Shown one piece after another: positions 1-64,000 of a DNA stretch of 64,000 bases. This DNA is from Patiria pectinifera. Taxonomy: Eukaryota; Echinodermata; Asteroidea; Valvatida; Asterinidae. The notes under the pieces were generated by a model. It was not told where the DNA came from. It was given only the letters and a program-made list of their open reading frames with translations, and did no database searches. Position 1 is the first letter of the stretch. Each line of letters opens with the position of its first letter. The translations under genes were made by a program, and so were the position numbers. The stretch spans positions 3,395,001 through 3,459,000 of the forward strand of contig CM057135.1 of assembly GCA_029964075.1 (NCBI GenBank), read 5' to 3'.

Positions 1-610
1 AGAGTTCTGATCTTTTCCGCCAGAGTCGTGTCGTCGCCTAATATTTTATTAATCGTTTCTTTGATTCTAGCGATCTGACTTTTGAGCCCTCGTTCGTTGG
101 CTTTTTGCGGCTTCTAATCTGGCGGATCTTTCAACGTTCAAGTCGCTCAATTTATCGTTTAACTCTCGTCGACCCTCTTCGCTGTGAGATTCGTCGAGTT
201 CTTGTCTCGTGGCTGCAATCTCTCGGTCTAGTTCTGTGAGACGCGATAAATTAAGTTCTAGGTTACCTCTTAACGTCTGAAGAGTTTTGTCTAAACCCTG
301 GAGTTCTCTGTAATTCAATCCTTCTGTTTGAGCGCCAGTGTCTTGTTCTAAATCGTCTATAATCTCGATTACCTCATCGGTGACTCTGGGTAGTTCTGTC
401 ATGGGGATACTCTCTGGTTGTATCGATTCTAGTTGTTGACTTTGATCGTCACTGAGTGTCTTACGTTCGTAATGCGTAAAGCCTAATTCCTTTCTAATAA
501 AATCTCTACCGTTTAAACCCATCTTTCTTACATTTAACTCTATAGTCCTCAGAGTCAAGAATCTGTCTGGTTTTCTTTGATCCGTTAACCTTAGTAAACC
601 TTTACCTTAG
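1..610 (-). pseudogene. 421-aa-type acidic/coiled-coil virion-like protein, remnant (copy A)
   Basis: This is the middle of the protein that is intact at 38403-39668 in copy B. It holds the region from the RTIELNVRK segment through the glutamate-rich coiled coil and runs off the window edge. An extra T in the run near 100-106 shifts the frame. The N-terminal acidic third is gone: a deletion joins this sequence at about 606-612 to the start of the neighbouring 80-aa gene. The surviving part matches the copy B variant of the variable domain, not that of copy C. Function is unknown (see the copy B entry). Confidence 0.85.
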
Positions 611-701
611 CTCCTATCATGGCGTATCCCATCGAAAGACCCGATATGACGGCTCCGTGGTAAATCGTATTAGCTACTCCGTTGGTGTCAAAGTTACTCA
701 T
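607..701 (-). pseudogene. 80-aa membrane protein, 5' remnant (copy A)
   Basis: The first ~30 codons match the 80-aa protein at 38138-38380 of copy B, including the HGAVISGLSMGYAM membrane segment. The deletion then joins it to the 421-aa-type gene and the frame stops a few codons later. The start at 701 is preceded by the TATATTAAAAACG-type sequence shared with the other copies. Confidence 0.8.
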
Positions 702-734
702 CGTTTTTAATATAACAATTTTTAAATTGCTGGT

Positions 735-1118
735 TTATTTTATGTCTAGCGTTTTGGGGGCGCTGGGTGTAGTGGGTTGCGTGACTACCGGCACTGGCTG
801 TATTACCGGCGCAGTTGCCTTACTTTTTAGTACCAGCAGCCCCACCCCTATTATAGACGCTATAGCCCCCCACATCGCCCAAGAGTTGTAGTCCGGTGAG
901 CTCGTATTATCGACCGATGTTACGTCCATTTTTGCTAATTTTAATTTCATTTGTCTATTGTGCTCGGCTAAAGCTTTACCCTGCTGAATTCGTTTAGGAT
1001 GTTTAGTCTTGGTCACTCTCGTTACCGTCGGTGACGACGTTGTTTTTATCGGTTGGGGCGTCTCTGTCTCTGCTGGTTGAGCTGCAGGCGTTGCTGTCGC
1101 TGCTTTCTGATCTTCCAT
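735..1118 (-). CDS. 127-aa basic, single-membrane-span Polinton protein (copy A)
   Basis: Intact in this copy. The N-terminal ~25 residues are Ala/Thr/Pro/Glu-rich. A basic stretch around residues 40-65 carries the KRIQQGKALAEHNRQMKLKLAK signature, which I recall from small proteins of Polintons and adintoviruses. A hydrophobic span (WGAIASIIGVGLLVL) lies near residues 85-100, followed by a Pro/Val/Thr-rich tail. The start codon lies inside the upstream 192-aa gene in another frame, with a 116-base overlap conserved in copy B. A virion-associated or membrane role is inference. Confidence 0.75.
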   Translation of the reverse strand: MEDQKAATATPAAQPAETETPQPIKTTSSPTVTRVTKTKHPKRIQQGKALAEHNRQMKLKLAKMDVTSVDNTSSPDYNSWAMWGAIASIIGVGLLVLKSKATAPVIQPVPVVTQPTTPSAPKTLDIK

Positions 1119-1581
1119 TTATTATATTAGGTTTATTAAATTTCAAATGTTTTGTTGTGATAATCGTAGCAACTAGGGGTGATATTAAAGTTCCGTACTT
1201 GAAACAAACGTCGCTCAACATACCAGCCATACTCGCGCTTATAATAGGATCAGAACTCAAGTCGTTGGTGAGTTCTTCTTCAGAATCTATAGTGACGTTA
1301 TATCCTAAAACTTGTACGGGTGTAACCACAGCTAACACTCTCGAAAATAGACTTAAAGTGTATTTACCAACGGTTTGAACAATTTCATTTCCAAATTTAG
1401 TTTCGTACAGATGATATAGCTTTTCGAGTTCTTTACTGTCAAGAGCTTCGATATGTTTAACGGTGTATTCCTTTTCCAAGTACTTTCTAGAGTTTCCGGC
1501 TGCAACGACACCGCACAAACGATCTTTATGTTCTGCGTTGTGATCTTGTTCGTTCGTTAAAGTAAGTTTTAGGTCCTCCAT
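1003..1581 (-). CDS. 192-aa Polinton protein of unknown function (copy A)
   Basis: Intact here and nearly identical to 37258-37836 of copy B. A helical segment (KELEKLYHLYETKFG) is followed by a hydrophobic stretch (YTLSLFSRVLAVVTPV) and a second one near the C-terminus (GTLISPLVATIITTKHL), then an Asn/Ser/Asp-rich tail that is read in the overlapping frame of the 127-aa gene. I recognise the pattern from other Mavericks but know no function. The ATG sits in a TAAATG context and lies within the last codons of the upstream 50-aa ORF. Confidence 0.75.
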   Translation of the reverse strand: MEDLKLTLTNEQDHNAEHKDRLCGVVAAGNSRKYLEKEYTVKHIEALDSKELEKLYHLYETKFGNEIVQTVGKYTLSLFSRVLAVVTPVQVLGYNVTIDSEEELTNDLSSDPIISASMAGMLSDVCFKYGTLISPLVATIITTKHLKFNKPNIINGRSESSDSNACSSTSRDRDAPTDKNNVVTDGNESDQD

Positions 1582-1721
1582 TTAATTAGAAAGGAATTTA
1601 ATTTTGTTGTAGCTGTTGCAACTTTGTTACAAAAGCAAAGGTATTCGTAGGTGTAAAACGATAGATTAAGTGATATGATGATAATAGCCAAAAACTGCAA
1701 ATACTTGAATATTGCTATCAT
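1569..1721 (-). CDS. 50-aa small membrane ORF (copy A)
   Basis: A short frame with one N-terminal hydrophobic segment (FLAIIIISLNLSFY, residues ~10-23) and a short basic C-terminal part. Its stop overlaps the start of the 192-aa gene. The same ORF, with the same overlap and only two residue differences by my reading, is present in copy B at 37118-37270. Retention of an open frame in two decaying copies suggests a real gene. No family recognised. Confidence 0.5.
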   Translation of the reverse strand: MIAIFKYLQFLAIIIISLNLSFYTYEYLCFCNKVATATTKLNSFLIKWRT

Positions 1722-2020
1722 TTACTAACAGCAAAATGTATTTTGTTGACGTTTATTGATTAACAAATTGAAATACAAGTGTAGCTTGTTAAATAGGTTG
1801 CTACTAAGCTAGGTCCTATTAGTTAAGCAGCTAGGTAATTTAACTTGAGCACCTAGCTATTAATTGTTACTCAACTAGCTATTAATTGTTACTCACCTAG
1901 CTATTAATTGTTACTCACCTAGCTATTAATTGTTACTCAACTAGCTACTCAAGTAGCTCGTAACTAACTGGAGGTTCGGTGTATACGACCGATTTACTTT
2001 ATTTCACAATTTACTATATT
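1722..2020. other. Intergenic region of copy A with 22-bp iterons
   Basis: AT-rich spacer between the small-protein cluster and the ATPase. It holds the four 22-bp direct repeats listed separately and several AGCTAG / CTAGCT palindromes. No further ORF seen. Confidence 0.7.
1859..1946. repeat. Four tandem 22-bp repeats, copy A
   Basis: Four exact-length units of ATTAATTGTTACTCAMCTAGCT lie head to tail at 1859, 1881, 1903 and 1925. Copy B has only two at the homologous place (36937-36980). Each unit ends in the self-complementary CTAGCT/AGCTAG core. Confidence 0.95.
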
Positions 2021-2530
2021 TCACATGGGAACGACGTCATTTTCGTCTAACGCTTGATCAAACGATGTTTTATCTTTGCAGTAAAATAATGCCAACCAAG
2101 CCGTGTTTTTTCTATAATCTTTTAAAACGCTGTTGTACTTTTGGGTCAGTAACCAACAGCTGTGATTTACGTGTCTTCCGCTAAATGCCATCTTGCTTAA
2201 AGCGCACGTCTTTTTACGATATTTAATCTCTTGATCCGAAGAGCAATCGTCCACGATAAACAACGTGGCAACACCTTCAAATATTTTCCTGTAAAAATCG
2301 ATCGCTTTGTTGAGCGTCATCTTGTACAATTCCGGATCGCAGAGGTATACCTCGGGATCTGCTTGAATCCACTTTCTTTCGATGTACGTTTTGTTTTTAA
2401 ATATGGTAGGGCAAATGATGACTATCGCTTCAAATGTATTTTTATAGTCTGACTCTAACAGATCCAAAATCCATTTGGTTTTACCCAAATTTGTTTTGCC
2501 GACGATTAAAGCGCAATGCGGTTGTGTCAT
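2021..2530 (-). pseudogene. Packaging ATPase (A32/FtsK-HerA type), C-terminally truncated (copy A)
   Basis: Homolog of the copy B ATPase. The N-terminus shows a Walker A P-loop with a substituted residue (GKTNLGKT, against GKTNSGKT in copy B). A Walker B-like LFIVDD lies near residue 92. The frame is open for 169 aa, but a small deletion near 2021-2030 removes about 15 residues seen in copy B and brings an early stop. In Polintons this ATPase is taken to pump the genome into the capsid. It sits directly after the capsid gene, one base apart. Confidence 0.8.
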
Positions 2531-2531
2531 T

Positions 2532-2960
2532 TTAACTTAACAGAGATTTAAAATTCCCGTCTTCTAAGTTCAATTGAGCATCCATGACTAAAAATACGTA
2601 CATCGTGAGGTCACCTTGACTTTCGGCTTCTCTGTTAAATTGAATGTTGATGCCTCCTCCGTCTCCGAGTTTCCTACCGGATCCGTGAGCGGAATTGTCG
2701 TCGTTACTTCTAAAATCGAGCCACAGACCGTACTTGTCTTTTAGGTAGTCTCCGAGGTCAAAACCCGTCAAATTTAAGTCTTTAGCTACTCCACGCCCGC
2801 TTTCGGTATCGCTGTCTCCAAAGAACTTGTTGATTTCATTCCAGTGTTGATACTGAAACATGCCTTGACTGTAGAGTTGATTGGGTTTACCTTCTACGGT
2901 CACCGATGTTTTGGTTATTTTTGGATTGTAAAATCGCTGCATCATAGCAACGCTAGCCAT
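2532..2960 (-). pseudogene. Major capsid protein fragment fused to the start of the 140-aa gene (copy A)
   Basis: The first seven codons (MASVAMM) are the start of the small membrane protein at 34624 in copy B. The reading frame then jumps into the C-terminal third of the major capsid protein (from QRFYNPKITK to the LEDGNFKSLLS end). Compared with copy B this is a deletion of about 1.28 kb with at most 1 bp of microhomology at the junction. It removes the rest of the small protein and the N-terminal jelly roll. The chimeric frame is open but should not form a capsid. Confidence 0.88.
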
Positions 2961-2991
2961 ATTATTATAAACGTCTTTTATATTAAATAAT

Positions 2992-3994
2992 ATGCAAACA
3001 TTATCTAAACTGTATTATAGCCCGAGCGGTTATTGGAGAGGTGAAAGTGCCGTCGACCATTTACACCATAAAACCAAAATCGATAAAAAGGTAATCAGAG
3101 ATCGGCTTAAAAAACAAGCGATCTGGCAAATTTATCTACCGGGTCCTGCGTATGTACCCAGGCCTACGAGTACATCGCAAGAGTTTGAAACACCAAACGA
3201 CTTTCACCAAATGGATGTGCTATACCTACCCTGGGATAAAGTAAAACGCAAGACTTATAAATACGCTTTGACGGTTGTCGATGTTGCGAGTCGATACCAC
3301 GAAGCAGAACCTTTGGTTTCTAAAACGGCAGATTCCACCCAGGATGCTATCGTTAAGATTTACGCGAGGTCGCCTTTGAGTTACCCTAAAACGTTGAGAG
3401 TAGACGCCGGTACCGAATTTAAAGGCGCTTTTAAAAAATGGATGACCTCAAAAAACGTCGACATTATCGTAGGCGAACCCGGAAACCACCGATCGCAGGG
3501 TATCGTAGAAAGATTTAATCGAACGCTAGCCGAGAGACTGTTTGGTCATCAGTACGCTCAAGAAATGTTAAATCCCGAGAGTAGAAACACGCAATGGGTC
3601 GAGCGATTACCCAGCGTGATCAAAGCTATAAACGATGAAACGACAAGATTAATAGCTAAAGCGCCGTCAGAGGCGGTTAAACTAAAACAGGTCCGGCAAT
3701 CGCCGGCTAACCCCGTTAAAACAAAAGAGCAACAATTACCGCAAGACGCTATGGTTAGATATTTATATTACCCGGGCGAGCAAGAGGGTGGTACTGCTAG
3801 AAGAACCACGGATCCCATTTGGAGCGTAGACATCTTCAACGTGGAAAAAAAGAACGAGTCAATTTAAAATGATTGAAGGTAAAAAAGTCACGACGGGTCC
3901 TACTCTTTATTACCTGCAAGACGGCCCAAAAAGGAGTTTTGTGAGACAAGAGCTTCAAGTCGTACCCGAGGACACGCAATTACCGCCTAATTAA
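2992..3994 (+). pseudogene. Retroviral-type (DDE) integrase, frameshifted near its end (copy A)
   Basis: The first 285 or so residues match the intact copy B integrase, with all three catalytic acidic residues present (QMD, VDAGTEF, GIVERF). An extra A in the run at 3845-3851 shifts the frame, so the open part stops at 3867. It loses about 42 C-terminal residues (the GPTLYYLQDG...PEDTQLPPN tail), which can still be read in the other frame to 3994. The native stop overlaps the polymerase stop tail to tail by 8 bp, as in copy B. Confidence 0.9.
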
Positions 3995-6900
3995 TATCTA
4001 GATTACGGTGACCATAAGCGAGCGTGTGTATTCCATCCGGTAAAATGTACCTCTTTGTGTCCAACGGACTCAACGACAGTTTATTTTGAGATACGGTGTA
4101 AAGGATGTGATTTTCCGATCTAATGTGAGTCATGGTTTCGTAATGAGATTTCTTGTTTAAGATGCAGTCGTAATAGTGTCGGTGTTTTAATTTCTTAGAG
4201 GTGACCGATTTTGTGACTCCCTTGGCTTTTTTCAAGTTGATGTCAGCGGTTAAAATCGAGTACATTTTAGGTCTTATACAAACGACTTCTTTGATTATTT
4301 TACCTCCAAACTCGTCTTTAAATTTACCGATCACTTTCTTATTGGTTGGGTCGTACAAAGGATGATCCGTCGGATAATTCGAAAGGTCGTATTGTTGCCC
4401 GTTTTGCTGCATATCTTTGTATACGTCGTCCGTGTGCACTACGAGTACCAAACTGTCTGTATCTGTGTACATCAACCTGATTTTCTCTTTGTACTTGTCT
4501 TTCAAATGGTTGTAATAAAAATCGTACATCAGCGTCTTAGAGAGATCCAAGATACTCACTCCGCAATAGATCGGTTTGTTTAACACGGTTTTAGTCTTGT
4601 ACTTTTCGACAAATGACAACTTGCATTCTGAAAATGACGTCGTCGTTTTGTAGCTCGGTTTCTGTATAATTTTTTGGTATTTATCTCGATCGTCATCGTT
4701 ACTGTCTCTGAGTAGGTAACCGTCAATTCGGTTTCTGACGTTTTCCATCGTCTTACCAAACACGCTGTTGTTCATCAGTTTAAAAAAGTCTTTCTCAAAA
4801 TCAGAGGTTGCTTTTGTTCGGAGTTGCGTGTTTTTGTCGATATAAGATGCCATCCAAGGCGCTTGTTTAAATTGCAGCACTCGATGCACCTTTTTAAGTT
4901 TCAAGCCGAGTTTGAGATACAACTGCAACGTGACGTAGTGCAAAACATATTTTTGTTTAGGATTAAGGGTACACGTTAATTTTTGCACGTTGCTATTAGG
5001 TTCGGTATCTAATAATTCGTTTTGATAATCAGACATCCATTCTTTTGGTATGACAATGTTTTCTGGCGCTAGGGGGTAATCGTTGTGCAGGTCGTGGAGA
5101 TTGTCCGGGTAATCGAGGTCTACTTCGAAGCAGTAACCGGTGTTTGACGTTTTCCTGAGAGATAATATCTTGGACTCGGTAAACGTTTTTGTAGACGCCC
5201 ATTTAAAGTCTTTGTACGGCAGGTATTGACTCATGGCCCAGCCGTACAGATTGTTTGCATCGAGGTAGGTGATGTAACTCGACGGCTCGTTTGGATTATG
5301 GTCGGGTAGGTATTTGTTGTTGGCTTTGTAGTATCTCATACCACCCACGCTCGAGATACCACCTCTTTTTCACTTTTCCAAAAATAAATGTTTGTCTACG
5401 TCTTGCAATAGTTCGAGTTTAACTTCCGAGTGTTTTAACAAGGCATCCCACGACAATCCTGGTGCTGTGTAGTAATTAGCAGGATCTAACGCGTAGTTTG
5501 TAATACACGTTTGCCTAAAGTTTTCAAATACGCAAGCCAGTAATAACGTATCGGTAGTGACGTACAAATCGTGATATTCCCCATGTTTTTAACTTTAAAC
5601 TCGTTCCACGTCAGTTTAGCTCTGTCGTAGTCCTCTCGCGATATATTTTCGTCTTTTAGGCTGCTGTAAAATTGTTCGATGGGGGGTAGGCTGGTCTCTT
5701 GAAATCTGTCAAACGAGTCCATGTATTCATACGGATAAACTCCTTTTTGTAACAACGAGTCGATGTTTTGACGATTAAAATGTTCTCTGAGTAGTTTAAA
5801 CGACTCTCTCGGACAAGCTTTAGATAATCTATCCAACGAAGACGCCATAAAATTAAACGAGTCTATAAATCGCATATTTCCGATCGAAAACGAAATATAC
5901 TTTTCCGAATTTCTAGCGATAACTTGTATTTCCTTTTCGTCATCGTACTCTGAAATACTCTGCATGATCAAGTGAGCGTCGTAATTTTGCAGATTGTGAA
6001 AGACGACCGGTATGGGGGTAAAACCTGGTTTAACTTGTAATTTTAGATTGCAGCAGGCGTGCGCGGCACCTCTATATCTACCCGTGACGTGGCAGTGATC
6101 TCTCACCTTTCTAAATTTGTTGATTTTCTTTTTGCATTCTAGACATTTAGACTCGGTAAATCCATTTTTGTTTTCGTACTGATGTTCTTTTATTTGTTTT
6201 TCTGTTTTTGGTTTTTTGGGTTTCTGGCACTGACAGTTGCTCGAGTAATTGGGATAAATTGGTTTCTCGCAAATCCAACACGTGCTTGTTTTATCATGAT
6301 GTTCTTTAGCTCGCTCGTTAAATTTCATGGGTTGGGGTTTTTTAAATATGCAATTTATGTCGCTTTGTATTTTTAACATTTTATTGACAAACTTTGATGC
6401 GGCATTTTTACCTCTATAAGTCTCTTGATACACATTGGTGCCGTCGCATCTAACTACTACCAACGAGTAACCGCTTGCTTTGTGAATGTTTGTCTTTTGC
6501 GTGTTGTCCTTTTTATCGTCCGAGTTTTTTTCTAAGATCGATTCAAAGTCGGCGTAAACTACAAACGGTGCTTTTTGTTTAAACCTGTAGTTTTTAAATT
6601 CTAATATTGGCACATCGTTTTCGTCGACTATCCACTCGTTATTTACATATTTTCGCTTAGCGGTAGGAAATACAATCTTTGACGGATGTGTATCTATACC
6701 ATTACAATCGGTCATGTGTCTATCTAATTTTACTTGCGTTCTATAATGACACAGACACCTTCGACAAAAATATTTCTTACTTTTATGTTTTGTAACGTTG
6801 TAAATCAATCTCGAAAAATTATTTATCCAGCAGTAGTGATGCTTGTCGCCCTCAGAAAACAAAAACAGATCGATAGGTCGTGACTCTGGTTTATAGTTTT

Positions 6901-7947
6901 TAGACACGTATAACGGATATATTTCCCCTTCATAACCGTATACGTTTATCGTTAAATCATTTTGTCTTTCTATCTTTGGTATCTGGTCGATCGGTGTTGG
7001 AAAGTCTACGCCTTTAAATTTGAGTCCGTCGTCTTTGGTGTAAATACTAGGTCTGTCTTTGCGAGGGCTATATTTGGGGTCGTTTTTTATGTTATTTTTA
7101 CTTTATCCGTATACAAGCCAAGAGCGGCTCTCAAACACCATCTCAAACACTCGTCGTCTTTGTTTTTAATGTTAATCATCGCCTGTTTTCTTTTGATATG
7201 TGGGGGTAGGTCTATGTAAGAACTGCCCTCACGGGGTTATACCTGTTGATGTTGATATACAACGCCGTTATCTTTTTTAAAACCCAGCGCTATCCTTGAT
7301 TAGTATACATTTCATCCTTTTAAGGTAGCTGGACGATGTCTTCTTTTAATACCTGTTTTATTTGACTTTGATTTAAAACGACTCTCTGATCGGTATAATG
7401 TGTAGCTTCGATCGTTCCTATCGTACCATCCGGTTTGGTTTTTTCGTATTTTATTTTGATTGTGAGCTCCATTTTTAAACCTCTCAGCTCTCTCAATTCT
7501 GACTTGATTTTATTTACTATTTGATCTTTGTGCGTATCAAAAAATCTGACTAAATCGTCGTTAAAAAGTCTAGGAATCAGTTCCCAGTTTCTAAAGTTGT
7601 TTCTAAATCTCCTCGTCGCTCTAAACTCAGCCTCTTGAAAATCCTCGGGTTGCCTAGAGTTTTGAATCGCCAAGAGTAAATCTTTTTTTCAAAAATCGAC
7701 CTTTATAACCCGACGGGTTATATTCTAGATCATAATCGTCTACAATCTGTTTGAGCTCATGTAGCTTCTTTTTCCTCAAGTTTTTAAATTGAGCTTCGTA
7801 TTTTTTTATCCCGTTGATGTAGACTTTACGCGTAAGAGCAACATTTTGATTGTACGGTATATTATATCGCTGGACGTAATCACGCAGCGTTGCTTTATTC
7901 CATCTAGAAAATCCCTTAACGATTGGCTTCATCTCATAAGTCACCAT
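3987..7947 (-). pseudogene. polB: Protein-primed family B DNA polymerase (pPolB), multiply broken (copy A)
   Basis: Reading right to left there are SAP-like helices, a C2H2-type finger (FCRRCLCHYRTQVKLDRH), exonuclease motif YADFES, an endonuclease-VII-like DHCHVTGRYRGAAH motif, HNLQNYDAH, polymerase motif A (YLDANNLYG), motif B (NNSVFGKTMENV) and motif C (YTDTDS). Lesions: a frameshift near 7665, stops near 7320 and 7290, frameshifts near 7215 and 7100, a lost G in a G-run near 5578, and an in-frame TGA at 5370-5372. The motifs themselves are intact. In Polintons this enzyme replicates the linear element from a protein primer. Here it is a clear pseudogene. Confidence 0.93.
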
Positions 7948-8059
7948 TTATTATATAGTAATATAATATTTATTTTTAAATTTTTTTTGAAGATGAGGTC
8001 ATTATTTTTGGATTTATAAGCAATCAGACTCGCCGGCTGTACAGAGAGAGATATTGAGC

Positions 8060-8260
8060 TGGTTTTGGACGATTCCGAGACTGAGATATTGGGAGGGCAA
8101 AAGAGGGGCGGGGGCAGATATCATGGGAGAGAGGGGGCAGAGATTAAGGGGAGGGGCGGGGTTAGGGGGCGTGGCCAATTGGTGGGGCTATGGGCGAGAT
8201 TATTGGGGAGAGGGGGGCAAAAAATGGGATTTGTCGCCGTACCCTCCCCCTTCTTCTACT
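8060..8260. repeat. Terminal region (TIR) of copy A
   Basis: Very G-rich on this strand, built from imperfect GGGGAGAGGGGG / GGGGCGGGG blocks. The terminus, read inward, starts AGTAGAAGAAGGGGGAGGG. Only ~313 bp separate it from the polymerase start, against ~1650 bp in copy B. It shares a GGGTACGGCGACAAA core with sequence just inside the right TIR of copy B (43632-43648), but is otherwise unlike B's TIR. The partner repeat lies outside the window. Confidence 0.7.
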
Positions 8261-9265
8261 ACAGTACACGAAAATCATGTGTTGCATTTTAAAGGAGAAA
8301 TTCCAAATTTGGGTTTTTCGTGTTCATGAGAATTTTTGTATTCATGTCCAAAGCATAATGTCATCAAAAGCACAACCATGTGTCTCCATAGCATAGTGAT
8401 CAAACATTTTGGACATTTTCTTGGAAAATGCTTTAGTTGATTTCCATATCAAATAGCTCTTTTAAACAAAACCATGTATTTGATGACATCATCTTTGGCT
8501 CATAATTGCTAATTTCCATAATTGCATTTCAAGGGAGAATTTGCCAAATTTTGGTTTTTCTTGTTGATGTAGATTTTCATATTCATGTGCCAAAGCATAG
8601 TGTCATCAAAAGCATAACAATGGTGTTACCATTTCCCATTTCCAATAATTGCTACAAAGGACCATCAACTTATAGTAACATGGAAATAAATAACCGTCCT
8701 TCACGTCTATCATGAAAATGCTACAAATAATTTTTTGAATTTTGAGGGAGTGTTTTCATATGTTTTGATAAGCCAAGATAACGGGTCATGTCAGTTTATA
8801 TTTTATTGAGGAAAATACTTCAATTTTTACATTTCAGAATATTTATTTTTAAACATTGGCATTGCATTGTATGCTTTTCAATGGAGAAATAAAAATAAAC
8901 CCATTTGACTAGACCAACATAGTTGAACATACTGTGTATTGTTGCAATTAATTAGAATAAAACATGGTCTAATTTGTTCTGACAAACAAATTGCATACAT
9001 ATTTGCTTTAAACATAAGAAAATGTTATTCAAGAGAGGTCTTTTTTCCTCAAAATGTAGTTTCTTGTATCATATTTTGTGAAAAAAATGACCCAAAAAAA
9101 TTACCCTAAAGCAGGCACAGCACCCTGTAACGGTCACTTAAGGATGTTTGATGGCATGCATAATGACCTTGAATGTGAAACGATTAAATGGAAAGTGTAA
9201 AATTTATCTTCAAAATACTGCTTTTAACCAAAAATCGATAAATTGTAGTCAAGTGCCACCTGTTG
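8261..9265. repeat. AT-rich flank with a 240-bp-spaced direct repeat
   Basis: No gene seen. Two related segments of about 105 bp (8281-8385 and 8521-8627), sharing GTCATCAAAAGCA and CATTTYAARGGAGAA motifs, lie 240 bp apart, as in a diverged tandem or interspersed repeat. The remainder is unremarkable AT-rich DNA. Confidence 0.55.
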
Positions 9266-10245
9266 TTATGGGTGTCCATCGAAACGATGACGTCGTCTCC
9301 CCCAATGCAAAAGGAAATTGATAAAAAAGAAAAAAAAATAATGGCTATGATACGGGCGCCTCTGATGACTCCTCTGATGGCGGAGCTCTTTACGGAGCCC
9401 AAACTCGGAGGCGCAGCACCTCCTGCAGGTCAGGCAGGGGATGATGTCACCTGGAGGAGGCGCCTGGTTCTGTCGCACATGTCGTTGACGGTGTCGCTCT
9501 TCTCTTTCGTGGGTACGTGCAGCCTCGAAGAGATCCACTGACTCATGACATGCAGACCGCCATGTGTTCCGATCTTAGACAAGCTGCTCCAGGTTGGAGG
9601 GTGGGACCACGCACTTCTTCAACATCACCTTAAGATGGTCCTTGAACCGATTCATCTGACCTCCAACGGTTCGGTGTCCAGTGGAGAGCTCGCCGTAGAA
9701 AAGCGTGCGAGGAAGTCGGTCCCCAGAAATCCGGTAGATGTGTCCATACAGTGTCACAGCCATACAGCAGGGTGGAGATACAGATGGCCTTATAGACCTT
9801 GGTGGAAATGGAGATGTTCCGGTTGAAAAACACACGGTGTGACAGCCGGCCAAAGGCGCTAGAGGCTTTCCGTATCCTATTTTGGACCTCCTCGTTGACA
9901 TTGCAGGACATACTCAGGATGCTGTAGCCAGGAATTTTTCAGGGGGGGGGGGCGTTGGGGGGCCTCATGTAGATGAATGATAAGTTTTTTAGAAACTCAA
10001 AATTTCGGTGACTGCTCTATGTTCCGACACCCCTAACATAGCAGAGCCTCTTTATAAAAGTGTCCTTTATAATGAGAGTCGACTTGTACATGTTGTGTTT
10101 CCATAAGGATAGTCGATGTAAGCTGTCAATAAAGCTGATTGCGAGGGGGATCTGGTACTCCTTGCACTTTTCAATGATGCGTCGGAGGGTGAAAATTTGC
10201 AAAAGAACATTTGGCTCTACAGCCTGCCTGCTCTTCACGCAGTCA
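9266..10245 (-). pseudogene. 5'-truncated LINE (non-LTR retrotransposon) remnant
   Basis: Reading leftward, 10245-10036 encodes an RT finger/palm fragment (FTLRRIIEKCKEYQIPLAISFID...SLW). After a gap, 9911-9575 gives the post-RT region (KASSAFGRLSHRVFFNRNIS, TLLYGCD, then RTVGGQMNRFKDHLK). 9538-9266 gives the C-terminal zinc-finger-like end (CLTCRRCCAS). These are in the expected order of a LINE ORF2 C-terminal half, with frame breaks and a lost catalytic palm (the FxDD region). It differs from the LINE at 50.5-54 kb. Confidence 0.75.
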
Positions 10246-10258
10246 GACAAGTCGAGCC

Positions 10259-10679
10259 TGGAGACAAGGCGACGTAAGGGAGACAAGGCGACGTAAGGGA
10301 GACAAGGCGACGTAAGGGAGACAAGGCGACGTAAGGGAGACAAGGCGACGTAAGGGAGACAAGGCGACGTAAGGGAGACAAGGCGACGTAAGGGAGACAA
10401 GGCGACGTAAGGGAGACAAGGCGACGTAAGGGAGACAAGGCGACGTAAGGGAGACAAGGCGACGTAAGGGAGACAAGGCGACGTAAGGGAGACAAGGCGA
10501 CGTAAGGGAGACAAGGCGACGTAAGGGAGACAAGGCGACGTAAGGGAGACAAGGCGACGTAACGGAGACAAGGCGACGTAACGGAGACAAGGCGACGTAA
10601 CGGAGACAAGGCGACGTAACGGAGACAAGGCGACGTAACGGAGACAAGGCGACGTAACGGAGACAAGGCGACGTAACGG
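10259..10679. repeat. 19-bp minisatellite, ~22 copies
   Basis: Head-to-tail units of GAGACAAGGCGACGTAAGG. From about 10560 rightward every unit carries TAACGG instead of TAAGGG, so the array is split into two homogeneous blocks. It creates long spurious open frames on the reverse strand. Confidence 0.97.
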
Positions 10680-11091
10680 AAATGTGTAAACGTGGAGCAG
10701 AACAAGTTAAATGGAAAGGACCGATCCCAGGAGCGGCGCGAGCAAACTCGATGTATGATCTGGTGGCCGTAGCGTCGGGCCAGCGCGCCCTGCTCTCGCA
10801 AGAACCGGGCCCGGCCTGGCACGCGGGCACGTCGACCGGCGCGGCAAGTGGGCGCACAGGCCCGGCACAAACGATGTCACCGTGCACGGTACGGCCACGT
10901 TGACCGACCGGGGATGGAATAAGTGGGCGCACAGGCCCAGCAAAAACGCTGCCACCGTGCACGGACTCATGTATTATCACTCCCAAACGGCCACCGTCCA
11001 AATCCCCGGTACTATCCCCCAAACTAGGCCCAAAAACATGCGAGGCAACTTGTCTCAACGGTCGACTTGTCTTTCCATTCATCGCACATAC
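10680..11091. other. GC-rich spacer between two minisatellites
   Basis: About 400 bp of GC-rich DNA (GGCCCGGC and GTGGGCGCACAGGCCC repeated twice) between the 19-bp and 17-bp arrays. No credible gene seen. Confidence 0.5.
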
Positions 11092-11222
11092 GGTCGACCT
11101 GTCCCGACGGTCGACCTGACCCGACGGTCGACCTGACCCGACGGTCGACCTGTCCCGACGGTCGACCTGTCCCGACGGTCGACCTGTCCCGACGGTCGAC
11201 CTGTCCCGACGGTCGACTTGTC
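11092..11222. repeat. 17-bp minisatellite, 8 copies
   Basis: Unit GGTCGACCTGTCCCGAC begins at 11092 and repeats every 17 bp to 11211. Each unit contains the palindrome GTCGAC. Confidence 0.95.
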
Positions 11223-13893
11223 TCCCCCCCATCTAAAGACGTCTCTCATCTGATTAAAATCATCTGGTAGTCACTTTTTCTGGGATGAACGGTAGTGTCA
11301 CTCCTCTCCAATTATCACAGCCGCAGGCTCGGATCCAGAGGGGGTTTTGGGGGGGTCACCCCCCCCCCCCCAGCTCTGTAGAACAAAAAAATCGTACAAA
11401 TTCCCAAAAAATGTCTACCCCCCCCCCCCGGTACACCCCCCAGACAATTATACTGGCATAATGTCCGCCTGTTCAAAATACGGTACACCATTCTGTAATC
11501 TAGTTTTAATAATCGACGAATTTGAACAGCGCCCCCTATTTAAATATGGTCCCCCCAGGTTTTGATTTTACGGAGGCCAAGTGTCTGGAGAAAAAAAACG
11601 TGTACATTTTCAGATTTTTTGCTGATGAACCCCCCCCCCCCCTGCGAAAATTCCTGGATCCGCCCCTGCAGCCAGCTAGATTTCCCTTCTTTGGAATGCA
11701 GTTACAGCGCCGTCTTTCCAGTCGTAAGGGACTACTCCATCATTTAAAGCATATGAAATGATAGAGGTTTAAACAGCACCTCTTTCTGTATTATTTATTC
11801 TGTTCTCGTCCCCCTCCCCCTGCTTTTCAATTTTGGCAAACAACCTTAAGATACAGTAATATAACAATGATATACAACCCTGTTTGTAAGTATCACGTAC
11901 AAATAACAACAAAAGTGGTTACATGTAATTAGTACTATTTCCATACAATTCTAGTCATGTTTACACTGTTAAAATAACCCAGTATTCTTCCTTCAGCAGA
12001 AAAAAACCAAAGCTGTTATTTCAATCAGTGGTTCAATCAGCTGGTTCAGTCAGTTGACACTATTTACAGGTTCAACTATGAACACCTACTTGGAAATATA
12101 TGTCGCAGTGTTTCCCCCTGGATATTGAGCTGTGCGAGATGGAACATTGTAAATATTCCATTTCTTTTTAGATTAAAACAAAATTTATGTAGTACGCGAA
12201 CTGAACAGAAAGCAGTGCTCAAAAAAAATGCGATGAATCTAGGGATCTCTGCATATCCACACTGTTAGTACCTGACACATAGAAATCAACGAAAAAAATC
12301 ATAAATTACTCCACAAAAAAAAAGCAATTTCTTTACTGCAAATCTTCCCAGCAAGGTGATGTTGAGAAAACGCTGACATGTCATACGCTTTATTTGTATT
12401 AAGCTGGAAACACTTGTTAACTGAGACATAATTACAACTTGTGTTGATAATCAAACAATACATATGTATGTGTGCTCTCTGAAGCACGGAGGTGGAAATT
12501 TCAAATGTCTGAAAATGGAAGGACTCCAAACTTGTATTACAGGTCGTGGCGTACCTGAGGAGAAAGCGCATGGGCCTGAAGTCACCGAATTGAAGCCAAA
12601 AGCCAGAGAAAATAATGTTTAAGAAATGGCCACACATACATGTAATTCTCAACCTTTTTCTAATAACGACCCAGCATCAACACCTGTGACTGGGAACTGA
12701 ACATGACACAGGAATTTTATTACATACACGTACATATGACCAACATTGTATATGAAATACCGGAAGATAAATTGTAATCCACACCTATATGTAAGATACA
12801 ATAAAGGGGTAACAGATTCAGCTCTAAATCTAATGAAATTTAGTTCAGAAATTTTGGTTTCTGAAATGAAAAAGATTGGGCCATTCCATGTCAACTCATC
12901 CTCCGGCAGGCTGGACTGATATAATTGGTGTTATGATTGGTGTATCCCCCAACACATTAGTTTTTGATGTCAGCAGTAATCTTGGAAACTTTTGTAATGG
13001 GAGCTCCTAAAGTTTTTAAGTTGTTATTTTAAAGAATATAACCTCTTCAGGGAAAAGCTGTACATACATGTGCTTGCACACGTATGCCATTCAGAGGCTT
13101 AGTGTTTTGTCTCATGCCTATGTGCAGCATCTCCATATAGCCCTAAAATGGGGTGGGGTGAAAGGGGATACAGGGGTAAGGTAGCAGGAGAAGGCACTGG
13201 AAGGGTGGAGGGACTGATATTATTGTGTTGAATTGACATGGAATGACCCAATCAAAATATTTACAAATCATAATTTGAGACAATGAATAATTTGCAACAT
13301 GAATATGTGACACTACAGTACCAGACATCTTTCCCATTCCAACCTGTATTTTTTGCTGAAATGCACTGATCTTGAGGATGGTACTGGTACGCAGTACATC
13401 ATAGCAAATATTATTTTACTGACCTTGGCCAATTTTACGGAGCTGCTAAGCACACAAAAACAATGCACAGCACAAACTAAGTCTTGCTTAGTAAAAACAG
13501 GTTACTAGCTGAAATGCAATGTGTTTTCTATGCTAAGCAACCAATATACATCACATGAAAGTTGGTTGGTAATCCTATTTTTAGCAAGGAAGGCTTTTCA
13601 TGCTGAGCAATTTGTTTTTCTTAGCAGCTTCAGGAAATTGGCGCCAGAACACAATGGGATATTTACAAATGTCATGCCAGGGATTAAAGGCGATCAGGCT
13701 AGTTGGTTTGTCCCCATTCACAGATGTAAATGACTGCGAATGAACAGTGGAGTAATTTCTGTCAGTTTATTTAAAAAGTTAGTAACATCAGGTAACTACA
13801 TGTATCATTGAAAAATGATACAAAACTTGGCTTATCTTGACAATGACAGCAAAGTACATGTAATTGCAACAATTTAACAGGATGCTTGAGAGT
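11223..13893. other. Non-coding, AT-rich with poly-C tracts
   Basis: The first ~450 bp hold several runs of 9-12 C. The rest is AT-rich. Open frames here are short, not conserved with anything I recognise, and carry no motifs. I see no gene, tRNA or mobile-element end. Confidence 0.5.
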
Positions 13894-13895
13894 TG

Positions 13896-14184
13896 TGTAA
13901 CGGCGGTGCCGGGCCGCCGGCAGAGGGCGCCAGCACGGACCCACGGTGCAACCGTAGCGTTGGGACCCCTGCTGCTGGGCCAGGGAGACCCGTTGCCAGA
14001 CTGCGCCGACTCAGTAGTGTGACTTTTATATAGCGTCCTTTTTGTTGTGAGTTGTATAAAGTGAGAGCCTCGTGTAAAGAAAGTGGAAAGAATAAATGGC
14101 TGGAGAGCCCCGAAGCCCTGAAGAATAGTGTCTGTGGTTTCCTTCGTGTGGCGTGTGAGAACCCCAGATTCGTTCGACGTTACA
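13896..14184 (+). repeat. 5' LTR
   Basis: 289 bp, TG...CA with a 7-bp inverted end (TGTAACG/CGTTACA). It contains a TATA-like TTTATATAG near 14025-14033 and AATAAA near 14091, as expected for an LTR promoter and poly(A) site. Confidence 0.92.
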
Positions 14185-15351
14185 TTGGTGGCAGCGGTGG
14201 GATGTCTGATGGAGGAAAAACAGGTAGAATTTGGAGTGTTTTTCGCCATGAATACACCGGGTCGAGTTAGTCTGGCGTCCGACTCGCCACACGGCGGGTA
14301 CGCACGCTGGATCAGGGCCTCGCAGAGCGTAAACCAACCTGGTGAGATGGCCAGCAAAGCGTTCGTCACGTTGGATGACTCGGAGTTGGATTTTTTCAAG
14401 GTTTCGGGGAGCCAGCTAGGCCCACATGCTACATCCCATGGAGAATCGCGCCGCACTGTGCACCACGGCGCAACAGACGCTCTGTTCCACTCGGAACACT
14501 GCCGAGTTGCGCCTGTTGATAAAGCGGGGCTGGCCGGGCTTGATCGTCCGGAGACACCCCGCATCAACACACGTGCCAGGGCCCACGATGGGAACAGCCC
14601 CGTAACACACACACCATACAACGGACGCATGTTTTTCTCCGGAACAGCTCCGTTTTACAAACACCAATTCACCGGGTGCACGTTCCCCCCGGAACTGCCC
14701 CGTAACACACACATTCATACAACGGACGCATCCCATGGGGAATCGCGCCGCGCTGTGCACCACGGCGCAACAGACGCTCTGTTCCACTCGGAACACTGCC
14801 GAGTTGCGCCTGTTGATAAAGCGGGGCTGGCCGGGCTTGATCGTCCGGAGACACCCCGCATCAACACACGTGCCAGGGCCCGCGATGGGAACAGCCCCGA
14901 AACACACACATTCACATTGGATTTTTTCAAGGTTTCGGGGAGCCAGCTAGGCCCACATGCTACATCCCATGGAGAATCGCGCCGCACTGTGCACCACGGC
15001 GCAACAGACGCTCTGTTCCACTCGGAACACTGCCGAGTTGCGCCTGTTGATAAAGCGGGGCTGGCCGGGCTTGATCGTCCGGAGACACCCCGCATCAACA
15101 CACGTGCCAGGGCCCGCGATGGGAACAGCCCCGAAACACACACATTCATACAACGGACGCATGTTTCATCCGGAACGGCTCCGTTCTACGGACACCAATA
15201 CACCGGGCACGGTTTCCCTCCGAAACGGCCCCGTTCCGCGCATGTACAAGCGCCGGATGCGTGTTCGCTGGAAAAGTTGCTCCGCACGGGAATCAATGGA
15301 GTGGAGCCGAGGGAGTTGCGGAGCCGAGGGAGTTGCGCCGCACGGGAGTAA
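14128..15351 (+). CDS. 407-aa repetitive open frame in the LTR element (doubtful)
   Basis: An uninterrupted frame starts within the 5' LTR and runs through most of the interior. It contains three copies of a ~60-residue block (SHGESRRTVHH ... RPETPRINTRARA), which reflect three DNA repeats starting near 14429, 14730 and 14963. There is no capsid, zinc-knuckle or enzyme motif. The reverse strand is also open across the same repeats, so openness alone is weak evidence. It may be non-coding filler. Confidence 0.3.
   Translation: MSVVSFVWRVRTPDSFDVTLVAAVGCLMEEKQVEFGVFFAMNTPGRVSLASDSPHGGYARWIRASQSVNQPGEMASKAFVTLDDSELDFFKVSGSQLGPHATSHGESRRTVHHGATDALFHSEHCRVAPVDKAGLAGLDRPETPRINTRARAHDGNSPVTHTPYNGRMFFSGTAPFYKHQFTGCTFPPELPRNTHIHTTDASHGESRRAVHHGATDALFHSEHCRVAPVDKAGLAGLDRPETPRINTRARARDGNSPETHTFTLDFFKVSGSQLGPHATSHGESRRTVHHGATDALFHSEHCRVAPVDKAGLAGLDRPETPRINTRARARDGNSPETHTFIQRTHVSSGTAPFYGHQYTGHGFPPKRPRSAHVQAPDACSLEKLLRTGINGVEPRELRSRGSCAARE
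14185..14203 (+). promoter_or_regulatory. tRNA-Leu-type primer-binding site
   Basis: The sequence just after the 5' LTR, TTGGTGGCAGCGGTGGGAT, is complementary to a tRNA 3' end ...CCACCGCTGCCA plus CCA. From memory this matches animal tRNA-Leu (AAG/TAG). It places minus-strand priming here. Confidence 0.75.
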
Positions 15352-15640
15352 ATGGAGTTGAGCCGACAGAGTCGCTCCGCACGGGAGTTAATGGAGCGGA
15401 ACCGTGGAGTCGCTCCGCACGGGAGTCAATGGAGAGGAGCCGGCGCAGTTGCTCCGCACGGGACTCAATGGAGCGGAGCCGATGGAGTTCGCCGCACAGG
15501 AGTCAATGGAGAGAAGACCCCGGGGTGGGCCAAGAGAACCCAGAGGTGATCCCAGAGGTGATCCCAGAGGTGATCCAAACGGAGAACCCAGAGGAAAACC
15601 CAGAGGAGACCCCAGAGGTGACCCCGGAGGAGACCACAGA
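14429..15640. repeat. Internal tandem repeats of the LTR element
   Basis: Three ~185-bp copies (starting ~14429, 14730 and 14963; the last two nearly identical) are followed by short units of ~30-40 bp containing GCTCCGCACGGGA...AATGGAG (15270-15520). Then come ~12-bp units of CCCAGAGGTGAT / CCCAGAGGAGAC (15537-15640). Confidence 0.9.
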
Positions 15641-15733
15641 AGAGACCAGGAGACCCAAGCGGAGAACCAAGCGGATACCCCAGCGCAGGCGCCGCCTTGT
15701 TCGGGGACGAACAAGGGTCCTCGGAGGGGGCTG

Positions 15734-16022
15734 TGTAACGGCGGTGCCGGGCCGCCGGCAGAGGGCGCCAGCACGGACCCACGGTGCAACCGTAGCGTTG
15801 GGACCCCTGCTGCTGGGCCAGGGAGACCCGTTGCCAGACTGCGCCGACTCAGTAGTGTGACTTTTATATAGCGTCCTTTTTGTTGTGAGTTGTATAAAGT
15901 GAGAGCCTCGTGTAAAGAAAGCGGAAAGAATAAATGGCTGGAGAGCCCCGAAGCCCTGAAGAATAGTGTCTGTGGTTTCCTTCGTCTGGCGTGTGAAAAC
16001 CCCAGATTCGTTCGACGTTACA
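15734..16022 (+). repeat. 3' LTR
   Basis: Direct copy of the 5' LTR with three substitutions seen (all in the last ~100 bp). It is preceded by the polypurine run at 15722-15730. Confidence 0.92.
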
Positions 16023-17163
16023 GTATTATTTAATCAACATAGGGGTTTCATGTACATAACCTTCAATGGGCAATGAATATGGCTGTCCCTTCTTCGTGTT
16101 CCTTGTATCGTCTCCTTTCCTTTCCCCGTTCATTAAAAACGTAAGTCTTAATCAGCATTATTTTTTTCATTTTCTGAACCATGTAAGTGTTGCAGGACGT
16201 TCGGATTTTTGTTGAGAAATTCTTGCACTTTAAGTTTACCTGTGAGCAAAAATAGAAACGTAAAAATACAAAAAAAGTAAACAGAAAAAAATACACAGAG
16301 ATAAACAACAGACAAATGAACTGAGAAAGTGATGACAAATTGACAAAGCAACAGCCCAACAAACGACCGACAAGGTCAACTAGAGCTGTGGCATTTGTCA
16401 AAAGTTTCACCAGTTCCGGCTTGCCTGATTTAGTAGTTGTATCCTAAATTGTTAAATTTAAAGATGAATGAAATGTTCAAATTTGCAGTTGAAATGTACA
16501 TTCTTCCACGTTTTAAACATCAGAATGCGCCACAATTCTTTGTAGGGGGTTACATGTATATTGGCCATTTTTATAAATTTTGAAAATCACTTTGAGCATC
16601 TTTGTAAGGCGGAAAGGGTTGCAAAATTTGTTGACATTCGGGTGGGTTTGGTCAACATTGTCAATTTGGGTACCACATACTGTTCATGTACTGTGCCCTA
16701 GTCAAAAGTTGCCCTTGTGGAGTTATTTTTAGTAAGGGAAAATTGAAAAAATAGAAAGGCGACACTGATAACTTGTATTGCTATAATACAGCACTCGACC
16801 GGTTCCACGTGTTCATTAAAAGCAAGGTACCAATGTTGTGCAGTGAATCATTTATTTTGGCGGCATTGCGGTCGATAACCGCGGTAAATAAAATCACGGG
16901 AAAGGAACAGAGAACAAAGCAATAAAGCTTGCAGTTTCATAGGAAAAAGACACTGTTTGAAAACAAATACATACAATGTAGAGGAATAACATGTATTGCA
17001 CGTCGAAATCTACGGGGCATGGCCTCACAAGGTGAAACCGTTATTCTTTACATGTAATTTCAGGAACTTAAGTTTTTCATTGAATTTTCCGGGAGCCGAT
17101 TCCTACTCAGGACCGGCTCTTTTGGGGGAACCGGAACCGGAAGATTGGAACCGCGCAAGCCTA
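16023..17163. other. Non-coding AT-rich region
   Basis: No gene or repeat end recognised. Open frames are short and low-complexity. Confidence 0.5.
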
Positions 17164-17357
17164 GTATTGACCCAGTTGTGGTGGGATAGTCCACGTTTTC
17201 AGGGGACTGTATTGACCCAGTTGTGGTGGGGTAGTCCACGTTTTCAAGGGACCGTATCGACCAAGTTGTGGTGGGGTTGCCCACGTTTTCAGGGAACCGT
17301 ATTGACCCAGTTGTGTTGGGGTTGCCCACGTTTTCAGTGGATCGTATTGACCCTTGA
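17164..17357. repeat. 45-bp minisatellite, ~4.3 copies
   Basis: Unit beginning GTATTGACCCAGTTGTGG repeats at 17164, 17209, 17254, 17299 and (partial) 17344. Because 45 is a multiple of three, it leaves open frames on both strands, which I do not call as genes. Confidence 0.93.
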
Positions 17358-19175
17358 AACTGACTGTTCAGGGGACCGTTCGGCCAAGGTAATCCTGCCG
17401 GGAGGTTTGAATGGTTCAAGTAAGTTCAAGTGTAGTTTAGTCAACTAGACATTGACTAAAATGTCTAGAAAATATGTAAAGTACTGAAAATATGGTGTCA
17501 CTGCGGCTAGATTGGTTCCCGGTCATGCCCACGCATGGTGGGGGTGCGTTTTGCCAAGTTGTGAACACATCATTAGTGGAAAATTAACGTTTAAAGCAGA
17601 ATGTTTACTCATTTAAGGGCCACGTTTTTATTCAGCCGGTTATAAACGACTACTGGCGGTGTTTAAACAAAGGATTTAACACACCCATGTGACAGGCTCT
17701 CGACCAATAGGAAGAGTGACACTTCCTAGGTGCTTATGAATGTTGACTATCATACCTGTAGCCAATATATTCAAAAGATGAAGGTCAAAACAACTATCCA
17801 CCATATGCTAAGTTTTCAGATTGACGCATTTGTACATGTAAAACCTTATACATAGCTGCCAACTATTACACATTTTTCATAATTATAACGAATTGTTTGT
17901 TAAATTACGAAAATACGAATTGCCACTAAAAAAAAAATGAAATTCCCATTTTCTACCTAACGAAAAAAAAATACTTGTAAAGTATCGTTTTTGCCCGAAA
18001 ACTTCTGGCAAAATGTTACGATAAATGCCGTCAAGCACCTAATAGACATCAGGGAGGGGTGCGCAGTGGAGTACTTGAGGACCAGACTAGAAATATTTGT
18101 CAATGGTGTGTCATTTGTACATGTGCACCTCGTGGATGTGTGATTGTGTGTACTATGACTACTTTTTAGTGACGATTGTGAGCACAATTGGTCGCTTATT
18201 GCTGGGATGAAACCCATCGGTGCAAGATTTTAATCATGGAATTTAATAAGAGTATGGTTGGAAGAATCGGTAACAGAGTTTGAGTTTATCACAACGTCCA
18301 GAAGAGATAAATCAGCATGTGTTTGCATGATATGTTGGCGGGATATTTCTATTGCATACGGGTGGCCCTAAATCACTGTGTAAGAACATGATACGAACTC
18401 AAAACTCAACATCGATAGCATGCATCTCAAAAAATTATGCGCACATTTATATTATTGTTATTATTTATTTGACTTTAACAAACAAATACAGACATTAAAA
18501 CAAAATTAATTAAAAAAAAATATTATTACCACTTTTTTTTCTTTTTTTAATTATCCTTTAGCCTACGGAACATTAAAAAAAATTTACCCTATGGCCTACA
18601 GTACATGATTAATCACAACAAGAATGGTATGCACATGTATGTGAACATGTAAAACATGCATTTGTACTCGATGTTGGTAAAGCTGGTACATACACTGTTA
18701 ATATATGAGCAGTTGAAAATGACCGCGCGGGTTAATTACTAATTCTGTTTTGGAAAATTTGACAGCTATGCTTATATCACATTTCTCCATCTGCAAGGAA
18801 TTTCCGTAAACGCTCTTACGATCATACTGGGACTCCCAATCAAGTGTACCTATGAAGATACTGAAAAAAATATATTGAAAAATTTTAAGGATAAATTGAG
18901 TTATAACTTACTTGGTGAATTATGACAATTTGTGGCCTAGGGTTTGAATTCAGCTGCTGGTCATGTGTTGTGTCATCTGATATTCACCACAAAAACAGTT
19001 TCAAGCCACTTCATCCCCACTTGCCCCTCTCCACCCAGGAGTATAATGTGATGGACTAGCATCCCATCCAGTGGGAGTAGAAATATTCTCAGTCGTTTCA
19101 CGCTACTGAAACCGGAGATAAATGCCGGCCTGATGAGCCACATTGGCTCGCCAAAGACTTTACTTCGAGAGTGGT
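17358..19175. other. Non-coding AT-rich region
   Basis: About 1.8 kb with no recognised gene, RNA or element end. Poly-A/T-rich near 18480-18600. Confidence 0.5.
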
Positions 19176-19296
19176 TTAACCCTAAAAGGGCTGAAGGGGG
19201 GTTGGGGGCAGAATCCGCCGAGGAAGCATTGGCCGAGATCGGGGGGGGGGGGAATACCCCCCCCCCCTGGAAATAACCCGACCCTTTTAGGGTTAA
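19176..19296. mobile_element. piggyBac-type MITE
   Basis: A 113-bp element (19180-19292) has CCCTAAAAGGG / CCCTTTTAGGG inverted ends, directly flanked on both sides by TTAA, the target of piggyBac transposases. The interior is a G-run/C-run. The flanking GTGGT / ACCAC also match in inverted order. No coding capacity. Confidence 0.75.
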
Positions 19297-19909
19297 AACC
19301 ACAAACTTGTATATTATTTGTTAACCTGAAATACAGCCAAATATCTTATAATTAAATAGTAAATAATTATTCACCACAAAAACAGCTTCAAATTCCCGTA
19401 CACGTAAAATAGGTTGAAAGCAACGCATTTTAATGGTTATTTTCAGCTCCAGTTGATAACTGCACCCAGTCAAACTTTACTTTTGGAAAGGCACTCTCAG
19501 TAAATTCCATGTTTTGTGCACAATGTAGTGACTGTACATGATTTGAACCTCTCTTACCATTGTAAAAATAACATTTAAAAAGAACTCCTAGTGTATATTT
19601 AAAGAAGGTCAAGTTGCGCTTGCAAAAAGAACAGTTGAAGTACTAATATGCAGCCAATATGAACTACTCATTTTAGGGCTTACTGAGCCTGCGTTATTAT
19701 TTTTTTTTCCAATAACACTAGCATGATAAGGGGAGGGGAGGGGCGAAAAATCCAGAAATCTGGAAAAATCCAGAGAAATCTCACCCCTGTTTAACAAATA
19801 AAACATTTTTTTTAAAGTTCACTAGCCCTACTATAATTGTATCGTAACTGACTGTACAACTGTTAAGCTTATATACCATGAATTCTGTGGCATGAACTGA
19901 GCACATAAT
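19297..19909. other. Non-coding region
   Basis: AT-rich, no gene or element recognised. Confidence 0.45.
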
Positions 19910-21622
19910 TTAAATATATCGTAACTGGTGAGCAGGGAGGGGAACCAAGGGGCGGTCTCTGACGGCCATACGCACGCTTCTTCTCGGGTGTCTCTGCTGC
20001 GGAGAATAAATCACCAGAGATACAGAGGAAAATAAAACATCAAATCAAGAAATACCCTCAAACAGAGAAACACAGGTTTAAATGATAACGAACTGTTTAT
20101 TGTACATTAAGAATTCTATGACATGTACTGTTGTCACAGGTCAGCCTGATATTTTACGCCAAGTGTAAGTTCCTTAGGATTTGTTTGAACTACGTGAGGC
20201 GAAGTTTGACCTAGTTCCTTTTATATACACATTTTATGCAAATTAAGGTGTGGCCCTTCATAGTTTACTTCTGTGTGTGGCATGTGCAGGTAAACTTTCT
20301 TAAGGTTAAATTAGCATAATATACTGGCTCACTGAAGTGTGCACATACATGCATTGGGTGCAGTTTAAGTTAGAAGCAGACAGGCTCGTGTTGCGATAGC
20401 ACACTGTAGAGCGATAGCTCCAACATTTTGAAGATTAAGCTACTTTTTTGCTGAAGTCTTACTACTGAGTGGATGTTTGAGAGTCCAGATAAGGCGATAG
20501 CCTACCCTTCAGCAGCGTTAGTTGCAGATAGATTTTTCCTGCCATTTTGGCTGGAAGTTTGCCTGGTCTGAAGAGCTGTGTTTCAGACAGCGAATTTTGC
20601 ATCCTCTGACGGTGGTCCAAGTTTTAGGAGCCAGTAATATACTGTAAGTTTCATTTTAAAATTTGTTTCATTAGTATAAAGTAATCAATTCATTTAAACA
20701 TCAGTGAATGTATCAATTTTGCTGTATTGTACCTTGTGCGTAATTGACTGCGTTACGTTGCAAATCTGCTTTACGTGACACGCCCCTTTTTGGCTGATAG
20801 AAATATTTTTGTGTGATCAGTTGATTCTATAATTACAGCCTGAAAATAGGGTAGGTGGTTATTATTACATTTAATATTATTTCAGGGCTCCTTTTTGTGG
20901 AGTTAAGTCCACACGCCTTTCATTGTTGGATCCACCCAATTGGTCGGGGACTGCACCGATACATACCACCGGCCGATACATCCCTGAGGCCCTTCCGCTC
21001 AAGACCAAGGTCGCGGACATCTGATCCTCCAAGCCCCAAGAATCGTCCACCACTTCATAGTCAAGCAAGGACCGGTTCGTGGACCGCTGGACAGAGACTC
21101 ATCCTAAAGTGAACTGTTAGCTTTTCGCCTTTCAGCGACTTCAGGTTGTAAAGCCCTTCGGTTTTGGGAGTGTCGATGTATGGTGAATATGTATGTATTA
21201 ATATTGGTCCTATAGGTCATGAAATTAGAGTATGAATCTGGTGTTTGCATTTTATAATTTACTTGGCTGAATTCTCCCCATTTGCTGATTTTGATATATT
21301 TGTGTAGAAAGTGTAAATAAATAGTTGTACCCTATAAATTTGCGTGCATTTATTATTTTGTCTGAGCGTTGTTATGATGAGACCGGGGCCACATTGCGTG
21401 TGAGAGGGTAGAGGGACCCGGGTTTGTGACAACTGTACACATTTGAAATGTATTATTACATGAATAGTTCGTACCTGGTGAACTGTGAGTTGAACCAAGG
21501 AGCTGTCTCTGACGGCCATACGCACGCGTCTTCTTGGGCGTCTCTGCTGCAGAGAATAAATCACCAGAAATGCACAGGAAAAATAAAACATTAAATCAAG
21601 AAATACCCTCAAACAGAGAAAC
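19910..21622. repeat. Tandem duplication split by a probable solo LTR
   Basis: A ~155-bp segment (TCTCTGACGGCCATACGCACGC...ACCCTCAAACAGAGAAAC) occurs at ~19913-20068 and again at ~21465-21622. The sequence just before each copy is also related, so this looks like a tandem unit of about 250 bp whose second copy was interrupted by the 1.3-kb insert at 20129-21433. Confidence 0.7.
20129..21433. mobile_element. Probable solo LTR, 1.3 kb
   Basis: The insert begins TGTTGTCACA and ends TGTGACAAC. The 9-bp GTTGTCACA/TGTGACAAC ends are perfectly inverted, and TGTAC direct repeats (20124-20128 and 21434-21438) abut both ends. AATAAA-like signals near 21318 and a GGGACCCGGG stretch close to the end suit an LTR. 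No ORF. The 3' end lacks a canonical CA, so the exact border is uncertain. Confidence 0.5.
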
Positions 21623-21949
21623 AAGCCCAATCAGGGTTCCAAATGACCAGAGTGGGCCTCATTTAATCTTCCTGTTGAAAAATGACTTATTCCAACATGT
21701 GCACGTTACATATTTCCACTAGTTTACCTAGATCACGCGAACCTTAAAAATCTTTTTGGAATACCAGTATTTGTCAATATGCTTTCAAATTTAGATACGT
21801 TTTACATGTACAATGAACATCATGAAGTTGAACATGACTGGAACTTTTTGACCTTACTGCTATTAGACTTGCATTTTCCATTTTGAGATCAACACTGTTG
21901 TTACATGCACATAAAACACTTACCCAACTTGCTAGAAGTTGATGTACCA

Positions 21950-23412
21950 GTACCATCATCAATGTTCAGCAAATATTGCCCCACAGCTGTAATTTCTCTG
22001 ACTGCCATAGGACACTGGTATACGTTGTTGTTAATATCAGCAGAATGTCCCATATGGCGATAAAAAACTTCCAGTAACGCATCCAGTTACGCATACAAAG
22101 TTGACGCCCTGTGGCGAAACCTCGTTGCAGTTAGTCGAGATGGATTCATCAACTTATCACCAATAAGGTCCGTGACTTTTGTCAACTCTGCCCAGCCATG
22201 GACGTGGCCCATTGATCTCTGTGTGTAAGGGAACAAGTAAATGTTCTCCTTCGTCACTCCCACATGCTCTCTCATTTTCACTAGCAGATGAATTGGCTGC
22301 ACTGTGTCCGCAGGAAATAACACAGGCACAAGTTTTCGGGACCCTTTACCTTTTTGGTAGGCCAACTTGAAAGTATGCAGGAGGTACTTGTCTAATGGAT
22401 CCTTGATACTTTCTACACGCTTTGGATCAACCCACACCTGGTTGGCTGCATCTTCCCATTCAGTTGTTCTAAGACGGCTAGGTTCACCGCCCCTGCGAGC
22501 ATTAAAAACTGTGAGACGACTAACTACTAGCGCTCTGAGTTTGCAGAAGACAAAGCCATCAGAAAGACTGTACTTGCCTGCAACAATTTCTTGAAGGGAC
22601 TTTACAGTAAATTCCTGAAGTGATTTTATGTCAGCTTCCATTGGCATTGCTTGGGGCTTCCTTAGAATAGCTTGTCGCTTACCGTCCACAAGGTATAAAC
22701 TCCAGCTGAATAGACAATCCCAGCTGAGATCCGTAACGGACAAAAATCTATCAAATTCCTCTGACTCCCCCATTCTGTCTTGTATGATGTAGGATGCTTT
22801 CATCACCTTTGCGGCTTTCTTGATTAAGTAGCCGAGGCTCAACCTCAACCCTGCCTTCAACTCATCGCCAGGCTTGTCTGTGGCAGCATCCAATGCAGCT
22901 TCTAGCAAGTTGAAATTTTGTCTTTTCAGCATGTCCTCCCCACAGACAGTGCTGTCTCCAGCAACAATCTTCAGCTTGAAAAGCAGATTGCCAAGTTTTC
23001 TCATATCATTCATTATGATATGTTTTTCTTGGCTGACCGACTTGGTCCCCTATTTTTTCCCAATCTCATTAATCATGGTGTCCTCTCTGCAAAGATTCCC
23101 ACCATCGTCATTTTGAAATTTGTTCAGAATATTCTTCTGGAAAGAATGGCTTATTCCTGTCTTGGTTGCGTGTTTTAGGGATGAAACAGGAATTGAGGTA
23201 ACCTTCGTGACGGCACTTTTGTGGCAAACTTGCTTATGCCGCCATATCTGTGCCTGACTATAAAACCCTTTGCACTCACCACACATGACAACATTGGAAG
23301 ATCCATGTTGCATCTTTCTAAGTAATGTGCTTCTTGATTGAACTGACACAGTGTTTGAGTTTATTCTCCAGATGTTCTCTTGCAAAATGCCATCTTTCCT
23401 GATTCGCAACAT
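21950..23412 (-). pseudogene. Tyrosine-recombinase-fold protein with C2H2 finger (Crypton-like or derived)
   Basis: Reading leftward, 23412-23050 has a zinc-finger-like CGECKGFYSQAQIWRHKQVCH. 23013-22087 has a large helical domain with a recombinase-type first arginine (NARRGGEPSRL) and the H-R box (TRFRHRAST). Right after a TAA at 22087-22089 the same frame continues with RHMGHS and a tyrosine in NNNVYQCP, the last catalytic elements of a tyrosine recombinase. So a nonsense codon cuts the catalytic domain, and a frame change separates the finger part. It could be a Crypton-type transposon or a host paralog. Confidence 0.6.
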
Positions 23413-23868
23413 TGGGCAGCTTTGACTTGCTCTTCTTTCTTGTGTGACGCGTTAGCTGGGTTTGTAGCTCACCACATAACAGACATGGCCTTTTTGGTTG
23501 TACCTTTAATTTCTGTTATTTGGGGGAAAATACAATAGTTATATTTTAATATGGTACATGCAGTTCAGTTTGGGAATGCAGACAGCAATGAAAATAGCAT
23601 GTACCGGTAGCTGTAGTCTTTTTTGATCACAAAACATTTAGTTTTATTCGGTCGATTGACTTCAATGCAATTGCAACATTCCCTGGGCCAAAAGACTTCT
23701 GGCTTCGATATGCAAGGAATTCTTTCAATGAATCGGAATGAGAAAAGGCATTCAACCGTAGACCCTTAAAGGCACGCAGCGCCACGCCTTTCTTACACCT
23801 CAGGCCTACGTATCACTGCTGAACACGTTGCTTTAGATTTCTGTGTATCACGTTATATTCCAGTTGCT
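23413..23868. other. Spacer between two divergent recombinase-type elements
   Basis: About 450 bp, AT-rich, no gene seen. Confidence 0.4.
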
Positions 23869-25440
23869 TTGGTTTTTTCCTTATATTTCTTTCTTTCCAG
23901 GCATGCCAAATGCAATAAAGTTCATACTGCACATAAGAATTGGACACCAGAAGAATCGCAGGCCAGTTCTACTTGGCGCGAACTAAACACGATAATGTTT
24001 GCGTTATCTTCCTTTTTACCGATTATTTCTCATTCAAGTGTAAAGGTTCTAACAAACAATCAGGCTGCAGCGCGAATAGTTGAAGTAGGAAGCATGGAAC
24101 TTGAATTGCAAAATATTGCCATGGCCATTTTCAATTTATGCCTTCAACATCAAATTCATCTAGAGGTAGAATGGTTGCCTCGAAGTCTGAACGATCAAGC
24201 AGATTATGTAAGTCGGCTGGTAGATCTCGATGATTGGATGCTGTCCCCCAAATTCTTAAGCGTAATTAACGATCGTTGGGGCCCCCTTTCTGTTAACTGT
24301 TTTGCTAACTTTTACAATAACAAATTACCCCGTTTCTATTCTCGTTATTGGAATCCAGGAACGTGTGGAATCGACGCTTTTGCCCAAGACTGGTCGAATG
24401 AGAATTGCATACTTGCTCCACCTGTTGTATTGATACCTAGTGTATTAAGTCATTTGTACAAGTGTAAAACCAAAGGTGTGTTAGTGTTTCATTGGTAGCC
24501 ATCTTCCCCCTTCTGGCCTTTACTGTGACCCTGTTATAGTGAATGGATCGTAGATGCTATCACTGTAGATGACCCCGGCAATATAAAGTTAGGAAGAAAT
24601 AAGAACTCTGTATTAGGATCGGACTCCATCATTACCCCCATGTGTGCCATATTTATGGATTGTACTACTTTGTCTGAAAATATTTAAATATTCTCATTTC
24701 TCCACTTACTAGGTTATTTCCGGCCAGCAATTTTGGTCAGAATTGCCCGCCAGTCTTCAAGCATATCGAGATCGCATATTGTTCGCATGATGTTTTAAAG
24801 GCCAAAGCAGAAGGAATCACGCAATCTTACCTGTATAAGTACAGAGTGTTTTTCGCCTGGCTGAGAAAGCATAACATTCCACTCCAATTTCCAGTTACCG
24901 ATACAATTATTGCATCCTTTTTGTCTGATAGAGGTCAATCTGTCAATTCAGAAACCTCCATAATAACACTAGCATCTGCCATCAAACAGACGTTTATCGT
25001 GAAGGTACTGTCGCCTTCTTAATATCTCAAATTGATAGTCAGTATTGCCCAGCAAAGATACTCGGACGATATTTGACACAATGTAACATTCAGATAGGAG
25101 ATGATGTTTATATATTCACAGCCTTGTCTTTTCTATCCAGTTTAAATTCGTATAGACCATTACAAAACAAACCCCTGAGTTATTCTAGGTGCCGAGAGCT
25201 CTTTTTAGAAGCACTAAAGCAAGTTGGCGTAGAAAACCCTAAACAAATACGGCCTACATAGCATGCGTTCAGGAGGGGCCTCTCATTTGGCAAATGAGGA
25301 TATGTCTGAAGAGCTTATCATGGAACATGGGCGATAGAAAACGCCTCAAGCCAAAAACAGATACATTAAACGAGACAAAGATCGTTGTCGCAGTCTTACA
25401 GTTACGTCAAGTAAACAGTAATTAAAATTGGATAACCAAT
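23869..25440 (+). pseudogene. DIRS-type retrotransposon remnant (RNase H plus tyrosine recombinase)
   Basis: 23869-24498 encodes a DIRS-like RNase H and linker: STWRELNTI, LTNNQAAARIVE, EVEWLPRSLNDQADYVSR, then RWGPLSVNCFANFYNNKLPRF and GIDAFAQDW. After stops and frame breaks the tyrosine recombinase part follows: LSYSRCRELFLEALKQVG (25170-25240), HSMRSGGASHLAN in another frame (25258-25300, the HxxR catalytic box), HGR and a YIKRDKDRCRSLTV end. The RT region upstream is missing. It points away from the recombinase pseudogene to its left. Confidence 0.8.
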
Positions 25441-27499
25441 TTTCTAGGGGCTTCTCCTTATTTTTGTATAAACATAAACTTGATCTAATGCGAGTTTTCA
25501 TGTAGTATAATTATATATGTATCTTCAGATACCGGACAAATAATCCGAGGAGCTGAGATTATTGATGTGTTATATATAAAAAAAAAAAAAAATTGCGTGA
25601 GTGGATTGCACCCAAGATCCTCAAATAACACAAACGTTGTTTACATGTTTAGAGGTGCGCTCAATACATTTGACACATGGTGTGCCATATAGGTGCATGC
25701 GATATAAAATAATACCACACTGATGTTGCTGTGGATTGACCAATCAGGATTGAGGATTCAAGTTCGCTTGAAGATCAATGTAGATCATGCTGGGACGTCC
25801 CAATAGAGACCTATACATGTACCGGTACACTACTCAAATATTAGTAGGGTTGAAAGCAGGGAAATGAAGGCAGCAACAATGGATTATGAATATTGATGGT
25901 CATGCCACATGTAGTAATCAAAACAAAAGATGCCTAAATGTGGCACTGCTGTAGAGTACCGAAGTGTGACGTCATTAGTGAACCAGAAAGTGCAGTACTG
26001 TGACGTAACGGCCAAAAAGTGACAAAAGTTGCTATATGCAGACGTACGGCCCTGTTCCGGAAGGTTCCTGAGTGGCTAGGAACATATCCGTTGGGAAGGA
26101 AATCTACTGTCCCAGTATAAATTTACACTCTTACATGTAATTGGCAGCAATTACAGAATAATCTAGGTTCCCTTTTTTTTCAGCCAGCCTTGGCAATGCG
26201 ACACCGAAGTAGACCTTACATGCACTACACTAACAGCTATACCCAAAATAAGGGACAAATAGAGTTCAACGATAACAGACGGCCTCGATCATCAGATGTC
26301 ACCAGTACCACTTCACACATACATGTACATGTACATGTATAATATGCGACTTGTGGTTTACACATCGACACCTCAAAGGCAGGCAACTACCAATGAACTA
26401 TATCCCTATCAGTGAGGGAATGGGAGACTTTTGAGACTTTGGTTGCAGCATACTTTTTGCGTCATATTGCGCATGCGCGCTTTGGCTTAAACATGACGTA
26501 AACAACTGAAAAAGGACCGGTATGTTTGCTTCCACCAACGTCTCAAAAGTCTCCCATCGGTAAAGTGTCAGTGAAAGGGCAGCACCAACAAGAGAATGCT
26601 ATAACCAGTCAAACTCCCACACCACCTGTCAACCAGCAATTCGCCAGCACTTCGGAACTCAATATGACTAGTATACACGAGAAACATTGAAATGGGTACG
26701 TTTACAACACATTTTTGAAAACTGACATGACGAAATTAGTAAAATTAGATTTAACTAGCAATAAATGAACTAAGGGCAATTGTCATATAAACAGAAACCT
26801 CTCAGAAGATAAAAAAGGTACATGTTTCCATCCTCTGACATACCTTTGAGAATGCGACTGCCACACTCTTCTATAACGGAATTTAAAATGATCAATTGAA
26901 AAAAACACAATTGTTCTACTGGTAATAATATGGGCAGCAGTAAGTAGTGTAGGGTTCCTATTAGACAAAACAAGAATTTATGCATTATGCACAAATAGGC
27001 TCATTGACATATCAATACTGTAAGTCATTGTGTAACTTACAGTAACTTGCCCATAGTGAACATAACTGGGAGCCCATCATGTACATGGAATAAATCTTGG
27101 ACCTGAGATATCGTTCGGACCAAATCATTGCTGACAGGAGGTGCAAAACCACACTGGCTGTTAATGTTTTAATCTTCCTCTGTGCGGTTTATTAGAGAAA
27201 TTCTCAATACCTTCACCATGTTTCAAGCTATCAACTCCCTTTCCATGGAGGAATGTAATCTGTTTCTCCAAATGTTCAAACAGACAATGACTATCAATAA
27301 ATCAGTGCAGTTTTAACCTCAAAGTTGCTACATGTACATGTACATATATTGTACGAAGCTAGGTGTTATACTGCAGGTTGCCACTGAACTAAGAGGAAAA
27401 ACCAAACGATGGGACAATTGGACCACTTCGCAAGAGTTAAGTTTTTATTTATATTTTATTTATTTAACTTTTTTTAGGTAGAGGGATCAATTTTTCGGG
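25441..27499. other. Non-coding region with one small inverted-repeat element
   Basis: AT-rich, with repeated TACATGTACATGTA tracts (26320-26340, 27335-27345). Apart from the element at 26420-26557, no gene or RNA recognised. Confidence 0.45.
26420..26557. mobile_element. Small MITE-like inverted-repeat element, 138 bp
   Basis: Perfect 18-bp inverted ends: ATGGGAGACTTTTGAGAC at 26420-26437 and its complement at 26540-26557. The ~100-bp core contains GCGCATGCGCGC. No clear target duplication, so the superfamily is unknown. Confidence 0.6.
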
Positions 27500-27504
27500 G
27501 CCGT

Positions 27505-27853
27505 ATCATAAGTCCGACGCCTCATAGGTCCGACGCCTCATAAGTCCGAAATTTCGGACTTATGAGGCGTCGGACTTATGAGGCATACAATTTATTAATT
27601 CCGCTTCATAGATCCGACGCCTCATAAGTCCGACGCCTCATAAGTCCGCCAAATTAAACGCCTCGTTTTTACGTTGTCGGACTAATGAGGCGTCGGACTT
27701 ATGAGGCGTCGGACCTATGAGGCGTCGGACTTATGAGGCGTCGGACCTTTGAGGCGTCGGACTAATGGGCCTTTATTTGGTTAGGGGATGCGATTTTGTC
27801 GGACTTATGAGGCGTCGAACCTATGAGGCGTCGGACTTATGAGCGGACCCCAA
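27505..27853. repeat. Nested foldback of 16-bp units
   Basis: The 16-bp unit CGACGCCTCATAAGTC occurs in five blocks of alternating orientation: about 3 forward, 2 reverse, 3 forward, 6 reverse and 3 reverse copies, with single-base variants. The pieces can fold into nested hairpins. Unit length is constant and there are no unique spacers, so it is not a CRISPR array. It lies 140 bp outside the left end of copy B. Confidence 0.85.
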
Positions 27854-27989
27854 TTTTTCAATCCTGAACAAATGTGGTGCCATCAATGCTGTATCATCAG
27901 TTAATAAAGTAAAAGATGTCTATTGCACTACATGTACATGTATACCTACATATCTGTACGTGTTCTTGTCAAAATTAAAGATCATAAAG

Positions 27990-27994
27990 CATTT
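27990..27994. repeat. Left target-site duplication (CATTT)
   Basis: CATTT directly precedes the AG of the left TIR. The same five bases directly follow the CT of the right TIR at 43903-43907. Confidence 0.8.
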
Positions 27995-28251
27995 AGTAGG
28001 TATTAGTGGGGGATTCCAGACTTTGCCATAGGTCTGGGGGTAGTACAGGGCCAATGGGGAAAAGCCAGGGTACCAGACTTTACCCCCTCCCCCGTCTCTG
28101 CCCCTCCCATTGTACCCATCCCTTTCCAATGATCCCCGCCCCCAAATAGATCCCTCTCCCAATATATCTGTCTCCCTCCCCAAATATATCTCCCCTCTAG
28201 CTCCCCAAATATATCTCTTCTCTCTCCGAGTTGTTATATTATAAGTGGGGG
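27995..28251. repeat. Left TIR of copy B
   Basis: 257 bp, matching the reverse complement of 43646-43902 with two mismatches. The inner half contains three CCCAAATATATCTC-type repeats. Just inside it, ATAAGTGGGGGACAGGTACCAGACTTTACCCC (28241-28273) resembles the TIR start itself, as if an older terminus were nested inside. Confidence 0.97.
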
Positions 28252-29642
28252 ACAGGTACCAGACTTTACCCCTCCCCACCCCCTTTCCCACCCCGATGAT
28301 CCCCCTCCTCCACCCCCTCCCCACCACTTCCACCCCACCCCTTTTTTCTTCCCAAATATATCTCCCCCTCTCAATATCTCAGTCTCAAAATCAGACCAGA
28401 CTCTTCATATTTACAGTCACCCTCTTGGAGATCTCAACACAGACTCACAGCGACTGGTGCACAAGCCTACAGTCACTTATAAATAAATAAACAAACAACG
28501 TTTTTTTAGGTTTACAAATCAAAGTTTGAACTTTTATTAAAAAACATGTTACTTTAACAAAACATTGTCATTCAAATTAACTCATTTAAATAGCTTTTCA
28601 TACATCCTAATATATACAGTAAAAAGCCACTCTCAGTAGCATTATGACATCATCGTTATATTAAGACGAGAGCCACTCCCAGTGGCATTATGACATCATC
28701 GTTATATTAAGACGAGAGCCACTCCCAGTGGCATTATGACATCATCGTTATATTAAGACGAGAGCCACTCTCAGTGGCATTATGACATCATCGTTATATT
28801 AAGACGAGAGCCACTCTCAGTGGCATTATGACATCATAATTATATTTAGTGACTAAGCGTTTTGGTCAATTTTTATATCATAGAGATATATCAAAATGGT
28901 ACACTTTTAAGTTACTTTTTAAGAAATATCTCGAGGTTTTTACACTTAAAAAATGGTATTAGCGGTACTTGAAAAAATCTTGCTTGTGCGATAAACCCGA
29001 CGCAAAGTTATAAAGCAGCATATCCTCTTTTTCACAGGTTGCGATGGGGGTCATAATCTGAAAATATTACAAGTGGAAAAAAGCATTTACACTCAATGTT
29101 TGATCAAAAACATCACACACACAAATGGGTGGCTACCTTTTAGTGATTGTGCAGTATAGGTTGTTTTTTTAGAGAACAAAATCAATATGAAAACCTACAT
29201 TATTGCCAGACTTTAATGTTAAAAACAATTTACCTTTTGGCTGGTGACTGCACGTTGGGCGTAGACGTCTGTACCGATCGACATATCATGTTGAAATGAC
29301 ACAGAAATACTGAATTGCACAACAGACAAAAATTCTAGAAATTTCCAAAGCTAAATTTAGTGACAGGCTATTCAACCCGAGTACAATAGGTTGTTCAAGG
29401 TCGGTTACCTTGCATATTTCAGTGCACAGTCATGATCGAACTAGAACGGGTCGCAAGTCTTTTGTGTGATGTGACTGTGTCATGTATGGAGCGCCGATGG
29501 TATGGGTAGTTTAAAATGAGCAAAAAGGTATGAAGCGCCAAAATGTCAATATCTCTCTCACAAGCCGGTGAGTCTGATTGCTTATAAATCCAAAAGTCTG
29601 ACCTCTTAAAAAAAATTAAAAAAATTATATTGATATATATAA
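28252..29642. other. Left subterminal non-coding region of copy B
   Basis: C-rich at first (28252-28375), then a ~1.15-kb block (about 28400-29545) absent from copy A, whose sequence runs straight from the CAATATCTCAGTCTC motif to the TCAATATCTCTCTC motif. The block contains five 46-bp repeats and no ORF I can support. It may be an insertion in B or a loss in A. Confidence 0.7.
28625..28854. repeat. Five tandem 46-bp repeats
   Basis: Units start at 28625, 28671, 28717, 28763 and 28809. Most contain the short hairpin GCCACTCYCAGTGGC and the CRE-like TGACATCA; the last is diverged at its end. Position near the polymerase promoter and terminus makes an origin or regulatory role possible, but that is inference. 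Confidence 0.93.
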
Positions 29643-32600
29643 ATGATGAATATGATCAGGCCAATCGTAAAGGGATTTTCTAGATGGAATAAAGCAACGC
29701 TGCGTGATTACGTCCAGCGATATAATATACCGTACAATCAAAATGTTGCTCTTACGCGTAAAGTCTACATCAACGGGATAAAAAAATACGAAGCTCAATT
29801 TAAAAACTTGAGGAAAAAGAAGCTACATGAGCTCAAACAGATTGTAGACGATTATGATCTAGAATATAACCCGTCGGGTTATAAAGGTCGATTTTTGAAA
29901 AAAGATTTACTCTCGGCGATTCAAAACCCTAGGCAACCCGAAGATTTTCAAGAGGCTGAGTTCAGAGCGACGAGAAGATTTAGAAACAACTTTAGAAACT
30001 GGGAACTGATTCCTAGACTTTTTAACGACGATTTAGTCAGATTTTTTGATACGCACAAAGATCAAATTGTAAATAAAATCAAGTCAGAATTGAGAGAGCT
30101 AAGAGGTTTAAAAATGGAGCTCACAATCAAAATAAAATACAAAAAAAACCAAACCGGATGGTACGATCGAAACGATCGAAGCTATACATTTTACCGATCA
30201 GAGAGTCGTTTTAAATCAAAGTCAAATAAAACAGGTTTTAAAAGAAGACATCGACCAGCTATTTAAAAAGGATGAAAGGTATACGAATCAAGGATCGGGT
30301 TGGGTTTTAAAAAAGATAATGGCGTTGTATATCAACATCAACAGGTTTAACCCCGTGAGGGGTAGTTCTTATATTGACCTACCAAAATGTATCAAACAGA
30401 AAACGGCGATGATCAACATTAAAAACAAAGACAACGAGTGTTTGAGATGGTGTTTGAGAGCCGCTCTTGGCTTGTATACGGATAAAGTAAAAAATAGCAT
30501 AAAAAACGATCCTAAATATAAAATTCATAAAGAAGAACCTGTTGTATACACCAAAGACGACGGACTCAAATTTAAAGGCGTAGACTTTCCAACACCGATC
30601 GACCAGATACCAAAGATAGAAAGACAAAATAATTTAACCATAAACGTATACGGTTATGAGGAAGAAATATATCCGTTATACGTGTATAAAAACTACAAAC
30701 CAGAGTCACGACCTATCGATCTGTTTTTGTTTTCTGAGGGGGACAAGCATCACTACTGCTGGATAAATAATTTTTCGAGATTGATTTACAACGTTACAAA
30801 ACATAAAAGTAAGAAATATTTTTGTCGAAGGTGTCTGTGTCATTATAGAACGCAAGTAAAATTAGATAGACACATGACCGATTGTAACGGTATAGATACA
30901 CATCCGTCAAAGATTGTATTTCCTACCGCTAAGCGAAAATATGTAAATAACGAGTGGATAGTCGACGAAAACGATGTGCCAATATTAGAATTTAAAAACT
31001 ACAGGTTTAAACAAAAAGCACCGTTTGTAGTTTACGCCGACTTTGAATCGATATTAGAAAAACTCGGACGATAAAAGGACAACACACAAAAGACAAACAT
31101 TCACAAAGCAAGCGGTTATTCGCTAGTTGTCGTCCGATGCGACGGCACCAATGTGTATCAAGAGACTTATAGAGGTAAAGATACCGCATCAAAGTTTGTC
31201 CATAAAATGTTAAAAATACAAAGCGACATAAATTGCATATTTAAAAAACCCCAACCCATGAAATTTAACGAGCGAGCTAAAGAACATCATGATAAAACAA
31301 ACACGTGTTGGATTTGCGAGAAACCAATTTATCCCAATTACTCAAGCAACTGTCAGTGCCAGAAACCCAAAAAACCAAAAACAGAAAAACAAATAAAAGA
31401 ACATCAGTACGAAAACAAAAATGGGTTTACCGAGTCTAAATGTCTCGAATGCAAAAAGAAAATCAACAAATTTAGAAAGGTGAGAGATCACTGCCACGTT
31501 ACGGGTAGATATAGAGGTGCCGCGCACGCCTACTGCAATCTAAAATTACAAGTTAAACCAGGTTTTACCCCCATACCGGTCGTCTTTCACAATCTGCAAA
31601 ATTACGACGCTCACTTGATCATGCAGAGTATTTCAGAGTACGATGACGAAAAGGAAATACAAGTTATCGCTAGAAATTCGGAAAAGTATATTTCGTTTTC
31701 GATCGGAAATATGCGATTTATAGACTCGTTTAATTTTATGGCGTCTTCGTTGGATAGATTATCTAAAGCTTGTCCAAGAGAGTCGTTTAAACTACTCAGA
31801 GAACATTTTCATCGTCAAAACATTGACTCGTTGTTACAAAAAGGAATTTATCCGTATGAATACATGGACTCGTTTGACAGATTTCAAGAGACCAGCCTAC
31901 CCCCCATCAAACAATTTTACAGCAGCCTAAAAGACGAAAATATATCGCGAGAGGACTACGACAGAGCTAAACTGACGTGGAACCAGTTTAAAGTTAAAAA
32001 TATGGGGGAATATCACGATTTGTACGTCACTACCGATACGTTATTACTGGCTTGCGTATTTGAAAACTTTAGGCAAACGTGTATTACAAACTACGCGTTA
32101 GATCCTGCTAATTACTACACAGCACCAGGATTGTCGTGGGATGCCTTGTTAAAACACTCGGAAGTTAAACTCGAACTATTGCAAGACGTAGACAAACATT
32201 TATTTTTTTAAAAGGCAAAAAGAGGTGGTATCTCGAGCGTGGGTGGTATGAGATACCACAAAGCCAACAACAAATACCTACCCGACCATAATCCAAACGA
32301 GCCGTCGAGTTACATCACCTACCTCGATGCAAACAATCTGTACGGTTGGGCCATGAGTCAATACCTGCCGTACAAAGACTTTAAATGGGCGTCTACAAAA
32401 ACGTTTACCGAGTCCAAGATATTATCTCTCAGGAAAACGTCAAACACCGGTTACTGCTTCGAAGTAGACCTCGATTACCCGGACAATCTCCACGACCTGC
32501 ACAACGATTACCCCCTAGCGCCAGAAAACATCGTCATACCAAAAGAATGGATGTCTGATTATCAAAACGAATTATTAGATACCGAACCTAATAGCAACGT

Positions 32601-33598
32601 GCAAAAATTAACGTGTACCCTTAATCCTAAACAAAAATATGTTTTGCACTACGTCACGTTGCAGTTGTATCTCAAACTCGGATTGAAACTTAAAAAGGTG
32701 CATCGAGTGCTGCAATTTAAACAAGCGCCTTGGATGGCATCTTACATCGACAAAAACACGCAACTTCGAACAAAGGCGACCTCTGATTTTGAGAAAGACT
32801 TTTTTAAACTGATGAACAACAGCGTGTTTGGTAAGACGATGGAAAACGTCAGAAACCGGATTGACGGTTACCTACTCAGAGACAGTAACGATGACGATCG
32901 AGATAAATACCAAAAAATTATACAGAAACCGAGCTACAAAACGACGACGTCATTTTCAGAATGCAAATTGTCATTTGTCGAAAAGTACAAGACTAAAACC
33001 GTGTTAAACAAACCAATCTATTGCGGTGTGAGTATCTTGGATCTATCTAAGACGCTGATGTACGATTTTTATTACAACCATTTGAAAGACAAGTACAAAG
33101 AAAAAATCAGGTTGATGTACACAGATACAGACAGTTTGGTACTCGTAGTGCACACGGACGACGTATACAAAGATATGCAGCAAAACGGGCAACAATACGA
33201 CCTTTCGAATTATCCGACGGATCATCCTTTGTACGACCCAACCAATAAGAAAGTGATCGGTAAATTTAAAGACGAGTTTGGAGGTAAAATAATCACAGAA
33301 GTCGTTTGTATAAGACCTAAAATGTACTCGATTTTAACCGCTGACATCAACTGGAAAAAGGCAAGGGAGTCACAAATCGGTCACCTCTAAGAAATTAAAA
33401 CACCGACACTATTACGACTGCATCTTAAACAAGAAATCTCATTACGAAACCATGACTCACATTAGATCGGAAAATCACATCCTTTACACCGTATCTCAAA
33501 ATAAACTATCGTTGAGTCCGTTGGACACAAAGAGGTACATTTTACCGGATGGAATACACACGCTCGCTTATGGTCACCGTAATCTAGATATTAATTAG
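29643..33598 (+). pseudogene. polB: Protein-primed family B DNA polymerase (pPolB), copy B
   Basis: About 1,300 codons. In order: SAP-like helical region (29660-29930), the NIKNKDNECLRWCLRAAL block, zinc finger FCRRCLCHYRTQVKLDRH (~30815), exonuclease YADFES (~31035), endonuclease-VII-like DHCHVTGRYRGAAH (~31487), HNLQNYDAH (~31585), motif A YLDANNLYG (~32320), motif B NNSVFGKTMENV (~32815) and motif C YTDTDS (~33118). Lesions: an extra A near 30141-30148, a stop at 31072-31074 created by mutually compensating A-run losses, a stop at 32209-32211, and a lost A near 33354. The catalytic motifs are intact. It would replicate the element by protein priming. Its stop overlaps the integrase stop. 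Confidence 0.95.
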
Positions 33599-34592
33599 GC
33601 GGTAATTGCGTGTCCTCGGGTACGACTTGAAGCTCTTGTCTCACAAAACTCCTTTTTGGGCCGTCTTGCAGGTAATAAAGAGTAGGACCTGTCGTGACTT
33701 TTTTACCTTCAATCATTTTAAATTGACTCGTTCTTTTTTCCACGTTGAAGATGTCTACGCTCCAAATGGGATCCGTGGCTCTTCTAGCAGTACCATCCTC
33801 TTGCTCGCCCGGGTAATATAAATATCTAACCATAGCGTCTTGCGGTAATTGTTGCTCTTTTGTTTTAACGGGGTTAGCCGGCGATTGCCGGACCTGTTTT
33901 AGTTTAACCGCCTCTGACGGCGCTTTAGCTATTAATCTCGTCGTTTCATCGTTTATAGCTTTGATCACGCTGGGTAATCGCTCGACCCATTGCGTGTTTC
34001 TACTCTCGGGATTTAACATTTCTTGAGCGTACTGATGACCAAACAGTCTCTCGGCTAGCGTTCGATTAAATCTTTCTACGATACCCTGCGATCGGTGGTT
34101 TCCGGGTTCGCCTACGATAATCTCGACGTTTTTTGAGGCCATCCATTTTTTAAAAGCGCCCTTAAATTCGGTACCGGCGTCTACTCTCAACGTTTTAGGG
34201 TAACTCAAAGGCGACCTCGCGTAAATCTTGACGATAGCATCCCGCGTGGAATCTGCCGTTTTAGAAACCAAAGGTTCTGCTTCGTGGTATCGACTCGCAA
34301 CATCGACAACCGTCAAAGCGTATTTATAAGTCTTGCGTTTTACTTTATCATAGGGTAGGTATAGCACATCCATTTGGTGAAAGTCGTTTGGTGTTTCAAA
34401 CTCTTGCGATGTACTCGTAGGCCTGGGTACATACGCAGGACCCGGTAGATAAATTTGCCATATCGCTTGTTTTTTAAGCCAATCTCTGATTACCTTTTTA
34501 TCGATTTTTGTTTTATCGTGTAAATGGTCGACGCCACTTTCACCTCTCCAATAACCGCTCGGGCTATAATACAGTTTAGATAATGTTTGCAT
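33591..34592 (-). CDS. int: Retroviral-type DD35E integrase, intact (copy B)
   Basis: 333 aa. The rve core is clear: D75 (HQMDVLYLP), D138 (RVDAGTEFKG) and E173 (GIVERFNRTL), a D-D-35-E spacing as in retroviral and Polinton integrases. The core is followed by a basic C-terminal part with a chromo/SH3-like DPIWSVDIFNV...RQELQVVP tail. No clear HHCC finger at the N-terminus. It would insert the element into the chromosome and make the short target duplication seen here. It is convergent with pPolB (8-bp overlap at 33591-33598) and divergent from the 140-aa gene, sharing a 31-bp AT-rich promoter gap. The only lesion-free enzyme gene in the window. Confidence 0.96.
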   Translation of the reverse strand: MQTLSKLYYSPSGYWRGESGVDHLHDKTKIDKKVIRDWLKKQAIWQIYLPGPAYVPRPTSTSQEFETPNDFHQMDVLYLPYDKVKRKTYKYALTVVDVASRYHEAEPLVSKTADSTRDAIVKIYARSPLSYPKTLRVDAGTEFKGAFKKWMASKNVEIIVGEPGNHRSQGIVERFNRTLAERLFGHQYAQEMLNPESRNTQWVERLPSVIKAINDETTRLIAKAPSEAVKLKQVRQSPANPVKTKEQQLPQDAMVRYLYYPGEQEDGTARRATDPIWSVDIFNVEKRTSQFKMIEGKKVTTGPTLYYLQDGPKRSFVRQELQVVPEDTQLPPN

Positions 34593-34623
34593 ATTATTTA
34601 ATATAAAAGACGTTTATAATAAT
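34593..34623. promoter_or_regulatory. Bidirectional AT-rich start region
   Basis: 31 bp separate the integrase and 140-aa start codons. Both sides carry TTTAATATAAAAG / TTTATATTAAAT within 25 bases of the ATG, the same type of element found before most other genes of the copies. Confidence 0.5.
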
Positions 34624-35046
34624 ATGGCTAGCGTTGCTATGATGTTAGGAGGCGCGATCGTCAACGCCTTAGCTTTTACGGGTTCAAACTTTTTCTTTTC
34701 AAATCTGAAACAGAGGGACGAGGAGCGTAAGAGACACGATTTAGCGATAGAACAACTCTCAGCCGCCAAAGATAAGTGGCAACGAGAACGAACGAAATAT
34801 CTAGATTTTCTAAACGAACGTATCAGAAAACAAAATGCCTCTAAAGAAACATTTTCCAACGTAGACCGAGCGTTGCGTTACTACAACGAGGTGAGTGGAC
34901 ACTCTACCGAACTACCCGTAGGACTGCAACACGAACCCAAACTCGAAGATTTTTACGAGCCTAGCGACCAACAAATAGAAAAAGAACTGGTGTTTATCAC
35001 GGGAGGAACGCTATTGGTGGGCTTCTTGGCTTACAGATACCTTTAA
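34624..35046 (+). CDS. 140-aa coiled-coil membrane protein of Polintons
   Basis: An N-terminal hydrophobic segment (MMLGGAIVNALAFTGSNFFF) is followed by a charged helix (KQRDEERKRHDLAIEQLSAAKDKWQRERTKYLDFLNERIRKQ, in part) and a C-terminal membrane span (FITGGTLLVGFLAYRYL). I recall this arrangement from small proteins next to the capsid gene in Mavericks. Function unknown; a minor virion membrane protein is a guess. Intact here. In copy A only its first seven codons survive, fused to capsid sequence. Confidence 0.8.
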   Translation: MASVAMMLGGAIVNALAFTGSNFFFSNLKQRDEERKRHDLAIEQLSAAKDKWQRERTKYLDFLNERIRKQNASKETFSNVDRALRYYNEVSGHSTELPVGLQHEPKLEDFYEPSDQQIEKELVFITGGTLLVGFLAYRYL

Positions 35047-35068
35047 ATTTAAAACTCGTATAAATAAA

Positions 35069-36333
35069 ATGAATGCGTATGGAAAAAAGCTCAATCCCAG
35101 CAGACTATTAAAAATACCCAGATCTATCAAGGGTGAGAGAAAAGAGGTGGTCATTACCCACAATCCCAGTAGTATATCGGCGGGGCAAACGCTGAGGGTC
35201 AAGTTTCCTCAATTGGGTGTAGACGACGTGATCGTACCCGGCACTTGTAAACTAGCTTTCAATTTAGAACTCGAAGGTGGAAGCGACAACAATAGAACCA
35301 TTTTTGGTAATTTAGCCAGAAATTTAGTCAGCGAAATCAGCGTCAGGCTTCAAGGTCACGAAATTGTGAGTTATCGTCACGCCGACGTGTATCACAACTT
35401 TAAAGACAATTGGATCAACAGCTCGACGACTCGAAACATGGCGTACTCGGGCATAGAAAAAGAAAACGTGTCTAAACTAAGAACTGGGGCTGAAGATGCT
35501 AACGCGGGCGCCAACAACGGTAAGGATCAAGCTATCGCGGATGCCTATGGTAACAGATATTGTATTCCCTAGACATTGACATACTGACTTCGCATCACCC
35601 TTTTACCCCAGCGGTTTAAAAACCTCTGACGTACGAGATAAAGTTTAACGATCACGAAAAAGTAGTCAACAGTTCAGATACGGCGGCGATGTATTCTATC
35701 TCAGACTTGTCTCTCGAATACGAAGTGGTGACCAACAGAGACCTAGCTATCACCATCAGGAATAAACACAAGGGGTTAATGCAATATCTGTTTGATAAAA
35801 TCCACTCGCTAGAAGTTAGATCCGTCAACAAATCGGACACGCTTTGGAACGTCAGCGTTAATCAACCCATCAGGAGTCTCAAGGGTATTTTGTTTTTGTT
35901 TAAAGATCCCGCTGTCAAAAATCCGCAGCGATTTTACAATCCAAAAATAACCAAAACATCGGTGACCGTAGAAGGTAAACCCAATCAACTCTACAGTCAA
36001 GGCATGTTTCAGTATCAACACTGGAATGAAATCAACAAGTTCTTTGGAGACAGCGATACCGAAAGCGGGCGCGGAGTAGCTAAAGACTTAAATTTGACGG
36101 GTTTTGACCTCGGAGACTACCTAAAAGACAAGTACGGTCTGTGGCTCGATTTTAGAAGTAACGACGACAATTCCGCTCACGGATCCGGTAGGAAACTTGG
36201 AGACGGAGGAGGCATCAACATTCAATTTAACAGAGAAGCCGAAGGTCAAGGTGACCTCACGATGTACGTATTTTTAGTCATGGATGCTCAATTGAACTTG
36301 GAAGACGGAAATTTTAAATCTCTGTTAAGTTAA
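35069..36333 (+). pseudogene. MCP: Major capsid protein, double jelly roll (copy B, broken)
   Basis: About 420 codons in two frames. The N-terminal part has the typical SISAGQTLRVKFP...VIVPGTCKLAFNLEL and LVSEISVRLQGHEIV strands. The C-terminal part has YGLWLDFRSNDDNSAHGSGR and TMYVFLVMDAQLNLEDG, patterns I know from Polinton/adintovirus major capsid proteins. Two small lesions lie between about 35565 and 35640: a stop right after RYCIP, and a second frame break/stop ~55 bases later. It lies 22 bp after the 140-aa gene and 1 bp before the ATPase, so capsid and ATPase are tightly linked. In copy A the first two thirds are deleted. Confidence 0.88.
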
Positions 36334-36334
36334 A

Positions 36335-36938
36335 ATGACACAACCGCATTGCGCTTTAATCGTCGGCAAAACAAATTCGGGCAAAACCAAATGGATTTTG
36401 GATCTGTTAGAGTCAGACTATAAAAACACATTTGAAGCGATAGTCATCATTTGCCCTACCATATTTAAAAACAAAACGTACATCGAAAGAAAGTGGATTA
36501 AAGCAGATCCCGAGGTATACCTCTGCGATCCGGAATTGTACAAGATGACGCTCAACGAAGCGATCGATTTTTACAGGAAAATATTTGAAGGTGTTGCCAC
36601 GTTGTTTATCGTGGACGATTGCTCTTCGGATCAAGAGATTAAATATCGTAAAGACGTGCGCGCTAAGCAAGATGGCATTTAGCGGAAGACACGTAAATCA
36701 CAGCTGTTGGTTACTGACCCAAAAGTACAACAGCGTTTTAAAAGATTATAGAGAAAACACGGCTTGGTTGGCGTTATTTTACTGCAAAGATAAAACATCG
36801 TTTGATCAAGCGTTAGACGAAAACGACGTCGTACCCATTGAACAACGAGATTATATAAAACGACGTTTGAGAGATGTGAAATATAGTAAATTGGTCGTAT
36901 ACACCGAACCTCCAGTTAGTTACGAGCTACTTGAGTAG
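36335..36938 (+). pseudogene. Genome-packaging ATPase, A32/FtsK-HerA type (copy B, frameshifted)
   Basis: A P-loop GKTNSGKT lies at residues ~11-18 and a Walker B-like TLFIVDDCSSD near residue 92. After the break comes CALSKMAFSGRHVNHSCWLLTQKYNSV, fitting the arginine-finger/sensor region of these ATPases. Small base losses at about 36648-36665 shift the frame. Both halves are otherwise open, and the C-terminus (YSKLVVYTEPP...LLE) is complete here but truncated in copy A. The protein would drive DNA into the capsid. Confidence 0.88.
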
Positions 36939-36980
36939 CTAGGTGAGTAACAATTCATAGCTAGTTGAGTAACAATTAAT
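36937..36980. repeat. Two tandem 22-bp repeats, copy B
   Basis: Units AGCTAGGTGAGTAACAATTCAT and AGCTAGTTGAGTAACAATTAAT correspond to the four-unit array in copy A (1859-1946). Related AGCTAGGTGCTCAAG follows. Confidence 0.93.
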
Positions 36981-37117
36981 AGCTAGGTGCTCAAGTTAAA
37001 TTACCTAGCTGCTTAACTAATAGGACCTAGCTTAGTAGCAACCTATTTAACAAGCTACACTTGTATTTCAATTTGTTAATCAATAAACGTCAACAAAATA
37101 CATTTTGCTGTTAGTAA

Positions 37118-37270
37118 ATGATAGCAATATTCGAGTATTTGCAGTTTTTGGCTATTATCATCATATCGCTTAATCTATCGTTTTATACATACGAATATCT
37201 CCGCTTTTGTAACAAAGTTGCAACAGCTACAACAAAATTAAATTCGTTTCTAATTAAATGGAGGACCTAA
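37118..37270 (+). CDS. 50-aa small membrane ORF (copy B)
   Basis: Homolog of 1569-1721 in copy A, with the hydrophobic FLAIIIISLNLSFY segment and the same overlap of its stop with the start of the 192-aa gene. The frame is open in both copies although neighbouring genes have decayed. No family recognised; a small membrane peptide is the most I can say. Confidence 0.5.
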   Translation: MIAIFEYLQFLAIIIISLNLSFYTYEYLRFCNKVATATTKLNSFLIKWRT

Positions 37271-37836
37271 AACTGACTTTAACGAACGAACAAGATCACA
37301 ACGCAGAACATAAAGATCGTTTGTGCGGTGTCGTAGCAGCCGGAAACTCTAGAAAGTACTTGGGAAAGGAATACACCGTTAAACATATCGAAGCTCTTGA
37401 CAGTAAAGAACTCGAAAAGCTGTATCATCTGTACGAAACTAAATTTGGAAATGAAATTGTTAAAACCGTTGGTAAATACACTTTAAGTCTATTTTCGAGA
37501 GTGTTAGCTGTTGTTACACCCGTACAAGTTTTAGGATATAACGTCACTATAGATTCTGAAGAAGAACTCACCAACGACTTGAGTTCCGATCCTATTATAA
37601 GCGCGAGTATGGCTGGTATGTTGAGCGACGTTTGTTACAAGTACGGAACTTTAATATCACCCCTAGTTGCTACGATTATCACAACAAAACATTTGAAATT
37701 TAATAAACCTAATATAATAAATGGAAGATCAGAAAGCAGCGACAGCAACGCCTGCGGCTCAACCAGCAGAGACAGAGACGTCTCAACCGATAAAAACAAC
37801 GACATCACCGACGGTAACGAGAGTGACCAAGACTAA
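37258..37836 (+). CDS. 192-aa Polinton protein of unknown function (copy B)
   Basis: It has the same domain pattern as in copy A: a DSKELEKLYHLYETKFG helix, a hydrophobic YTLSLFSRVLAVVTPV stretch, an acidic EEELTNDLSSDP segment, a second hydrophobic stretch before TTKHL, then a polar tail. The last 39 codons overlap the 127-aa gene in another frame. The TAAATG start overlaps the 50-aa ORF. It seems a standard Maverick gene, function unknown. Ends within the window in A and B; partial in C. Confidence 0.8.
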   Translation: MEDLKLTLTNEQDHNAEHKDRLCGVVAAGNSRKYLGKEYTVKHIEALDSKELEKLYHLYETKFGNEIVKTVGKYTLSLFSRVLAVVTPVQVLGYNVTIDSEEELTNDLSSDPIISASMAGMLSDVCYKYGTLISPLVATIITTKHLKFNKPNIINGRSESSDSNACGSTSRDRDVSTDKNNDITDGNESDQD

Positions 37837-38104
37837 AAATCCTAAACGAATACAGCAGGGTAAAGCTTTAGCCGAGCACAATAGACAGATGAAATTAAAA
37901 TTAGCAAAAATGAACGTAACATCGGACGAAGCTACGAGCTCACCAGACTACAACTCTTGGGCGATGTGGGGGGCTATAGCGTCTATAATAGGGGTGGGGC
38001 TGCTGGTACTAAAAAGTAAGGCAACTGCGCCGATAGTACAGCCAGTGCCGGTAGTCACGCAACCCACTACACCCAGCGTCCCCAAAACGCTAGACATGGA
38101 ATAA
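37721..38104 (+). CDS. 127-aa basic, single-membrane-span Polinton protein (copy B)
   Basis: A Pro/Thr/Ala-rich N-terminus, a Lys/Arg-rich KNPKRIQQGKALAEHN segment, one membrane span (WAMWGAIASIIGVGLLVL) and a Pro/Val tail ending before TLDME. It starts within the 192-aa gene (TAAATG). All three copies keep it open. The basic patch could bind DNA and the span a membrane; that is inference only. Confidence 0.8.
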   Translation: MEDQKAATATPAAQPAETETSQPIKTTTSPTVTRVTKTKNPKRIQQGKALAEHNRQMKLKLAKMNVTSDEATSSPDYNSWAMWGAIASIIGVGLLVLKSKATAPIVQPVPVVTQPTTPSVPKTLDME

Positions 38105-38137
38105 ACCAGCAATTTAAAAATTGTTATATTAAAAACG

Positions 38138-38380
38138 ATGAGTAACTTTGACACCAACGGAATAGCAAATACGATTTATCACGGAGCCGTCATATCGGGT
38201 CTTTCGATGGGATACGCTATGGTAGGAGCTAAACTATTCAAAATGAAAGCGCCGGATTTAAACAAACTAAGCGTAGAAGATGCGGCTAAATTGACGGGCA
38301 TTATAAGTGGAGCTCTGGCCACGCAATATTGGTTGGTGACCCAGGGTATACTACCTGGCAGTATAATGAAAACGGCATAA
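38138..38380 (+). CDS. 80-aa membrane protein of Polintons (copy B)
   Basis: A hydrophobic N-terminal helix (HGAVISGLSMGYAMVGAKLF) and a C-terminal half with LSVEDAAKLTGIISGALATQYWLV...GILPGSIM. The KLxVEDxxKLxxxxxxxxATxxxLVxxGILP pattern recurs in adintovirus-like elements as I remember them. Function unknown. Its ATG is preceded at about 10 bp by GTTATATTAAAAACG. Intact in B and C, truncated in A. Confidence 0.78.
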   Translation: MSNFDTNGIANTIYHGAVISGLSMGYAMVGAKLFKMKAPDLNKLSVEDAAKLTGIISGALATQYWLVTQGILPGSIMKTA

Positions 38381-38402
38381 TTTAAATAGGTTTATTAAAT
38401 AA

Positions 38403-39668
38403 ATGGCTGAGGGAGGATTTGACTTTGACCCCGTTGATGATTACGATTACGATGACGATGATGATGTAGCAGAGACCAATTTGGACGACAACTTTGATAC
38501 TCCTGTACCACCAATCCTCACTACCGACATAGATGACGTTTTAGATCAAGGAAGAAGCATGCTCACTAATGGTCGCGTTGATGAGTTTTACGATACTTAT
38601 AACATATACAATAAACCAATCTCTCCGAGATACGAAAAATTTATTCTCAACACAGAAGGTTTATTTTATGACACTGGTAAAGGCTTACTAAGGTTAACGG
38701 ATCAAAGAAAACCAGACAGATTCTTGACTCTGAGGACTATAGAGTTAAATGTAAGAAAGATGGGCTTAAACGGTAGAGATTTTATTAGAAAGGAATTAGG
38801 CTTTACGCATTACGAACGTAAGACACTCAGTGACGATCAAAGTCAACAACTGCAATCGATACAACCCGAGAGTATCCCCATGACAGAACTACCCAGAGTC
38901 CCCGATGAGGTTATCGAGATTATAGACGATTTAGAACAAGACACCGGCGCTCAAACAGAAGGATTGAATTACAGAGAACTCCAGGGTTTAGACAAAACTC
39001 TTCAGACGTTGAGAGGTAACCTAGAACTTAATTTAGCGCGTCTCACAGAACTGGACCGAGAGATTGCGGCCACGAGACAAGAACTCGACGAATCTCACAG
39101 CGAAGAGGGTCGACGAGAGTTAAACGATAAATTGAGCGACTTGAACGTTGAAAGATCTGCCAGATTAGAAGCCGCAAAAGCCAACGAACGAGGGCTCAAA
39201 AGTCAGATCGCTAGAATCAAAGAAACGATTAATAAAATATTAGGCGACGACACGACTCTGGCGGAAAAGATCAGAACTCTGTTTAGAGAACAAGGTGTGA
39301 CCGTAGTGAGTATTTTAGCCGCTTTGAGTTTAGCCATCAGCACGATAGTGAGTAGCATCGTCGCTAGCGTGAGAGGTGCAGGTGCCCCACCCGCGCCAAC
39401 ACCAGCACCAACACCAACACCAACACCAACACCAACACCAAAAGGCGGTATCAAAGAGTGGATTTCAAAACAACTCACTAATTTTGCATCTGCTCTTCAA
39501 AAACTCGGAGTGAGCGCGTTGGGTGCTCTGCCGGGTATCATAGGCAGCGTACTCAGTTGGATATTTAACGCGCTGAGTAAGTCCGTATCGTGGTTGGCCG
39601 AACACGTGTGGGCTTTGTTTTTGGGTGTGGGAGCCTTGGTGTTTGCGTACCTGCAAAAACGATGGTAG
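38403..39668 (+). CDS. 421-aa acidic / coiled-coil / amphipathic membrane protein (copy B)
   Basis: Residues 1-35 are strongly acidic. Residues ~47-139 form a domain that differs sharply from copy C. Residues ~180-270 are a long coiled coil (LQTLRGNLELNLARLTELDREIAATRQEL region). TLAEKIRTLFREQGVTVVSILAAL and a hydrophobic stretch follow at ~280-325, then a PTPTPTP linker and a C-terminal amphipathic/hydrophobic part (ISKQLTNFASALQKLG...WLAEHVWALFLGVGALVF). I know the C-terminal pattern from other Mavericks, and a membrane-disrupting or internal virion role has been suggested for such proteins. Intact here; broken in A and C. Confidence 0.8.
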   Translation: MAEGGFDFDPVDDYDYDDDDDVAETNLDDNFDTPVPPILTTDIDDVLDQGRSMLTNGRVDEFYDTYNIYNKPISPRYEKFILNTEGLFYDTGKGLLRLTDQRKPDRFLTLRTIELNVRKMGLNGRDFIRKELGFTHYERKTLSDDQSQQLQSIQPESIPMTELPRVPDEVIEIIDDLEQDTGAQTEGLNYRELQGLDKTLQTLRGNLELNLARLTELDREIAATRQELDESHSEEGRRELNDKLSDLNVERSARLEAAKANERGLKSQIARIKETINKILGDDTTLAEKIRTLFREQGVTVVSILAALSLAISTIVSSIVASVRGAGAPPAPTPAPTPTPTPTPTPKGGIKEWISKQLTNFASALQKLGVSALGALPGIIGSVLSWIFNALSKSVSWLAEHVWALFLGVGALVFAYLQKRW

Positions 39669-39690
39669 TAATAGTTGTAATCAAGTTTAA

Positions 39691-39743
39691 ACAAAAAAAT
39701 AAAAGCCTTACCAGCACAAAGTTGGTAAGGCTTATTTTTTTGT
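39691..39743. terminator. Hairpin with poly(A) signal between convergent genes (copy B)
   Basis: An inverted repeat of about 21 bp pairs ACAAAAAAATAA...GCCTTACCA with TGGTAAGGCTTATTTTTTTGT around a 9-base loop. The + strand carries AATAAA at 39698-39703; the - strand has AATAAG. It sits between the stops of the 421-aa (+) and 444-aa (-) genes. Copy C has the same structure with AATAAA on both strands. Confidence 0.8.
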
Positions 39744-39759
39744 GTGATTAGAGTGTGAC

Positions 39760-41153
39760 TTATCGCATTGCCTCGTAAGCTAAAATACCCATGCCAACGA
39801 TAGCTAATATTCCTACCGTCAACGATAATCGTCTTGGTGAGTTTGTAGTTTCGTGGGCTCCTGTGTTAAAACTGTAGGTGCTGGTGTTGGTGAGGGTGTT
39901 GGTGCTGGTGTAGGTGATACAACATCGTTCGTCATAGGCTCTAGGGGTGTTGGTGGCGCGACGTCATCGGTGTCATCAAAAGAGTCGTCCGGTTGAGGTT
40001 GTGAGTTTAAATCTGGCACCAAACCAGTATTCATACTCTGGGTAGCGATTTGAAGATTGTTGTTATAGCCGTCGTGCGTTCCAACCCTCAAGTTCATATC
40101 CGATGGAATTAAATACAACCCCGGTTTCACGACAAAATTTAAAGGCGTTCTGGCATACTGCAAAGAGTCTTGAAATTGATTGATACTCGTTTCCATGTCG
40201 TCTACTGCATTGATGATATCTTCAACGATGACGTTAAATTGTCTCTGAGCGTCTAATCCAGTGCCCGGTGATAATACGCTCGTTTTTGTTTGAGCCTGCG
40301 CACCGAGTAAAGCGTACACGTAAGATCTGATTGATTCGTTGATCTTTATGATTCCCACGGGGGTAAACGAACTCGTGTCGGGTATAAAATCTAACCAAGC
40401 CTTTTGCACCGATTCATTTTGTTCGATGTAAATAACCGTCCAAGGAACGTAAAGGCTTCCACTCTTTTTGGGACTGTCTAGACCGTGATAGCCGCCGTAA
40501 AGAACGTTGGGTTTGTTGGGTAATGCTTTATCGTATTCACCAACCGCCACAAACTTGCCTTTATTAAAGATATATGAGGTACCTAAACCGTTAGAGTTTG
40601 TGTCTCTCGTCTGTTTAAAAGACTTGTTTTGATCTATGCCAAACAACAAGCAGGTATCGGTAAATGCTCTGTGATTATAACTGTTGTCTAGAGCGTTAAA
40701 TGCGTCATCTCCCGGTAAAGGAGCGGCAAAGTCGTACAGGATCTTTCTAACCGTAAAATATAAATGAAAGTTAAAGATGGCCCAAACGTAACGGTTGCTC
40801 GCGTTTAAAAGATCGAATCCAATACCGCAGCCCGTAGTAGCGCAGTAGATCGCAAAATTTAACTGATTTTGATAAAACGACATGGGGTGTGATTTCCAAC
40901 GATCTACATCCTCGTCCGTCTCAACGTGAGGCAATTTGTAGTCCGAGGTTAAGTCGGGAAACATGGTTAAAAACCCGTTGGTATTATTAACTATGACCTC
41001 CAGTTCACTGGGTTTAGTGCTGTTTAAAAACTTTGCTTGGGGTGCAGCTTGATGTTTTAGCTCGTTTGCCTTGGCTACATTTTGATTTACTTGTCTCGTT
41101 ACCTGATCGGCTATCGATTGTATCTGCTTTTTTAACGACTTAAAATCACTCAT
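39760..41153 (-). pseudogene. 444-aa-type protein with variable domain, Pro-rich stalk and lost C-terminal anchor (copy B)
   Basis: Starts MSDFKSLKKQIQSIADQV (helical). The conserved body (YQNQLNFAIYCATTGCG, NRYVWAIFNFHLYFTVRKILYDF) precedes a segment at residues 192-241 that is unlike copy C. A second conserved block (SVQKAWLDF...SSFTP, QAQTKTSVLSPGTGLDAQRQFN) and a PTPAPTPSPTPAP stalk follow. Loss of four A bases near 39831 shifts the frame, so translation ends at 39819 and misses a membrane span (LTVGMLAIVGMGILAYEA) still readable to 39760. Stalk plus anchor plus variable domain suggests a surface protein. I do not recognise the family. Confidence 0.75.
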
Positions 41154-41194
41154 TATTTTAGTTTCAGTTTTAATATAAAAAGACTTTAAAATAA
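41154..41194. promoter_or_regulatory. Bidirectional start region between the 444-aa and penton-like genes
   Basis: The 41 bp between divergent ATGs contain TTTTAATATAAAAAG. The + side ends ...TTTAAAATAAATG and the - side ...CTAAAATAATG. Copy C keeps the same layout (60533-60573). Confidence 0.5.
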
Positions 41195-42376
41195 ATGCAT
41201 TCGTTTCACTTGTTTCAAAATGAGCAGACGTTTAAATTAGAAGACGTCGTAGATAATTTAAACGGTCAAAAATCTATACGCGTAAAAAGGGTGTTGTTTA
41301 ACGCCGGATATTTTAATATTTTCAGCGCCACGGAGATTGATTGGTTTACGCAAATAGATGGGAGACCCGCGTTTACCACAGATAAACCTCCCCTCATACC
41401 TGAGGAGTTTCTTTCAGATGTACACATAACAACGCCGGATAGAGATTTGATAGAGCGATTGTTACCCGATATACCATACCACTATTTAGTTAACGATGAA
41501 AATGTTTTACAAAAAACTATAAACGATCCTATAAAAGCGTACGAAGACGATAGACTAGAATCCGTTTTAGAATCAAACAAAAGAAAAAGAGCTATTATAG
41601 CTGAACGGCGAGGGTTGATTTTAGCCGCCATGAATTCAGAAACACCAAAAACTGAATTAGAACTTAATACGCTTCAATCTTTAGTAAGAATATTATTTGT
41701 TAGAGAAAGAAAAATCTTTGAAGGTGAGGAATTGGCTTTAAAGTTTATTGAAGGAGAAATGGGTGCGAGCGAGTTGAGCGAGTTGAGAGATAGTAGAGAA
41801 GCAGGAGTGATTATAAGAGGAAGTCTTATCGTGACGGGTGATGATTTCGATTTTATTCCTCCGAGTCATTTAGAGCCGTTGCCACTCGGAAGTATCGGTT
41901 CGGTCATCATACCGCCGGGGTGGTACGACGTCGATTGGTTCGATTTTATTTTAAATTCTATACCCGGGGTAAGTTTTCGAGTATTTAGAGAATCTAAAAA
42001 GGTGACGTTGGTGATAACCGACGTAAATCTCAAATTGCGTTTAAACAGAGAAGTATCTCGATTACTCAGTTTACCCAAAGGAAGACTGGTACCCAAAGTG
42101 GTGTACACGGGATATTACGACGTTAATCCGTTTAAATTTTTGTTTATTCGCTGCCCGCAATTAAGTACGAGTGAAAACTTTTTTAATGGTCGTCCTTCTG
42201 ACATCTTGAAAATCGTACCCGTGGGTACGCACAAACCCGAGCCTGATAGAGTCGAGGATTTCAAAAAACTTAAAAACGGTATAATCGACAAACTGACATT
42301 TTCTATCAGCGGTGAAAAAGGACAGGTATTCAACAATAAGGGTGAGGGTATCATTATCGAGTTGGAGATCTTTTAA
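41195..42376 (+). CDS. Putative minor capsid/penton-like protein, 393 aa (copy B)
   Basis: Residues 1-190 contain DGRPAFTTDKPPLIP and a charged helical part. Residues ~205-393 contain VIIPPGWYDVDWFDFILNSIPGVSFRVF, KVTLVITDVNLKLRLN, then YDVNPFKFLFIRCPQLSTSENFFNGRPSDILKIVPV and a final ISGEKGQVFNNKGEGIIIELEIF. The IPPG(Y/W)Y...LLxIVPV...GEGxIIxLxF pattern resembles minor structural proteins of Polintons as I recall them. Intact in B and C with few differences. Divergent from the 444-aa gene. The penton assignment is an inference that needs structure comparison. Confidence 0.65.
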   Translation: MHSFHLFQNEQTFKLEDVVDNLNGQKSIRVKRVLFNAGYFNIFSATEIDWFTQIDGRPAFTTDKPPLIPEEFLSDVHITTPDRDLIERLLPDIPYHYLVNDENVLQKTINDPIKAYEDDRLESVLESNKRKRAIIAERRGLILAAMNSETPKTELELNTLQSLVRILFVRERKIFEGEELALKFIEGEMGASELSELRDSREAGVIIRGSLIVTGDDFDFIPPSHLEPLPLGSIGSVIIPPGWYDVDWFDFILNSIPGVSFRVFRESKKVTLVITDVNLKLRLNREVSRLLSLPKGRLVPKVVYTGYYDVNPFKFLFIRCPQLSTSENFFNGRPSDILKIVPVGTHKPEPDRVEDFKKLKNGIIDKLTFSISGEKGQVFNNKGEGIIIELEIF

Positions 42377-42402
42377 TTTTAAAATCTTTTTATATTAAAA
42401 AC

Positions 42403-43051
42403 ATGAGTGTAGATGGTAAGGCGTTATACCCCGATATTTCTGGAGATGTACTCCGATTAAATAGTAACGAAGAAACAAAAGTGACTTAAAAAGATTGAAG
42501 AGATTCGATCTTTAATCTTGAAAGAGAGAGACCACCGAGAGCGCACTTATAAAAAAATAAAGAGAGTGATCGACACTATTAATTACGTAGAGATAGGATT
42601 AGAAGGATTGGGGGCTATAGCGGGGGCTGTCAGTATTCCCGCTCTCTTGGGTGTTATATCAGCTCCCGTTGGATTGGTGCTAGAAGGAACGTTTATAGGC
42701 GCTTTTGGTGTAGATATTCTGCTTAGAATCACGTCTAAGCGATTATCCGCCAAGCTGAAAAAGCACGACCAGATTAAAATATTAGCAGACTCCAAACTTA
42801 ACACGATTGAAGAATACGTGTCTCAAGCCATCAACGACGGAGATATATCGCACGAAGAGTTCTTATTGATTACGAGAGAGCTCGCAAAATTTAACGAGCT
42901 TAAGCAAAAAATTAGAACAAAGACCAGCACAAAGCTTCAAAAATTAAAAACGATAGAGACTTTGAAAAGAAGTTAAAAACGGGTAGACGAACGGCTGGCA
43001 AAAGAAAAAAAATCTCTTATCGAAAAACTTACAAGTTCAAATTCTCGGTAA
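42403..43051 (+). pseudogene. 216-aa-type coiled-coil/two-span membrane protein (copy B, broken)
   Basis: Homolog of the intact copy C gene at 58678-59328. A 5-bp loss near 42483 shifts the frame to a stop at once. An open middle part (42518-42976) holds the ERDHRERTYKKIKRVIDTINYVEIGLEGLGAI helix and the IPALLGVISAPVGLVLEGTFIGAFGVDILL hydrophobic region. A 1-bp loss in the A-run near 42965 causes a second frame change before the basic tail. The family is common in Mavericks; function unknown. Confidence 0.85.
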
Positions 43052-43079
43052 ATAAACATTATGAAAGCGATCCGCCGAG

Positions 43080-43552
43080 TTATACCTCTATTTCACCTCT
43101 TAGGGCAACACCCTCGGCCCCGCCTTTATTGTAGTGGTCATCGTATCTTTTTAGTGCTTTATTAAATTGATTTTGAGTCACTTTAAATAAATCTTTAACT
43201 CGTTCTTTGTTCCATCCAACGACGTGATGATAACACGCCGCTATTAACGACCGTTTTACGCATCCGTTTCCCTCAATGTTTTGTAATTAACGAGCTCGTT
43301 ATATTTATTGATTGTTTCTTGGACATCTTCTGAGTCTTGCTCTGGACAAACAGAAAATATAAGTTTCTCCACAGTTTTTCTTTTGTTTCTTTTTAAAGTT
43401 GACCAATTGATACGATCTTCTTGCGCATTTTCTGCCGAAAAATCAAAGTAACGTGAAACTATTTCACCGCACGTTTCACAAACTAAAAAACCATTCTCGA
43501 TGATTATATGATGATCGCACTGATCTGTTTTATTAGATAGCTCGAGGTTCAT
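43080..43552 (-). pseudogene. TFIIB-like transcription factor, small (copy B, one frameshift)
   Basis: Residues 1-98 are open: an N-terminal zinc-ribbon-like C12-x2-H15 ... C25-x2-C28 (ending GFLVCETCGEIVSR, typical of TFIIB/TFB ribbons), then a charged linker. A 1-bp loss near 43260 gives a stop. The next frame continues to a stop at 43080-43082 with RSLIAACYHHVVGWNKERVKDLFKVTQNQFNKALKRY (in part), which reads like a TFIIB cyclin repeat (SLIAAC...TxxEIAxxxxVSxxTIxxxYK). About 158 codons in total, half of cellular TFIIB, so it has a ribbon plus one cyclin-like repeat. It starts 93 bp from the right TIR and reads inward. Not a gene I associate with Polintons. Confidence 0.65.
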
Positions 43553-43645
43553 TTATTAAAAATGATTTATTTGTTTAAATAAAGTTTTTAAAATAGACAG
43601 AGGGAGATGCCTAGACAGAGGGAGATATGGGGTTTGTCGCCGTAC

Positions 43646-43902
43646 CCCCCACTTATAATATAACAACTCGGAGAGAGAAGAGATATATTTGGGGAGCTAG
43701 ATGGGAGATATATTTGGGGAGGGAGACAGATATATTGGGAGAGGGATCTATTTGGGGGCGGGGATCATTGGAAAGGGATGGGTACAATGGGAGGGGCAGA
43801 GACGGGGGAGGGGGTAAAGTCTGGTACCCTGGCTTCTCCCCATTGGCCCTGTACTACCCCCAGACCTATGGCAAAGTCTGGAATCCCCCACTAATACCTA
43901 CT
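43646..43902. repeat. Right TIR of copy B
   Basis: Reverse complement of 27995-28251 with two mismatches; ends ...ATACCTACT. Just inside it lies GGGTTTGTCGCCGTACCCCCC, which matches the extreme terminus of copy A. Confidence 0.97.
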
Positions 43903-44306
43903 CATTTACAGTACTATACCTGTACCTTTCTCTAATTGTTCCGTGGAGTCACTGATTTTATACATTTTTTTAATACAAATTTATACATGTATGTACCGAA
44001 GAGACACACGTGTCGGTATTATTAATATGGTACTTGGAGATTCTGTTCCAAAGTTTGGCTCTATGCAAAGCTTTCTAATACGTGTACAACCAAACAATTT
44101 CAGCCAATTAATATCAAGAAAGTATGTGGTATATCAGCAAAATGTTGAAAACCCCACACAATTCGAGATTCAGCCACATGCATACCCTGAAAGTATCTGC
44201 TTGACCCCTCACAACCCCCAACCCCACCCCCCCCCCTTTAAAAAAAATGTGAATAAATGAATTATGAATGCTCCTTCAGTAAGATTTACATGTACGGTAC
44301 ATATAA
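43903..44306. other. Flank right of copy B
   Basis: Begins with the CATTT(A) target duplication. No gene seen; a poly-C run at 44227-44236. Confidence 0.5.
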
Positions 44307-44674
44307 GGCCCCCCAAAAAAGTTTCCGGTTTCTGGTATGGAGCTTGCTCAAAAAATGGTGCGGCGACGCGGCTTTTTTTTTACCTGTTTTTTTTTTGCTT
44401 CAAATGTATGCCGATAACTGAAAATGGTGCCCGACTTAACTAAGTGCAAATTTATGGGAGTCCAGAGTGGCCACATAAAGCTTAATTCTCGATCATAACC
44501 CCATCTAAAAACACGTTAAAATTGTGCAGCAGCAGGATTCCAGTCAAACTAGTGAGTTTGGCGGTTTTGAGACATCATCTATTATTGAAAAAAAAAATGT
44601 TCATTTTGCCGACGCGCTTGGCTACGGTGACGCGCGCGCATACCAGAAACCAGAGACTTTTTGGGGGGGCCTAA
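44304..44674. mobile_element. PIF/Harbinger-type MITE, 365 bp
   Basis: Inverted ends of ~33 bp, GGCCCCCCAAAAAAGT...GGTTTCTGGTATG and its near-complement, at 44307 and ending 44671, flanked by TAA on both sides (44304-44306, 44672-44674). This fits the 3-bp TWA target of Harbinger elements. No ORF. Confidence 0.7.
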
Positions 44675-45262
44675 ACCCTATGTGTTCATAAAACCACCTC
44701 AGCAACACTGAAAATTCTTGTCATTGGATTACCATAGCAGCAGGGTTGGCTGATTTAAATCACGTTGATTTAAATCACTGATTTAACGGGAATATACAAC
44801 ATTTGCAAACATCCAAAAATACAACTACTAAGTTTTTACGAAATACCTTACTAGGATGTTGGTAAATGACAGTCTCAAGCATCTTGTAAAATTATGGCAC
44901 CTGGTGTGAAGTCATTTTCAAGAAAATGGTATTTTTGTAAACATTTCCAACGGTGGTCGGGCGACCAGCGTTGGAAAAACCTAACTATTTTTCAACAACT
45001 GCTCCAAATGTACCATTTTCTTTTCAGTCAAAATTTTGTTTGCTATTGGTTACATGTTCATGAACGGGTGCAGGCCAGCTAGACTGGTTCCCTTGCCTTA
45101 CAATATTCCATCATCTATAAATTGGTCCATTTTATCTTTTGTGGAGTCAGGGAACCAGACTACTTGATCATTTGTGTTTTTCTTGGTTTTTCCCAACCTT
45201 TTCGAACACAAAACTTCAAAAATGTCAGTGTGTAACAATATTTGATCTATTATACTAACCTC
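44675..45262. other. Non-coding flank with GATTTAAATC repeats
   Basis: The GATTTAAATCA motif is repeated at 44753-44785. Similar tracts recur at 49625-49740 and 54480-54520. No gene seen. Confidence 0.45.
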
Positions 45263-46432
45263 TTAAGAGTCATTTCGTGTAAATACTTCATATAAGTGTC
45301 CACGCTCAAAAAATCGAATTTTTTTAAAACTTTGTGGGATGAAAGGACTTTGGGAGCAAGTAGCCAAAATAGACTTTTTAATCCGATATTTTGCCCGTTG
45401 CCATGGTTACGGGCCATTATGTGTTTTGGCCATTTTGGGGCAATTTTGAGGCTGCAAAAATTCATTTTTTGCGTTATTTTCAAAGGTCATCAACCCAAAG
45501 TGCAAAGTAATGTCACGAAAGTAACTATATCACGACAAAGTATCATCCTTACCCTAAGAAGAAAAAAATAAGAACACTTTTGAAAAATCTCCTTTATATT
45601 ATTTTTAGGCCCTATAATACAGCATGTTTTTACAACTAGCAAAATTGCATTTTTTACCCTATTTTTATCCCTCCAAAATGGCACTTGCCAGGGCACTCAG
45701 AATAATTTCCCTCCGGCTATGGTTAGTTCAGACATTGGTCTTTTCATATCTGGTGAGAAATTTTTGGGTTATTGTATAGCCTTTGTGCAGTAGCGCTCCA
45801 AAAATGGTAAAATTCACAAAAACCTTAAAAAGTGTATTTTCAGTGTTTTCCTTTTTTTGGGGTAATAAACTTGTATAATTGGTATTGTTCATGAATCAAG
45901 CACATTTTCACAAACAAAATTAGACTGTTTATCATTTTTAGACCATTGGATGAATATTAGGTAGTGTACTTCCCCCCACACCTGGCTAGGCCCCGCCCAC
46001 TCCCCCCGTGCCACCTAATTTTGAACGTGTATGTTGCATAACGAAACAAATGTAAATAAATAATATGCAAGTGAACACTTTAGAAATAACATAGAGTTCC
46101 TTTTCAAAGCCTCCCCTTCCCCCACCCCGGGGCATTGCTTGGGGTTGATTGTGGGGTGTGACCACCCACCAATAACTTAGCATTGTCGGTACAATCATTG
46201 TCACATGGGCAAAACTCATGTGTTTGCAAGCCGCAATGAATAATACTGGCCATATCCATTGTCCTCTGATTGAAGCTAGGCCCCGCCCCTTCCTTGCCAC
46301 CAAATTCAGATGTTGATTTCTGCATGTATTTGCCTAAATTAAATTGTAAATACTAGATATCAATTTGAAAGTGAACCTTTTACGATCTACACCAACAGCC
46401 GTCGCACAGATAGCCCCTTCCCCTGCCACCCC
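45263..46432. repeat. Left arm of the 4.3-kb palindrome
   Basis: About 1.17 kb. Similarity to the right arm runs from TTAAGAGTCATTTCG through CACCAACAGSCGT to CCCTGCCA. Indels and substitutions are scattered, so the arms are not freshly copied. Confidence 0.8.
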
Positions 46433-48370
46433 CACTCCCAAAGCTCAAAAGAGAACCACGCACTCCCCAACAAGTCAACAAGTACAATTTTGTTGAGATT
46501 ACATACATGCATATGGCCTTGGGGAAAGTCTGAATTATGTAAGGTGGCTTTTTTACAACACGGGGCAGCTTGAAATATCCGAAAAATGAGGAGGAGAAGG
46601 GGTGTGTATGTCGCGGGGGTGGGTGGGGGGTGGGAAGGGTGATCTGGACACACGCATGTACGCTTTACACATTTGTTTATATTGCAAGTTACTTTGGAAT
46701 TACAGTAAAAGGTGTGGTGAACAAAATGACGTTTATTTTATTATTTTCAAAACGGAAAAGATTTAGAGAGCAACTAACTCTTATTTGTTTATATTGAAAT
46801 ACATGGACTTTAAAACAACGGTCACTCCAGTGAAAGCTCCGAGAGAACACAGCATCAATTTGATTGCATGAATTTCACTCTGACTTGACTTGGCTATATA
46901 CATGTAGTTAGGGTCTGAAGTATTTTTTTAGTGGAAGTGTCCTCCAAATTTGTATTTACCTGATCAACATGAAATTTTGTGGCACCAAATACACTTCTGT
47001 AGTGTGCTTATCATTACCATGGCAACCGTTGTAAAGACATCGGTGCTCATAAACTAAAGTCAAAAATACTTCCAATTTTCAAAGCCTATCACGGAAGTAT
47101 TATCCTATGACTGAAATTCATGGCTATATAATTAACAACAATACATGCTCAGTATGTAACGTGGCCGCCATTGGTGCGAGAAGCGCATGTAATTTTCACC
47201 TTTCAATCTGTACCATTTTCTTTGTTATGATGTACGTTTCTGATAGTTATTACGTGAATCAATTGCAGAGCATTAAATAACATCACCACAATTGTGTATA
47301 TTTACTTTAGTTTTGCCAATTCGGGTTGAAAACCCATACATTTTTGGAATAAAATCAGTAATTATAAGTCCCTATGGCAGTGACAATGGATGCATACAAT
47401 TGCTTGACTGGGATGAATGTTTACACAAAAATACAGAAATTATGCCCAAAATGTTATCTAGACAAGAGTTTGGAAAAATATATAAAAACACCTCTAGTGG
47501 TAACAGCAATAGAACCAAGAATGTCACATTATAGACTAATGGTCAACCAATATTTTTTTGCCACATCGGTTGTAGGAAAGTCGGTCAAAGCATATGCAAA
47601 TCAACATGGGATCACAGTGTGCTGTACCCCTCCCTTTCAGAAAAAAACCCCAAATACTCACCAGAAAGGGTTAAAATCTGTAAGCACTTGTGTTTCGGTG
47701 GGGAAATTGATTTTTTTTATTAATTAACACATTAACAAAACATTCCCTGCTTGTATACCAAAAAACCCTGTAATTTATAAGCACCAATACATTTAGATTG
47801 CTTGCCATGTAACAATGGATGCACCACAGAAGTGTGGCCATGTTCACTGCTGATGACAGTTGTCATGGTGATTACGAAATTACGATTTTGGAGGGCATAG
47901 CAGCACCCACAACGGTACTATATTCGACTTTATATGTGCTCGATCTGACCATATTTACACGTTCAATTCAATCAATCAAAATAGAGGCCATTTTGAGTTT
48001 TCACTAGAGTGATAGTTGTTTTAAAGTACATGTATTTTAATATAAAAATATGAGTTATTTGCTTTCGTAATCGCCATATCACTTCTCTGAATTGAAAATA
48101 ATAAAATAAATGCAATTTTGTTTTAAAAAATTCAGCATTATGTACATGTACCATGTACATGTATCCATATTAACCCCCCCCCCTGCGCTTTCCAGATATT
48201 CCAAACCACTCCCACGTTGACAAAAAAATAGCCAAACCTACATCGTGTATGTAAATATGTGGACTTTCCGCAAGGCAATATGTAACCTTAGCAATAATAC
48301 ATATTCTGTACAATTCTTTGGGAGGGGGAGGGGTAGTTGCTCATAATGAGTACCGGAGTAGGAAGAGGGA

Positions 48371-49576
48371 TGGCAGGGGGTGGGCTGTGAGACGGGTACG
48401 CCTGTTGGTGTAGATTATGAAAGCTTCACTTGCAAATTGATATCTATTTACAATATTAATTTAGGCAAATACATGCAGAAATCAACATCTGAATTTGGTG
48501 GCAAGGAAAGGGGCGGGGCCTAACTGGGAGGGGAGGACTGGACATCATTGGAATGATGGTGCACTTCAATCAGAGGACAATGGATATGGCCAGTATTATT
48601 CATTGCGGCTTGCAAACACATGAGTTTTGCCCATGTGACAATAATTGTACCGACAATGCCAAGTTATTGGTGGGTGGTCACACCCCACCCTCAACCCCAA
48701 GCAATGCTCCCGGGGTGGGGGAAGGGGAGGCTGTGAAAAGGATCTCTATGTTATTTCTAAAGTGTTCACTTGCATATTATTTATTTACATTTGCTTCGTT
48801 ATGCAACATACAAGTTCAAAATTCGGTGGTACAGGGGGAGTGGGCGGGGCCTAGCCAGGTGTGGGGGGAAGTACACGACCTACTATTCATCCAATGGTCT
48901 AAAAATGATATACAGTCTAATTCTGTTTGTAAAAATGTGCTAGATTCATGAACAATACCAATTATACAAGTTTATTACCCAAAACAAAGGAAAACACTGA
49001 AAATACACTTTTTAAGGTTTTTGTGAAATTTACCATTTTTGGAGCGCTACTGCACAAAGGCTATACAATAACCCAACATTTTCTCACCAGATATGAAAAG
49101 ACCAATGTCTGATCTAACTATAGCCGGAGGGAAATTATTCTGAGTGCCCTGGCAAGTGCCATTTTGGAGGGATAAAAATAGGGTAAAAAATGCAGTTTTG
49201 TTAGTTGTAAAAACATGCTATATTATAGGGTCTAAAAATAGTATAAAAGAGATTTTTCAGAAGTGTTTTTCTTTTTTTCTTTTTAGGGTAAGGATGATAC
49301 TTTGGCGTGATATAGTTACTTTTGTGACATTACTTTGCAGTTTGGGTTGATGACCTTTGAAAAAAACGCGAAAAATGAATTTTTGCAGCCTCAAAATTGC
49401 CGAAAAATGGCCAAAACACATAATGGCCCGTAACCATGGCAACGGGCAAAATAAAAGTTTGAAAAGTCTATTTTGGTTACTTGCTCCCTAAGTCCTTTCA
49501 TCCCACAAAGTTTAAAAAAATTCGATTTTTTGAGCGTGGACACTTATATGAAGTATTTACACGAAATGACTCTTAA
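48371..49576. repeat. Right arm of the 4.3-kb palindrome
   Basis: Inverted partner of 45263-46432. Short open frames in both arms correspond to each other but are shared non-coding sequence, not conserved proteins I recognise. Confidence 0.8.
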
Positions 49577-50469
49577 ATAGTTTATTTCTGAAAATTACAG
49601 CAAAAGATGTACATTTCCTTAAAATCGCGATTCAAATCAAATGATTTTTTTATAAAAATCACTGATTTAAATCACTTTTTTGTAAAATTTTTATTGTTGG
49701 CAAAATCAATTGATTGAGTGTCATTTTAATCATTTAAATCAACTAATTCCACCTAATTACAAGGTGTAAGATGTTGTTAATAAATTCAAACACCCCTACT
49801 TCATCACCATCGACTCAATTTAGGTTTTGCATAATTACACAAAATTGTTGTTTTGATTAAGTCAAGATCCGAGTTTAAATGTTTTTCTTCAAGGTTGTTA
49901 ATTTTTAAAGAGAGCACACTCACGTTTGACTTAATCATTCCTTGATCTGTTAACATTAATATTGTGAATCAACTGTGCTGGTGTAGGCTTACATGAACCA
50001 TCAAAAGGTGTATTAAAAAAAAAGTCCCAATAGTCTTATTCCTCACGTTTCTCCCTACAAATTTAGATTGAGATTTATATAAAACCTTTTAAAGGTCAAG
50101 GCCTGTTTTCTGTTCTCCACCTTGGACCATCAATCAAACACTGTAAGTTACACAAGGATCAGTGCCCATGGAGAACTGTCGTATTTTTTTTTGTATACCA
50201 TGTACAGGTGCCATAAATCAAGTTTTTATTCATATCCACACACAACGTATCTCAGCTGTATCAATCAAGCATTGCACCTTTAAAGTGTCTTGAGTATTTA
50301 TGTACCATTGAACCAATTATGTAGACTACATGTAGAAAAATTAAGTCATTTTTTTTAAAATCATTGATTCAATACAATTTTTTTCAAAAGCATTTATCAA
50401 TTTATTGAGTTTTGTGGATGATGGGTATTATAGGAACCTGTAAACTCCTTTGTGATGGGTGTGAGGGTC
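49577..50469. other. AT-rich spacer
   Basis: Contains GATTTAAATC-type tracts. No gene seen. Confidence 0.4.
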
Positions 50470-53400
50470 AACTGGGAGATTTAGATAGGTAGGTAGGCAT
50501 CTGTCAATCTCGGGGGATTATGGGGTTCTGCCCTGAATGTCTGGTTGGTGAACAGCGTCTGCTGTGGCTGTATAGTCCAATGCGGGAATGACAGTCCCGG
50601 CCACAGTGAGCGCAGAGGAACACTGAGGTGGGTCTGTCTGCTGGCCGCTGTGCCTTTCTATGTTGTCTTTTCTCCTCCGCCTGCCGCATCACCTCACTCT
50701 CGAGCTGCTGGATCCCCTTGTTCACTTTGTGCCTCCAGGCACATCTATCTGCTGCTACTGTCTCCCAGGTATTGGTATTGATGGCGAGTGCCTTGAGGTC
50801 ACGTTTGCAGGTGTCCTTAAAGCGCAACAGGGGTCGCCCAGCATTCCTCTTGCCCGATGCCAGCTCTCCGTAGAGAAGGTCTTTGGGATGCGGCCGTCCT
50901 CCATTCGTACGACGTGTCCCAGCCAGCGCAGGCGTCTCTGTTTCAGGAGAGTGAGCATGGAGGAGACTCCTGCCCTCTCAAGCACCGCCCTGTTGGTGAT
51001 ATGGTCTCTCCATGAGATGCCTAAGATGCGCCTCAGGCAGCGCATGTGGAAGGCACTGAGCCGTCTTTCCTGACGAGAGCGCAGGGTCCATGACTCGCAT
51101 CCATAAAGGAGCGTACACACTACGCACGCCATGTAGATCTTGGCCTTGGTGTGCTCTGTCAGCTTGCTGTCTGTCCATGCACGCTTTGTAAGCCTGGCCA
51201 TTGATGTTGCAGCCTTTCCAATGCGCCTGTTAAGCTCGGTGTCGAAAGAGAGAGTGTCAGAGATTGTAGAGCCCAAGTACACAAAATCGTGGACTGCCTA
51301 TAGCTCGTAGTCTGTGATGGTTACGGAGGGCGGCTCATCGACATCCTGTCCCATCACCTGGGTTTTCTTCAGGCTGATCGTGAGGCCGAAAGCGTTGCAG
51401 GCTTCGGCGAAGCGATTCAGTAGCTGCTGCAGGTCTTCTGCTGTGTGGGTGGTAATCGCTGCGTCGTCAGCATACAGGAAATCCCTGAGGAGTCTCATGT
51501 GCACTTTCGTCTTGGCATGGAATCTAGACAGATTGAATAGGTTTCCGTCAGACCTCGTGCGAAGGTAGATGTCCTCTGTGGCTGTTCCAAAGGCGTGCTT
51601 AAGCAGGACAGAGAAGTAAATGCCAAACAGAGTCGGAGCAAAGACACAGCCCTGCTTGACTCCGCTACGGATGTTGAATGGCTTTGATGTTGTGCCATCG
51701 TACACAATGGTACCCCTCATGTCCTCATGAAAAGATCGTACTAGGCTGAGGAGAATTGGCGGGCAACCAATCTTTGCCAGGATCTTGAAGAGTCCGTCCC
51801 TACTCACGAGGTCGAAAGCCTTCGTTAGGTCAATAAAAGCGATGAACAAGGCCTTACTCTGTTCCCTGCACTTCTCCTGAAGCTGCCTGAGGGAGAACAC
51901 CATGTCGATGGTCGACCTCCTGGCTCTGAACCCGCTCTGTGACTCTGGGTACACTCTTTCAGCAAGGATCTGGAGTCTGACCAAGATGACTCTGGCGAAG
52001 AGTTTACCGACAATGCTGACCCTAACCCTCTGTCCAGCACCGGCACAGAAGTTCGTGAAGCTCCTTAATGAGTGTCCCCTTGCCGCACTTAAGAACTTAA
52101 GGTGGAATGCCGTCACCACCGGGGGCCTTCCCTGAGGAAAGTGCATCCAGCGCCTTCTCGACTTCTTCCATTGTCGGCTCTTGGTCGAGGTTGTCCATAG
52201 TGGGCAGACGCTGTACTGCATCCAGGGCTTCTGTGCTGACCAGGTTCTCTCTGGAGTAGAGTTCTGAGTAATGCTCCATCCAGCGATTCATCTGCTGGTC
52301 CCGATCCTTGATGATCTCTCCGGTGGCTGACTTGAGGGGAGCTGACTTGTTTTGTGTGGGGCCAATTGCCTGCTTGATTCCTTCATACATGGCCCTTACG
52401 TTGCCGACGTTGGCAGCAGTCTGTATGCTGGAGCAGAGTTGAAGCCAGTAATCATTGGCACAGTGCCGTGCGGACTAAGGAACTCTGCTTCGGGCTGTAC
52501 GGAGTGCCTGCAGGTTCCCCTCTGATGGCAGGTTCTTGTAGGCTGAGAGGGCTTGTCTCTTTTCCTTGATGAGGGGTAACATTTCCTCTGCATTGGCCTC
52601 AAACCAGTCAGCTGACTTGTTTTGCCTCTTGCCGAAGGTGGACATTGCAGCATTGTACATGTAGATGGTGTCCCTAAGGTGTGACCATCTCACATGGGTG
52701 TTATTGCTGGGCGGTCCAGGTAAGACATTTTCCATTGCCTTAACAAACTCTTCCACCTTATCGGGATTGCGAGTCTTGCTGGTGTCGATGCGAGGTCTGC
52801 CCTCTTTCTTTGCTCTGTGGAATCTCTGGGGTTGAAGCTTTACTTTGCCGCCTACGAGAGAATGGTCGGTGTCGCAGTCTGCGCTCTGGAAGCTTCGGGT
52901 CAGTTTGACACTTCCAAGACCACCGCGTCTTGTAAGCACCAGGTCGAGCTGGTGCCAGTGTTTGGACCTGGGGTGTCTCCAGGATACCTTGTGCTGGGGC
53001 TTGGTGTCAAAGAAGGTGTTGGTGATGCATAGATTGTGGTGACAGCAGAGCTCTAGGAGCCGCTGCCCATTTTCATTCATCTTCCCAACTCCAAATTGGC
53101 CCAAGCAGGAGGGCCAAGAGCTGTGATCGGCACCGACTCTGGCGTTGAAGTCACCAAGAACGAAGACTGGCTCTTGCTGAGGTACTTCTGTAACAGCGGA
53201 GCTAAGGTCTTCGTAGAAGTTGTCCTTTGTTTCCGCAGAGGATGTCAGTGTTGGTGCATAGGCACTAATGAGGCTGACCATTCCTGCTGCTGTGTGGAGC
53301 TGGAGCTTGGGGATCATTTCGGAGCCCTCAGTGGGTGGTACAATGGAGCCCAGCAGTCCGTTCCTGACGGCAAAGCCAACACCGTGTATCTTGGTCTCTT

Positions 53401-54419
53401 CAGGGGGTTTACCCAGCCAAAAGAAAGTAAATTCCTTCTCCCTGATGGTGCCGGACGAGGACAATCTTGTCTCTTGGAGGGTGACAATGTCCATCTTGAG
53501 CCTGCTCAGTTCGTTGTTGATAACAGCGGTCTTACGAGCATCAGTCACTTGCTGTAGGTCTTCTGAGAGGCCCGGTGTCATGGTCCTTACATTCCAGGTA
53601 CCCAGTCTGATAACTGGGCTGTTTTGTTTTTTCTTTCTTTGCCTGGTGCACAGTTATCGATCCGCTTGTCGGAGTTAAGCCTAAGCCCCACGCACCCAGT
53701 GGAGCAGGCGGACCGTGGCGGGACAGCACCTTATTGGCTGGGGGCTGCCCAGCTTGAGGCGGGCGGTAGCTATCCAGATGAAATCCTAGAATTTCTCCCA
53801 CCGTCGGGAGCGGCCCCTGGCTTATCACCGGTAACTGCTGCTCCCCGTGTTGTGTCGACGCTATGAAGCGACGCTGGAGTGTCCTCTCCAGGGCAGAAGC
53901 CTGGGCAGTAGTAATGGAGAATCGGCTGTCGCCCATGCAGCAGATCCCCCCTCTCCATGCCACCAATGTAGTCCAAGGGAAGGGCAGATGCCGATACACT
54001 TGGCACCAGTGTCATCGCAGGAGTTGCCGGAGTGTAGCTGAATACAGCTGCAAACCGCCTAAGGGACTCCAGCTCCAGATCTTTCCTCAGGGTTGACTTC
54101 CGAAGCCTTTCCCGTGGATGGGTATGCCGCAAGGCAGCGGAGGTTTGAGATCAGGGTTTTCCTTCCCCTAGATGAGCTGCCTTCCCAGGCTGTCGAGCCC
54201 CACCTACCCGAAGCGTCTGGTTTTGAGGCGCCAGATACCCGCCTTCGCCCCTTCTCCTGTCGGTCGGTAAAAGCAGATCCGCCGGGCTTAGAGATTAAGC
54301 CACACGAGCAGACCAGGAGTTGGACTTTGGTTGTTAGAGGCTCTTTGGTACGCATGCCATTGGGAGCTTTTTATGGGTATTGGGCGCTTATCCCCAGCTA
54401 CCACCCGGCTTAACAACCT
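50470..54419 (-). pseudogene. LINE (APE-type non-LTR retrotransposon), near full length but broken
   Basis: Reading leftward there is a 5' leader (54419-53620), then an EEP endonuclease from about 53620 (LGTWNVRTM, DIVTLQETRL, FVLGDFNARVG, DLVLTRR, CDTDHSLV). The linker is followed by the RT (52221-51298: GFRARRSTIDMVFSLRQL, IAFIDLTKAFDLVSR, GVKQGCVFAPTLF, catalytic FLYADDAA). The post-RT region (51282-50755: LYGCESWTLR, RRLRWLGHV) and a C-terminal finger (CAHCGRDCHSRIGLYSH) ending at 50504 complete it. Stops and frame changes near 52475, 52390-52221, 51298 and 50800 break it. The clade (RTE/CR1-like) is not settled. Host of origin is a standard animal genome. Confidence 0.85.
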
Positions 54420-54829
54420 TTGGAACCAAGATTTAGATACATGTTTAGATATATCAATATTTTGAAAGGTAAAAAAAAATTTAAAAAATCTGATTTAAAT
54501 AAAAAAAAATCTGTTTTAAATCAAATAAATCCGATTTTTTTTTTTAAAACCACAAAAAATCGCCAAACATGTACAGTACATGCACGGTACGCAAGAGGTT
54601 TTAATCTTAACTTCCTGAATATTTTCACTAACTAAACTATGGAAAAAAATCCATGTACTGATACACACAGTGGCCATGAACCTCCAAATTTCAAATCAGA
54701 ACCGTATTCATGAAACCGAAAATTAGTAAATTTTCATTCCAAAGTAAGTATTTTTGAAAAAAACTAAAGGACTATGCACACATACTTTCAATAATACAAT
54801 TCCTTACCTTGGGATAACATCAATTCATG
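54420..54829. other. AT-rich spacer
   Basis: Poly-A/T rich with ATCTGATTTAAAT tracts. No gene seen. Confidence 0.4.
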
Positions 54830-55610
54830 TCTGTGGAATTTCCTCATCATCAGAAGAGAACAAGGAAGGAGAATAACACACTCCAGCTGGTGCATTCTCA
54901 ACAACACATAAATCCTCTGAAGATGAGGATCCCAATACCGGTACTCCCACAGCTGGTGCATTGTCATGTGCACGTAAATCCCCTGAAGATGATCCGGATG
55001 CCGGTACTCCCACAGCTGGTGCATTGTCATCAACACGTAAATCCCCTGAAGATGGGCATCTGGATACCGGTATTCCCACAGCTGGTGCATTGTCAGTCAC
55101 ACGTAAATCCCCTGAAGATTAGGATCTGGATGCAGATACTCCCACAGCTGGTGCATTAATGTCAGCAACACTTAAATCCCCTGAGGATGAGGATCCCGAT
55201 GTCGGTACTCCCACAGCTGGTGCATTGTCAGCCACACAGAAATCCCCTGAGCATAACCATCCGGATGCCGGTACTCCCACAGCTGGTGCATTGTCAGCTA
55301 CACAGAAATCCCCCGAGCATGACCATCCAGATGCCGGTACTCCCACAGCTAGTGCATTAGCTTCACGTAAACCCCCTGAAGATGATCCGGGTGCCGGTAC
55401 TCCCAAAGCTGTTGCATTGTAGGCCACATGTAAATATTCTGAAAATGAGGATCTGGACATGGCTGCCACAGCTGGTGCAGTTTTTAGCTACATGTAAATC
55501 CCCTGAAGATGAGCATCCGAATGCCGGTACTCCCCACAGCTGGTGCCGGCATTGTCACCTACACGTGAATGATCCCCTGAAGATGAGCATCCTGATACCT
55601 GTACTCCCCA
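54830..55610. repeat. ~66-bp minisatellite, about 11-12 copies
   Basis: Units carry GGTACTCCCACAGCTGGTGCATT...AAATCCCCTGAAGATGA with variations in length and sequence. The unit is near 66 bp in the best-ordered part (55140-55380), a multiple of three, so both strands show repeat-encoding open frames (GTPTAGALSATQKSPEH on +, DNAPAVGVPASG on -). Copies at the edges differ in length and break the frames. Confidence 0.9.
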
Positions 55611-58214
55611 CGGCTGTTCCAGCGCAAATAAAGGCGCCCCCTGTCGTTCTAATCGCGCCAGTCGACAATCGCTGTATAATGACGTCATCGACACTCTCTG
55701 TGGGTCGGGCCCAGCGAGTTTTGAATCATGAATATTTATATCTGGGAATCTTTGGGAATGTAATTGGTAGATGAATCGGTCAAAGTTCAAAATGTTTCTT
55801 TTTTAAAAGTTTGTTATTTTCCCCTCATTTCCATATATAAATATCAGCTCATGAATATTGAATTACTAAAAACAGCGCTGGATAAACCTGGCGTTCGACC
55901 CAGCTGATTTCCGCTGTGTGCGGGTATGTGACAAATTGGTCACATTAAAAGGTGTTTTTTTTCTCCAAACAAGAGGTTTTCTCAGATGTTAGGCCCACAT
56001 CAACTTTGTTTTGGAGATACGTGTGGCATATGTGTTCGGTTCGAAGGTAAAGACAGCGGTGGATTTGTTCATATTTAGATGCAAAAAGTGACAAATTTTC
56101 GTGTGTGTGCAGGATGCCAAACGGTTGAGTTTGTTGTAACGCGTACATTGTGCACGCGTGTGCAGCACGCATAGCCCGAGCGCATGATGGTTTAGAGACA
56201 ACTCGACCGTTTGCGTGTACATGTACGTGTACGGGCACGCGTGCAGACCTAACCCGTGGTTCGTGCATGTGTGGCCGTGGACGAAGATTCTCCGTTGGCG
56301 AAATGTACATGTACACGACATGTCGTGTATTGTGCTACAAGTTAGTTATACATGGGAAAGAGAATTCCATACACTTACATCAACTAGGCCTAAAATTGGA
56401 TGGTAAAACAAATTGCATGATTCAATTAAAAAACGATATGAATAGGCTATTACAACAGAGAGAGAGAAAAAAAGAACATTTCAATACAATTTGATTCTGA
56501 CAGTCATGAACATGATGAAAGTAGGTAACATATGTCTGACAAATCTTTTTTGTTGTACCTGCCACCTTTCGTGTTTACAGAACTTATTCTGGCATTTTTG
56601 ACGTTTGAGTTAATTCAGGCTTTGCATATTTATTCGGTAAATTCATTTTAATTTTCATGTAAAAACAATTACCTCGGCACATAGGGACATGTAAATGGGC
56701 AATTTTTAAATGGAGGTGTGTATGTTCCTGCTCCATACATGTGGATCTTTTCTCTGGATCACCAAGCTTCCGAACAATTTTCAGCCAATACTTCGCACAG
56801 GCCTACCTGTGCACCCCCACCTCCCCCGATAAAGTAATATTAATATTGTTAATTGTTGTCATGATACATCGTGTACATGTTACATGCACCACTGTTTTAG
56901 TATAACATGTAGAGCTTGGAATGTATGGCTACATTTTTCCCATGCCCCACCCCACCCCAACCCCGTAATAACAACATGGAACATATGATCCTGTTTTCTG
57001 AAGAAAAAAAACCATTTTGTTAGGATTTTCCAGGAAGTTTGCAGTATCATTCTCCTGAGAAGAGGGTTCTTGTATCTTCTGGAGCTCTGGTGAGATGGTG
57101 GCGTGATAAACCGTTGACTAGTCGTGACGAGCCGTACAGTGGAAGTGAATCTTTCATTCCACATTTGTGCAAGGAGGATCAGGATTACACAGAAATGAAC
57201 ATGTGTTGGGTGTATTGTTCGTAACTGAATGTGTGTAAAACTGTGTGATGCCATGTGCACTGCTAGATCATCAGCAAAAAAAGGCACTCTCCTGCACCGC
57301 CTTGATCCGACGCTGTGCATACATTAATAACTTCCCAGTATTGTCTGCTTTCCAAGGAATCACCCTGGAATTGAGGCTCGGGATTCACACGTCACACATG
57401 ATTACTCGCAATGGACTGGTTCCCGCTCCGATAATATCCGACAGGTTTACATGTTAATGCCAGTTATGGCCATTGATTGGATCACCTCTCTGCACATGTG
57501 CGGTATAATTTTGTTACTTTTGAAAATGATATTTACACTGTCGTGCTTAAGTGGCAGTTGAATACATGGCTATCGCAAAACTGACTCTTACATGAACCAT
57601 ACCCAGTAGGCAAAATGGCCGTGTCTCTACTAAAACTGCATTAGTGACAACCTAGTTGCCATTTTGCAATGTGCTGGATCTGTGCTTACATTATCATTGT
57701 GATTTTGTACCTAGGGGCAGAATTGTGACCTGGGCTAATTTGCATACACCGGTAGGAATTCCTCCAGGACTACTGCGAGCTAGTTTACCCTCCTAAGTGC
57801 CAAAATTATGAATTGAAATACAACTGGATGTTAATTTTACTGAAAATCAACTAATTGTTGACACTACTAAAATGCTATTAAATTAAATAGTTTTATCAGT
57901 GTTGTGTTTTTAAAGTTAGTTATTATGCTTCTAATAAAAAGTAAGTATAGGCCTACTTTTCCATACTTTAAAACAGATGAGACTCTTACGTGTATGTGAA
58001 TGTTGATTGACTTTTTCATGTATACTGGGACCAATGGGAGACAGTGGGTTTCACGAAATGGGCAGCCAACTTAAATAATGAAATAAAGAAATACATAAAT
58101 ATTACCCTTCCACTTTTTTTCAAATCTAACATTGGATTCTGCCTTTGCTTGTTCCACATTCAATGATTGGCTGCAGCCTCTACTATCTCTGGGGGAATGC
58201 AGCAACCTCTCAGT
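55611..58214. other. Non-coding region between minisatellite and copy C
   Basis: About 2.6 kb, mostly AT-rich with some TACATGTACA tracts. The open frames here are short and motif-free. No gene, RNA or element border recognised. Confidence 0.5.
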
Positions 58215-58440
58215 AGTAGGGATAGTGGGGGTACCAGATCAAAATGGAAAATCTGTGGCAAGCCTGAAAACGTCGCTCTCGTTTTCAAAATCCCCCGATC
58301 CCTATTTTTTAAAAATCTGATCAAAATCCCCCGAGGCAAATTTTAGAAAAAAATCTGATCAAAATCCCCCGATCCCAATTTTTAAAAAATCTGACGTCGG
58401 GTACCGGATCAAAATCTCCCGATCCCCCACTTATAAACAG
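58215..58440. repeat. Terminal region of copy C with 37-57-bp repeats
   Basis: After the AGTAGGG start there are four imperfect units of AAAATCCCCCGATCCC followed by ATTTTTAAAAAATCTGATC. The region ends ...GATCCCCCACTTATAA; the CCCCCACTTATAA part is shared with the inner edge of copy B's right TIR. The rest is unlike the TIR of A or B. Confidence 0.75.
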
Positions 58441-58484
58441 CGCCTCTAAAAAAAAAAAAAATTTGAGAATATTAACCAGCAACC

Positions 58485-58649
58485 ATGGATAAACGCTTTA
58501 TAGAGACGGATAGCTATACGTCAATGCTTTGTGTAAGGTTGAGTGATAAACGTTTAGATGATCGCTACAATAAAGGTGGGGCTGAGGGTGAAAGTTTTTT
58601 AATTTCTTTTTTAAAGTCTAAATCGCTTTCTCTAAGAGGAAAGGTATAG
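58485..58649 (+). pseudogene. TFIIB-like gene remnant (copy C)
   Basis: A 54-codon open frame at the position and orientation of the copy B TFIIB-like gene. It shares the IETD/RETD, DDRYNKGGAEG and LRG...V-stop pieces with the end of that protein. The zinc ribbon and most of the cyclin-like helices are missing, and a ~30-residue insert (SFLISFLKSKS) separates the last motifs. It may be a truncated copy or a divergent small gene. Confidence 0.5.
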
Positions 58650-58677
58650 CTCGGTGGATCGCCTTCATAATGTTTAT

Positions 58678-59328
58678 TTATTGAGAATTCGAACTTGTAA
58701 GTTTTTCGATGACAGATTTTTTTCCCTTTGCCAACCGTTCGTCTACCCGTTTTTTAACTTCTTTTTCAAAGTCTAAATCGCTTTTAATTTTGTGAAGCTT
58801 TGTGCTTGTCTTTGTTCTAATTTTTTGCTTAAGCTCGTTAAATTTTGCGAGCTCTCTCGTAATCAATAAGAACTCTTCGTGCGATATATCTCTGTCGTTG
58901 ATGGCTTGAAACACGTATTCTTCAATCGTGTTAAGTTTGGAGTCTGCTAATATTTTAATCTGGTCGTGCTTTTTCAGCTTGGTGGTTAATCGCTTAGACG
59001 TGATTCTAAGCAGAATATCTACACCAAAAGCGTCTATAAACGTTCCTTCTAGCACCAATCCAACGGGGGCTGATATAACACCCAAGAGAGTGGGAATACT
59101 GAAAGCTCCTGCTATAGCCCCCAACCCTTCTAATCCTATCTCTACGTAATTAATAGTGTCGATCATTCTCTTTATTTTTTTATAAGTGCGCTCTCGGTGG
59201 TCTCTCTCTTTCAAGATTAAAGATCGAATCTCTTCAATCTTTTTAAGTCTGTACACTTTTGTTTCTTCGTTACTATTTAATCGGAGTACATCTCCAGAAA
59301 TATCAGGGTATAATACATTATTACTCAT
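58678..59328 (-). CDS. 216-aa coiled-coil/two-span membrane protein (copy C, intact)
   Basis: YRLKKIEEIRSLILKERDHRERTYKKIKRMID (in part) is a charged helix. It is followed by a hydrophobic region at residues ~65-110 (GAIAGAFSIPTLLGVISAPVGLVL; FGVDILL), then KKHDQIKILADSKLNTIEEYV and a long charged C-terminal helix with a basic tail. I recall the HDxIKxLAxSKLxxI pattern as a widespread Maverick protein. Function unknown. The copy B version is broken in at least two places, so this is the reference copy. The start is preceded by TTTTATATTAAAACATG-like sequence. Confidence 0.82.
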   Translation of the reverse strand: MSNNVLYPDISGDVLRLNSNEETKVYRLKKIEEIRSLILKERDHRERTYKKIKRMIDTINYVEIGLEGLGAIAGAFSIPTLLGVISAPVGLVLEGTFIDAFGVDILLRITSKRLTTKLKKHDQIKILADSKLNTIEEYVFQAINDRDISHEEFLLITRELAKFNELKQKIRTKTSTKLHKIKSDLDFEKEVKKRVDERLAKGKKSVIEKLTSSNSQ

Positions 59329-59353
59329 GTTTTAATATAAAAACATTTTAAAA

Positions 59354-60532
59354 TCAAAAGATCTCCAACTCGATAATGATACCCTCACCCTTATTGTTGA
59401 ATACCTGTCCTTTTTCACCGCTGATAGAAAATGTCAGTTTGTCGATTATACCGTTTTTAAGATTTTTGAATCCCTCGGCTCTATCAATATCGGCTTTGCG
59501 CGTAGCCACGGGTACGATTTTTAAGATGTCAGAAGGACGACCATTAAAAAAGTTTTCACTCGTACTTAATTGCGGGCAGCGAATAAACAAAAATTTAAAC
59601 GGATTAACGTCGTAATACCCCGTGTACACCACTTTGGGTACCAGTCTTCCTTTGGGTAAATTGAGTAATCGAGATACTTCTCTGTTCAAGCGCAATTTGA
59701 GATTTACGTCGGTTATCACCAACGTCACCTTTTTAGATTCTCTAAATATTCGAAAACTTACCCCGGGTATAGAATTTAAAATGAAATCGAACCAATCGAC
59801 GTCGTACCACCCCGGCGGTATGATGACCGAACCGGTGACTCCGAGTGGCAACGGCTCTAAATGACTCGGAGGAATAAAATCGAAATCATCACCCGTCACG
59901 ATAAGACTTCCTCTTATAATCACCCCTGCTTCTCTACTATCTCTCAACTCGCTCAACTCGCTCGCACCCATTTCTCTTTCAATAAACTTTAAAGCCAATT
60001 CCTCACCTTCAAAGATTTTTTTTTCTCTAACAAATAATATTCTTACTAAAGATTGAAGCATATTAAGTTCTAATTCAGTTTTTGGTATTTTTGAATTCAT
60101 GGCGGCTAAAATCAACCCTCGCCGTTCAGCTATAATAGCTCTTTTTCTTTTGTTTGATTCTAAAACGGATTGTAGTCTATCGTCTTCGTACGCTTTTGTA
60201 AGATCGTTTATAGTTTTTTGTACATTTTCATCGTTAACAAAATAGTGGTATGGTATATCGGGTAACAATCGCTCTATCAAATCTCTATCCGGCGTTGTTA
60301 TGTGTACGTCTGAAAGAAACTCCGCGGGTATGAGGGGAGGTTTATCTGTGGTAAACGCGGGTCTCCCATCTATTTGCGTATACCAATCAATCTCCGTGGC
60401 GCTGGAAATATTAAAATATCCGGGGTTAAATATCACCCTTTTTACGCGTACAGATTTTTGACTGTTTAGATTATCTACAACGTCTTCTAATTTAAACGTC
60501 TGCTCATTTTGAAACAAGTGAAATGAATGCAT
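59354..60532 (-). CDS. Putative minor capsid/penton-like protein, 392 aa (copy C, intact)
   Basis: Nearly identical to 41195-42376 of copy B, with one codon fewer near residue 105 and scattered substitutions, several in the charged helical part. The C-terminal IIPPGWYDVDWFDFILNS and LLKIVPV-like blocks are unchanged. Both copies being open, among decayed neighbours, supports a genuine coding gene. It is divergent from the 444-aa-type gene across a 41-bp gap. Confidence 0.7.
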   Translation of the reverse strand: MHSFHLFQNEQTFKLEDVVDNLNSQKSVRVKRVIFNPGYFNISSATEIDWYTQIDGRPAFTTDKPPLIPAEFLSDVHITTPDRDLIERLLPDIPYHYFVNDENVQKTINDLTKAYEDDRLQSVLESNKRKRAIIAERRGLILAAMNSKIPKTELELNMLQSLVRILFVREKKIFEGEELALKFIEREMGASELSELRDSREAGVIIRGSLIVTGDDFDFIPPSHLEPLPLGVTGSVIIPPGWYDVDWFDFILNSIPGVSFRIFRESKKVTLVITDVNLKLRLNREVSRLLNLPKGRLVPKVVYTGYYDVNPFKFLFIRCPQLSTSENFFNGRPSDILKIVPVATRKADIDRAEGFKNLKNGIIDKLTFSISGEKGQVFNNKGEGIIIELEIF

Positions 60533-60573
60533 TTATTTTAAAGTCTATTTATATTAAAACTTAAACTAAAATA

Positions 60574-61914
60574 ATGAGTCAAGCAAAGTTTTTAAACAGC
60601 AGTAAACCCAGTGAACTTGAGGTCATAGTTAATAATACCAGCGGGTTTTTAAGCTTGTTCCCCGACTTAACCTCAGACTATAAATTGCCTCGCATCAAAA
60701 CGGACAAGGATGTAGATCGTTGGAAATCACACTCCATGTCGTTTTATCAAAATCAGTTAAATTTTGCGATCTACTGCGCTACTACGGGCTGCGGTGTTGG
60801 ATTTGATCTTTTAAACGCGAGCAACCGTTACGTTTGGGCCATCTTTAACTTTCATTTATATTTTACGGTTAGAAAGATCCTGTACGACTTTGCCACTCCT
60901 TTACCGGGAGATGACGCATTTAACGCTCTAGACAACAGTTATAATCTCAGAGCTTTTACCGATACCTGTTTGTTGTTTTGAATAGATAAAAACAAGTCTT
61001 TTAAACAGACGAGAGACACAAACTCTAACGGTTTAGGTATAGCTTATTACTGGGACACGTCTTACGTACCCGTACCCGGAAACGATTATGATACGACCGA
61101 CTTTAATCTCGAGTATAGTCAGTATCGTAAAAATATGATGGGTGGAACTAAAATGGGGTTTGGTTTTGACGATCCACCCAAGGGTTCGGGGCGTTACAGC
61201 AATTACACCGTAGCCTTTATCGAACAAAATGAATCGGTACAAAAGGCTTGGTTAGATTTTTTACCCAACACGAGTTCGTTTACCCCCGCGGGAATCATAA
61301 AGATCAACGAATCAATCAGATCTTACGTGTACGCTTTACTCGGTGCGCAGGCTCAAACAAAAACGAGCGTATTATCACCGGGCACCGGATTAGACGCTCA
61401 GAGACAATTTAACGTCATCGTTGAAGATATCATCAATGCAGTAGACGACATGGAAACGAGTATCGATCAATTTCAAGACGCTTTGCAGTACGCCAGAACA
61501 CCTTTAAATTTTGTCGTGAAACCGGGATTGTATTTAATTCCATCAGATATGAACTTGAGGATTGGAACGCACGACGGCTATAACAACAATCTTCAAATCG
61601 CTACCCAGAGTATGAACACTGGTTTGGTGCCAGATTTAAACTCACAACCTCAACCGGACGACTCTTTTGATGACACCGATTACGTCGCGCCACCTACACC
61701 CTCACCAGCACCAGCACCTACACCAGCACCTACACCCCCAGAGTCTATGACAAACGATGTTGTATCACCAACACCAGCACCAACACCAGCACCTACAGTT
61801 TTAACCCAGGAGCCCACGAAACTACAAACTCACCAAGACGAAAAATTATCGTTGACGGTAGGAATGTTAGCTATCGTTGGCATGGGTATTTTGGCTTACG
61901 AGGCAACGCAATAA
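60574..61914 (+). pseudogene. 444-aa-type protein, variant form with anchor (copy C, one nonsense codon)
   Basis: Same frame throughout, interrupted by a TGA at 60979-60981 (after TDTCLLF). Compared with copy B it lacks 36 residues after the first two codons (an in-frame 108-bp deletion). It carries a different 60-residue segment at 61039-61218 (rich in Tyr, Asp, Gly) where B has 50 unrelated residues. It also keeps the C-terminal membrane span LTVGMLAIVGMGILAYEA that B has lost. The Pro-rich stalk (PAPTPAPTPAP repeats) is longer. A surface-exposed protein is inferred. Confidence 0.75.
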
Positions 61915-61931
61915 GTCACACTCTAATCTCA

Positions 61932-61983
61932 CACAAAAATAAAGCCTTACCAACTTTGTGCTGGTAAGGCTTTATTTTTTGTG
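61932..61983. terminator. Hairpin with poly(A) signals on both strands (copy C)
   Basis: CACAAAAATAAAGCCTTACCA pairs with TGGTAAGGCTTTATTTTTTGTG around a 9-base loop. AATAAA is read on both strands, serving the two convergent genes on either side. Same position and stem core as in copy B, with differences in the A/T flanks. Confidence 0.82.
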
Positions 61984-62019
61984 TTAACTGGATTACCGTC
62001 GGCGCCAGAGGCGCCTTTA

Positions 62020-63268
62020 CTACCATCGTTTTTGCAGGTACGCAAACACCAAGGCTCTCACACCCAAAAACAAAGCCCATACGTGTTCGGCCAACCACGA
62101 TACGGACTTACTCAGCGCGTTAAATATCCAACTGAGTACGCTGCCTATGATACCCGGCAGAGCACCCAACGCGCTCACTCCGAGTTTTTTTAAGAGCAGA
62201 TGCAAAATTAGCGAGTTGTTTTGAAATCCACTCTGATGTTGGCGATGGCGCGGTTGGGGCACCCACACCTCTCACGCTAGCGACGATGCTACTCACTATC
62301 GTGATGATAGCTAAACTAAAAGCGGCTAACATACTCACTATGGTCACACCTTGTTCTCTGAACAGAGTTCTAATCTTTTCCGCCAGAGTCGTGTCGTCGC
62401 CTAATATTTTATTAATCGTTTCTTTGATTCTAGCGATCTGACTTTTGAGCCCTCGTTCGTTGGCTTTTGCGGCTTCTTATCTGGCGGATCTTTCAACGTT
62501 CAAGTCGCTCAATTTATCAGACAAGTCTCGTCGACCCTCCTCGCTGTGAGATTCGTCGAGTTCTTGTCTCGTGGCTGCAATCTCTCGGTCCAGTTCTGTG
62601 AGACGCGCTAAATTAAGTTCTAGGTTACCTCTCAACGTCTGAAGACTTTCATCTAATCCCTGGAGTTCTCTGTAATTCAATCCTTCTGTTTGAGCGCCGG
62701 TGTCTTGTTCTAAATCGTCTATAATCTCGATTACCTCATCGGTGACGCTGGGTAGTTCTGTCATGGGGATACTCTCGGGTTGTATTAACCTCAGTTTTTT
62801 ACTTTGATCGTCACTGAGTGTCTTACGTTTATAAGGCTTAAAGCCTAATTCATCTCTAATAAAACTTAAACCTTTTAAATTTTTACTATTTGCAATTGCC
62901 TCTATAGTACTCAGGGCTAAAAATTTGTTTACGTTTTTACTATCTGTTAACCTTATTAACTTTCTACCATATTTATAAAATAAACCAGTTTTTTTGAAAA
63001 TAAAGTTTTCGTATCTCGCAGATATTGATTCATTCCATGTGTTATTAGCATTGTAAAAGTCATCAATGCGTCTATTATTGATCCTGATTCTTAATTTTTC
63101 TAAGCTGTCACCTTGAGTCTTTTGATTGGTTACGTCATCTATGTCGGTAGTGGGGATGGGTGGCGCATCAAAGTTGTCGTCCAGATTGGTCTCTGCTACA
63201 TCATCATCATCGTCTTCATCGTAATCGTAATCATCAACGGGGTCAAAGTCAAATCCTCCTTCAGCCAT
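62020..63268 (-). pseudogene. 421-aa-type protein, divergent variant (copy C, broken)
   Basis: 63268-62477 is open: acidic N-terminus, then a domain (residues ~47-148, 62825-63130) only distantly similar to copy B, then the coiled coil almost identical to B. A TAA replaces a leucine codon at 62477-62479. Downstream frames give the EKIRTLFREQGVTIVS-like part, a deletion of most of the Pro-Thr linker, and the amphipathic C-terminus, with a frame break in the T-run near 62185. Confidence 0.82.
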
Positions 63269-63290
63269 TTATTTAATAAACCTATTTAAA

Positions 63291-63533
63291 TTATGCCGTT
63301 TTCATTATACTGCCCGGTAGTATACCCTGGGCCACCAACCAATTTTGCGTGGCCAGAGCTCCACTTATAATACCCGTCAATTTAGCCGCATCTTCTACGC
63401 TTAGTTTGTTTAAATCCGGCGCTTTCATTTTGAGTAGTTTATTTCCTATCATGACGTATCCCATTGAAAGACCCGATATGACGGCTCCGTGATAAATCGT
63501 ATTTGCTATTCCGTTGGTGTCAAAGTTACTCAT
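63291..63533 (-). CDS. 80-aa membrane protein of Polintons (copy C)
   Basis: Open and almost identical to 38138-38380 in copy B (changes such as AMVGAKLF to VMIGNKLL within the span). The distances to its neighbours are as in B. Confidence 0.78.
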   Translation of the reverse strand: MSNFDTNGIANTIYHGAVISGLSMGYVMIGNKLLKMKAPDLNKLSVEDAAKLTGIISGALATQNWLVAQGILPGSIMKTA

Positions 63534-63567
63534 CGTTTTTAATATAATCTTTTAAAAATTGTTGTTT

Positions 63568-63948
63568 TTATTCCATGTGTAGAGTTTTGGGTGCGCTGGG
63601 TGTAGTGGGTTGCGTTACTATTGGCACTGGCTGTACTACAGGCGCAGTTGCCTTGCCTTTTAATATCAGCAACGTAAATCCTATTATCGACGCTATAGCA
63701 CCCCACATAACCCAAGAGTTGTAGTCTGGTGAGCTCGTAGCTTCGTCTGATGCCACCATTTTTGCTAATTTTAATTTCATCTGTCTGTTGTGCTCGGCTA
63801 AAGCTTTACCCTGCTGTATTCGTTTAGGATTTTTAGTCTTAGTCACTCTCGTTACCGTCGGTGATGACGTTGTTTTTATCGGTTGGGGCGTCTCTGTCTC
63901 TGCTGGTTGAGCTGCAGGTGTTGCTGTCGCTGCTTCCTGATCTTCCAT
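63568..63948 (-). CDS. 127-aa-type basic, single-span protein (copy C, 126 aa)
   Basis: Open. More diverged from B than its neighbours, mainly in and after the membrane span (GFTLLILKGKATAPVV) and with one codon missing before it. The basic KNPKRIQQGKALAEHN block is unchanged. Overlaps the 192-aa gene as in A and B. Confidence 0.78.
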   Translation of the reverse strand: MEDQEAATATPAAQPAETETPQPIKTTSSPTVTRVTKTKNPKRIQQGKALAEHNRQMKLKLAKMVASDEATSSPDYNSWVMWGAIASIIGFTLLILKGKATAPVVQPVPIVTQPTTPSAPKTLHME

Positions 63949-64000
63949 TTATTATATTAGGTTTGTTAAATTTCAAATGTTTTGTTGTGATTATCGTAGC
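63839..64000 (-). CDS. 192-aa-type Polinton protein, C-terminal part (copy C, partial)
   Basis: The last ~53 codons of the 192-aa gene, overlapping the 127-aa-type gene in another frame. A substitution makes a stop two codons earlier than in A and B. The rest lies beyond the window. Confidence 0.7.
   Translation of the reverse strand, partial: ATIITTKHLKFNKPNIINGRSGSSDSNTCSSTSRDRDAPTDKNNVITDGNESD

Follow-up and report, generated by a model that had tools for sequence, protein, structure and literature searches.

A TFIIB-like gene beside the terminal inverted repeat of a Polinton in the Patiria pectinifera genome

Cellular TFIIB docks the polymerase through its ribbon, and its second cyclin repeat holds TBP and the upstream BRE. 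Large nucleocytoplasmic viruses encode RNA polymerase subunits and have TFIIB-type factors of their own, including marseillevirus A0A481YU70 and D2XAL5, factors of the iridovirus group and the C315R homolog of an abalone asfa-like virus. To our knowledge, gene expression in Polintons has been little studied. In the available excerpts of recent work, TFIIB serves as a giant-virus marker (PMC12638062) and is handled as a giant-virus gene (PMC11464507); excerpts of the latter also give megavirus as an example of a large virus encoding RNA polymerase subunits, and present the virophage as apparently relying on the giant virus's machinery and encoding no transcription factors. According to excerpts of PMC3671162, small zinc-ribbon proteins occur in virophages and some Polintons, a related element class, in the form of a C2H2 ribbon that is either alone or fused to a GIY-YIG nuclease. 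TFIIB is unmentioned in the excerpts of PMC11071308, PMC3671162, PMC11071296 and PMC10120064. Likewise, the full-text literature on Polintons, adintoviruses, virophages and Mavericks, as represented by titles, abstract beginnings and occurrence counts and with subscription papers mostly outside it, contained no Polinton TFIIB-like gene.

The window analysed here (the whole 64,000 nt stretch, G000:C7:3395001-3459000) belongs to an assembly of 613.5 Mb in 1,020 contigs, in which host genes are split by introns. Three Polinton copies (A, B and C) lie within these 64 kb. Their features, in window coordinates, are as follows.

Base 1 to about 8,000, reversed: Polinton copy A.
27995..43902: Polinton copy B, bearer of the TFIIB-like gene, with inverted repeats, integrase, ATPase frame and CATTTA flanks.
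27995..28251, plus strand: left terminal inverted repeat of copy B, 257 nt, 99 % against the right repeat.
33591..34592, minus strand: Polinton integrase of the retroviral type (PF00665, 45.2 bits, cut-off 32.6, E 1.2e-11).
36335..36682, plus strand: first piece of a packaging-ATPase-like frame (Pox_A32, E 0.0016, under the cut-off).
42403..42976, plus strand: Polinton gene next to the TFIIB-like gene and convergent with it; in copy B the frame of this neighbour is broken as well.
43080..43286, minus strand: second frame of the TFIIB-like gene (68 aa), with the remaining putative cyclin repeat and the tail, SLIAACYHHV...TQNQFNKALKRY.
43122..43408, minus strand: putative single cyclin-repeat region across the frame break, with five predicted helices (numbering from residues 50-145 of the relative P0001, described below).
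43256..43552, minus strand: first frame of the TFIIB-like gene (98 aa), with the putative zinc ribbon, a short linker and the start of the cyclin repeat.
43469..43519, minus strand: ligand span of the putative zinc ribbon, C-x2-H-x9-C-x2-C, read from the sequence.
43553..43602, minus strand: AT-rich promoter-like stretch upstream of the TFIIB-like gene, with TTTAAA boxes and TTTTTAATAA at the start codon.
43646..43902, minus strand: right terminal inverted repeat of copy B, 257 nt, 99 % against the left repeat.
58548..58598, plus strand: tail remnant of the TFIIB-like gene in copy C (tblastn, 70.6 % over 17 aa, E 6e-4).
About 58,500 to the right window edge, reversed: Polinton copy C.

CATTTA flanks copy B on both sides (27990-27995 and 43903-43908) as a 6 bp target-site duplication, the last base of the left CATTTA overlapping the inverted repeat as the tool delimits it. 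The inverted repeats, this duplication and the retroviral-type integrase support the classification of the element as a Polinton. Copy B shares its inverted repeats, rve integrase, A32-type ATPase and 6 bp flanking repeat with described Polintons/Mavericks, but differs from them in its TFIIB-like gene, for which the literature searched, in the form given above, showed no counterpart. No polymerase model was recognised by Pfam in the scanned frame pieces of copy B; the motif YTDTDSL, which we take to be a DNA polymerase motif, is present in 32212-33390. Two divergent gene pairs of copy B (34592/34624 and 41153/41195) have one short common spacer per pair. Between the Polintons, a tandem array of a 19-base unit with 23 register copies occupies 10165-10791. 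Just right of copy B is an 823 nt inverted repeat (94 %; 45309-46131 and 48709-49531, about 2.6 kb apart), which is perhaps another mobile element, and the minus strand of 50504-53653 contains frames that, by reading their translations, resemble a non-LTR retrotransposon (endonuclease and reverse transcriptase).

The first-pass annotation described a gene of about 158 codons that adjoins the terminal repeat, reads inward and is half the size of cellular TFIIB. These points are borne out: the gene starts 93 bases inward from the right repeat of copy B, and open frames of 157, 158 and 171 aa are found in other copies, the 157–171 aa range comparing with 316 aa for cellular TFIIB (chain 29vf_M). 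Within copy B itself the 98 aa and 68 aa frames overlap on the minus strand; since the gene is broken there, this copy cannot itself make the full protein. That it is a real gene and not a chance reading is confirmed by P0001, a 158 aa single-frame relative on an ENA contig of 5,175 bases (89 % identity to the first frame, E 8.8e-49), and by 150 matching places in the same genome. P0001 was the only relative found among 5.8 billion proteins. No confirmed homologue was found in IMG/VR with either frame, the integrase, the polymerase piece or the capsid-region piece, and a phage collection yielded none; no deep alignment could therefore be built.

The best 150 of 611 first-look candidate places in the genome all match the first frame at E of at most 8e-57. 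Open frames of at least 150 aa, usually 157 or 171 aa when measured between stops, are present in 139 of these 150 by hand count, a sample biased towards intact copies by its ranking on similarity. A second-piece query taken from another copy gave 538 candidates, of which the best 150 were scored. Among 48 loci (L001-L008, L019-L038 and L170-L189, with the window's copy counted), the gene runs from ribbon to tail in a single frame in 32; the other 16, copy B included, have a broken frame, a defect confined to a minority of copies. Four of the broken loci, L001 (copy B's), L002, L028 and L029, are interrupted within one short stretch, and L004 close to it; the common break site may be slippage-prone, shared by descent or due to gene conversion. 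The gene also sits in other Polinton copies of this genome, as the first-pass annotation had suggested looking for, and the neighbouring Polinton gene accompanies it in all 52 stretches fetched, which represent 49 distinct places with that of the window among them, at a distance of 1.2 kb in L007 and close by in all others. The copy-B-type inverted repeat was found in only 17 of the 52 stretches, though many of the 52 do not extend far enough to include it. The existence of the gene, its location next to the inverted repeat, its intact copies and its conserved neighbour are direct observations. Its 5′ ends fall into three classes: MNLEL..., M[T/N]FFQSENLEL... with relatives, and MEYFE[A/T]PQLG....

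Copy A has a 158 aa open version of the gene (L185), about 1.05 kb left of the window, and has lost about 2.7 kb from its interior, between a 421 aa gene and the neighbour of the TFIIB-like gene (G000:C7:3392500-3395100, L190). In copy C only the tail of the gene was matched; its other parts gave no match. Contig C7, 7.3 % of the assembly, carries 33 of the 150 scored copies by hand count where about 11 would be expected, and 32 of the 33 lie in its first 22 Mb; it is a Polinton-rich chromosome that is perhaps special.

Kinship with TFIIB was not recovered by curated profiles. The Pfam match that would have accompanied the first-pass assignment is missing both for the gene and at its listed genomic copies: with hits up to E 10 considered, Pfam (PF08271 and PF00382 included), NCBIfam and PDB sequences yielded none to TFIIB, and the 15 whole-genome matches each to PF08271 and PF00382 were host genes or chance frames, none at the listed gene copies. 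PF00382 also matched five frames on C2, of which the one read, L162, looks unrelated and is presumably a RING/B-box-like sequence. The ligand pattern of the ribbon, C-x2-H and C-x2-C, is identical to that of a host TFIIB exon, for which the PDB has matching TFIIB chains (E 8.8e-14 to 5.4e-15). Of the ribbon cysteines, the last two are present in all 32 intact copies and the first is present in 31; the pattern used for this count demanded the histidine and accepted C, F or G in first position. The host TFIIB exons occur twice on C10 (1610973-1613356 and 1767535-1769838, about 157 kb apart), as a duplicated gene or an assembly duplicate. Host BRF2 is apparently intronless, with one 468 aa open frame (L012, 271-1674, minus strand, G000:C5) that matches the PDB chain of the TFIIIB 50 kDa subunit at E 8.4e-27.

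Archaeal proteins served as a yardstick: 99 frames had the TFIIB motif, and the 89 fitting a C-x2-C, C-x2-C ribbon pattern were kept. When the archaeal ribbon profile was run against 2,491 sequences, the top 94 were archaeal proteins, all with TFIIB motifs, followed by the host TFIIB exon and BRF2. The first frame came 97th (11.3 bits, E 0.029), the highest rank of any sequence not belonging to the TFIIB family, and P0001 came directly after it (8.1 bits, E 0.28); all other window frames of at least 60 aa ranked lower. In a test that required a ribbon and then the first cyclin repeat in that order, P0001 scored 30.4 and 16.6 against archaeal profiles. None of 1,506 decoy windows, from which frames with three TFIIB motifs had been removed beforehand, attained both scores (best sum about 24, vs 47 for P0001); one decoy, a real archaeal TFIIB, attained the ribbon score and five the cyclin score. 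With order not required, a semi-global test found P0001's cyclin score in 12 of 1,200 decoys and its ribbon score in 6 of 1,200, with 1 in 600 shuffles for each. A second cyclin repeat gave no signal, 138 of 1,200 decoys being as good as P0001.

In hhalign, P0001's score against the full archaeal profile was attained by 10 of 426 decoys; among the eight of these that were listed, five share the motif used to pick loci and one is a TFIIB fragment. Three of 426 decoys (one being that same TFIIB fragment) reached P0001 for the ribbon and 78 of 426 for the cyclin part, as did 0 of 300 shuffles for the full profile, 0 of 300 for the ribbon and 44 of 300 for the cyclin part. With 20 copies added to the query, hhalign gave the full profile a probability of 30.8, the ribbon 64.5, and the first and second repeats 0.3 each. 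Any single tool's evidence for TFIIB, taken alone, is too weak.

In local and generalised-affine modes, MAFFT aligns residues 50-146 of P0001 with the first cyclin repeat, the gaps being one and three residues long; the global mode introduces an extra gap in the first part, eight residues long. A 27-row alignment that included longer pieces of archaeal TFIIB put the cyclin part in the wrong place and was discarded. One repeat, not two, fits residues 50-145 of P0001, and the frame stops at 158. The cyclin-like segment annotated at the outset was drawn too short: the predicted repeat runs from about residue 50 across the frame break. Two low-confidence AlphaFold models each have three strands and five helices. 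The model made without TFIIB rows gave TFIIB at Foldseek ranks 1 and 2 (E 0.43), with strands and helices in the order of TFIIB; the model with TFIIB rows added gave TFIIB at the top (E 0.004), a result that is partly circular. Against a viral library, the second model had the viral TFIIB-type factors named at the outset (marseillevirus, iridovirus group, C315R homolog) among its top matches (E 4.3e-3 to 5.1e-2), ranks 1 and 2 being nameless. The predicted strands and five helices would fit the zinc ribbon and five-helix cyclin fold expected in the first-pass annotation, at the low confidence of these models.

Together, the order-aware profile test, the ligand pattern and the two low-confidence models make TFIIB identity of the gene product likely, though not certain; a TFIIB-type ribbon with a single cyclin repeat is supported at the same level. 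The predicted protein would share with cellular TFIIB an N-terminal C-x2-H and C-x2-C ribbon followed by a cyclin repeat, in the same order and helix register, but is half as long, has one cyclin repeat and a linker of about 15–20 residues, and is too distant in sequence for PF08271/PF00382. Viral TFIIBs are also longer, at 266–339 aa vs 158 aa. The product could instead be an unrelated zinc-ribbon DNA-binding regulator whose helical domain is merely cyclin-like. The silent curated models (Pfam and NCBIfam), the weakness of the cyclin half when alone, the two decoys with other cysteine pairs that outscore P0001 with the ribbon profile in hhalign, and the cyclin-less ribbons of virophages and some Polintons in the excerpts of PMC3671162 would fit such a regulator; the ordered ribbon-plus-cyclin match above all 1,506 decoys, and the TFIIB ranks and strand/helix order of the model made without TFIIB rows, argue against it, and we regard it as unlikely.

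AT-rich sequence abuts the start codons in copy B. Thirteen starts were compared, being the 18 ATG-led frames of at least 80 aa minus six plus 42403; five of those dropped are internal to broken genes (30319, 31207, 32248, 35689 and 36672) and one (43627) lies between the TFIIB-like gene and the repeat on the other strand. The 40 bases upstream are 83 % A+T at these starts vs 61 % at 50 other ATGs with at least 60 open codons. TTTAA[A/T], a motif chosen after looking at the starts, occurs 17–30 bases upstream of 9 of the 13 vs 2 of the 50 control ATGs; it is present in 6.3 % of 4,121 windows of at least 70 % A+T and in 8.4 % of 332 windows of at least 80 %. The best single 6-mer at the starts did no better than dinucleotide shuffles (P 0.16); a two-box pattern, written from the data, was found at 7 of 11 starts vs at most 4 in shuffles. 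Of the three classes of 5′ end described above, two keep a TTTATTTAAA box. Poxvirus late promoters look similar, with an AT-rich core, a spacer and TAAAT at the start. The AT-rich motif before most genes is consistent with, but no proof of, a product that acts as an initiation factor for the element itself.

We consider it moderately probable that the gene encodes a pared-down TFIIB-type initiation factor that would help host RNA polymerase II to start at the AT-rich promoters of the element. Docking on host RNA polymerase II would be the task of the ribbon, and the single cyclin repeat would contact either promoter DNA or the wall of the polymerase, with the TTTAA[A/T] boxes as the target recognised or as the place where the polymerase is positioned. 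Large nucleocytoplasmic viruses encode RNA polymerase subunits, whereas Pfam recognised no polymerase or TBP gene among the 16 other copy B frames scanned, and for this reason host TBP would presumably be used. With the second repeat missing, a dominant-negative role is the nearest functional rival: a TFIIB-derived protein could act against the host by filling the polymerase dock and dampening host transcription. A single repeat, a short linker and the host-like ligand pattern are all compatible with this, but an AT-rich start motif common to the element's genes is easier to explain by a dedicated initiation system, and an anti-host role seems distinctly improbable.

Among the 32 intact copies, pN/pS is 0.24 for variants in at least two copies and 0.92 for copy-private ones (Fisher P 5e-5), three copies having local out-of-frame stretches that inflate the private class. 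With these removed, the remaining 29 give 0.23 for shared vs 0.71 for private variants (P 0.012), in a sample chosen by protein similarity and intactness, which depresses pN for shared and private variants alike. For the cyclin part alone the values are 0.19 vs 0.63 (P 0.014), and for the ribbon part alone 0.40 vs 0.65, no significant difference (P 1.0). The pattern is that of a gene kept during multiplication of the element and decaying after insertion, that is, of past purifying selection. That the gene is functionless in this lineage and merely carried along, as the 16 broken loci of 48 and the lone tail match in copy C might suggest, is scarcely credible given the few amino-acid changes among shared variants (pN/pS well below 1) and the abundance of intact frames.

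More tentatively, some animal Polintons may carry a general transcription factor of their own, a minimal TFIIB with one repeat, which together with host RNA polymerase II would define a promoter class specific to the element, with AT-rich boxes abutting each start codon; such elements would link Polintons that depend on their host to giant viruses, which have initiation machinery of their own. Whether this is so can be tested directly with RNA data, since one genome has many intact copies. If the initiation-factor reading is true, a very small natural TFIIB, a ribbon plus one repeat, would be at hand for testing the role of each half, and a small element would have taken over the step that chooses the transcription start site.
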